The notes under the pieces are model-generated. The model searched no databases. It saw only the letters and a program-made list of their open reading frames with translations, and had not been told where the DNA came from. From Gammaproteobacteria bacterium (GTDB lineage Bacteria; Pseudomonadota; Gammaproteobacteria; Steroidobacterales; Woeseiaceae): a stretch of 37,842 nt of DNA. The position numbers and the translations under genes were made by a program. Positions 1-37,842 of the stretch are shown here, one piece after another. The stretch spans positions 1-37,842 of the forward strand of contig JAOTUB010000022.1 of the NCBI GenBank assembly GCA_029864095.1, written 5' to 3'. Each line of letters starts with the position of its first letter. The stretch's first letter is position 1.

Positions 1-1
1 C

Positions 2-1084
2 GCTGAAGATGACAATTACCTGAACCACCCGGTCAGACCGATGACCAAGAGCGGCACACCGTTTCGGGTCTTTACGCCGTACTGGCGCGCGGCGAGCGCG
101 CTGCCTCAACCGCCGCGACCATTGCCCGTCCCGGATGACATCCGTTTCGCAGAGCACGACCTGGAATCCCTGCGGCTCGAAGACCTGGATCTTTTACCCT
201 CAGAGCCTGACTGGGCGCAGGGATTGCGCGATTCCTGGACACCCGGAGAACAAGGTGCCTTGCGGCGACTCGACGAGCTCGAGTCCGCCGCACGCTACTA
301 CGCCGAGCAGCGCGACCGGCCAGACCTAGACACCACATCTCGTCTGTCGCCGCACCTGCATTTCGGCGAAGTGAGCGCGCGGCAGGTTTGGCATGCTCTG
401 CAACATCAGGCGGCTCATGCGAATTCCTCCACGGGCGCCGAGGCTTTGTGTAGACAGCTCTACTGGCGGGACTTCAGCGCCTACCTGCTGTTCCATTTCC
501 CGACGCTGCCTAAGAAGCCGTTACGCAAGGAGTTCGGGTACTTTCCGTGGTCGGACGATTCCGAGAGCCTGCGTGCCTGGCAAAAAGGCATGACGGGTTA
601 CCCGATCGTGGACGCGGGCATGCGACAGCTCTGGGCGACCGGCTGGATGCACAATCGTGTTCGTATGATCGTTGCGTCGTTCCTTGTAAAGGATTTGCTC
701 ATTCCCTGGCAGCAAGGAGCTGACTGGTTTCTCGATACACTCGTGGACGCAGATCTGGCGAACAACTCGGCAGGCTGGCAGTGGGTTGCGGGTTGCGGCA
801 CGGACGCAGCGCCTTATTTTCGAATTTTCAATCCCGTATTGCAGGGCAAGAAGTTCGATCCTGCCGGTGACTACGTGCGCCGTTGGGTACCGGAGCTCGC
901 GGCAATGCCGGATGAGCATATTCACGCCCCGTGGGGCGCGAGTATTGAAACTCAAATATCATGCGGCGTGGTTATTGGAGACGATTACCCGCGGCCGATC
1001 GTCGATCATGGCAAAGCCCGGCAGAATGCGCTAGCCGCGTATCAGATGACGCGTAGCGCAATGAGTGCAGATTCCGCAGACTAG
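2..1084 (+). CDS. phrB: Deoxyribodipyrimidine photolyase, class I CPD type (5' end outside window)
   Basis: Light-driven repair of cyclobutane pyrimidine dimers with FAD as catalytic cofactor. The reading frame is open from base 2, so the first ATG inside the window (41) is internal. The peptide there, GTPFRVFTPYWRA, lies at the hinge between the N-terminal antenna domain and the FAD domain in this family, so about the first 130-150 residues are missing. The visible part is the whole helical FAD domain, with the family blocks LYWRDF, GYPIVDAGMRQL, TGWMHNRVRM, NNSAGWQW, DAAPYFRIFNP and FDPAGDYVRRW. The WMHNR and DADLAN..GWQW blocks are typical of class I CPD photolyases rather than cryptochromes. 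The stop codon TAG shares the tetranucleotide CTAG with the stop of the convergent histidine kinase gene. A (6-4) photolyase or cryptochrome is less likely. Confidence 0.95.
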   Translation, partial: AEDDNYLNHPVRPMTKSGTPFRVFTPYWRAASALPQPPRPLPVPDDIRFAEHDLESLRLEDLDLLPSEPDWAQGLRDSWTPGEQGALRRLDELESAARYYAEQRDRPDLDTTSRLSPHLHFGEVSARQVWHALQHQAAHANSSTGAEALCRQLYWRDFSAYLLFHFPTLPKKPLRKEFGYFPWSDDSESLRAWQKGMTGYPIVDAGMRQLWATGWMHNRVRMIVASFLVKDLLIPWQQGADWFLDTLVDADLANNSAGWQWVAGCGTDAAPYFRIFNPVLQGKKFDPAGDYVRRWVPELAAMPDEHIHAPWGASIETQISCGVVIGDDYPRPIVDHGKARQNALAAYQMTRSAMSADSAD

Positions 1085-2415
1085 TCCAGCGGGACTCGCG
1101 CCTGAAAACACGCGCCGACATCGGTTTCCAACAGACGTAGCGACCCGCGATGGGCTTTGGCAACGAGCGATGCCAGATACAGACCCAATCCCGTGCCGCC
1201 GGAGTCCCGGGTCCGCGACGGGTCACCACGATAGAACGGCTCTCCGATATGCTCCGCCTGATCTTCGCCCAGGCCCGGGCCGTGATCCCGAACCGTGAAG
1301 ATGAGTTCACCGTCCTCTGCAGCCACCGACAGCTCGACGGGGCCGTCCGAGGGTTGCGAGTAGCGTAGCGCATTGCTCAGGAGATTCTTCAGTAGCAGGG
1401 TAATGCGCGCCTCGTCGATGTTTGCGCGGATGGCCTCCTCGGGCAGGCTGACCTTTATCCGATCAGCGTCGCGCGAGAAGAAATCATCGAGCAGCTCCGC
1501 AATGAGGTCGCTGATAACAACGCGTGTTCGCGACAGCTTTACATGACGACTGGTCAACCGCTCTGCCTCGAGCAGCGACGCAACGATCTTCTCCATTTCG
1601 ACGATCTCTTCGCGGAGATTCTCTTTGTTTTTTTCGTCCTCGAGAAACTCGAGCGTCAGCCGCATCCGCGACAGCGGCGTGCGCAATTCATGGCTGATGC
1701 CGAGAAGCAATGCGCGCTTGGCATCGAGCATACTCTCGACGTCGCCGGCTAGCTCGTTGATGTCGGCAGCCAGATCACCGAGCTGGTCGCGACGAATATT
1801 GGCGATGCGATAGTCGAAATTGCCGCGTCCGATGTGCGCCGCCCCCTGCCGAATGGACCGAATCGGTTTGAACAGCCAGCGCACAGCCATGTAACCCAGC
1901 AACAGCGACGTGAGTCCCATGCCCAGAATCAACGTGACGAGATCGGGGCCTTCCGGCGTATCTGAAATTCTCGGCGTCGAAACAACGATATCGTATGCGC
2001 CTTGTCGCATCTTGAGAAAATCATGGTCGTCCAGTTCCGCAAACTCGACCCCCTTCAGCTCGTCAACCCAGGCGTCCGGATCGTTACTGAAACGCGGGCT
2101 CGGCGCGAATTCGAGCTGGTCGAGCCGCGGAAACGCGGGATTCGACGCCCAGTCCACATCCGGCCCGAGTATGCGTATGTCGACAGGGACTCGTTCGGTG
2201 ATCGCGATTGCGCGGTCGATCCGCGGCGGATCACCGATGTCCTCGCGTACGTAATTCACGTGCAGCGACAGGTGCCCGCTGATCAGTCCACGGATACTGT
2301 CGCTGTTGTAAACGACCTGAATGGCTTTGAACGTGCCGAAGACAAACAGCCCGCCGAGGACCAGGAAAATAACCAGCAGGCGAAAGCCCAGAGAGCGGGC
2401 AAAATAGCTAGGCAT
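1081..2415 (-). CDS. Sensor histidine kinase (HAMP, HisKA, HATPase_c)
   Basis: Membrane sensor kinase of 444 residues that should autophosphorylate and pass phosphate to the response regulator encoded just upstream. Order of parts: transmembrane helix about 11-30, periplasmic sensor region of about 125 residues, second transmembrane helix about 160-182, HAMP about 183-232, dimerisation/phosphoacceptor helix with GISHELRTPLSRMR (His242), then the ATPase domain with the N box (LLSNALRYS), G1 (DHGPGLG) and G2 (GGTGLGLYLA). All catalytic motifs look intact. Its start overlaps the end of the regulator gene by 8 bases, indicating translational coupling. The stimulus cannot be read. The general look is that of CpxA/RstB-type envelope kinases. 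The nearby copper genes make a metal signal possible, but nothing in the sensor region shows a metal site. Confidence 0.95.
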   Translation of the reverse strand: MPSYFARSLGFRLLVIFLVLGGLFVFGTFKAIQVVYNSDSIRGLISGHLSLHVNYVREDIGDPPRIDRAIAITERVPVDIRILGPDVDWASNPAFPRLDQLEFAPSPRFSNDPDAWVDELKGVEFAELDDHDFLKMRQGAYDIVVSTPRISDTPEGPDLVTLILGMGLTSLLLGYMAVRWLFKPIRSIRQGAAHIGRGNFDYRIANIRRDQLGDLAADINELAGDVESMLDAKRALLLGISHELRTPLSRMRLTLEFLEDEKNKENLREEIVEMEKIVASLLEAERLTSRHVKLSRTRVVISDLIAELLDDFFSRDADRIKVSLPEEAIRANIDEARITLLLKNLLSNALRYSQPSDGPVELSVAAEDGELIFTVRDHGPGLGEDQAEHIGEPFYRGDPSRTRDSGGTGLGLYLASLVAKAHRGSLRLLETDVGACFQARVPLD

Positions 2416-3103
2416 GCGTTACCGGGATGCCCACAAACGAATAGCCGCGACCCCAGACTGTTTGTATGAAGCGCGGCGGTTTGACTGAGTCGCCAAGTTT
2501 TTGTCGCAGCCGACTGATCATGATGTCCACCGATCGCGTCAGGATTGCGGCATCGATGCCGCGTAACTCGCTCAGAATATCGTCACGCGATAATTTGCGC
2601 CCATGCCGCCGCGCCAGAATCAGTAACAGCTCGTATTCCATCGAGGTCAGATCGACGGCTTTCCCGTCGACCGTTACGGATCGTCTTTGCGTGTCGATCG
2701 ACAATCCGTCGAATTCCAGGCTGCCGACCGAAGGGCCACTTTGTTCCGCGCGCCGCAGCGTAGCTTGCACTCTGGCAACGAGTTCTCGCGGTTCAAACGG
2801 CTTGCCGATGTAGTCGTCGGCGCCCAGCTCCAGGCCCGATACGCGATCGATAACGTCACCGCGCGCCGTCAGCATGATGATCGGCATGTTGCTGGTCTTG
2901 CGAATTTCGCGGCAGATCTCGAAGCCGTCCTTGCCGGGCAGCATGATGTCGAGCAGCAACAGGTCCGGATCCTCGCGGCTGATTTTCTTGAAGCCCTCCT
3001 CAGCATCCATCGCGCACACGAGATTGATACCGAAGCGCTTGAAATACGCCTGCAACAGTTCGGAGTGTTTCCGGTCATCGTCGATTAGAAGGACCTTTGT
3101 CAT
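2408..3103 (-). CDS. OmpR-family response regulator
   Basis: DNA-binding response regulator of 231 residues. Receiver domain about 1-118: acidic pocket DDD at 8-10, phosphoacceptor Asp52 in LLLDIMLPGKDG, switch Thr in MLTARGD, and conserved Lys in GADDYIGKPF. The C-terminal winged-helix domain (about 130-228) carries the usual LTSMEYELLLILARR and VDIMISRLRQKLG blocks and ends with GRGYSFVG. It is the first gene of a two-gene operon with the kinase (8-base overlap). The receiver resembles CpxR/RstA. Possible direct repeats of the CpxR type sit just before its start codon, which would fit autoregulation, but the target genes are not shown by the sequence. Confidence 0.95.
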   Translation of the reverse strand: MTKVLLIDDDRKHSELLQAYFKRFGINLVCAMDAEEGFKKISREDPDLLLLDIMLPGKDGFEICREIRKTSNMPIIMLTARGDVIDRVSGLELGADDYIGKPFEPRELVARVQATLRRAEQSGPSVGSLEFDGLSIDTQRRSVTVDGKAVDLTSMEYELLLILARRHGRKLSRDDILSELRGIDAAILTRSVDIMISRLRQKLGDSVKPPRFIQTVWGRGYSFVGIPVTHA

Positions 3104-3112
3104 ACGCCAATA

Positions 3113-3126
3113 GTAACGCTTGTAAA
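3113..3126. promoter_or_regulatory. Candidate response-regulator box (GTAAC-N4-GTAAA)
   Basis: Two pentamers GTAAC and GTAAA separated by four bases lie about 10 bases upstream of the response regulator start, inside the 143-base gap between this gene and the divergent lipoprotein stump. CpxR-type regulators bind GTAAA direct repeats with short spacers, and this regulator is of that general type, so an autoregulatory site is possible. A match this short can easily arise by chance. Confidence 0.22.
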
Positions 3127-3246
3127 CAACAGCGTTGCACTTTGTTCGCCTCTCGTTACATCTGGAAACATCCTGAAACCGGTGCGAAATGCTCTCGCTT
3201 CAAGCCCCTGGAAAACTTCTCGCTGTCTTGAGTCACAGCCATCGAA

Positions 3247-3684
3247 ATGGGGCTACTTTTGAAAACTCTTGTGAAAATTCTCGTCGCGCGCAGCGCATTG
3301 GCGCTGGCTGCGTGCGACTCCGACAACAACACTGGCGGCGGACCCATCCACGAGTTTGCAACCGTGCAGGTATTCCACGGTTCTTCTGACGCTCCGGCTG
3401 TTAACGTCTTCGTCGACGGTAGCGAAGCACTCAGCGGCGTCGACTATCTTCGGAGCTCGGCATGTACGGGCGTCGAGGCAGGGACCCATGAGATCCGCGT
3501 TGACGCTATATTGCCTGGTTGCAACGCTACGGTTTACAGCTTGATCCCTCGCAGCCTGAGCGCGTTGCCGATTACTGAAACCGAGCTGAGACTCATTGCT
3601 GCCGCGGCAATCATCGGGCTCAGTAACAGTCCGAAAAACGGATACAGAATTCCGGCCGCAATCGGCACGCCCACAGAGTTATAG
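3247..3684 (+). pseudogene. Truncated DUF4397-type lipoprotein gene, broken at the copA stop codon
   Basis: The first 96 or so codons encode a lipoprotein signal peptide with lipobox LAAC, an Asn/Gly linker, and the beginning of a DUF4397 beta-sandwich domain (VFHGSSDAPAVNVFVDG, then AGTHEIRVDAILPG.NATV). Full-length members are usually several hundred residues with repeated domains. Here the family-like sequence stops at about base 3534 and the frame then simply runs antisense through the last 48 codons of the copper ATPase gene before meeting a stop at 3684. The junction coincides within about 3 bases with the ATPase stop codon (3534-3536). I read this as a gene remnant created by a rearrangement, not a functional 145-residue protein. 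The ribosome-binding site is weak, and the exact start among nearby candidates is uncertain. Confidence 0.75.
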
Positions 3685-5777
3685 GCGAATGCGAAAAACA
3701 GATTTTGCCGAATATTGCGCATCGTCGCCCTGCTGAGCATGCGCGCCCGTGCGACTCCCATCAGATCACCGCGGACCAGAGTGACTCCCGCACTTTCCAT
3801 GGCGACATCGGTGCCGGTACCCATGGCAATGCCAACATCGGCCTGAGCGAGTGCCGGCGCGTCGTTTATCCCATCACCGGCCATCGCAACGACTCTGCCG
3901 GCGGATTGCAGTTCCCGTACGGCGCGAATTTTGTCCTCCGGCGAGACGTTCGCATGTACTTCATCGATGCCGACGCGTCGAGCCACAGCGTGTGCCGTGA
4001 TCGGGTTATCACCAGTCAGCATGACAACCTTGAGGCCGGCACGATGCAGTGCCTCGATCGCCGGAAGCGTCGTTTCTTTGACGGGGTCCGCAACCCCGAG
4101 CAATCCGGCGGACTTGCCATTCACCGCTATGAACATCACCGTCTGTCCGTTGCTTCGTAAGCGGTCCGCTTCGTCGGCAAGCAATTGCTCAAAGGCGCCC
4201 AGGCTGTGCATCAGTTTCGCGTTGCCAACGGCAACACGACTTCCGGACACAGTCGCCTGCGCACCCTGGCCCGTTACCGACTCAAAAGCGTCCTGTGATG
4301 GTATTTCGACGGATCGGGCTTTTGCTCCGGCAACAATCGCATTTGCGAGCGGGTGCTCGCTGGCAAGCTCGACAGACGCAGCCAGCGACAACAGCTGATC
4401 TTCGGTGAAGCCGTCCGCCGGCTTGACCATGACCAGTGCCGGTCGGCCCTCGGTCAGAGTGCCGGTTTTGTCCACGACGATTGTATCGACCTTCTCGAAA
4501 GTCTCGAGCGCTTCGGCATTTTTTATTAGGATACCGTTCTGTGCTCCCTTGCCGGTGCCAACCATGATCGACATCGGCGTTGCGAGGCCCAGTGCGCACG
4601 GGCAGGCGATGATCAGCACGGCAACTGAATTGACGATTGCATAAGCCATTGCCGGCTCCGGACCAAACCAGGCCCAAACCACAAAAGTAGTGATTGAAAC
4701 GAGCACGACAGCCGGCACAAACCAGGACGCGACCAGATCCGCGAGCCGCTGAATGGGAGCGCGGCTACGCTGCGCCTCGGCCACCATGTGAACGATCTGC
4801 GAGAGCAACGTGTCCTCACCGACCTGTGTGACGGTCATGATAAAACCACCAGTACCGTTCACCGTGCCACCAATGACATTGTCACCCTCAGCTTTTTCGA
4901 CCGGAATCGATTCTCCACTGATCATCGACTCATCAACCGAACTGTTGCCCTCGAGAACCGAACCATCGACGGGCACTTTCTCGCCCGGCCTTACCCTCAG
5001 TCGGTCACCGACGGCCAGATCATCCAGTGACACTTCGACATCGCTGCCGTCGGCGCCGATCCGGCGCGCAGTTGGCGGAGCAAGTTCGAGCAACGCCCGG
5101 ATAGCGCCTGACGTCTGGCTGCGCGCATTGAGTTCGAGCACCTGCCCAAGCAGAACCAGCGTGGTGATGACAGCAGCCGCTTCGTAATACACGGCGACCT
5201 CACCTGCCGCATTGCGAAACGTGCCCGGAAAGATTCCAGGCACCAGGGTCGCGACCAGCGAATAAACAAAGGCAACCGTCACGCCCAGGCCGATCAGCGT
5301 GAACATGTTCAGGTTCATCGTGCGGACCGATTGCACAGCGCGAACAAGAAACGGCCATCCTCCCCAAAGCACGACTGGCGCCGCAAAAAGCAACTGCAGC
5401 CACTGCGACCAGGTAACCGGTACAAGACCGGTGAGCGGCTGACCCGGAATCATTTCGCCCATCGCGTATGCGAATAACGGCACGGTGAAAATCAGGCTGA
5501 CCCAAAACCGCCGCGTCATGTCGTCGAGTTCGCTCGTGTCTTCCTCGCCAACCACGACACCCTCGGGCTCCAGCGCCATGCCGCAGATCGGACAGCCGGA
5601 ATTGCGGACATCGCGAACCTGCGGGTGCATCGGGCACGTGTAGACCATGCCGTCGAAATCCGCCGGCACCAGATCGTAGTCTCGACGCGGCTCAGTCTCT
5701 GCCGGCTCGTGGCAAGAGTGGCAGTGCGTATGCCCGTGTTGTTCGTGCTTGTCGTGCCCGGTTTCGTGTTGCTTCAC
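3534..5777 (-). CDS. copA: Cu(I)-translocating P1B-type ATPase
   Basis: Inner-membrane ATPase of 747 residues that exports cytosolic Cu(I) (or Ag(I)) to the periplasm. It starts at GTG with a strong AGGGG ribosome site 8 bases upstream. The N-terminus is a His/Cys-rich tail ([10 protein letters not shown]) followed by a YHS-like heavy-metal-binding motif (YTCPMHP...[11 protein letters not shown]) at 46-71. No classical GMTCxxC HMA domain is present. Core motifs: actuator SGES (287-290), metal site CPC (392-394), phosphorylation site DKTGTLTEG (Asp436), SEHPLANAI, and hinge [12 protein letters not shown]. The seventh and eighth membrane helices have the YN and MSLSS residues expected of the Cu(I) subgroup. 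The natural C-terminus (RLRGIKL) is complete. It follows the cusA-like gene after 39 bases. Its 3' end marks the breakpoint in the DUF4397 stump. Confidence 0.95.
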
Positions 5778-5816
5778 CTTATTTCCCCTTTGATCGAATT
5801 CATCAGTGCCCGACGT

Positions 5817-8800
5817 CTAGCGCTGTTCATTCAGACCGTGGCCGCGCCACAGCAGAAACAGTGCCGGGATAACAATCAGGGTCAATATCGTCGCACTAAC
5901 CATACCGCCAACCATTGGTGCCGCGATACGGCGCATAACCTCGGATCCGGTCCCGCCTCCGAACATGATTGGCAGCAGGCCGGCGATAATCGCCGCAACC
6001 GTCATCATGATGGGTCGTACGCGCATTACGGCACCATCGATAACCGCTTGCCGGACGTCGTCCAGGTTCAGCAGTCGGCCGCCCGTCTCGGCCTCCGCCA
6101 TATGGTGTCGGATAGCCTGATTCAGATAAACGAGCATCACGACACCGATCTCCACGGCCACCCCTGCAAGGGCAATAAAACCGACGCCGACGGCGACTGA
6201 AATGTCATAACCGAGCAGGTACAACAACCAGACACCGCCGACCAATGCCATCGGCAGCGTGCCCAGAATGATGGCGACTTCGGCGAAACGTCGGAAATTG
6301 AGGTACAGGAGGAATACGATGATCGCGAGCGTTACAGGGCCAACAACCGTAAGGCGCTCCTTTGCCCGGACCATGTACTCGTACTGACCCGACCACGCGA
6401 GCGAGTAGCCCGCCGGAAGGTTCACCGAGTCTGCGACGACGCGCTGGGCCTCTGCCACGTAGGAGCCGAGGTCACGCCCGGCAATATCGACATAGGTCCA
6501 GCCATTGAGTCGGGCGTTCTCGCTTTTGATGACCGGCGGGCCATCGACGATCATCACGTCGGCAACATCAGCCAGAGCGATTCGCGCGCCTTGCGGCGTA
6601 ACGATGGGTAACAGCTGCAGCTGCTCAACCGAATCGCGCACACGTTGCGGGTATCGGAGATTGACCGGGTAGCGTTCGAGGCCCTCAACCGTCTGCGTCA
6701 CATTCATGCCACCCACGGCGGAACGCACGATGTCCTGTATGTCGTCAATGTTGAGCCCGAATCGGGACGCGCGTTTCCGGTCAATATCGACTTCGACATA
6801 CCGGCCACCGGCAACACGTTCGGAATACACGGAAGCTGTGCCCGGAACATCGGCCAGGGCCCGTTCCAGATCCTGGCCGATACGCTCGATGATTTCGAGA
6901 TCCGGCCCGGCGACCTTGATACCGACGGGTGTCTTGATGCCTGTTGCCAGCATGTCGATGCGCGTCTTGATCGGCATCACCCAGGCATTGGTGAGCCCCG
7001 GAAATCTGACGATGCTGTCCAGTTCCTGGCGCAAGCCTTCAGGCGTCAGGCCTTCGCGCCACTCTTCACGCGGTCTTAGCTGAATAACCGTTTCGATCAT
7101 TGTCAGCGGCGCCGGGTCCGTGGCGGTTTCGGCACGACCGATCTTGCCAAACACACGTTTGACCTCCGGTACGGTAGCGATCAGCCTGTCGGTTTGCTGC
7201 AGCAGCTCACGCGCCTTGTCGACCGAGATGCCCGGATAGGTGGTCGGCATGTACATCAGATCGCCCTCGTCGAGCGGCGGCATGAATTCCGACCCAAGAC
7301 GCGTGGCGGGCCAAAGGCCGATCACGAGAATGACGGCCGCCAGGGCGAGCGTGGCCTTCGGAAATCGAATCACTGCGTGTATGACCGGCTGATAAACGGC
7401 GATCAGGAACCGATTGATCGGGTTCTTGTGCTCCGACGTTACCTTGCCGCGAATGAAGTAACCCATGAGGACCGGCACAAGCGTAATAGACAGCCCTGCC
7501 GCAGCGGCCATTGCGTAAGTCTTCGTGAACGCCAGCGGTGCGAACAACCTGCCTTCCTGGGCCTCGAGTGTGAAGACCGGCAGGAAACTCAAGGTTATGA
7601 TCAGTAGCGACAAGAACAACGGTGGCCCGACTTCACACGCCGACTCTGCAACAATGCGCCAGCGATTCTCGTCGGTGAGCGGTTCTTTTTCGATGTGTTT
7701 GTGTACGTTCTCGATCATCACTATGGCCGCATCGACCATCGCGCCAATCGCGATCGCGATGCCGCCGAGCGACATGATGTTTGCGTTCATTCCCTGCATG
7801 CGCATGACGATGAACGCGACGAGAATTCCGACCGGCAAACTCAGAATTACGACGGCTGATGACCGCAAGTGAAACAGAAATACTGCACAAACCAGCGCGA
7901 CAACCAGAAACTCCTCGATGAGTTTGCCCTGCAACGTGTCGACGGCTCTTTCGATCAGGTCGGAGCGATCGTAGGTCGACACAATTTCGACGCCCTCGGG
8001 AAGGGATCGCTGTAGTTCGATGAGACGCTCCTTGACTGCGTCGATCGTTTTTGACGCATTTTCTCCCCAGCGCATGACGATCACGCCGCCCACTACTTCG
8101 CCTTCGCCGTCGAGGTCGGCGACGCCGCGCCGCATCTGCGGTCCGAGCCGAATTTCCGCGATATCGGACAACACGACCGGCGTGCCGCTCTCGTTTACAC
8201 CGAGCGGAATGTCCGCGAGGTCATCGATGCCCTGGAGGTAACCCGTGGCCCGAACCATGTATTCGGCCTCACCGATTTCTATCACAGAGCCGCCGGCCTC
8301 CTGATTGCCTGAGCGAATCGCCGACTTCAGCTTCGACAACGGCAATCCGAAGGCGCGTAGTTTGTCCGGGTCGACGACGACCTGGTACTGCCGGACCATG
8401 CCACCAATTGTCGCGACTTCCGCAACACCCGGTACCGTCTGCAACTCGTATTTGAGAAACCAATCCTGCAGGCTTCGCAGCTGCGCGAGATCGTTGTGCC
8501 CGCTTCGGTCAACGAGCGCGTACTCGAATATCCAGCCCACGCCTGTGGCATCCGGCCCCAGCGCGGGTTTGGCGCCGTCCGGAAGCTGGCCGGCGACCTG
8601 ACTCAGATACTCGAGTACTCGCGACCGCGCCCAGTAAAGATCGGTGCCGTCCGCGAAGATGACATAGACATACGAATCGCCGAAGAATGAGTAACCCCGC
8701 ACCGTCACTGCCTTCGGCACCGCCAGCATTGCGGTCGTTAGCGGATACGTTACCTGGTCTTCGACAACTTGCGGCGCCTGGCCGGGAAACGATGTCTTGA

Positions 8801-8945
8801 TAATGACCTGCACATCAGACAGGTCCGGTAGTGCATCGACCGGCGTCTGCCGCAAGGCATAGATGCCCCACCCGGTGAGAAAGAAGGTCACCACCAACAC
8901 GAGGAAGCGATTCTCGATCGACCAACGAATGATTGCCGCGATCAT
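5817..8945 (-). CDS. cusA: CusA-like heavy-metal RND efflux pump
   Basis: Proton-driven inner-membrane pump of 1042 residues, HME-RND subfamily, which exports Cu(I)/Ag(I) through the CusB adaptor and an outer-membrane channel. Twelve transmembrane helices are expected. The fourth carries the proton-relay acidic residues in [20 protein letters not shown]. The periplasmic cleft contains the methionines used by copper/silver pumps: [25 protein letters not shown] and [14 protein letters not shown] align by eye with the three metal-binding Met regions of E. coli CusA, which favours Cu/Ag over Zn/Co/Cd (CzcA) transport. Its ATG overlaps the cusB stop by 4 bases (ATGA). Length and ends look complete. 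Confidence 0.94.
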
Positions 8946-10186
8946 TGCGCATCCTCCCCCTTGTGGTCGCTATGATCGGCTGCATCCTCCATGCGTTGCA
9001 GCGCCGACTCGATATCGGATTCGGAGTCGATCAAGAACTGGCCCGATATGACGATGCGATCGCCGGCCGCAAGGCCGTCGAGTATCGCGACGCGTTGACC
9101 CGACTCGATTCCCGTCGTCACGACCTGGGACCTGAAGCGACCTTCGCCAAGTGACAAGACGACGCGGTCAGCGCTGCCACCACGAATCAATGCCTCGCGC
9201 GGGACGTGCACGACCGGTTCGGTTTCGGTACCAAACAAGGTGACTCGCGCAAACATGTTGGGACGCAGAACCTCGCCGTCGTTATCGAATCGAATGCGAA
9301 CTTTGAGCGTGCGCGTCGCCGCATCGAGCTCCGGGTAAACGTAGTCCACCACGCCCTGCCAGCGTCTGCCCGGTACATAGTCGAGTTCGACTTCCGCTCG
9401 CTGGCCGGACTCAACCCACGCTGCCTGGCGCTCGTAAACTTCCGCAATAACCCAGACACGATCGAGCCTCGCGACCGACATTACCTCGGTTGCCGGCGTG
9501 ACGAAGATGCCTTCGCGAACACCTAGATGAGCAATGACACCATCTGCCTCGGCATAGACGCGCACGCGCTGGCTAACGGTGCGCTCGTTGTCGAGTCGCG
9601 CAATCTCGCGAGCGGTCACGCCAAGCGCGGCGAGTCTGTCACGCGATGCGGTGCGGAGTGCGGAGTTGTTGCTGCGCAGCGCCGCAAGGTACTCCTGCTG
9701 CGCGTTAACCAGCGTCGGCGAATAGAGTTCGAATAGCAACTGGCCTTTTTTGACGGGGTCGCCCGTCGCGGTCGTCACCAGTTTTTCGATCCAGCCGTCG
9801 ACGCGCGTGTGAACGTGTTGCAGCGTGTCTTCGTCATAACCGATGTAGCCGACCGTCTCTATGCGCCGTGACAAGGGCCCGATCTCCGCCGGCGCCGTGC
9901 GCACTCCAAGATTGTTGACGACCGTGGGATCAATTTTCACCGTGCCGGGCGTCGCGTCTACTTCATCAGCATAAACCGGGACGAGATCCATTCCCATGGG
10001 CGACTTGCCAGGCTCGTCACGCCGGTAGTTCGGATCCATAGGTGCTACCCAATATAAAATTTCGCGCTCCGTAGTGTCGGTTACGCTCGGCGTCAGATCA
10101 CCGCCAACGGAGAACCACCGACCGATTCCGATCCCGAGTAGCAAAGCGACGGACACAACGACAGCCACGGTGATTTGTTTTCTCAT
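8942..10186 (-). CDS. cusB: CusB-like periplasmic adaptor (membrane fusion protein)
   Basis: Adaptor of 414 residues linking the RND pump to the outer-membrane channel. An N-terminal anchor or signal helix (about 5-25) is followed by a CusB-type metal-binding segment, [31 protein letters not shown] region (about 45-75), whose methionines bind Cu(I)/Ag(I) in the E. coli protein. Barrel-sandwich hybrid and helical-hairpin domains follow ([29 protein letters not shown] is split around 130-160), then a beta-barrel and membrane-proximal domain. The gene overlaps both neighbours by 4 bases (ATGA at each end), so cusC-cusB-cusA should be translationally coupled. The MPMG/MGMD methionines support copper or silver as substrate. 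Confidence 0.92.
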
Positions 10187-11454
10187 CGGGGTAATCCTCC
10201 GAGGTTTGCGAGGACGGCATAGCTCTGCGCGCGCTCGACTTGCAGACGAACATGATCAAGACGGGTGTTCAGATCGTCGATGAAACCGCGCATGACATCA
10301 GCGAAGTCGCCGGCCTCGCTTTGGTACGCAAGCAGCGCGGCCTGTGCATGGCTCGCAGAAAGACCCAGTATCGACGTCTCGTAGAGCACAACTCGCAGAC
10401 TAATGTCCTGCCAAAGCGCGTACTCGGCATCGAGCTGGCTCGATAGCCGTCGCAGCAGGTCATGCCTCTCAAATTCCGCTGCGCTGCGTTCGCTGAGTGC
10501 GGCCGCCAGCGATCGATCCTGTCGGTTCTTCCGAAACAACGGCATGTCCATCGTTACAGAAACGCTGACAAAATCTGAACGTGGTTCGCCGTTCGCCAGC
10601 TCGCCTTCACGATAGCCGTAACCCAGGTCGAGAGCCCAGCCAGGCTTCTTGCGCTCTTCGGCGACATGGACACCCGCGCTACTCGCCGCGACCCGAGCAT
10701 CCGCGGCGAGTACCGCCGGATGAGACGACAGGCTGGCGCGCAACGACTCGCGCGCGGGTAACCGATCCCACATTGGCAGCTTCGCCGCAACCGGGCGACG
10801 CGCATCCGCCCCGAGCCATTCCGACAACGCCGCTACTGCCTGCGCATGCCGTCTGTCAATCTCAATAAGCCGATCGTCCAGACGTCGCAGTTCGAGCTCG
10901 GCCCGCAGAACGTCCTGCTGGGTCTTGCGCCCAACCGAATACAGCGATCGCGAAATCTCGGCAAGATCCATGAAGAACGGCCGCGATTCGGTAACAACGT
11001 CGTGAGCGTGTTGCCAGTAGTACGTCTCGAGCCAGGCATTGCGTACACGCGTCAATACGTCCCGCGATCGCGCTGCAGCGTTCTGGTTCATCTCGAGCGC
11101 GAGCGACTCGTATCGCTGGAGGCTGAACTCGCGTGACTTGCCGGATGGAAAGCTCTGCCTGAAACCCAGCTGCGCCTGCGTCATTGCTTCGGTAGAGAAT
11201 CCGCCCGAGCTGATCGGGTAGTTCGCAAGACCAATACGCATCGTCGGGTCGGGCAGCTGGCCTGCGACGACCGCGCGTTCTCCGAGCGCGGCGGCGCGTG
11301 CCAGAAATGCTGCGTGGCCGGGCTCGCCAGCGAGCGCCCGATCTTCAGCCTCGGCCAGCGTCAGCGGTACGTCGTGCTGTGCCTGCGCGCTAGCAGCGAG
11401 CAGCAGCGCCAGCGCGAATATGTGTGAGGGCGTGCGCCCACGGAAAAACATCAT
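10183..11454 (-). CDS. cusC: TolC-family outer-membrane efflux channel (CusC-like)
   Basis: Outer-membrane factor of 423 residues that completes the tripartite metal efflux system. A type I signal peptide (about 1-25, ending ASAQA) precedes two OEP repeats of long helices rich in Ala, Arg and Glu, with the usual LTLAEAEDRAL start and the DPTMRIGLANYP segment of the metal-type channels. No lipobox Cys is seen, unlike E. coli CusC, so it is not obviously lipid-anchored. It is the first gene of the cusCBA run, 55 bases downstream of a small Cys/His-rich exported protein, and overlaps cusB by 4 bases. The symbol is given by position and partner genes; the family assignment is firmer than the symbol. 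Confidence 0.85.
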   Translation of the reverse strand: MMFFRGRTPSHIFALALLLAASAQAQHDVPLTLAEAEDRALAGEPGHAAFLARAAALGERAVVAGQLPDPTMRIGLANYPISSGGFSTEAMTQAQLGFRQSFPSGKSREFSLQRYESLALEMNQNAAARSRDVLTRVRNAWLETYYWQHAHDVVTESRPFFMDLAEISRSLYSVGRKTQQDVLRAELELRRLDDRLIEIDRRHAQAVAALSEWLGADARRPVAAKLPMWDRLPARESLRASLSSHPAVLAADARVAASSAGVHVAEERKKPGWALDLGYGYREGELANGEPRSDFVSVSVTMDMPLFRKNRQDRSLAAALSERSAAEFERHDLLRRLSSQLDAEYALWQDISLRVVLYETSILGLSASHAQAALLAYQSEAGDFADVMRGFIDDLNTRLDHVRLQVERAQSYAVLANLGGLPR

Positions 11455-11509
11455 CGAACAATCTCCTTCGTCAGGAACCGGTTAAGAACGGCTTACAACG
11501 AAGAGATCG

Positions 11510-11923
11510 CTATTTCAGATACACGCAGTTGAGAACGTAAAGAGGTGGCGGAGCGCCGGCCTGCACCGCTGAGTCGCGTGAGGGGGCCGACGTCTCGTGG
11601 CGTCGATGGGTTGCTACATCGAGCTCGTGTGGAGCAACTGCAATGAGTGAATCGGCGGGCGCATCCTTGAGTTTGGATTGACTCCCACGTGAATCGTGAT
11701 TCCAGTGATCATCGATGTTGCAGTCGGATGCGCCGTCGGCACACGGCATATTCGCATCCATACTGCCGTGCATATCGCCGTGTTCATGCGTCGCTGCGGG
11801 AGGACAGTGCGGACAATCGTGGTCCTCGGCCTCATACGCCATCGCACAGGGCTGCACCGCGAGATTCAGCCACACCGCCACGAACAGGCCCAGGGCGCGT
11901 CTGCCCCAGTATTGCTGCCGCAT
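11510..11923 (-). CDS. Small exported Cys/His-rich protein of the copper cluster
   Basis: I do not recognise a named family. The protein (137 residues from the ATG at 11923, or 154 from the ATG at 11974) has a clear signal peptide, MRQQYWGRRALGLFVAVWLN, ending near CAMA. A mature part rich in potential metal ligands follows: HDCPHCPP, THEHGDMHGSMD, CADGASDCNID, HWNHDS. Similar short Cys/His/Met-rich exported proteins often sit with copper efflux genes. Periplasmic copper binding or delivery to CusCBA is inferred, not shown. Neither start has a good Shine-Dalgarno sequence; the shorter one puts the basic residues and hydrophobic core at the normal distance, so I prefer it. It lies 55 bases upstream of the cusC-like gene and probably leads that operon. 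Confidence 0.6.
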   Translation of the reverse strand: MRQQYWGRRALGLFVAVWLNLAVQPCAMAYEAEDHDCPHCPPAATHEHGDMHGSMDANMPCADGASDCNIDDHWNHDSRGSQSKLKDAPADSLIAVAPHELDVATHRRHETSAPSRDSAVQAGAPPPLYVLNCVYLK

Positions 11924-12041
11924 TCTGTTGTTGGCCAGGTAACTCAAGTGCTTGTCTCCACAACGATTTTGCATTGTCGCGCAATCGCAATGCCGAGGCT
12001 ATTGCCAACAGTACCTACGCGTCAAGTGCAGAAGTCGCGGA

Positions 12042-13046
12042 TCAGGCCTGGACTCCGCGCGGCAGCATGTTCGCAGCCCGGTAGATCGCATCGATAATCG
12101 CCATATTGGCGACGGCGTCCGCGCCCCCGGTCAACGGCTGGGCATCGTCGGCGAGCACAGCAAGGACGTGCCGTAGCTGATGGTGATAGGTCGTCTCACC
12201 CGGTATCTCCTCACTACGCTTACCGTGCGCAGATTCCACAATGAGTTCGTGGCCGCCGTGCGGCGATACCGGGTTAATAACGGTCAACGTGCCTTTGTCG
12301 CCTGCAACGATTAGCTGCGCGCGCCGCTTTGACGGCAGGTCCTCTGCCATCGAGCAGCTGAGCTCCGCCTTTACGCCACCTGCAAACTCGAGAACGGCAT
12401 CCATCGCAACGTCAACACCGGCACGTTCCTGTCTCGCGCTGGCCGAGATCACGGTTGGCTCGGACTGCATCACGGCACGAACCCAATGAACCGGATAGCA
12501 GCCAAGATCCATCAGCGCTCCGCCACCCAGCCCGAGTTCGTGCCGTAGCTCTCCGGGTCGATACGGAATCCGAACGTTGAAGACGGCGCTCAGATGCTGA
12601 ACGTCACCAATTTCACCCGACGTAATGATCTGCAGGACGCGGCCAAACAGCGGATGAAAGCGGTAATGAAAGGCCTCGATCAGCGTCCGCCCGTATTCGG
12701 CTGCTTTCGCGATCATTCGCTTTGCCTGTTCGGCATTGAGCGCGAACGGCTTTTCGCAGAGCACGTCTTTGCCATTCGCCATCGCCGCGATCGACCATTC
12801 CATGTGCTGGCTTGGCGGAAGTCCGTTGTAAACGAGATCGACGTCGTCGCTTGCGACCAGGGCCGCGTAATCTGCCACGACGTGTGCGATGCCGTGTTCT
12901 GCCGCATAAGCCGCAGCGCGTTCGGCATCCCTGGCAGCAACGGCGCTTACATCGACCCCGTCAATCTCCGCTGCCGGCTTGATGATGGCCGGCACGGCGA
13001 TCTTCGATGCCCCCAGTAGTCCGATTCTGATTACGTCACCAGTCAT
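12042..13046 (-). CDS. Gfo/Idh/MocA-family NAD(P)-dependent oxidoreductase
   Basis: Cytosolic dehydrogenase of 334 residues. The N-terminal Rossmann fold begins IRIGLLGASKIAVPAI, with the family signature CEKPFALNAEQAKRM at about 97-111. The C-terminal alpha/beta domain contains EAFHYRFHPLF, whose His/Arg pattern resembles the active-site region of the dimeric dihydrodiol dehydrogenase/glucose-fructose oxidoreductase branch, and DLGCYPVHWVRAV. The substrate, probably a sugar or diol, cannot be told. The start is 8 bases past the stop of the Fe-S/FAD oxidoreductase gene on the same strand, so the two are likely co-transcribed. Why a sugar-type dehydrogenase should follow that gene is unclear. 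The Shine-Dalgarno sequence is weak. Confidence 0.88.
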   Translation of the reverse strand: MTGDVIRIGLLGASKIAVPAIIKPAAEIDGVDVSAVAARDAERAAAYAAEHGIAHVVADYAALVASDDVDLVYNGLPPSQHMEWSIAAMANGKDVLCEKPFALNAEQAKRMIAKAAEYGRTLIEAFHYRFHPLFGRVLQIITSGEIGDVQHLSAVFNVRIPYRPGELRHELGLGGGALMDLGCYPVHWVRAVMQSEPTVISASARQERAGVDVAMDAVLEFAGGVKAELSCSMAEDLPSKRRAQLIVAGDKGTLTVINPVSPHGGHELIVESAHGKRSEEIPGETTYHHQLRHVLAVLADDAQPLTGGADAVANMAIIDAIYRAANMLPRGVQA

Positions 13047-13054
13047 TGTCGCTG

Positions 13055-14374
13055 TTATTCAGTTCCCCATTTGGTCTCGACGTTGATCCCGATTTTCTTC
13101 AGGAACATGGACGGCAGAATACCACCTGCGGATATGATGACCGCATCGTTCTTCAGTTGACCAATTTTTTCCCCGACTGCGATAACAACCGAGTCCGGGC
13201 GAATCTCTTTGACGTTCGAATTGAGCAGTACCCGCAGCCTGCCGTCGCTACGCATAGCTTCAACCTTGTCACGATTCTTCGGCTTTGCTCGGCTGAATGC
13301 AGCCGACCGATAGGACAAGGTCACAATCGTGCCCAGCTCTTCGGCGATACTCGTCGCGGCTTCCAGCGCGCTGTCACCGCCGCCGACGACCAATACGTTC
13401 AGGTTCTGATACTGCTCAGGGTCGATCAGCCGATAAGTCACTTTGGGCAAGTCCTCGCCCGGAACACCGAGTTGCCGTGGCGAACCTCGCCGCCCGATCG
13501 CGATCAATACCGCACGCGTGTCATATGTTGTCTTGTCGGTCGTCACGACGTACCCGGAGCCACTGGCTGCCGGCTCAATGGCGTCAACGCGCTCGTCGTA
13601 GTTGATTTTGACAGCGGTGTCGTTCTCGACTTTTTTCCAGAAATCGATCAGTTCTTCTTTCTGCACTTCCCTGAACTTCATTTTGCCCACTATTGGAAGT
13701 TCCGCTGGCTGTGTCATGACAAGCTTGCGCCGCGGAAAGTGGGCGACGGTGCCGCCGAGTTCTTCCTGTTCGACGGTTACGGATTTCAGGTTGGCCGCCT
13801 TGGCGGCCAACGTCGCGGCAAAGCCGGCCGGCCCGGCGCCTATGATGACCAGGTCGTGTTGATTGTTGTGCCCGGTCTTGAGCAACTTGATGATCGACTC
13901 CATCGCCTGCCGGCCCTGTTCGATCGCATTGCGGATCAAGCCCATGCCGCCCAGTTCGCCCGCGATAAATATGCCGGGCACATCCGTTTCGAAATTCGGT
14001 TTCACGACAGGAATGTCGATGCCGCGGGTCGAGGTGCCAAATACGAGCGTGATCGCACCTACCGGACAGGCTGTTTTGCAGGCGCCGTGGCCGATGCAGT
14101 CAGACGGACCGACTAGCCAGGCTTTTTTACCGATCATTCCGAGGACCGCATGGGCGTCCTGTTCCGGGCAGGCCTCAACACAGGATTTGCAGCCGATGCA
14201 AATCCTCGGGTCGATATCCGGGTGCAGCGTGGGCGGCTCCAGCATGCCCGCTTCGGTTGCTGCCTTGAGCGCTGCAAAACTCTCGCGTTCGAGGCGTTTG
14301 TGGCGACTCCAGTACCAGATCACGATCACGAGGACCGGAATTAAATACAGATAAGTAAGAAGAGTCCCTTGCAT
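13055..14374 (-). CDS. Membrane-anchored 4Fe-4S/FAD NAD(P)-dependent oxidoreductase with permuted thioredoxin-reductase-like fold
   Basis: Protein of 439 residues. An N-terminal transmembrane helix (about 5-22) is followed by a ferredoxin domain: Cys59, 62, 65, 69 (CIGCKSCVEACP) and Cys93, His96, Cys99, Cys103 (CIGHGACKTACP), so one canonical Cys position is His. The segment ETDVPGIFIAGELGGMGLIRNA (129-150, interrupted here as ETDVPGIF/IAGELGGMG) is the motif that normally closes the FAD site at the C-terminus of thioredoxin reductases, yet it lies before the FAD Rossmann motif GAGPAG (179-184) and the NAD(P) motif GGGDSA (331-336), and the C-terminus ends without it. The redox CXXC of thioredoxin reductase is absent. 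It is divergent from the multihaem operon. I infer electron transfer between NAD(P)H and the membrane, possibly to the neighbouring cytochrome b. Direction and partners are unproven. Confidence 0.85.
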   Translation of the reverse strand: MQGTLLTYLYLIPVLVIVIWYWSRHKRLERESFAALKAATEAGMLEPPTLHPDIDPRICIGCKSCVEACPEQDAHAVLGMIGKKAWLVGPSDCIGHGACKTACPVGAITLVFGTSTRGIDIPVVKPNFETDVPGIFIAGELGGMGLIRNAIEQGRQAMESIIKLLKTGHNNQHDLVIIGAGPAGFAATLAAKAANLKSVTVEQEELGGTVAHFPRRKLVMTQPAELPIVGKMKFREVQKEELIDFWKKVENDTAVKINYDERVDAIEPAASGSGYVVTTDKTTYDTRAVLIAIGRRGSPRQLGVPGEDLPKVTYRLIDPEQYQNLNVLVVGGGDSALEAATSIAEELGTIVTLSYRSAAFSRAKPKNRDKVEAMRSDGRLRVLLNSNVKEIRPDSVVIAVGEKIGQLKNDAVIISAGGILPSMFLKKIGINVETKWGTE

Positions 14375-14669
14375 CCGGGCTCGCTCGACAATGGCAGGCG
14401 AAAAAGCATAACCCGGAACGCTCGGTGCATATCGGGAATGGCTCTCATTACCTGGCTTATGTCGAGAAAAGCGGCGTAGCGTTACTCCGGCAAACAGGTA
14501 GCGGTCTCATTACAAACTCGTTTGTCGCAATTCCGAGACAGGCTACTGTTTTTTCTTCCTTGATTTTGTGACGCAGTGGAACCAAAACCCGTTCTGTAAC
14601 GTGTATCAATATGGACCGGAATGCGCCGAGCACTCCGACACCAATTTCATCGAAGAGGCCGGAGAAGCC
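14375..14669. promoter_or_regulatory. Divergent intergenic region upstream of the multihaem operon
   Basis: This 295-base gap separates the leftward Fe-S/FAD oxidoreductase gene from the rightward cytochrome operon and should hold promoters for both. A 9-base direct repeat TCTCATTAC occurs at 14443-14451 and 14505-14513 (62 bases apart). A weak sigma70-like pair, TTGTCG at 14522-14527 and TACTGT at 14544-14549 with a 16-base spacer, could serve the rightward operon. From 14568 (a GTG) the frame of the ccmI-like gene is already open, giving a possible 34-codon extension with no recognisable similarity. I treat it as leader because a good ribosome site precedes the ATG at 14670. Confidence 0.35.
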
Positions 14670-15518
14670 ATGTCATTCCTGTTCTGGAGTCTAGCCCTAT
14701 TAATGGTCGCAACAGCGACTGCGATCGTCGTTGTTCCGCTCGAGAGCGCCAAACCGTTGCTTGCCAATCCAGCCGCCCTTATCGCCGTGTGCGTCCCGCT
14801 GAGTGCGGTGGCGCTTTACGCATTGCTCGGGTCACCGCAAGCGATGACGGCCGAGTCGAGACAAGCAACACAGAATCCGCACGAAAACGCTTCGCCGGAC
14901 AGTGCCGAGACCGCACGCTCATACGGATCCGTCGCAAGCCTTGTCGATGGCCTTCGTGAGAAACTGGAAGAGAACTCTGAGGACGCCGGCGGCTGGTTGT
15001 TACTCGCAAAATCGTATCAACACCTCGGCCGCGATGCCGAAGCTCTGGACGCTTACAGCCACGCGCAGGCCCTGGGTAAAACCGACGTAACTCTCGACGC
15101 AAGCTTGCTGGGCCCGTCGCTGGCATCGCAGACGAACGTAACCGATTCGGGACCGGCTTTGCGCGGACGCGCCTCACTGTCTCGGGCGGCGGCGGCCCTG
15201 GTTCAACCCGGGGACACGGTATTCATTTTCGCCAAGGAATCGACACAGGACCGGCTGCCGGTTGTTGCGCTAAGAAAAACCGTCGCGGACCTGCCAATCG
15301 ATTTCGCGCTGACGGACAAGGAAATGATGGTTCCCGGCACGCATCTTGCGGACTTCGGTGAGCTGTTTATCACAGCACGAGTATCGCGCTCCGGAAACGC
15401 GTCCGACAACAGTCAAGGGCTCGAGGCCTGGAGTCCGCCCGTCTCGCCCGCAGCTGGCGAGGAGATCAACCTGATCATTGACGTGGCTTCGCGGTCAGCG
15501 GGTGACAGTGATGAATGA
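14670..15518 (+). CDS. ccmI: CcmI/CycH-like cytochrome c maturation factor
   Basis: Probable apocytochrome c chaperone, 282 residues, acting with the haem ligase at the periplasmic face. Two transmembrane helices (about 1-23 and 33-53) are followed by a TPR segment (VDGLREKLEENSEDAGGWLL to about 135), which matches the CcmI pattern in which TPRs bind the C-terminus of apocytochromes. A C-terminal CycH domain follows (GDTVFIFAKE.., LPVVALRKTVADLPIDFALTD divided at 198-217, VSRSGNAS). The ATG at 14670 has GGAGAA just upstream; the in-frame GTG at 14568 would add 34 residues. It leads the multihaem operon and overlaps the cytochrome b gene by 8 bases. No other ccm gene is nearby, so it looks like a dedicated helper rather than part of a full maturation operon. 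Confidence 0.85.
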   Translation: MSFLFWSLALLMVATATAIVVVPLESAKPLLANPAALIAVCVPLSAVALYALLGSPQAMTAESRQATQNPHENASPDSAETARSYGSVASLVDGLREKLEENSEDAGGWLLLAKSYQHLGRDAEALDAYSHAQALGKTDVTLDASLLGPSLASQTNVTDSGPALRGRASLSRAAAALVQPGDTVFIFAKESTQDRLPVVALRKTVADLPIDFALTDKEMMVPGTHLADFGELFITARVSRSGNASDNSQGLEAWSPPVSPAAGEEINLIIDVASRSAGDSDE

Positions 15519-16419
15519 GATTGCTCTCGAGCGGGTTTTCGCATCCGGCGGTTTCCGGACACGACTCTTCGGCACCCGAGAGACCCGCCAAAGCAGTACT
15601 TTTTACGGCTACTCGCTGACCCTGATCGCACTCGGTGCGGGCTGGTTACTGCGCGGCTATAACCTGATCGATCCGAAAGAGGGGCTCGGGTACTGGCTCG
15701 GCATCATCGGTGGTTCGATGATGCTGGTTCTCATCCTGTATCCGCTACGCAAAAGAGTACGGGCGCTACGTTTTCTCGGCAGAACAACGCACTGGTTTCG
15801 GCTACACATGGTTCTTGGTGTCCTAGGGCCGGTTCTTGTCCTGTACCACAGCAACTTCAATCTCGGCTCGTTCAACAGCCGGGTTGCCTTGTATTGCATG
15901 TTGATGGTCGCGGGCAGCGGCGTTATCGGCAAGTATCTGTACGCGCATATTTGCAACGGCCTGTACGGCGGCAAGTCGAGCCTTAAGGATCTGCGCAACG
16001 ATCTTCGCCAGTCGCTCGAAAAAAGTCACGGCCTTGCGACGCTGCTGCCGCAACTCACAACCAGGCTCGAGGCACTTGCTGCCGAGGCTCAGGGATGCAG
16101 CATTACCGGGTCGCTTGGCCTGCGTGCGAGCTTGTCCTGGTCGCTAAGGAAATACGTGATGTGGATTTCCTTGTCGCGAGCTGCGCGTGCGGAATTAAGG
16201 GCGCGCGCCGCCGCCTCGCCGACTGTCGCCCGAGATTTCCAAAGGTTAAGAAAGGCAAGCGCTGTCTACATCAAGAATTTCGTGCGCCTGACAACCCGCA
16301 TCGCTCAGTTCACGCTGTTCGAGCGACTGTCGTCCCTGTGGCATGTGCTGCACATGCCGCTGTTTTTCATGATGGTGATATCAGCCTTGCTGCACGTGCT
16401 GGCTGTTCACATGTACTAA
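15511..16419 (+). CDS. Predicted di-haem b-type membrane protein
   Basis: I do not recognise a named family. The 302-residue inner-membrane protein has about five hydrophobic helices (roughly 31-53, 60-79, 97-114, 124-146, 278-300) and a basic cytoplasmic or periplasmic loop between about 150 and 260. Two helices carry histidines exactly 14 residues apart: His99/His113 and His281/His295. An H-X13-H pair in each of two helices is the classic arrangement for two stacked haem b groups linked by bis-His ligation across a four-helix bundle (as in cytochrome b561 or NarI-like and ferric-reductase-like proteins). In context it could take electrons from quinol or from the Fe-S/FAD protein and pass them to the periplasmic multihaem cytochrome. 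The start at 15511 overlaps the end of the ccmI-like gene by 8 bases; an upstream start at 15478 is possible. Confidence 0.75.
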   Translation: MNEIALERVFASGGFRTRLFGTRETRQSSTFYGYSLTLIALGAGWLLRGYNLIDPKEGLGYWLGIIGGSMMLVLILYPLRKRVRALRFLGRTTHWFRLHMVLGVLGPVLVLYHSNFNLGSFNSRVALYCMLMVAGSGVIGKYLYAHICNGLYGGKSSLKDLRNDLRQSLEKSHGLATLLPQLTTRLEALAAEAQGCSITGSLGLRASLSWSLRKYVMWISLSRAARAELRARAAASPTVARDFQRLRKASAVYIKNFVRLTTRIAQFTLFERLSSLWHVLHMPLFFMMVISALLHVLAVHMY

Positions 16420-16442
16420 CCGAAGACAACAGTTCAACTGCA

Positions 16443-18014
16443 ATGATCGGAAGACCAATCGGATATGCGGGAATTCTGATGATGTTAGCCTGCTTCACCA
16501 GCCAGACCGCTGCGGCTCAGACCGTTGAGTCGCTGGTAATGCCCGGCCCGGTTATCAAAGGGCATGCCGACGTCGAAGCCGAATGCGCCGCGTGCCATAA
16601 GCGGTTTGATCGCTCGGCGCAGAATGGGCTTTGTCTCGAATGCCACGAGGACGTGGCGGCTGATGCGGATGCCGGTACAGGCTTTCACGGCAGGTCGGCC
16701 GATGTTGGTGACAGCACCTGCGCGACATGCCACACCGAACACAAGGGCCGCAACGCTAACATCCTGGGGCTCGACGAAACGACCTTTGACCATGCCTTCA
16801 CGGATTTCGAGCTGGTGGGCAAGCATCTCGAAGCAGAGTGTGCCGGCTGCCACGAAGCCGATGACAAACGTCGCAATGCGCCCGGCGAATGCGTCGACTG
16901 TCACCGCGAAGACGATGTGCACGAAGGCAATCTCGGCACCGAGTGCGCGGACTGTCACAACCCGACCGACTGGACCGACTCCACTTTCGACCATGACACG
17001 ACGGACTTCCCGCTGGTTGGCAAGCATCGTGACGTGGAATGCAGGGACTGCCACGAAGACCAGGCGCATCAGGATACGCCGATGGACTGCGTCAGTTGCC
17101 ACGCTGAAGACGATGCCCACGACGGCCGCAGCGGGGAAAATTGCGAGACCTGCCACAATCCGAGCGATTGGACCGACACGAGTTTCGACCATGCGAAGAA
17201 CACGGACTTCCCGCTCGAAGGCAAACACGCACAACTGACCTGCAACGACTGTCACAGCGAAGACCCGTGGGACGACGTTGACATGGACATGGAATGCGTC
17301 GCCTGCCATCTCGAAGACGATGATCACGAGGGTCATAACGGGACCGAATGCGGAGAATGCCACACGAATGAAGCGTGGACGGAGCGCCATTTCGATCACG
17401 ACAAAAGTACGGACTTCATCCTCAATGGCGCCCATGAGGAGGCGGCGTGTAACGACTGCCATGTCGAACCAATTTTCGAAACATCACCTGGCACGGCGTG
17501 CTCGTCCTGCCACCTTGAAGATCAGGTTCATGACGGACAACTCGGCGAGCGATGCAACGATTGCCATAACGAGACGGTCTGGAAGGATGCGCCGTTTTTC
17601 GATCATGATCTCAGCAGCTTTCCGTTACTGGGTGCGCACGACAATAATGAGTGCGACGCCTGCCACGAAACCCAACTGTTCGCCGACACGGCCAGTGAGT
17701 GCTTTGCTTGTCATCGTGACGACGATTCGCACAAAGGCGCTTTCGAAGATCAGTGCCAGTCATGCCATAACCCGGTCGCGTGGGACCTGTGGCTGTTCGA
17801 TCACAACACGCAAACGGACTTTGCGCTCGAGGGCGGCCACCTCGACGTTGCGTGTAACGATTGCCATCGCAGCTCCCTGGCTACCATGCGCACAACCGGC
17901 GACCACTGTGGCGACTGCCATCGGCCGGACGACATTCACGACGGAGAATTCGGAGCCAACTGTGGACGGTGCCACAGCGACAGCTCCTTCACGGAAGTGA
18001 GGTCACTGCAATGA
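16443..18014 (+). CDS. 21-haem c-type cytochrome
   Basis: Exported multihaem cytochrome of 523 residues with 21 CXXCH motifs, about one haem per 25 residues. The signal peptide (about 1-25, ending TAAAQ) follows an ATG 23 bases after the cytochrome b stop; the same frame is open upstream to 16095 but only inside the cytochrome b gene. After two leading haems, three-haem modules of about 64-69 residues repeat six times, and one haem closes the protein. Each module reads CxxCHNPxxW...FDHxxTDFPLxGKH....CxxCH....CxxCHxEDDxHxG, with three non-motif histidines (FDH, GKH, DDxH) that could be distal ligands, giving bis-His haems. The very acidic composition suits a soluble periplasmic electron carrier. 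It is translationally coupled to the giant cytochrome by ATGA (18011-18014). An extracellular location is also possible. Confidence 0.93.
   Translation: MIGRPIGYAGILMMLACFTSQTAAAQTVESLVMPGPVIKGHADVEAECAACHKRFDRSAQNGLCLECHEDVAADADAGTGFHGRSADVGDSTCATCHTEHKGRNANILGLDETTFDHAFTDFELVGKHLEAECAGCHEADDKRRNAPGECVDCHREDDVHEGNLGTECADCHNPTDWTDSTFDHDTTDFPLVGKHRDVECRDCHEDQAHQDTPMDCVSCHAEDDAHDGRSGENCETCHNPSDWTDTSFDHAKNTDFPLEGKHAQLTCNDCHSEDPWDDVDMDMECVACHLEDDDHEGHNGTECGECHTNEAWTERHFDHDKSTDFILNGAHEEAACNDCHVEPIFETSPGTACSSCHLEDQVHDGQLGERCNDCHNETVWKDAPFFDHDLSSFPLLGAHDNNECDACHETQLFADTASECFACHRDDDSHKGAFEDQCQSCHNPVAWDLWLFDHNTQTDFALEGGHLDVACNDCHRSSLATMRTTGDHCGDCHRPDDIHDGEFGANCGRCHSDSSFTEVRSLQ
16719..17975 (+). repeat. 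Degenerate three-haem modules in the 21-haem cytochrome
   Basis: Six successive modules of roughly 190-210 bases, each with three CXXCH motifs and the FDH, GKH and DDxH histidines, run from the third haem motif to the last one. Module lengths vary by a few codons (66 and 69 residues for the second and third), so these are old diverged duplications rather than recent tandem copies. They are distinct from the exact-register four-haem units of the next gene, although the first haem of that gene is preceded by the same FDH....GFELDGGH type of sequence. Confidence 0.8.
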
Positions 18015-21013
18015 CGAACAAAGCTCTGACATCCCGAATCCGAAACCTGGTTTTGACATCGCTCGGTGTATTTGGGCTGCTTGCCTCCGGCGGCGCCCCG
18101 GCACAGTCGGTATTCGACCACTTCAGCACTGGCTTTGAGCTCGACGGCGGACATGAAAACCTGACCTGCGAAGGCTGCCACGTCGGCGGCTCCTTCGGCC
18201 CGACTGATTCAGCGTGCAGCAGCTGCCATTCGCAAAGTGGCCTCGTACGGGCATCGTCGAAACCGGCCAGCCACGTTGCGACAACGGGTCAATGCTCCGA
18301 CTGTCACATTACGGCGAACTGGACCGTAATTACATTTGTCGACCACTCGTCCCTGACTGGCAGCTGCATCAGTTGCCACGATGGCGCCCAGGCGACCGGC
18401 AAAACACCGAATCACATTTCGTCGGGCGATCAGTGCGACGACTGTCACACGACGGCAGCGTGGCTGCCGGCAAACTTCGATCACTCGGGTATCGCCGGCA
18501 ACTGTGCAAGCTGCCACAACGGCGTCACGGCCACCGGCAAGAGTCCCGCACACATTCAAACGAGCAGCGTCTGTGAGGACTGCCACAACACAGCAACGTT
18601 TCAGCCGGCAGTCACAGTCGACCACACGCAGGTCCTGGGCGCTTGCGGTTCCTGCCACGACGGCGTCACGGCGACCGGCAAGCATCCAACGCATATCACG
18701 AGCGGCAACAACTGCGATGACTGCCATGCGACAACAGGGTGGCTGCCGGCAAACTTCGACCACGTAAACATCACGGGCAACTGCGTTAGCTGCCATAACG
18801 GCACCGAAGCCACCGGCAAGACGCCGAATCACATACAGACGAGCAACGTCTGCGAAGACTGCCACAACCCGAACGTGTGGACGCCGACGTTCAGTGTCGA
18901 CCATACCCAGGTGATTGGCACCTGCGGCTCCTGCCATGACGGCGTCACGGCAATCGGCAAACACCCGACGCACATTTCGAGCGGCAACAATTGTGAAGAT
19001 TGTCATGCGACCGCTGGCTGGCTGCCCGCGAATTTCAATCACACGAACATCACAAACAATTGTAGCAATTGTCACAACGGCACGGACGCTACGGGCAAGC
19101 CTCAGTCGCACATCCAGACGAGCAACGTCTGTGAAGACTGCCACAGCACCACCGTATTTGCGCCGGTCAACACCGTGGATCACACACAGGTCATCGGTGC
19201 CTGCGGCTCATGCCACGACGGCGTCACGGCAACCGGCAAGAACCCGACCCACATCACGAGCGGCAATACCTGCGACGACTGTCATGCGACGACAGCGTGG
19301 CTGCCCGCGAATTTCGATCATGTCAATATCACGGGCAACTGCATCGACTGCCACAACGGGGTGGATGCGACGGGCAAAACGCCAACGCATATTCAGACCA
19401 GCAACGTCTGCGAAGACTGCCACACCACCAATGTGTTTATGCCCGTATTTACCGTTGACCACACGCAAGTCATCGGCGTCTGCAGTTCCTGTCATGACGG
19501 CGTCACGGCCACTGGCAAGCACCCGACGCACATTTCGAGCGGCAATACCTGTGATGATTGCCACACCACGATTGCCTGGCGGCCGGCAACCTTCGACCAC
19601 ATCGGCATTTCGGGCAACTGTGTCAGTTGCCACAATGGCACCGAAGCGACCGGCAAGACGCTGACACACATACAGACCACCAATGTCTGTGAGGACTGCC
19701 ACAACACGACGGTGTGGATGCCTGCAATCACTGTCGATCACACACAGGTCATCGGCGCTTGCGGTTCCTGTCATGACGGCATCACGGCGACTGGCAAGCA
19801 CCCGACGCACATTACGAGTGGTAACACCTGCGATGACTGTCACTCAACCACAGGCTGGCTGCCCGCGAACTTCGACCATGTCAACATCACGGGCAACTGC
19901 TTCAGCTGCCACAACGGCACCGAAGCGACAGGCAAAGGCCCGACGCACGTGCAGACGACGAACGTCTGCGAGGATTGCCATACCAGCAATGTGTGGGCGC
20001 CTGTGTTTACCGTCGACCACACGCAGGTGCTGGGCGCCTGCGGCTCCTGTCATGACGGTGTCACCGCGACCGGCAAACACCCGACACACATCAGCAGTGG
20101 CATTAACTGTGACGACTGCCACTCGACGACAGGCTGGTTGCCCGCCAACTTCGACCACGTGAACATCACCGGCAATTGCTTCAGCTGTCATAACGGCGTG
20201 GATGCCACAGGCAAGGACCCGACGCATATTCAGACCAGCACCGTTTGCGAAGACTGCCATAACTCGAACGTATGGGTGCCGGTATTTACTGTCGACCATA
20301 CCCAGGTCATCGGTGCCTGCGGTTCCTGTCATGACGGCGTCACAGCAACCGGCAAACACCCGACTCACGTCACGAGCGGCAACAACTGTGACGACTGCCA
20401 CACGACGATCGCCTGGACACCCGCGAACTTCGACCACGTCAATATCGTGGACAATTGCTTTAGCTGTCACAACGGCACGCAAGCAACGGGCAAGGGCCCG
20501 CTGCATGTTCTGACGACCAACGTGTGCGAAGACTGCCACAGCCCGACCGTGTGGGTGCCTGTGACGACAGTAGATCATAACCAGGTCCTCGGATCCTGTT
20601 CGTCCTGTCACAACGGCACGACAGCAACGGGCCAGAATTCAGGTCACTTCAACACCGGGCAGGACTGCGGCCTGTGCCACGACCCGATCGCCTGGACACC
20701 GGCCGACTATCGTCATACAGGCCTGCCGTATGAGCCGCAGGATCACCGCGCCAATCTGGCGTGTACCGCATGCCATCAGTCGAATTCGGAGATCGTCAAC
20801 TGGCGGTTCCCGGCATTCCAGCCTGACTGTGCGGGTTGTCATGCCGGCGACTACAGATCGGGGCCGCACAAGAAGTATGGCGATACCAATTATACGGCCA
20901 GCGAGTTGCGCGACTGCTCGGGCGCCTGCCATGTCTATACGAATTCTTCGATGACGACGATTCAGAACAGACGGAGCGGTCCCGAGCATCGCATCTCCGG
21001 TGGTGATTTTTGA
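18011..21013 (+). CDS. Giant tandem-repeat cytochrome: 39 CXXCH plus one CX3CH
   Basis: Exported cytochrome of exactly 1000 residues. It starts at an ATG overlapping the 21-haem cytochrome stop (ATGA) with GAGG upstream; the signal peptide is about 1-32 (LASGGAPAQ). I count 39 CXXCH motifs and a final CSGACH (CX3CH), so up to 40 haems. Eight complete units of 93 residues (279 bases each) and part of a ninth run from residue 95 on, each with the motif order CxDCH, CGSCH, CDDCH, CxSCH and four non-motif histidines (VDH, THI, FDH, HIQ), enough for bis-His ligation of all four haems. The flanks differ: two haems in front, of the type found in the 21-haem protein, and a non-repeated tail with three. 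No anchor is seen. A long linear haem wire, periplasm-spanning or extracellular, is the natural inference. Partner and acceptor are unknown. Confidence 0.94.
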   Translation: MTNKALTSRIRNLVLTSLGVFGLLASGGAPAQSVFDHFSTGFELDGGHENLTCEGCHVGGSFGPTDSACSSCHSQSGLVRASSKPASHVATTGQCSDCHITANWTVITFVDHSSLTGSCISCHDGAQATGKTPNHISSGDQCDDCHTTAAWLPANFDHSGIAGNCASCHNGVTATGKSPAHIQTSSVCEDCHNTATFQPAVTVDHTQVLGACGSCHDGVTATGKHPTHITSGNNCDDCHATTGWLPANFDHVNITGNCVSCHNGTEATGKTPNHIQTSNVCEDCHNPNVWTPTFSVDHTQVIGTCGSCHDGVTAIGKHPTHISSGNNCEDCHATAGWLPANFNHTNITNNCSNCHNGTDATGKPQSHIQTSNVCEDCHSTTVFAPVNTVDHTQVIGACGSCHDGVTATGKNPTHITSGNTCDDCHATTAWLPANFDHVNITGNCIDCHNGVDATGKTPTHIQTSNVCEDCHTTNVFMPVFTVDHTQVIGVCSSCHDGVTATGKHPTHISSGNTCDDCHTTIAWRPATFDHIGISGNCVSCHNGTEATGKTLTHIQTTNVCEDCHNTTVWMPAITVDHTQVIGACGSCHDGITATGKHPTHITSGNTCDDCHSTTGWLPANFDHVNITGNCFSCHNGTEATGKGPTHVQTTNVCEDCHTSNVWAPVFTVDHTQVLGACGSCHDGVTATGKHPTHISSGINCDDCHSTTGWLPANFDHVNITGNCFSCHNGVDATGKDPTHIQTSTVCEDCHNSNVWVPVFTVDHTQVIGACGSCHDGVTATGKHPTHVTSGNNCDDCHTTIAWTPANFDHVNIVDNCFSCHNGTQATGKGPLHVLTTNVCEDCHSPTVWVPVTTVDHNQVLGSCSSCHNGTTATGQNSGHFNTGQDCGLCHDPIAWTPADYRHTGLPYEPQDHRANLACTACHQSNSEIVNWRFPAFQPDCAGCHAGDYRSGPHKKYGDTNYTASELRDCSGACHVYTNSSMTTIQNRRSGPEHRISGGDF
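18293..20716 (+). repeat. 279-bp in-register tandem repeat, eight full units plus a partial ninth
   Basis: The Cys codon opening each unit falls at 18293, 18572, 18851 and so on to 20525, that is exact steps of 279 bases (20525 minus 18572 is 1953, or 7 x 279) with no insertion or deletion. The register also holds through the partial ninth unit to about 20716. Each unit splits into two related halves of 47 and 46 residues. Units differ at many synonymous and some non-synonymous positions, so they are not a simple recent amplification or an obvious assembly stutter. Confidence 0.92.
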
Positions 21014-23454
21014 CCGGTATCAAACGACAATTTCATCGTTGGACTACCGCCACCGGTGTCGTTTTTCTGTCTGCGGCGGTGTCGGCTGGACCCGGGTTCA
21101 TCGACAGCTCCAGGGTCTCCGGCGATGCGTCCGGTGCAAAAATCGAAGTCGCGTTCAACTGCAAAGCGCAGTACCTGCGGCACGAGCCGGAGGGCGGTGG
21201 CGATCATCTGCGCATCTACCTCGATCCGACCAGCATCTGCAACGGCGTGTCCCCACTCGTCGCCAATTCGCGCTCAATATTGCGCCCGCTCAATGCCGAC
21301 CTGGCGCAACTGGCTGACCTGGAGTACGAAGGTAACTCAGCCGCGGAACCAGTGCTGACCTTCCATTTCACCCGGCCGGTCACATTCACCGTGGACGCAT
21401 CGAATGTCGCTTTCAATATTGTCGTCAATGTACAGGCGTCGGCAGGGCAAACCGCGCCGCCACAAACCAAACCGGATGTAGAACATCGGCAAGTCGCGCG
21501 GCCGAAACCCGAATCGCCGGAATATGTGATCAACCTCGCGTCCTTTCAGAGAATACCGACCACTGCCGATGCGCTCGGCCTGCAACCGGCAGCAAATCAG
21601 CGCATCGTCTATTCGGAAGCGGAGGTAGGTGGTGCCACCTGGTATCGCCTGCAGCTCGGCAATTTCGATGACGCGGACGCCGCCCTGAGTACCCTCGAAG
21701 AACTCAAACCGGACTTTCCGGGCGCCTGGATAGACAAATTTGATGCAGGCGGCGCATCAACCGAATTGTTCGTCAGTACCGAAGACGCGGAGATCGACGT
21801 GGTCGGTCAGCCTGCCAGCTCGGGTGATTCGAAAGTCGACGCACTGATGGACGAGGCCCGTAAACTGATGGTGGCCGGCGATGTTGCACGTGCCATTCAG
21901 GTTTACACGAAAGTCCTGCAGCTGCCGAATCATTCACGTAAACCCGAAGCGCAGGAATATCTCGCTCTGGCGCGGGAGAAAAAAGGGCAGATGGCGCACG
22001 CGAAAGCCGAGTACGAGCGCTACCTTGCGCTGTATCCGAACACCGAAGGTGCCGGCCGCGTGAGTCAGCGACTCGCCGCGATCCTCGCAACCGGCCGGCA
22101 GCTCAATGGCTCTGTCGGCACAATCAATGCCGGCGGCAGCAAACAGCGTATCGAACCCAGTAAGTGGAAAATGCAGAGCTACGTCTCGCAATACTACCGA
22201 CGTGACTCCAACCAACAGAACGATGAGAACGAGATCGTGAGCCAGTCGGCGCTCTACTCCGATGTAAATTTCGACGCACGGCGACGCGGCGAGCGCTTCG
22301 ACTTCAGCAGCCGACTGTCGGCCGGCTACCGCAACGACTTTCTCGATGAAGGCGAGGGGACCGGCAACCAGGCGCGGGTATCCTATGCATATGCCGACCT
22401 GGCAGACGCCAAATCCGGCTTGCGTGGGCGCATTGGCCGCCAGACCAGGAACACAGGCGGTGTTTTGGGGCGCTTCGACGGACTCAATCTCAGCTATAAG
22501 GCGACCGAACGTATTCTGGTCGACGCGGTTTTCGGCAAGCCCGCGTATTCGGCCACTGACGGAGTGGATTCCGAACGCTCTTTTTATGGTGCGAGCGTGA
22601 ACTACGGCCCGATCCTCGGCGAGCTCGAGCTCGGGGCTTTTTTCATTCAGCAGGACATCGAAGGCGTTGATGACCGTCAGGCGGTCGGCGCCGAGTTCCG
22701 TTATTTCGGGGAGAACCAGAGTGTCTGGGGGCTAGTCGATTACGACACGCTTTACGATGAGCTGGGCAGTGCCTTTTTGCAGGCGAACTGGCGCTTCGCC
22801 AACCGTTTGTCACTGTATGGATCCTACGACCGCCGCCATAGCCCGTTTCTGAGCACTGGCAACGGCCTGATCGGCCAGCCAGTCGAAACGTTTTCGGACC
22901 TACTCGAGATATATCCCGAGGAAGAAATACGCCAGTTCAGTATTGACCGCAGCCCCCTCAGTACGACCTACACCCTCGGCATGTCACATTCGCTGTCACC
23001 CAAAGTGCAAATCAATGCCGATATCAACGAGACGTCGGTTGACGCAACGCCGGAGTCAGGCGGTGTGCCGGGGATGCCAGCGACGACATTCAGGTATTTC
23101 GCGACGAGCATCGTGGCCAGCAGCTTGCTCAAAGAAGGCGACGTGTCGATATTTGGCATTCGCTATTCCGACTCCGATACGTCCAGGGTCATGACCCTGA
23201 CGCTAGATAGCCGCTTCCCGTTTGGCAAGACATGGCGAGTCAATCCACGACTGCGCGTCGATAGGCGCGAAGGTCTGGCTGATTCGAGTTACGAATGGCT
23301 TTACACGCCCGGCATTCGAATTCAGTATCGTCGCAGTCAGCGTTTCCGTGTTGAGCTCGAAGCCGGCAAGCAGTTCGCGCAGCGAGAATCGGTCGCTGCT
23401 GATTCAGACCGGGAATCATTTTTCTTCAATATCGGATATCAGGTGTTCTTCTGA
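21010..23454 (+). CDS. Outer-membrane beta-barrel protein with AMIN-like, SPOR-like and TPR domains
   Basis: Protein of 814 residues in the multihaem operon. It starts at TTG (21010), overlapping the previous stop (TTGA); the signal peptide is about 1-26 (LSAAVSA). An AMIN-like beta domain (about 27-142, with Cys51 and Cys77 able to form a disulfide) is followed by a SPOR-like repeat (about 171-245) and TPRs (276-357, DVARAIQVYTKVLQLPN). From about 385 to the end, alternating amphipathic strands rich in Tyr, Arg and Asp finish with NIGYQVFF, the terminal Phe typical of outer-membrane barrels. I infer the outer-membrane element of an electron conduit, with periplasmic domains docking to peptidoglycan or the cytochromes. 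No CXXCH is present. It could instead be a secretion or assembly porin for the giant cytochrome. Confidence 0.82.
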   Translation: MTGIKRQFHRWTTATGVVFLSAAVSAGPGFIDSSRVSGDASGAKIEVAFNCKAQYLRHEPEGGGDHLRIYLDPTSICNGVSPLVANSRSILRPLNADLAQLADLEYEGNSAAEPVLTFHFTRPVTFTVDASNVAFNIVVNVQASAGQTAPPQTKPDVEHRQVARPKPESPEYVINLASFQRIPTTADALGLQPAANQRIVYSEAEVGGATWYRLQLGNFDDADAALSTLEELKPDFPGAWIDKFDAGGASTELFVSTEDAEIDVVGQPASSGDSKVDALMDEARKLMVAGDVARAIQVYTKVLQLPNHSRKPEAQEYLALAREKKGQMAHAKAEYERYLALYPNTEGAGRVSQRLAAILATGRQLNGSVGTINAGGSKQRIEPSKWKMQSYVSQYYRRDSNQQNDENEIVSQSALYSDVNFDARRRGERFDFSSRLSAGYRNDFLDEGEGTGNQARVSYAYADLADAKSGLRGRIGRQTRNTGGVLGRFDGLNLSYKATERILVDAVFGKPAYSATDGVDSERSFYGASVNYGPILGELELGAFFIQQDIEGVDDRQAVGAEFRYFGENQSVWGLVDYDTLYDELGSAFLQANWRFANRLSLYGSYDRRHSPFLSTGNGLIGQPVETFSDLLEIYPEEEIRQFSIDRSPLSTTYTLGMSHSLSPKVQINADINETSVDATPESGGVPGMPATTFRYFATSIVASSLLKEGDVSIFGIRYSDSDTSRVMTLTLDSRFPFGKTWRVNPRLRVDRREGLADSSYEWLYTPGIRIQYRRSQRFRVELEAGKQFAQRESVAADSDRESFFFNIGYQVFF

Positions 23455-24053
23455 TGACAAAACCGAAATTGACTTCGGAGCTTTGCAAAGTGCTGTCCAC
23501 GGCAGTTGCCTTCCTGCTGCTGGCATCCTGCTCCTCGAGCGGTTCGTTGCTGCCCAGCAAATTGGATCCGCTAACTGCCGTGACGATCACATATAGCAAA
23601 GCGCCGCTCGTCTTCTACCGCAACGAATCGGGACGCGCCGCCCATGCGCGCGACTATGTTCACCTGGGCCCGCTCGAGGTGAACCGTTCCGGAACCTACA
23701 GTTATTACCTCTGGCTTGGTATCTGGAACACGATGCAGGATGCCAGGGGCGATGAGCCCCGCGACGGCTTCGATGCCATTGTCGTATTTGCGGACGGAGA
23801 ACCGCTGCCCCTTGAGATCGCGGGCTGGACGCCGGCAGCGATCGGGGCCAGCGAGCATGCTTACATGAAGCCGGTTGCATCGGCCGCAGACGCTTATTAC
23901 GCGGTTACGGTGGATCAGCTGCGAATGATCGCGGAGGCCACGGACCTGCGGGTTCAGTCAACCGGACCGCAAGGGAAATCGTACGAGCCCTGGGACAGCC
24001 AGGCCAGTGCAAAAGCCAGCCTAACAGCGTTTCTCAGCGCCTCGGTTTACTAG
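23454..24053 (+). CDS. Uncharacterised lipoprotein of the multihaem operon
   Basis: I do not recognise the family. The protein is 199 residues. The signal peptide has lipobox LLASC at about 22-26, followed by a Ser/Gly linker, so the mature protein should be lipid-anchored. Ser at +2 favours the outer membrane. The globular part has alternating beta-type sequence (AVTITYSKAPLVFYR, YSYYLWLGIW, DGFDAIVVFADGEPLPL) and no Cys or haem motif. The start ATG overlaps the barrel gene stop by one base (TGATG), so it is the last coupled gene of the operon. An accessory role at the outer-membrane conduit, such as barrel assembly or plugging, is inference from position only. Confidence 0.75.
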   Translation: MTKPKLTSELCKVLSTAVAFLLLASCSSSGSLLPSKLDPLTAVTITYSKAPLVFYRNESGRAAHARDYVHLGPLEVNRSGTYSYYLWLGIWNTMQDARGDEPRDGFDAIVVFADGEPLPLEIAGWTPAAIGASEHAYMKPVASAADAYYAVTVDQLRMIAEATDLRVQSTGPQGKSYEPWDSQASAKASLTAFLSASVY

Positions 24054-24073
24054 CGCCAGGAAGGCCCCCGCAT

Positions 24074-25150
24074 TCAGAGCTTACCGAGTTCGTCGGCTGC
24101 CAGCCCTGCAATCCCCAACGACTCCGGCGTGCGCAACGCCTCACCCGCGTAATCGCGATGCATCAGCACCGAGGTGACTTGAATAATCGCATTCATGGTT
24201 GGCGTTTCGACCCCGACCTGTTTCGCAAGATTGGACATGAAAACCAGGCCGTAGCCGACGTCCTCATTGAGATAACGGTGATCCAGCTGCGGCTGTGCGC
24301 CGATGCCCAGGAAGCCCGGCGCTTTGCGGTAGCCGGCGCCATAGTTGGCGGCCAGCATGTAGCCCTGGCGCAGGCCCATCTCCGGATCGGGAAGAATCGT
24401 GAGGCCCAGTTTCCTGCCGATAGCGATCCGCTCGTTATCCAGCGCTTCGATCAGGCGGCCCGTGGCATCGCTGACCCCTTCCTCATAAAACAGGAAATCC
24501 ACGCCTGCCGTATCGATGCGTGCCGCGTTAGCGAGCGTAACGGCAGGATGAATAATCGGGTTCGCATTCTGCAGACTGGTCTGCATAACGCTTTGTGCCG
24601 GCTCCATGCTCGGATACACGTCAGCAATGAGTTTCAATATGTCATCAGTGTGGCTGCCCGGCAGAGCCGCCAGCAGATTACCGGCCTTGAGTTTCAGAAA
24701 CACGTGGACGCGACCGGGCTCGGTCAGGCGCACCGCATAGTGCAGCGTTGAGGTCTCCGCAACGCGAATGGATGCGTCATCGACGGCCAGCCCGGCAGCA
24801 CGCTTGAACGCCAGCGCGCCGCCGCAGGAACTCGGGGTTACGATGACGGTTTGGCCCGAACTGAGTTTGCCGGCTACCGCCTCGCCGAAGGGCCCGGTGC
24901 TGTAAGCAGGACCAACCACGTAGACGAGTTCGGCGCCCTGCAGCGCTTCGTCGATGTCATGGCCCGCATAGGCTATGTCGCCAAACCCGGAGATATCGCC
25001 TTCGGCGTTGATGCCGCCCTGATCGGCGACCGTCGCGATGTTGTCGGGAAACTGTGCAAAGTCGAACAGCCTGACTTCATGTCTGTGCAAGGCACAGTCG
25101 AACGCCATCGCCGTGCCGCCAGCCCCTGCTCCCAATACCGTTATCTTCAT
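24074..25150 (-). CDS. Octopine/opine dehydrogenase-family oxidoreductase
   Basis: NAD(P)H-dependent enzyme of 358 residues. The family reductively condenses an amino acid with a 2-oxo acid or acts on related 2-oxo/hydroxy acids. The N-terminal Rossmann fold is MKITVLGAGAGGTAMAFDC. The C-terminal helical domain has NPIIHPAVTLANAARID at about 205, where the His of the family's catalytic NxxxHP motif sits. The start at 25150 is chosen because GGAG lies 7 bases upstream and the glycine-rich loop is at the normal distance; the frame stays open 10 codons further. It converges on the multihaem operon with a 20-base gap and is divergent from ydbH. Substrate unknown. Confidence 0.88.
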   Translation of the reverse strand: MKITVLGAGAGGTAMAFDCALHRHEVRLFDFAQFPDNIATVADQGGINAEGDISGFGDIAYAGHDIDEALQGAELVYVVGPAYSTGPFGEAVAGKLSSGQTVIVTPSSCGGALAFKRAAGLAVDDASIRVAETSTLHYAVRLTEPGRVHVFLKLKAGNLLAALPGSHTDDILKLIADVYPSMEPAQSVMQTSLQNANPIIHPAVTLANAARIDTAGVDFLFYEEGVSDATGRLIEALDNERIAIGRKLGLTILPDPEMGLRQGYMLAANYGAGYRKAPGFLGIGAQPQLDHRYLNEDVGYGLVFMSNLAKQVGVETPTMNAIIQVTSVLMHRDYAGEALRTPESLGIAGLAADELGKL

Positions 25151-25282
25151 TCCCGACTCCAGGTGTTTTGTGGCTTGCAATGCGCTCGATCCCGCTTTTT
25201 ATTGCTTGCAAGCATGATAACCGGTCAAATGTTACAAGGGTGCATTCAATCCTTACATACGTAGTTCAAACGGTAATCTGAC
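25151..25282. promoter_or_regulatory. Divergent promoter region between opine-dehydrogenase gene and ydbH
   Basis: The 132-base gap should carry promoters for both genes. It contains a perfect 12-base palindrome TGCTTGCAAGCA at 25203-25214, and a related half site GCTTGCAATGC near 25173. A palindrome of this length is expected several times by chance in 38 kb, so a regulator site is only a possibility. Confidence 0.3.
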
Positions 25283-27751
25283 GTGAAATTTCTGAAATGG
25301 GCAGCGCTGATTGTGATTGTTGTCGCAGTCATTGCGGCCGTCGTTCAGGTGCGCCGTGATGCCATCGCGCGGGGCATCGCGAACTCCATTCTCAGCGAGC
25401 AAGGCATCGTCGTTACCGATCTGTCGGTCGACAGCCTGACACCCAACCGACTGGTACTGTCCAGACTAGTGGTCGAAAGCGAAGGCGGGACGCGGTACGA
25501 AATACTGGGGCTGACGCTGCCTCTGGGAAAGAACGGGACCCGGATCAGGCGATTTTCGGCCGCGGGCCTCATCGTAACGTACGTGCACGCGCAAGATACG
25601 CCATCCATGCTCAGCAGGAGGTTGCAGACAGTGCTCGATGTGCCGCTCAGCCGCCCTGGCCTGGACGCATCGGTTGCGACGGTATCCCTGCCCAACCTCC
25701 CTGAACTGACCAACGTTAGCTGGGCAACGTCAGAAACAGGACAGGAGCTGTCTTTTGCGGTCGATAACATATCGGTCGACGTCGCCGTTCAGCGCCAGAA
25801 CGAAGTGAAACACATGGTATCGATCGGCGCGACAGGCAACGGTGGCAAAACCGTGCTGTCTGCCGACATCTCGTTAATGCGGAATGACGAGCGTTACAGC
25901 GCGCGCGGCCCGGCCAGAATCAGCATTAACGCATGGCTTCCGGTCATGGACTCCCTCGACCTGCTGCCGGCCGGGCTCGAAAGCCTCAACGCGGAGATGC
26001 AGGGGCCGATCGGACTTCTGTTCGATGAAGGTGAAGCCGGTCGCGTTGTTTTCGAAGCGCAGTTCGGTTTGGTCGATGCACTGTCGACAACATATCGTTC
26101 GGCGGGCGGCGCGTTGTCCGACGTGCAGGTTACCGCCGTCGACGAGCTCGGCCTGTTCATCGATTACCCATCGTTTGCCTGGGTCGCACGGGCTGGCGCG
26201 ATGCAGACTGTTCTCACAACCGACGACCTTGTAGGTATCCCGACTCTTATTAATGACCTTGAGTGCCGGAACGGCGCTCGGTGCACGCTGCGGGCTGTCG
26301 TCGATGCACAACGCGTCCCATGGAACGGCTATGATTTCAGGACAGTCAGACTCTCGCTGCCGATCACTGTCGATTTCGATGCAGCAACCCGCATCAACAT
26401 CGCCGAGGGAGCGACAGGAATATTCACCGGCGTACGCACATCGGATCTCTCGGCAGAAACCATTAGCACCGTCTCTTTTTCCGGCACAGAGCTGATTGTC
26501 GAAGACGATTCCTGGCACTGCCGTATCGGTAAACTGAAGCTCGCTGTCAAAGGTTTCGAGAGCGGCGAAGACCTCGTTGCCTCGTTTCCGATTACGTTCA
26601 GCGATCTCGACATACGGGATAGCGCGCAAACTGTCGATACCCGGCTCTCGGCCCCGCCGATCGACGATGCGGCCTGGGGCGGCATGGCCATCTTGCTGCC
26701 GGGCGCAGAGGGAACCGCAATGATCCGTGATGAGCGGCTCACTTCGTCATTGAAATTGAAGGGCCGCAAGGGCGCGGTCTCTGCAAGCGCTGACGTAATG
26801 TTCGACCTGTCGAACAACGCAGGGTCTATCGCGGTGAATGACACACTCGTATCGTTCGATAAAGCCGCCTTGTCCGAGCTGGCGCCGGGTTGGCCTTACC
26901 CTCTCGACATCGTCAGTGGCAATTGGAGCGCTGACATGGATATCGACTGGGAAACGAACAACGATGTCACGCGGTACGGCGGCATTATGAGTTTTGAACT
27001 GGATACGCTTGCAGGCAGGTACAACGACATCGGTTTTGTCGGCCTGAGCACAAACGTCTCCGCGAAAATGAATCCAGCCGGCGGTATCGACGTTTCACCT
27101 TCGTCACTCGCTGTTCGCCTGGTGGACATTGGACTGCCGCTCGAAAACATCACCGTCAACTACACCATAGACCCCGGCAAGCAAACGGTGCTGGCAGAAG
27201 ATTTGTCCTTCGCCGCTCTCGGCGGCAGGTTTATCGCAGCGCCATTCGAGTACTCAGCCAGCGCAGCAACCAACGTCATCTCGCTGCAGGCCCAGTCTGT
27301 TCAGCTGCAGTTAATGGTCAATCTCCTAGGATCAGAACGCATTGAGATGAGCGGTGCGATTTCCGGGGATCTGCCTGTGACGATTGGCGAAACAAACATT
27401 ACCATTACTGACGGCCGGCTGCGAAGCGACCCGCCGGGCGGCGTGATCCGCTATAAAGGCGATGACGACGCGCTGAAGGCAGCGGTTCCGGACGGTCGAT
27501 TGAGCTTTGTCACCCGGGCGCTCGGCAACTTCAGATTCGACTCGTTGACGTCAGGCGTTGACTACAACGACGCCGGCGACCTGGCGCTAAAAATGCGCCT
27601 GGCGGGAATTAACCCGGACATGGATGCCACACAGCCGATCATTCTCAATCTGTCGGTCGAAAATAACATTCCACAACTGCTGCGAAGCTTGCAGGCAACC
27701 CGCTCAATTGAGGATATACTGGAAAGACAAGCGGCAAAAAAGGCCCACTAA
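25283..27751 (+). CDS. ydbH: YdbH-family AsmA-like inner-membrane protein
   Basis: Protein of 822 residues. An N-terminal transmembrane helix (about 5-22) is followed by an 'IARGIANSILSEQGI' start and a very long repetitive beta-strand region typical of AsmA-like lipid-transfer bridges. In E. coli, YdbH acts with the lipoprotein YnbE, redundantly with TamB and YhdP, in phospholipid movement between inner and outer membranes. The two small genes that follow directly match YnbE and YdbL, which makes the assignment strong despite low sequence constraint. The C-terminal part contains the YdbH-type segment GVIRYKGDD and ends in a region that should meet YnbE. It starts 132 bases from the divergent opine-dehydrogenase gene. 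Confidence 0.88.
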   Translation: MKFLKWAALIVIVVAVIAAVVQVRRDAIARGIANSILSEQGIVVTDLSVDSLTPNRLVLSRLVVESEGGTRYEILGLTLPLGKNGTRIRRFSAAGLIVTYVHAQDTPSMLSRRLQTVLDVPLSRPGLDASVATVSLPNLPELTNVSWATSETGQELSFAVDNISVDVAVQRQNEVKHMVSIGATGNGGKTVLSADISLMRNDERYSARGPARISINAWLPVMDSLDLLPAGLESLNAEMQGPIGLLFDEGEAGRVVFEAQFGLVDALSTTYRSAGGALSDVQVTAVDELGLFIDYPSFAWVARAGAMQTVLTTDDLVGIPTLINDLECRNGARCTLRAVVDAQRVPWNGYDFRTVRLSLPITVDFDAATRINIAEGATGIFTGVRTSDLSAETISTVSFSGTELIVEDDSWHCRIGKLKLAVKGFESGEDLVASFPITFSDLDIRDSAQTVDTRLSAPPIDDAAWGGMAILLPGAEGTAMIRDERLTSSLKLKGRKGAVSASADVMFDLSNNAGSIAVNDTLVSFDKAALSELAPGWPYPLDIVSGNWSADMDIDWETNNDVTRYGGIMSFELDTLAGRYNDIGFVGLSTNVSAKMNPAGGIDVSPSSLAVRLVDIGLPLENITVNYTIDPGKQTVLAEDLSFAALGGRFIAAPFEYSASAATNVISLQAQSVQLQLMVNLLGSERIEMSGAISGDLPVTIGETNITITDGRLRSDPPGGVIRYKGDDDALKAAVPDGRLSFVTRALGNFRFDSLTSGVDYNDAGDLALKMRLAGINPDMDATQPIILNLSVENNIPQLLRSLQATRSIEDILERQAAKKAH

Positions 27752-27756
27752 AGCCC

Positions 27757-27942
27757 ATGAAGACACTACTTTTATACTTGCTGGCATTTAGCGTGATTGG
27801 CGGCTGCTCACCAACGGTAAAACTCGAGGCACCGAAAGAGCCAATCGAAATCAACCTGAACGTCAAGATCGAACACAACATTCGTGTGCAGGTCGATAAA
27901 GAGCTTGAAAGTCTGTTCGACGAAGACAGCGATCTATTCTGA
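27757..27942 (+). CDS. ynbE: YnbE-like outer-membrane lipoprotein
   Basis: A 61-residue lipoprotein. Signal peptide with lipobox VIGGC (Cys17), then the short mature peptide PTVKLEAPKEPIEINLNVKI, which is the characteristic YnbE sequence, and an acidic tail. In E. coli YnbE forms beta-strand stacks that join YdbH to the outer membrane, completing a lipid-transfer bridge. It starts 5 bases after the ydbH stop and ends 10 bases before ydbL. Length and order agree with the E. coli locus. Confidence 0.9.
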   Translation: MKTLLLYLLAFSVIGGCSPTVKLEAPKEPIEINLNVKIEHNIRVQVDKELESLFDEDSDLF

Positions 27943-27952
27943 GGCTAAGTTC

Positions 27953-28276
27953 ATGAAAAAGATTCTTACGGCAACCGTACTTGTACTCTTTATGCAGACT
28001 GCCTGGGCTATCGACCTGGACGACGCCAAGGCCCAGGGCCTCGTTGGTGAAGCCAGATCCGGTTACCTCGAAGCCGTGCAGCAACCCGCCAGTAGCGAGG
28101 TCGAAGCGCTGATTGCGAGCGTCAATGCCAAGCGCAAAGCCGAGTTCGAAAGGACAGCGAACAAGACGAATACGACGCTCCCACAGGTGAGTAATCGTTT
28201 TTACGAACTCGCCGTGCAGAGAACCATTCCAGGGAACTATTATCAGGACCAGGATGGTCACTGGGTCACGAAATAG
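27953..28276 (+). CDS. ydbL: YdbL-family (DUF1318) periplasmic protein
   Basis: A 107-residue exported protein. Signal peptide MKKILTATVLVLFMQTAWA, then DLDDAKAQGLVGE.RSGYL and VNAKRKAEFERTA, the DUF1318 hallmarks. It ends with a short YYQDQDGHWV tail. In E. coli YdbL is a chaperone-like factor that keeps YnbE from forming runaway multimers. The ATG at 27953 gives the signal peptide directly; an in-frame upstream start at 27884 lies inside ynbE and is unlikely. Last gene of the operon. Confidence 0.9.
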   Translation: MKKILTATVLVLFMQTAWAIDLDDAKAQGLVGEARSGYLEAVQQPASSEVEALIASVNAKRKAEFERTANKTNTTLPQVSNRFYELAVQRTIPGNYYQDQDGHWVTK

Positions 28277-28338
28277 TCCCAGCCGCTACGGCAGATGCCC
28301 GACCTTGACGTAGATCAGCGCACCCTCGTCCAGGGCAT

Positions 28339-29868
28339 TCAGGCGCAATTTTTGCTCGCGACAGGATTGCTGAACACCAGAACCCCGTCTTCTACCGGCG
28401 CATCGCGAAACATTTTCTTGTCGCGGACATAATCTTGCGGGTTCGTCCACGGCGCGTGGTCACCCTGCTTCGGCAGTCGGCCCAGCACGCGCTGTATGTA
28501 GCCCGACGAGAAGCCGATGATCCACGGACGCTTTGGCATATCCCGATCCTGGTCGCGCAGGCGCGGCGTGCACTGCTGATGACCGCCAGCGTCCATATGG
28601 TTAACCACGCGGCAGAAAAACTCCGCGATGAGGTCGGCGCGCAGGGTCCAGGACGCGTTGATGTAGCCGAACGTCGAGACAAGGTTAGGCACATCGGAAC
28701 TCATGACGCCTTTGTAGGTAAACGTGTCCGCAAAATCGACGGGCTGCCCGTCGACGACAAACTCCACACCGCCGAGCACGAGCAAATCGAGCCCGGTCGC
28801 CGTGACGATGATGTCGGCCTCCAGCTCCTGACCGGACTTCAGCAGGATGCCTCTCCTGGTAAAGGTTTCGATTTCATCGGTCACGACCGACGCCTTGCCG
28901 GAACGAATCGCAGCGAAAAGATCACTGTTCGGCACGAGGCAGAGCCGCTGATCCCAGGGGTTGTATGTCGGCGTGAAATGCTTCGCGACGTCGTAGTCTT
29001 TGCCAAGTTCCTTGCGGACCCGTCTCAGAAGAAACCGCTTGCTCCGGTCGGGCCGTTTCCGCGTCTGTCCGTACATGAATTGCTGGATGGTGACGTTTTT
29101 CCAGCGCGTGATCGCATAAGCGGTCTTCTGCGGCAGGATCTTGCGCAGAACGTTGGCGATGATGTCGATGTCGGGCTGCGAAAAAATATACGTGGGCGAA
29201 CGCTGCAGCATAACGATATGCTCAACGTCTTTTGCCATCTCGGGTACAAGCGTCACTGCCGTCGCACCCGAGCCGATGACGACCACTTTCTTGCCACGAT
29301 ATTCGAGATCCTCAGGCCAGTGCTGCGGATGGACGATGTCGCCCGAGAAGTTGTCGCGGCCGGCGAACTCGGGCGTGTGGCCTTGCTCGTAGCGATAATA
29401 GCCCGCACAGACCAGCATGAGATTACAGCGGATCAGGTCGGTCTCGCCCGTATCCTCGCGATGCACCGCAATTGTCCAGGTGGCTTCGTCGGTCGACCAA
29501 TTCGCTGCGCTCACGTGATGCCGATAGCGAATGTGCGGTTCGACATCGTGCTCAGCCGCGGTCTCCCGAACGTACTTGAGGATCGCAGGCCCATCGGCTA
29601 TGGCTTTGGAATCAAGCCACGGCTTGAAATTGTAACCGAGTGTGTGCATGTCGCTGTCCGAGCGGACGCCCGGGTAGCGAAACAGATCCCAGGTGCCGCC
29701 CATCGATTCACGGCTTTCGAGAATCACGTAGCTCTTGCCCGGGCATTTTTCCTGCAGGTGGCAGGCCGCGCCTACGCCGGAAAGTCCCGCGCCGACGATG
29801 ACAACGTCAAAGTATTCGGTGCTCACAGTATTTTCGTTTGCCGCAGTGTTCGATGATCCAACATCCAT
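28339..29868 (-). CDS. Flavin-containing monooxygenase with Baeyer-Villiger signature
   Basis: FAD- and NADPH-dependent class B flavoprotein monooxygenase of 509 residues. FAD motif GAGLSG (about 26-31) and GGTWDLFRYPGVRSDSD (58-74), the fingerprint FxGxxxHxxxW as FSGDIVHPQHW (174-184), and the NADPH motif GSGATAV (199-205). The fingerprint with His..Trp is that of Baeyer-Villiger monooxygenases, which insert oxygen next to a ketone; related enzymes oxidise N or S. The substrate is unknown. The ATG at 29868 is preferred over the TTG at 29925, which would add 19 unlike residues. No strong ribosome site is seen. It converges on ydbL and diverges from the ATP-grasp cluster, with about 150 bases between. 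Confidence 0.92.
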   Translation of the reverse strand: MDVGSSNTAANENTVSTEYFDVVIVGAGLSGVGAACHLQEKCPGKSYVILESRESMGGTWDLFRYPGVRSDSDMHTLGYNFKPWLDSKAIADGPAILKYVRETAAEHDVEPHIRYRHHVSAANWSTDEATWTIAVHREDTGETDLIRCNLMLVCAGYYRYEQGHTPEFAGRDNFSGDIVHPQHWPEDLEYRGKKVVVIGSGATAVTLVPEMAKDVEHIVMLQRSPTYIFSQPDIDIIANVLRKILPQKTAYAITRWKNVTIQQFMYGQTRKRPDRSKRFLLRRVRKELGKDYDVAKHFTPTYNPWDQRLCLVPNSDLFAAIRSGKASVVTDEIETFTRRGILLKSGQELEADIIVTATGLDLLVLGGVEFVVDGQPVDFADTFTYKGVMSSDVPNLVSTFGYINASWTLRADLIAEFFCRVVNHMDAGGHQQCTPRLRDQDRDMPKRPWIIGFSSGYIQRVLGRLPKQGDHAPWTNPQDYVRDKKMFRDAPVEDGVLVFSNPVASKNCA

Positions 29869-30018
29869 GTTGTGGCCGGGAATCGCGTAGCGTAACCTAA
29901 TCGTTATCTCCGCACACGCGCACAAGAATTACATAGCGGGTGTTAGCAAACGCGTCAGGGCGATGGCGCGAATCAAGCAGGATAATCAGAGGCTGCGCCC
30001 GGATGCGGCCCAACGACT

Positions 30019-31242
30019 ATGGCACGACACGTAATTTTCGCAGCGCCCTTTTTCATGGATGCGACCTTGCGCTTCCTCCGCGGCGCTGCGGGCCTGCCGG
30101 GTGTTGCACTGACCGTTGTCAGTCAGGACCCAGAGGACCGTATGCCGCCTGACCTGCGCGCCCGACTGGCCGGACACTGGCGCGTTGCCGACGCACTCGA
30201 TCCCCAGCAGCTCGTCGATGCCGCGCGGCAACTCGAGGCACGAATAGGCCGCGCATCCGCCTACATTGCGCCGCTGGAGCAGCTGCAAGTGCCGCTGGCA
30301 CTGGCCAGGGAAGCGCTTGGCATCGATGGCCTGTCGTCGGCCGCGGCAAGAAACTTTCGCGACAAATCACGCATGAAAGACGTGCTTCGGGCAGCCGGGG
30401 TTCCGTGCGCGCGGCACACACTTGTCGCTGATCCTGAATCGGCGGAGGCGTTCACGCGGCGCGTCGGCTTCCCGGTGGTTGTGAAACCGCCCGACGGTGC
30501 CGGCGGCAAAGCCACGTTCAGACTCGATCGACCGCAGGATCTCGCTGTCTGGCTACAGCGCTATCCGCCAAATCCGGAGCGCCCGACACTGTTCGAGGAA
30601 TTCGTGCGCGGCACCGAACACTCTTTCGACAGCGTCTGCGTCGACGGACGGCCCGTTTGGCATTCGATTTCGCGGTACATGCCGTCGCCGCTGGAAGTTC
30701 TCGAGAATGAATGGATTCAGTGGTGTGTCCTGCTGCCCCGCAATATCGACGGCGCCGAGTTCGACCCGATACGTGAGTCCGGGTTTGCGGCTGTCGAGGC
30801 GCTCGGACTGCAGACCGGGCTCAGTCATATGGAATGGTTTCGGCTCGCGGACGGGAATATCGCCATCTCCGAGGTCGGCGCACGCCCTCCCGGGGCCCAG
30901 TTTTCAACCTTGTTGTCGTATGCTCACGACATCGATTTTTATGCGGCGTGGCCACGTTTGATGATATTCGGAGAATTCGATCCGCCGCGTCGCGAGTACG
31001 CCGCCGGTGCTGCTTACATTCGCGGACAGGGCCGCGGCCGCGTTCGCAACATCGCCGGGATCGACGATGTGCAGCGGCGTTTTGGCTCGATCGTTGTCGA
31101 AGCAAAACTCCCGCTTGAAGGGCAGCCGCCGGGCGACAGCTACGAAGGCGACGGCTACGTCATCGTGCGGCACCCCGATACCGACGTCGTGCAGCACGCG
31201 CTGCAGCAGATCGTCAGCACTATTCGCGTGGAGCTGCAGTGA
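30019..31242 (+). CDS. ATP-grasp ligase 1
   Basis: A 407-residue ATP-grasp enzyme of the carboxylate-amine ligase type, which activates a carboxylate as acyl phosphate and couples it to an amine or thiol. Features: pre-ATP-grasp domain about 1-110, the lid region PVVVKPPDGAGGKATF with the ATP-binding Lys, the EEFVRGTEHSFDSV acid pair, and the Mg-binding end SHMEWFR...SEVGARPPGA. The motif arrangement and the C-terminal RGRVRNIAGIDD / GYVIVRHPD closely parallel ATP-grasp ligase 3 at 35374-36591, so the two are paralogues. It is first of a coupled run: the GTG of the next gene overlaps its stop by 4 bases. Substrates unknown. Confidence 0.88.
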   Translation: MARHVIFAAPFFMDATLRFLRGAAGLPGVALTVVSQDPEDRMPPDLRARLAGHWRVADALDPQQLVDAARQLEARIGRASAYIAPLEQLQVPLALAREALGIDGLSSAAARNFRDKSRMKDVLRAAGVPCARHTLVADPESAEAFTRRVGFPVVVKPPDGAGGKATFRLDRPQDLAVWLQRYPPNPERPTLFEEFVRGTEHSFDSVCVDGRPVWHSISRYMPSPLEVLENEWIQWCVLLPRNIDGAEFDPIRESGFAAVEALGLQTGLSHMEWFRLADGNIAISEVGARPPGAQFSTLLSYAHDIDFYAAWPRLMIFGEFDPPRREYAAGAAYIRGQGRGRVRNIAGIDDVQRRFGSIVVEAKLPLEGQPPGDSYEGDGYVIVRHPDTDVVQHALQQIVSTIRVELQ

Positions 31243-32183
31243 ATACGGAAATGCCGCTCCGGCTCCTCCTCGGACCGCAGCGACCGGTCGTGAACCTCGA
31301 CAGTGCCGTGGCGCAATCGGGTATTGGTGATGGTCCGATCGGCGTCATATCGGCAGCCTGGCAGGAAGCCGAGGGTGACATCGACGACGTGCAGCGTTTA
31401 TTGCCGAACCCGCTTTTTGACCTGCGCCTTTATCAGAGAACGGAAGAACTGTTCGCTGCGGACGAACGCCTGCGTGAAGCTTATCGACGTCGACAGGATC
31501 GGCTCAAGGAGCAGCAACGCTTGTACAGTATGCGCCTCAAGCACCTGATGGTCGCAGCCAGAGAGACTTTGCGCATCGAAGGTGAACCGGCCGTCGTGGC
31601 GGCCGAGCGCCGTCATGCCATTTCGCAGTTGCGCGCACTCGACCGGCATCATCTGGCCCAGGTCGAGAAAGCACATACCCGATTCGACAGCGTGTTCAAC
31701 GCCGACTCACATAAACTCCTGGCTGAGCACACTGCGGCAATCGAGGACGAGCTATCGCGTTTCGAAACGGTTCTCATGACGGGCGGCAATGTCATCGTAC
31801 TGATGAACCGGCTGCGGCTGTTCGGGCTCGATCGGCTGTTACGGCACAAAAGCATCATCGCCTGGTCCGCCGGGGCGATGGTGCTTTGTGACCGCATCGT
31901 ATTTTTCCACGATCGCCTGCCGCAAGGCCGCCGCGACCCGGAAATCGTCGGCCTGGGCATGGGCTTGTTGCCAGGAATCGTATTGTTGCCGGACGCAAAA
32001 GGAAGACTGCAGGCGAAGGACCTCGTGCGTATCAGGCTTTTTAGTCGGCGTTTCGCGCCGGCATCGTGCATGACCCTGGACAACGGCTCGTTGCTGTCCT
32101 ACGCAGGCGAAACACTGCGTGACAGCGAAGCGGCGAAGCGCATTACGCGTAACGGACGTTTCAAACGAGTGCGCGCGGCATGA
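31239..32183 (+). CDS. Peptidase S51/cyanophycinase-like protein with helical insertion
   Basis: A 314-residue protein starting at GTG (GTGA overlap with the previous stop; an ATG four codons later is an alternative). The start (RLLLGPQRP, then GPIGVISAAWQEAEGD) and the nucleophile elbow IIAWSAGAMVLCD (Ser210), preceded by LMTGGNVIVLMNRL, fit the peptidase S51/type 1 glutamine-amidotransferase fold of dipeptidase E and cyanophycinase. Between them, about residues 62-176 form a very charged, helix-rich stretch (REAYRRRQDRLKEQQRLY and similar), an insertion absent from ordinary dipeptidase E. It could cleave an Asp-linked or other unusual peptide made by the ATP-grasp enzymes; that is inference. 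It overlaps the following esterase gene by 4 bases (ATGA). Confidence 0.75.
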   Translation: MNTEMPLRLLLGPQRPVVNLDSAVAQSGIGDGPIGVISAAWQEAEGDIDDVQRLLPNPLFDLRLYQRTEELFAADERLREAYRRRQDRLKEQQRLYSMRLKHLMVAARETLRIEGEPAVVAAERRHAISQLRALDRHHLAQVEKAHTRFDSVFNADSHKLLAEHTAAIEDELSRFETVLMTGGNVIVLMNRLRLFGLDRLLRHKSIIAWSAGAMVLCDRIVFFHDRLPQGRRDPEIVGLGMGLLPGIVLLPDAKGRLQAKDLVRIRLFSRRFAPASCMTLDNGSLLSYAGETLRDSEAAKRITRNGRFKRVRAA

Positions 32184-33316
32184 ATCCTGCTCTGCGCAAA
32201 CTGCTCCGCAAAGGCACACCGGAGCCAGCCGACATCGACGCCCTGATCGCGGAGCTGGAATTTCCGCTCGTGGACGGCCCGGACGTTACGTTCGTCTTCC
32301 GCGGTGCGGCCGACGAAGTGAACCTGCGCTGCTGGATTTCTGGTCTGGATACGGCACAGCCGTTCCAGGCATTGCCCGGCACCGACCTGTGGGCGACAAC
32401 CATCGAGCTGCCGAAAGGATCGCGTATCGAATACAAGTTCGAGGTGATTAAGAACGGCACGAGGGAGCTCATTCTCGACCCCCTGAACGAAGTGATTGCG
32501 CACGATCCGTTCGGCGCGAACTCGGTGTGCCAGGGCTATGGCTACGTGCGACCGGAGTGGACACTGCACGATCCACAAGCGCGCGCGGGCTCGTTACAAC
32601 GTTTGCAGGTCGACAGCGGCATATTTAAGGAGCCCCGGGAAATACAGGTGTACCTGCCGGCGACGTTTCGCAGCAATCGTCGTTATCCATTGTTGATTGT
32701 GCACGACGGCATCGATTATCTGCGCTACGCCGATCTCAAGGCGGTGCTCGACAATCTCACGCACAGATTGGAAATTCCATCCGTCATCACCGCATTGATC
32801 GAGTCACCCGATCGACTCAAGGAATACGGTGGCGATGACCGCCATGCCAGGTTCCTCGTCGAAGATCTGCTGCCATTTATGAACGATGCCTACCCGCTGC
32901 TCGATGCGGCCAATGCACGCTGTCTTATGGGAGCCAGCTTCGGGGGCGTGGCTGCACTGCATGCGGCTTGGCGCTTCCCCGAGCAGTTTGGATCGCTGCT
33001 GTTGCAGTCCGGCTCGTTCGCATTCAGCGATATTGGACGCCATAACCGCGGGCCGGTATTCGATCCGGTCGTACGTTTCATGAACGAGTTTCGCGAGCAA
33101 CCCGGTATTCCGGCAGACCGGATATTCATGAGCTGCGGCATGTACGAGTCGCTGATCTATGAAAACCGCTCGCTCGTACCGCACCTGCAGGCGAAAGGTG
33201 TGGAGCTGCGCTTCGAAGAAGCGCGCGATGCGCACAATTGGGAAAACTGGCGTGACCGACTGCGCATCGGCCTGTCCTGGCTCATGCCCGGTCCGGCATG
33301 GATGGTGTACGAGTGA
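32180..33316 (+). CDS. Enterochelin-esterase-like hydrolase with N-terminal CBM48-like domain
   Basis: An alpha/beta hydrolase of 378 residues. The N-terminal beta domain (about 30-125, WATTIELPKGSRIEYKFEV) is the early-set/CBM48-like module found in iron-siderophore esterases. The catalytic domain (about 150-375) has the nucleophile GASFGG (Ser253) and a late ARDAHNWENWRD with the catalytic His, the pattern of the Fes/IroD esterase family. No signal peptide, so it is cytosolic. An amide or ester conjugate is the likely substrate type. The start ATGA overlaps the S51-like gene. It is the third gene of a coupled run; 78 bases then separate it from ATP-grasp ligase 2. Confidence 0.86.
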   Translation: MNPALRKLLRKGTPEPADIDALIAELEFPLVDGPDVTFVFRGAADEVNLRCWISGLDTAQPFQALPGTDLWATTIELPKGSRIEYKFEVIKNGTRELILDPLNEVIAHDPFGANSVCQGYGYVRPEWTLHDPQARAGSLQRLQVDSGIFKEPREIQVYLPATFRSNRRYPLLIVHDGIDYLRYADLKAVLDNLTHRLEIPSVITALIESPDRLKEYGGDDRHARFLVEDLLPFMNDAYPLLDAANARCLMGASFGGVAALHAAWRFPEQFGSLLLQSGSFAFSDIGRHNRGPVFDPVVRFMNEFREQPGIPADRIFMSCGMYESLIYENRSLVPHLQAKGVELRFEEARDAHNWENWRDRLRIGLSWLMPGPAWMVYE

Positions 33317-33328
33317 TAGCTGGTAACC

Positions 33329-33356
33329 CGGACAACATCGCTTATTCGCCTATACT
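33329..33356 (+). promoter_or_regulatory. Candidate sigma70 promoter ahead of ATP-grasp ligase 2
   Basis: CGGACA at 33329-33334 and TATACT at 33351-33356 with a 16-base spacer (4/6 and 5/6 matches to consensus) lie in the 78-base gap after the first esterase. A start near 33363 would leave a leader of about 30 bases with the AAGGA ribosome site before the GTG at 33395. It may give the second gene pair its own transcript. Confidence 0.35.
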
Positions 33357-33394
33357 ATCGGTCAGAACCGCAAACCAAGAAGGATAATCAGACG

Positions 33395-34642
33395 GTGGCC
33401 CACAAAACACGACGAATCGGCCTGTCCCTCGGCGCCGATATCTGCTGGCCCATTTGCTACGAGGGCCTGATGAAAGAACTCGACCTGGCCATACCCGACG
33501 GCAACGACACGCTGACGTTCGAAGTCGAGCGTGTGCACATCGAGCCCTTCGATCTGCAGCAACCATGCAACTACGACGTTGTTATCGATCGTCTGACGCA
33601 CTGGTATCACACCTCGCGCGAATGGATTAAGAAATCAATCCTCATGGACGACCTGTACGTGTTCAACAATCCGTGGACCTTGCAGTCGATGGAGAAACTG
33701 ACGACGTATTGCGCGATGATGCGGCTTGGAATGCCGATACCGACCACCTGGCTCATTCCGCCGAAATCATACACGGAGTCGCCCGACCTGCAGTTAACGC
33801 TGCAACGCTATGCGAAGCTGTTCGACCTCGGTGACATAGGCGATCAGGTAGGCTACCCGCTGTTCATGAAGCCTTACGATGGCGGCGGATGGGTGGGCGT
33901 CTCCGCGATCAAGGATCGGGATGCGCTGCTTGCCGCCTACAACATAAGCGGCACGAAAGTGATGCATCTGCAGAAGGGCGTCGTCCCGTTCGAGCGCTTT
34001 GTCCGCTGCGTAGGCCTCGGCCCGCAGTTGCGCTGTGTCAACTATGATCCAGACTCGCCACTGCACGATCGTTATCGCATGGATGTCGATTTCCTGTCGG
34101 CAGAGGACAGGAAGCGCCTGACCGACATGACCATGGTAATCAATGCGTTTTTTGGCTGGGACTTTAATTCCTGTGAGTCGTTGCTGAGCAATGGCGTGTG
34201 GCACCCGATCGATTTCGCCAATGCCTGCCCCGATTCCCAGGTGACCTCGCTGCATTTTCACTTTCCGTGGTTGATCAAGGCGAATGTGCGCTGGTCCATA
34301 TTCTGTGCTGCGACCAAACGGAACCTGAGTACAAACCTGAACTGGCGTCAGTACTATGACGTTGCCGACGAAGACAAGCCGTTCGACGACAAGCTGGCGG
34401 ACTATGTGCGCATCGCGCGCCAGCGTTTTGACGTCGATCGATTTGAAGAATTCTGCGACCGACATCTCGGCCATCTCGACGAAGTGGCGCTGCATTATTT
34501 TGCAACGGAACCCGTTCGCAATGCGATTCGGGAAAAAGTAGAGCTGCTGTATCCGGAACACGAGCATGACGACTTTACCGAGCTGTTCTGGAATCGCATC
34601 CAGCACTGGCGGCAAATTGAAGGCGGCGCTGGTTCCCGGTAA
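33395..34642 (+). CDS. ATP-grasp ligase 2 (RimK-like group)
   Basis: A 415-residue protein starting at GTG with AAGGA about 10 bases upstream. A pre-ATP-grasp domain (CNYDVVIDRLTHWYHTSREW) is followed by the ATP-grasp fold: YPLFMKPYDGGGWVGVSAI contains the phosphate-binding Lys and Gly-rich loop, VPFERFVRCVGLG the adenine-side strand, and the metal-binding end is probably NSCESLLSNGVWHPIDFANACPD. It is clearly different from ligases 1 and 3. A C-terminal extension of about 100 acidic residues (PEHEHDDFTELFW) follows the fold. The partner gene is the second esterase, joined by TAATG. Substrate unknown; carboxylate-amine ligation is the family expectation. Confidence 0.82.
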   Translation: MAHKTRRIGLSLGADICWPICYEGLMKELDLAIPDGNDTLTFEVERVHIEPFDLQQPCNYDVVIDRLTHWYHTSREWIKKSILMDDLYVFNNPWTLQSMEKLTTYCAMMRLGMPIPTTWLIPPKSYTESPDLQLTLQRYAKLFDLGDIGDQVGYPLFMKPYDGGGWVGVSAIKDRDALLAAYNISGTKVMHLQKGVVPFERFVRCVGLGPQLRCVNYDPDSPLHDRYRMDVDFLSAEDRKRLTDMTMVINAFFGWDFNSCESLLSNGVWHPIDFANACPDSQVTSLHFHFPWLIKANVRWSIFCAATKRNLSTNLNWRQYYDVADEDKPFDDKLADYVRIARQRFDVDRFEEFCDRHLGHLDEVALHYFATEPVRNAIREKVELLYPEHEHDDFTELFWNRIQHWRQIEGGAGSR

Positions 34643-35367
34643 TGAAAGATATGACTCGCTGGTATTCCCATAACGTCGAGCAGGAAGTGAAGCTTGTGCG
34701 CTGGGGCCACTTCGGAACGCCGGTTCTGCTGTATCCGACGGCGGGGGGCGACGCCGAGGAGGTCGAGCGCTTCCATCTGATCGGCGCATTGCAGCCGCTG
34801 CTGGACGCCGGCCGCATCAAAGTGTACTCAACTGACAGCGTCGCGGGCAGGGCGTGGTTTGCGGGCCATCATTCCGCTGAATACTGTTCAAAACTGCAGA
34901 ATTGCTTCGATTCTTTTATTTATTCGGAATTAACGCCGGCAATACGCAATGACTGTGCGTCGGACGACATCGAAATCGTTGCGGCCGGCGCCTCGATCGG
35001 TGCATTCAACGCCGTCGCGACACTATGCCGCCACCCGGATGCTTACAAATTGGCCATCGCGATGAGCGGCACTTTCGATCTTTCCAAGTATCTCGAGGGG
35101 CGCTTCAACGACGATTTCTATTTTTCGTCGCCGCTGCACTACCTGCCGCGCCTCGAAGGTCCGCAACTCGAGATGCTGCAGCGTCGGCTCGTCCTGCTGC
35201 CCTGCGGTGAAGGAAACTACGAAGACATCGGCGAGTCCTGGCGTATAGCGCGCGTGCTCGGCGCAAAGGGCATTCCGAATCGCGTCGACCCGTGGGGGCC
35301 GCACTATCATCACGACTGGCAAACCTGGCGCGAGATGTTGCCGAAATACCTGGCCGAATTCGCTTGA
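34642..35367 (+). CDS. Esterase-like alpha/beta hydrolase
   Basis: A 241-residue single-domain hydrolase of the esterase-D/enterochelin-esterase superfamily. Oxyanion region VLLYPTAGGDAEE, nucleophile GASIGAF (Ser118), and C-terminal GPHYHHDWQTWREM with the expected catalytic His. No signal peptide and no N-terminal beta domain, unlike the esterase encoded at 32180-33316. The ATG overlaps the stop of ATP-grasp ligase 2 by one base (TAATG), so the two proteins should be made in step. It meets the convergent ATP-grasp ligase 3 gene with only 6 bases between. It may release or transfer the product of the ligase; this is inference. Confidence 0.85.
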   Translation: MKDMTRWYSHNVEQEVKLVRWGHFGTPVLLYPTAGGDAEEVERFHLIGALQPLLDAGRIKVYSTDSVAGRAWFAGHHSAEYCSKLQNCFDSFIYSELTPAIRNDCASDDIEIVAAGASIGAFNAVATLCRHPDAYKLAIAMSGTFDLSKYLEGRFNDDFYFSSPLHYLPRLEGPQLEMLQRRLVLLPCGEGNYEDIGESWRIARVLGAKGIPNRVDPWGPHYHHDWQTWREMLPKYLAEFA

Positions 35368-35373
35368 ACCGCG

Positions 35374-36591
35374 CTATTCGGCGTACATCTCCAGGTCCGA
35401 CCCGACGGCATCGGCCATCGCGAGCGTCTCGTCGAGATCCGGATGCCGCAGCATGATGAAGCCGTCCGAAACCAGCGTCTTGAGCCAGTCCCGGCGCGGC
35501 GTGCCGGGCGGCAGCAGCGTATTCCAGACCACGTGCTCGCCAAACCGCGCCTGCAGCGCGTCGGTACCTTCTATGCGCGTAATGCGGCCGACGCCGCGCG
35601 CCCGCTTGAAGATGGTCGCCACGTTGTAACGGCGTTCGAAGCGCTCTTCGACACGGCCCTGGGTAATCGCCTGGCCCCAGGCCTTGAAGACGTCGAAGTC
35701 GCACGCGTATTTCATCTGATCGACCTGGTGCGCGCCCGGCGGGCGCCCACCGATCTCGCCAAAAACGACTTCGCCATCGGCTTTTCGGTACCACTCCATG
35801 TGCGTGAAGCCGCTGTCGAATTGCAGCGCCTTGATGACATCGAAGCCCATTTGCACGCCGCCGACGAGGTCCTTTTCATCGATATCCCTGAGTGCAATCA
35901 CCTGCGGGCTGATCCATTCGTTGCTGCGTGCGATCAGCGGCCGCGGTCGGTACCAGGCGATGTTGTAGTAGGCGATCTCGCCATTGATAGTGATCGTGTC
36001 GAAGGTGTATTCCTCGCCATCGACAAATTCCTCGACGCTGATCCGCGGCACATGGCGCAGGCGCGGCAAGACGACCCGCAGCTCTTCTCTCGACGCGACG
36101 CGGTACGTGTCCGCCGAGCCCGCGCCGTCGATTGGTTTCAGAATGATCGGGAACCCGATCTCTTCGGCTGCGGCCCAGCAACCCGCGACGCTGTCGACCG
36201 CGACGTGGCGTGGCGTCCTGATTCCGGCTTTGTCGAGCGCGACTTTCATGGCTTCCTTGTCACGGAACAGCTGCGCATGTTCGACACTGAGTCCGGGCAC
36301 GCCAAAGTGACCCCGCAGTTCGGCCGCAAGTATGACGCCAGGCTCCCAGAGACACTCGATTCGATCCAGTTGATGGCCCCGCAGTCGCTCCTGCAATTCG
36401 CTGATGACGCGGCCGCTGTCCCACAGGGAGGACACCTGCACGTATTCGGACAAGGACCGGCGCACCAGGTCCGGCAGACTGCCGACGTGCTGGTCGCCGA
36501 CGCCGTAGACGCGCGCCCCGCATTCGGCGAGCCCCCGAGTGAATTCGGGCATGTCGGCCGGGTAACCGGGAGAAATCAGCAATACATTCAT
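35374..36591 (-). CDS. ATP-grasp ligase 3 (paralogue of ligase 1)
   Basis: A 405-residue ATP-grasp enzyme beginning MNVLLISPGYPADMPEFTRGL is split here as MNVLLISPGYP / ADMPEFTRGL. The frame is open to 36741, but the ATG pair at 36594/36591 gives the normal pre-ATP-grasp start. Core: GFPIILKPIDGAGSADTYRV (Lys and loop), SVEEFVDGEEYTFDTITI (acidic lid strand), THMEWYRKADGEV...GEIGGRPPGA (Mg site), then a C-terminal domain with ARGVGRITRIEG and GFIMLRHPD. The same order and near-identical motifs occur in ligase 1, so they arose by duplication. It is encoded opposite to the other cluster genes and divergent from glgA, with 89 bases between. Substrates unknown. Confidence 0.87.
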   Translation of the reverse strand: MNVLLISPGYPADMPEFTRGLAECGARVYGVGDQHVGSLPDLVRRSLSEYVQVSSLWDSGRVISELQERLRGHQLDRIECLWEPGVILAAELRGHFGVPGLSVEHAQLFRDKEAMKVALDKAGIRTPRHVAVDSVAGCWAAAEEIGFPIILKPIDGAGSADTYRVASREELRVVLPRLRHVPRISVEEFVDGEEYTFDTITINGEIAYYNIAWYRPRPLIARSNEWISPQVIALRDIDEKDLVGGVQMGFDVIKALQFDSGFTHMEWYRKADGEVVFGEIGGRPPGAHQVDQMKYACDFDVFKAWGQAITQGRVEERFERRYNVATIFKRARGVGRITRIEGTDALQARFGEHVVWNTLLPPGTPRRDWLKTLVSDGFIMLRHPDLDETLAMADAVGSDLEMYAE

Positions 36592-36680
36592 CATTCGAAG
36601 CTTCGATTGCCCATGACTGAGCAGACCATGTGCCTGTCGCAGTAGAATAATACCCTTGCGCGCTGATCGATGGAGCGGAA
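36592..36680. promoter_or_regulatory. Divergent region between ATP-grasp ligase 3 and glgA
   Basis: This 89-base gap should drive both genes. It holds a perfect 12-base palindrome TCGAAGCTTCGA (36595-36606) directly upstream of the ligase 3 start codon, where it would overlap the ribosome-binding region, and a -10-like TAGAAT at 36643-36648 facing glgA without a clear -35 partner. GGAG at 36672-36675 is the glgA ribosome site. The palindrome length is within chance expectation for a window this size. Confidence 0.3.
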
Positions 36681-37842
36681 TTGGCGACCGAAGACAAACT
36701 GAAGATCTGCCTCGCGACGTCCGAACTCGCGCCACTTGCAAAGTCGGGGGGGCTGGCCGACGTCAGTGCCGCGCTATCGGCTTACCTCCATCGTGAAGGC
36801 CACGATATTCGTGTGCTGATGCCCTTCTACTCGAGCATCAGACGCGAGGGTCTCGAAATCGAACCTATTCTGAATCTGCAGAACCTGACGGTCAGGATTG
36901 GTCCATGGGACATAGAGTACTCGATCGACCGGGCGACTCTGCGCGCCAACCGATTGCCGGTTTACCTGCTCCGCTGCCCGGTCCTTTATGACCGTCCAAC
37001 GCTGTATACGTCCGCTGAAGACGAACACCTGCGATTCCTCTTGTTGTCTCGTGTCGCGATCGAGATGTGTCAGCACATGCGCTTTGCGCCAGATATTTTC
37101 CACTGTCATGACTGGCATACGGCGTTAATTCCGCTTTACCTGCGTACGATCTACTCGTGGGACAGGCTGTTTGCCACGACCCGCTCGGTGCTGACGATTC
37201 ACAACATCGGCTATCAGGGCATCTTCAGCGCCGACATCATCGGCGACCTGAATCTCGGTAACGACGAGCATCGTCTGCATCAGGACGACCTTTCACAGGG
37301 GCGGATCAACTTCATGAAGACCGGACTCCTCTTCGCTCACCTGCTGACAACCGTGAGCCCGACCTATGCGCGCGAAATACAGGACAGCGAGTACGGCATG
37401 GGGCTCGACGATATTCTCAGGACGCGCAGCGATGTGTCGTTCGGCATACTTAACGGTGTGGACTACGACGAGTGGAACCCCGAAACGGACGCGTTGATAC
37501 CGCAGACGTTTTCGCGCAACGACCTCCGCGGCAAGGCCGTCTGCAAGCAGGAACTGATGCGTGAACTAGGCCTCGCCGGCGGTCTGGATAAGCCGCTGAT
37601 CGGCTTCGTAAGCCGGCTCGTCGGCCAGAAAGGCATCGACCTGATGGAGCGCGTCCTGCCCGCGCTTCTGGCACGAAACAATTTCTCATTCGCCTTGCTT
37701 GGCAGCGGCGAGTCACGCTTCGAGCTGTTCTTTGAGTCCTTGCAGCGTGCGGCACGCGGTCGCGTAAGCTTTTATCGCGGCTACAACGAAAGGCTCGCAC
37801 ACTGGATCGAAGCCGGCAGCGACATGTTCCTGATGCCGTCAA
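36681..37842 (+). CDS. glgA: Glycogen synthase (3' end outside window)
   Basis: ADP-glucose-dependent glycogen synthase, GT5 family, extending alpha-1,4-glucan chains. 387 codons are present and the frame is open at the window end, so roughly the last 90-100 residues are missing. The start is TTG at 36681 with GGAG 5 bases upstream; the frame has a stop at 36648 and no ATG or GTG between. Motifs: KSGGLADV (the KxGGL ADP-glucose site), HCHDWHTALIPLY, TIHNIGYQGIF, ILNGVDYDEWNP and FVSRLVGQKGIDL at the start of the C-terminal domain. It runs divergent from ATP-grasp ligase 3. Whether that linkage is functional cannot be told from this window. Confidence 0.96.
   Translation, partial: MATEDKLKICLATSELAPLAKSGGLADVSAALSAYLHREGHDIRVLMPFYSSIRREGLEIEPILNLQNLTVRIGPWDIEYSIDRATLRANRLPVYLLRCPVLYDRPTLYTSAEDEHLRFLLLSRVAIEMCQHMRFAPDIFHCHDWHTALIPLYLRTIYSWDRLFATTRSVLTIHNIGYQGIFSADIIGDLNLGNDEHRLHQDDLSQGRINFMKTGLLFAHLLTTVSPTYAREIQDSEYGMGLDDILRTRSDVSFGILNGVDYDEWNPETDALIPQTFSRNDLRGKAVCKQELMRELGLAGGLDKPLIGFVSRLVGQKGIDLMERVLPALLARNNFSFALLGSGESRFELFFESLQRAARGRVSFYRGYNERLAHWIEAGSDMFLMPS

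Follow-up and report, generated by a model that had tools for sequence, protein, structure and literature searches.

The window, the whole 37,842-nucleotide stretch of DNA that we analysed, comes from a marine-sediment bacterium represented by a Woeseiaceae-type MAG that is 95.8% complete. An earlier note on this DNA placed seven genes at positions 13055–24053, and we found all seven open reading frames intact there. The gene for the flavoprotein NOX lies on the minus strand, divergent from six tightly packed genes on the plus strand:

13055..14374, minus strand: NOX, predicted membrane-anchored Fe-S/FAD/NAD(P) oxidoreductase (domain matches, motifs, hydropathy)
14375..14669, no strand: divergent intergenic region between NOX and the CcmI-like gene
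14670..15518, plus strand: CcmI/CycH-like protein with an Ig_CycH domain; upstream GTG starts are also possible
15511..16419, plus strand: IMP, PCC3-type inner-membrane protein, predicted di-haem b (published PCC3 motif set)
16443..18014, plus strand: MHC1, 21-haem cytochrome (21 CXXCH), predicted periplasmic
18011..21013, plus strand: MHC2, 40-haem cytochrome (39 CXXCH and a C-terminal CX3CH), predicted extracellular
21010..23454, plus strand: porin-like protein (an N domain rich in beta structure, SPOR and TPR domains, and a presumed outer-membrane barrel at the C-terminus)
23454..24053, plus strand: lipoprotein candidate (lipobox-like LASC)

Of the five junctions within the six-gene run, four show the coupling by overlaps of 1–8 bases described in the note: 8 bases between the CcmI-like stop (15518) and the IMP ATG (15511), 4 bases between the MHC1 stop (18014) and the MHC2 ATG (18011), 4 bases between the MHC2 stop (21013) and the porin-like TTG (21010) and 1 base between the porin-like stop and the lipoprotein ATG (both 23454). 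At the fifth junction, a 23-base gap separates IMP from MHC1, provided that MHC1 starts at ATG 16443. Consensus scans found no promoter-like or terminator-like sites in the intergenic region (14375..14669), and FNR-like matches across the window were at no more than chance level. Relatives keep the gene order of the cluster, and a search of a plasmid collection with IMP gave no match at 1e-5.

IMP is 302 residues long and carries the motifs W95-x3-H99-x13-H113, S136-G137-xx-G140 and W277-x3-H281-x13-H295. The two WX3HX13H motifs and SGXXG are invariant in 23 IMP sequences, and the corresponding regular expression is satisfied by all 62 IMPs. In the published description, the IMP of PCC3 has about 300 residues and five membrane helices, with SGXXG in TM4 and WX3HX13H in TM3 and TM5 (He et al., 2017; PMC5566968). 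A simple hydropathy scan, in which TM1 falls under the threshold, and the charge pattern together point to the same five-helix topology here. A basic 133-residue loop lies between TM4 and TM5; mean loop charges are +5.4 for TM2-3 and +12 for TM4-5, and because of this basic pattern we place both loops in the cytoplasm. No Pfam family matched IMP at E ≤ 0.01, including FRD, so that the histidine spacing is its sole resemblance to the FRD/NOX membrane domain, and the best hit of a PDB sequence search (E 0.15) is at chance level. The AlphaFold2 model of IMP (alignment of the window sequence with L021–L024) is poor, with a mean pLDDT of 58.0, and that of the porin-like protein (window with L022–L024) has a mean pLDDT of 41.5, with residues 359–814 below 50; as low-confidence models give meaningless matches, neither was put to a fold search.

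The haem-motif numbers of 21 and 40 given in the note proved correct. MHC1 consists of seven tri-haem modules, mostly of about 67 residues each (pI 4.5), and MHC2 of di-haem units of about 46 residues and two alternating types, with a repeated motif spacing of 23/23/23/24 residues; because this spacing is regular, the motifs do not arise by chance. By eye and by hydropathy, both N-termini are signal-peptide-like, that of MHC2 without a lipobox. Neither protein matched a PDB sequence at 1e-3. In relatives, MHC1 has 18, 21 or 24 CXXCH motifs and complete genes in the MHC2 place have 5–67, such that the putative periplasmic wire grows by three-haem steps and the outer wire mostly by two-haem steps. 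A narrow choice of lengths for MHC1 and a loose length for MHC2 would be expected if the periplasm constrained MHC1 alone. A type II secretin encoded in the host genome could export MHC2. A whole-genome scan for the CXXCH DNA pattern yielded 321 matches forward and 240 in reverse, compared with 95 and 121 in the control, a count that we did not use as evidence.

In the porin-like protein, for which the note proposed AMIN, SPOR and TPR domains, we found SPOR and TPR but not AMIN, which none of 18 homologues matched in Pfam at E ≤ 0.1. Its N-terminus is signal-peptide-like, and a homologous protein sits at the same place in relatives. Weak barrel-family matches in a few of the 18 homologues and the C-terminal GYQVFF hint indirectly at the presumed barrel. 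A crude, uncontrolled count picked out 28 candidate amphipathic segments in this region and was set aside. The lipoprotein candidate matches no Pfam family; its Cys26 is invariant across 13 sequences. The CcmI-like protein has two hydrophobic helices at the N-terminus, a weak TPR (TPR_CcmH_CycH, 32.7 bits against a cut-off of 42) and an Ig_CycH domain (78.9 bits against a cut-off of 27). It is the second CycH-domain paralogue in a genome that encodes a ccm cluster elsewhere (CcmC-, CcmF-, CcmH- and CcmI-like genes), the other CcmI-like gene lying on contig C82. These findings fit the maturation helper that the note proposed; its general place in the module is less well borne out, as the protein as called is much shorter in several relatives (119–182 residues) and, of 40 loci outside the family, only 8 yielded it at E < 1e-10.

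The SPOR and TPR domains, which bind peptidoglycan and partners, the unmodelled barrel and the ordinary signal-peptide-like start of MHC2 would also suit an arrangement in which both cytochromes stay in the periplasm as an electron buffer and the barrel protein is an envelope-assembly factor. The looseness of MHC2 length compared with that of MHC1 argues against such a buffer, as does the fact that the core genes are those of PCC3, and we consider it very unlikely.

PCC3 was described as a set of four genes encoding a porin, an outer MHC, an MHC of about 21 haems and IMP, with median haem numbers of 21 for the periplasmic MHC and 34 for the larger MHC, which has low-complexity repeats (He et al., 2017; PMC5566968); in S. 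lithotrophicus ES-1 the sets are Slit_0867–0870 and Slit_1446–1449 (PMC8788666). The core four genes of the window fit this description in IMP motifs, in haem numbers (21; 39 + 1) and in forming one cluster, which bears out the suspected kinship with PCC3. Beyond the published four, the window locus, found in a Woeseiaceae-type MAG, has NOX, the CcmI-like protein and the lipoprotein. An IMP of similar topology, often accompanied by another redox protein, is also part of PCC4 and of the "other MHC" clusters (PMC5566968); however, the periplasmic MHCs of PCC4 are three small ones (4, 5 and 10 haems) with no outer MHC, as opposed to two MHCs of 21 and 40 haems here, and the "other MHC" clusters mostly lack a porin.

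The window locus has its overall logic in common with MtrCAB, MtoAB and PioAB, which combine a porin with periplasmic and, in Mtr, extracellular multihaem cytochromes. The genes differ, as the note had held: the porin-like protein gave no match to TIGR03509 (MtrB/PioB) at E ≤ 0.01, and both cytochromes score below the decahaem cut-offs (TIGR03508, DmsE/MtrA: MHC1 20.9 and MHC2 150 bits against 192.2; TIGR03507, OmcA/MtrC: MHC2 15.6 bits against 209.3). The inner-membrane entry of Mtr is the quinol dehydrogenase CymA, in place of which the window locus has IMP and NOX. Since the core fits PCC3 and not Mtr, we read the locus as a probable PCC3 variant, likened to the named PCC3 proteins by their description. 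A separate, true mtrC-mtrA-mtrB set lies elsewhere in the host genome. "mtrABC" has been named in Woeseiaceae (PMC12175321), and MtrABC has been reported in Woeseiaceae MAGs (PMC11442690); given that report and the true set found here, we rejected the idea that the former is a misnamed PCC3.

The note described the divergent gene product as a membrane-anchored Fe-S/FAD/NAD(P) protein, and NOX indeed has an N-terminal hydrophobic helix, two Fe-S motifs and an FAD/NAD(P) domain. In the second Fe-S motif, C-x2-H-x2-C-x3-CP, a histidine replaces one cysteine. Judged from its sequence, the FAD/NAD(P) domain is YpdA/TrxR-like and circularly permuted. It is held in common with the bacillithiol disulfide reductase YpdA (PDB 7a7b; E 9.7e-37), from which NOX differs in the permutation, the extra Fe-S domain and the membrane helix, and NOX scores far under the YpdA family cut-off (164.5 against 339.9 bits). 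In NADPH oxidase/ferric reductase, bacterial NOX and MsrQ with its flavin reductase, a cytosolic flavoprotein feeds a di-haem b membrane protein. We liken the NOX/IMP pair to these systems, although NOX and IMP are separate polypeptides and NOX has Fe-S motifs and is TrxR/YpdA-like.

We counted NOX and IMP in 369 genomes of the host class and found IMP with NOX in 41, IMP only in one, NOX only in two and neither in 325. NOX is thus present in 41 of 42 genomes with IMP, and IMP in 41 of 43 genomes with NOX (Fisher p 7e-51, not corrected for phylogeny). The cut-offs (IMP E ≤ 1e-40, NOX E ≤ 1e-100) were picked after the tables were seen; weaker or partial IMP matches and a NOX match in G245 (2.0e-63, in a 780-residue frame) were left out, and broken copies, such as the G140 NOX (internal stop) and the G369 IMP (split, internal stop), were kept. 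In the three exceptions, a NOX fragment adjoins IMP (G296), the contig ends within the cluster (G283) or a broken NOX lies on a 3.5-kb contig (G204). Five genomes of the class carry two strong IMP loci, and each of these has two NOX matches. Within the family (107 genomes), 35 carry the main IMP type, defined after the tables were seen as E ≤ 1e-75 plus a split copy in G039 (E 1.5e-51); 34 of them have NOX, and the single one without a NOX match (G074) holds a 112-residue NOX piece.

In 59 of 61 loci, NOX and IMP are encoded on opposite strands, and the distances for the two are correlated (r 0.84, compared with 0.20 for the best of 2000 permutations; not corrected for the species tree). These 61 loci are what remains of 62 pairs once L048, which has the wrong flavoprotein, was dropped; IMPs of about 25% identity (for example L043 and L044, which have a flavoprotein of canonical order and a 10-haem protein) were set aside as another system. 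The note would have been contradicted by scattered homologues, and we found them clustered in relatives. NOX and IMP sit on separate contigs in G107, G192, G291 and G375, which we do not take as a sign of unlinked co-selection, because in G192 and G291, where the porin is also on the NOX contig, the cluster is probably broken or reordered; for G107 and G375, either reading may apply.

In contrast to the main type, six Woeseiaceae loci contain IMP, a 21-haem MHC1, a 5- or 9-haem MHC and a porin but no adjacent NOX. In four genomes this short subtype is the only locus fetched: three of these (G068, G072 and G085) gave no NOX match at E ≤ 1e-60, and the fourth, G025, carries NOX on another contig; G021, with an IMP short-type-like by score, no NOX match and flanks that were not fetched, is outside these counts. 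IMP can thus occur without NOX, and the pairing of NOX with the di-haem b candidate, the module's own inner-membrane entry in the note's proposal, is seen side by side in the main type and not in this subtype. The subtype agrees with the published proposal of a quinone link for PCC3 (He et al., 2017; PMC5566968), in which case NOX would be a travelling accessory, such as a redox sensor or an enzyme that reduces something else. Quinol-fed conduits are also the rule in Mtr. Near-complete co-occurrence and divergent pairing over many families, and the large basic cytoplasmic loop of IMP, speak against a mere accessory, and we regard a purely quinone-linked conduit as unlikely, though well worth considering.

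Taken together, these data suggest, with a probability of roughly two in three, that the window locus encodes a PCC3-type trans-envelope conduit with an NAD(P)H-linked pair at its cytoplasmic end. The likeliest reading is that NAD(P)H feeds PCC3 here, in place of quinol or in addition to it. Electrons would pass from NAD(P)H to FAD and the Fe-S clusters of NOX, which would be tethered to the inner membrane and dock on IMP at its basic loop in the cytoplasm. Two b haems of IMP (H99/H281 towards the cytoplasm, H113/H295 towards the periplasm) would carry the electrons across to MHC1, whose 21-haem wire would lead to the porin at the outer membrane, with MHC2 extending the wire outside. The CcmI-like protein probably aids haem loading of both cytochromes, and the lipoprotein probably aids the placing or anchoring of the outer part. 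The gene set and order, the motifs and haem-motif numbers, the co-occurrence, the permutation and the charge pattern are read directly from sequence, and from there we infer the haem and flavin content, the docking, the locations and the electron path itself. More tentatively, and at somewhat less than even odds, all PCC3 may be NAD(P)H-coupled conduits rather than quinone-linked iron oxidases, with the subtype lacking NOX a secondary quinone-linked form. In such conduits, an NADPH-oxidase-like pair would drive an unbroken haem wire leading from the cytosol to the exterior, and cells could discharge (or, with strong donors, charge) their nucleotide pool bypassing quinone.

As to net direction, we infer that outward flow is likelier than inward. 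On Fe(II), S. lithotrophicus ES-1 down-regulates its PCC3 genes (PMC8788666), which counts for outward flow, while Sideroxydans sp. CL21 significantly up-regulates the IMP of its PCC3 copy 2 when iron oxidation is possible (PMC12442390). The latter would suit an uptake module, in which solid Fe(II) or some other external donor supplies electrons that travel inwards, with NOX reducing NAD(P)+ to serve CO2 fixation. RuBisCO is present in 29 of 42 PCC3 hosts compared with 152 of 327 other genomes of the class (p 0.008, uncorrected). It lies about 2.7 kb from NOX in two loci, next to a LysR regulator (G039) or a LysR regulator and a phosphoribulokinase-family gene (G064), which favours uptake there. 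The host genome, however, has no RuBisCO at E ≤ 1e-20, and inward flow to NADP+ would have to climb in potential and work against the membrane potential; uptake seems improbable.

PCC3 is found in many lithotrophs and sediment bacteria, and in the parts of the published PCC3 accounts drawn on here we found no demonstrated function for it. The core PCC3 design was already known; the conserved neighbouring enzyme of NAD(P)H type suggests an inner electron entry other than the published one. If the inner partner of PCC3 is such an enzyme, expectations as to its electron source, energetics and direction would have to be revised. Wire length, given steps of three haems in the periplasm and mostly two outside, becomes a testable trait. 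Some Woeseiaceae would thereby carry a second conduit besides MtrCAB.

In the window, we found all seven genes of the divergent unit and tightly packed six-gene run that the earlier note had claimed, and the sequence confirmed their packing. The window corresponds to contig C134 in a metagenome-assembled genome (MAG; 3.83 Mb, 253 contigs, 95.8% complete), and its inner-membrane protein (IMP) is 65–82% identical to those of four named relatives, one Woeseiaceae and three 'Gammaproteobacteria' MAGs, which point to Woeseiaceae as the probable family of the host. NOX and the neighbouring genes in the window are:

1081-3103: two-component system, adjoining the metal-efflux genes
3534-11454: efflux genes of the RND (CusABC-like) type alongside a metal-transporting P-type ATPase gene; heavy-metal-binding domains occur in this group
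13055-14374, minus strand: NOX, the membrane-anchored Fe-S/FAD/NAD(P) flavoprotein
30019-36741: clustered ATP-grasp ligases together with esterases and a peptidase S51-like protein, perhaps forming a cyanophycin-like or peptide pathway

In the part of He et al., 2017 (PMC5566968) that describes it, PCC3 consists of a porin, an extracellular multihaem cytochrome (MHC) whose median haem number is 34, a periplasmic MHC for which the median is 21, and an IMP of ~300 residues. This IMP has five helices and bears SGXXG in its TM4 and WX3HX13H in both TM3 and TM5. In the window, the IMP has 302 residues and carries SGXXG and both WX3HX13H motifs, residues that are invariant in 23 aligned IMPs; all 62 IMPs from loci having a long NOX match and an IMP show the PCC3 pattern. 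Published IMP motifs, gene set and haem numbers all fit, so that the suspected kinship with PCC3 holds as an assignment by description. The proposed self-contained electron conduit is largely right, although it is of an already known kind.

In contrast to Mtr, from which the locus had been said to differ, the window porin has no match to the MtrB/PioB family, and MHC1 and MHC2 score under the cut-offs of the Mtr decahaem families. A true mtrC-mtrA-mtrB set is also found in the host genome (contig G000:C244, L114:7791-13108), and thus the bacterium has two conduits. Beside this set, L114:13294-15657 codes for another protein, in which CXXCH occurs 10 times. MtrB is present in 54/107 family genomes, 28/40 with a PCC3-like IMP (E≤1e-50) as compared to 26/67 without one (p = 0.0026, uncorrected for phylogeny). 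In six genomes, MtrB and the PCC3 IMP lie ~20–50 kb apart on one contig (G035:C77, G048:C50, G064:C154, G086:C6, G097:C3 and G104:C39), a possible electron-transfer island.

Our family sample comprised 40 flanked loci from other genomes: 32 of the window type, six of a short subtype and two (L043, L044) representing a different system. In window-type loci, CcmI-like and IMP genes are each present in 32/32 and NOX in 31/32, missing from L031, whose sequence opens at the start of a contig; in this NOX tally, a 112-residue piece in L026 counts as present, and the contig end truncates both L036 and L048. MHC1 has 21 haem motifs in all 31 window-type loci not cut at the edge, and MHC2, porin and lipoprotein are found wherever the stretch extends far enough. 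In the short subtype (L037–L042), the IMP is 34–36% identical to the window IMP and is accompanied by an MHC1 with 21 haems, a short MHC with only 5 or 9, a porin, a lipoprotein in 5/6 loci (the sixth is cut) and a CycH-like ORF in 4/6; NOX is absent beside the IMP in these fetched loci. Genomes G011 and G074 carry both subtypes, and G075 has an extra partial IMP copy, its internal stretch apparently missing, between NOX and the CcmI-like gene (L045:10306-11094, minus strand). Outside the family, NOX lies on the strand opposite the IMP in 33/40 loci (class and phylum searches), and MHC1, MHC2 and porin then follow where not cut; a CcmI-like gene (E<1e-10) is present in 8/40 and the lipoprotein in 2/40. 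In a wider phylum sample, an IMP match (E≤1e-10) occurs in 5/299 genomes; the five include the genome of the window, and four of them belong to its class. Taken together, NOX-IMP-MHC1-MHC2-porin forms the core, and the CcmI-like protein and lipoprotein are largely additions of the window's family. The homologues are co-conserved in the same clusters within and outside the family, as the earlier note's reading needed.

NOX runs from a membrane helix through Fe-S, the FAD C-terminal motif (AGELGG) and the FAD N-terminal motif (GxGPxG) to the NAD(P) motif. In 60/61 NOX, Fe-S is followed by AGELGG and then by GxGPxG, and 58/61 keep the second cluster motif, CxGHGxCxxxCP, with His replacing one Cys. 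In the 789-residue L043 flavoprotein, profile positions 172–430, 121–159 and 53–109 map to residues 2–259, 269–307 and 621–682, and this non-colinear mapping indicates that NOX is a circular permutation. When the NOX pieces are rejoined, TIGR04018 coverage becomes full, extending from 1–264 to 1–314 of 316 (164.5 to 169.6 bits), and the TIGR01292 score rises from 85.9 to 94.8 bits, modest gains in score without a shuffled control. In L043 (6976-11753) and L044, a distant IMP (~25% identity) adjoins a canonical-order flavoprotein with Fe-S and cNMP-type parts, and the neighbour is a 10-haem protein whose N-terminus is FHA-like (the cNMP and FHA labels were assigned by eye).

Among 369 class genomes, 42 have a strong IMP, 43 a strong NOX, 41 both and 325 neither. 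Of the NOX-only genomes, G283 has the porin and an MHC cut off by the contig end, and G204 offers only a contig of 3.5 kb, on which NOX is broken and accompanied by two small MHC frames; in G296 (IMP only), a NOX fragment adjoins the IMP. Within the family, NOX is found in 34/35 genomes with the main IMP type; G045 and G025 have NOX without that type, and G068, G072 and G085, which have the short subtype only, have no NOX. In 59/61 loci the two genes lie on opposite strands. Their distances are correlated (r = 0.84, 61 loci; 0.75, 32 loci outside the family), which shared ancestry alone could yield. The relevant parts of PMC5566968, PMC10734462, PMC8788666, PMC12442390, PMC13386937 and PMC12016527 describe the PCC3 cluster by its porin, its pair of MHCs and its inner-membrane protein; term searches in the text of two of these papers, whose figures or supplements may show one, found no flavoprotein partner. 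He et al. (PMC5566968) do describe redox proteins next to the IMP in PCC4 and in other MHC clusters. As far as we searched, a near-obligate permuted flavoprotein partner of PCC3 is new, and so is the cluster form of the window's family with its two additional genes.

In the IMP, mean loop charges are +5.4 (TM2–3) and +12 (TM4–5), the N-terminus has +2.2 and other loops are near zero. These positive charges place the TM2–3 and TM4–5 loops in the cytoplasm. In this orientation, H99 and H281 would lie towards the cytoplasm and H113 and H295 towards the periplasm, an arrangement shared with NADPH oxidases and ferric reductases. The basic 133-residue IMP loop would be a natural dock for NOX, and electrons would probably pass from NAD(P)H through FAD, Fe-S, b haems, MHC1 and porin to MHC2. 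An FRD-like His spacing of the IMP is pointed out in the IMP description of He et al. (PMC5566968).

The claimed 21-haem and 40-haem cytochromes were recovered as MHC1 with 21 haem motifs and MHC2 with 39 CXXCH and one C-terminal CX3CH. In the window, MHC1 is built of seven tri-haem modules, mostly ~67 residues each, and MHC2 of ~46-residue di-haem units of two alternating types (spacings 23, 23, 23 and 24 residues). Spare histidines outnumber haem motifs (25 for 21 in MHC1; 47 for 40 in MHC2) and, judged from sequence, would suffice for bis-histidine ligation. MHC1 has 18, 21 or 24 motifs in 69/69 uncut cases (n = 2, 59 and 8). This count omits the 10-haem protein of L043 and every locus, the window among them, for which fewer than two MHCs were listed. 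Complete MHC2 genes have 5–67 CXXCH. This difference suggests that MHC1 is a wire obliged to span the periplasm, whereas MHC2 would be a wire free of that constraint. The CXXCH number of MHC2 is odd in 23/23 main-type family loci (window included), 6/6 short-type and 25/29 other loci, which argues that MHC2 grew mostly by di-haem units. PCC3 loci L082, L084 and L100 have an extra large MHC (69, 47 and 33 CXXCH) beyond MHC1 and MHC2.

Outward flow would be downhill and aided by the membrane potential, whereas inward flow to NADP+ would be uphill. Also on the outward side, a search of the window's genome gave no RuBisCO match, and S. lithotrophicus ES-1 lowers PCC3 on Fe(II) in the expression results of PMC8788666. 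In contrast, the IMP of PCC3 copy 2 in Sideroxydans sp. CL21 rises when cells are able to oxidise iron (in the corresponding results of PMC12442390), and RuBisCO is commoner in class PCC3 hosts (29/42 vs 152/327) and weakly so in family hosts (8/40 vs 5/67, p = 0.07). On the same side, RuBisCO and a LysR regulator lie ~2.7 kb from NOX in G064 (L115, G064:C154) and G039 (L117, G039:C14), and the G064 locus additionally has a phosphoribulokinase-family gene near NOX. In both L115 and L117, the genes between RuBisCO and NOX encode a flavin amine-oxidase-like protein and a universal stress protein. We lean towards outward flow for the window's organism only.
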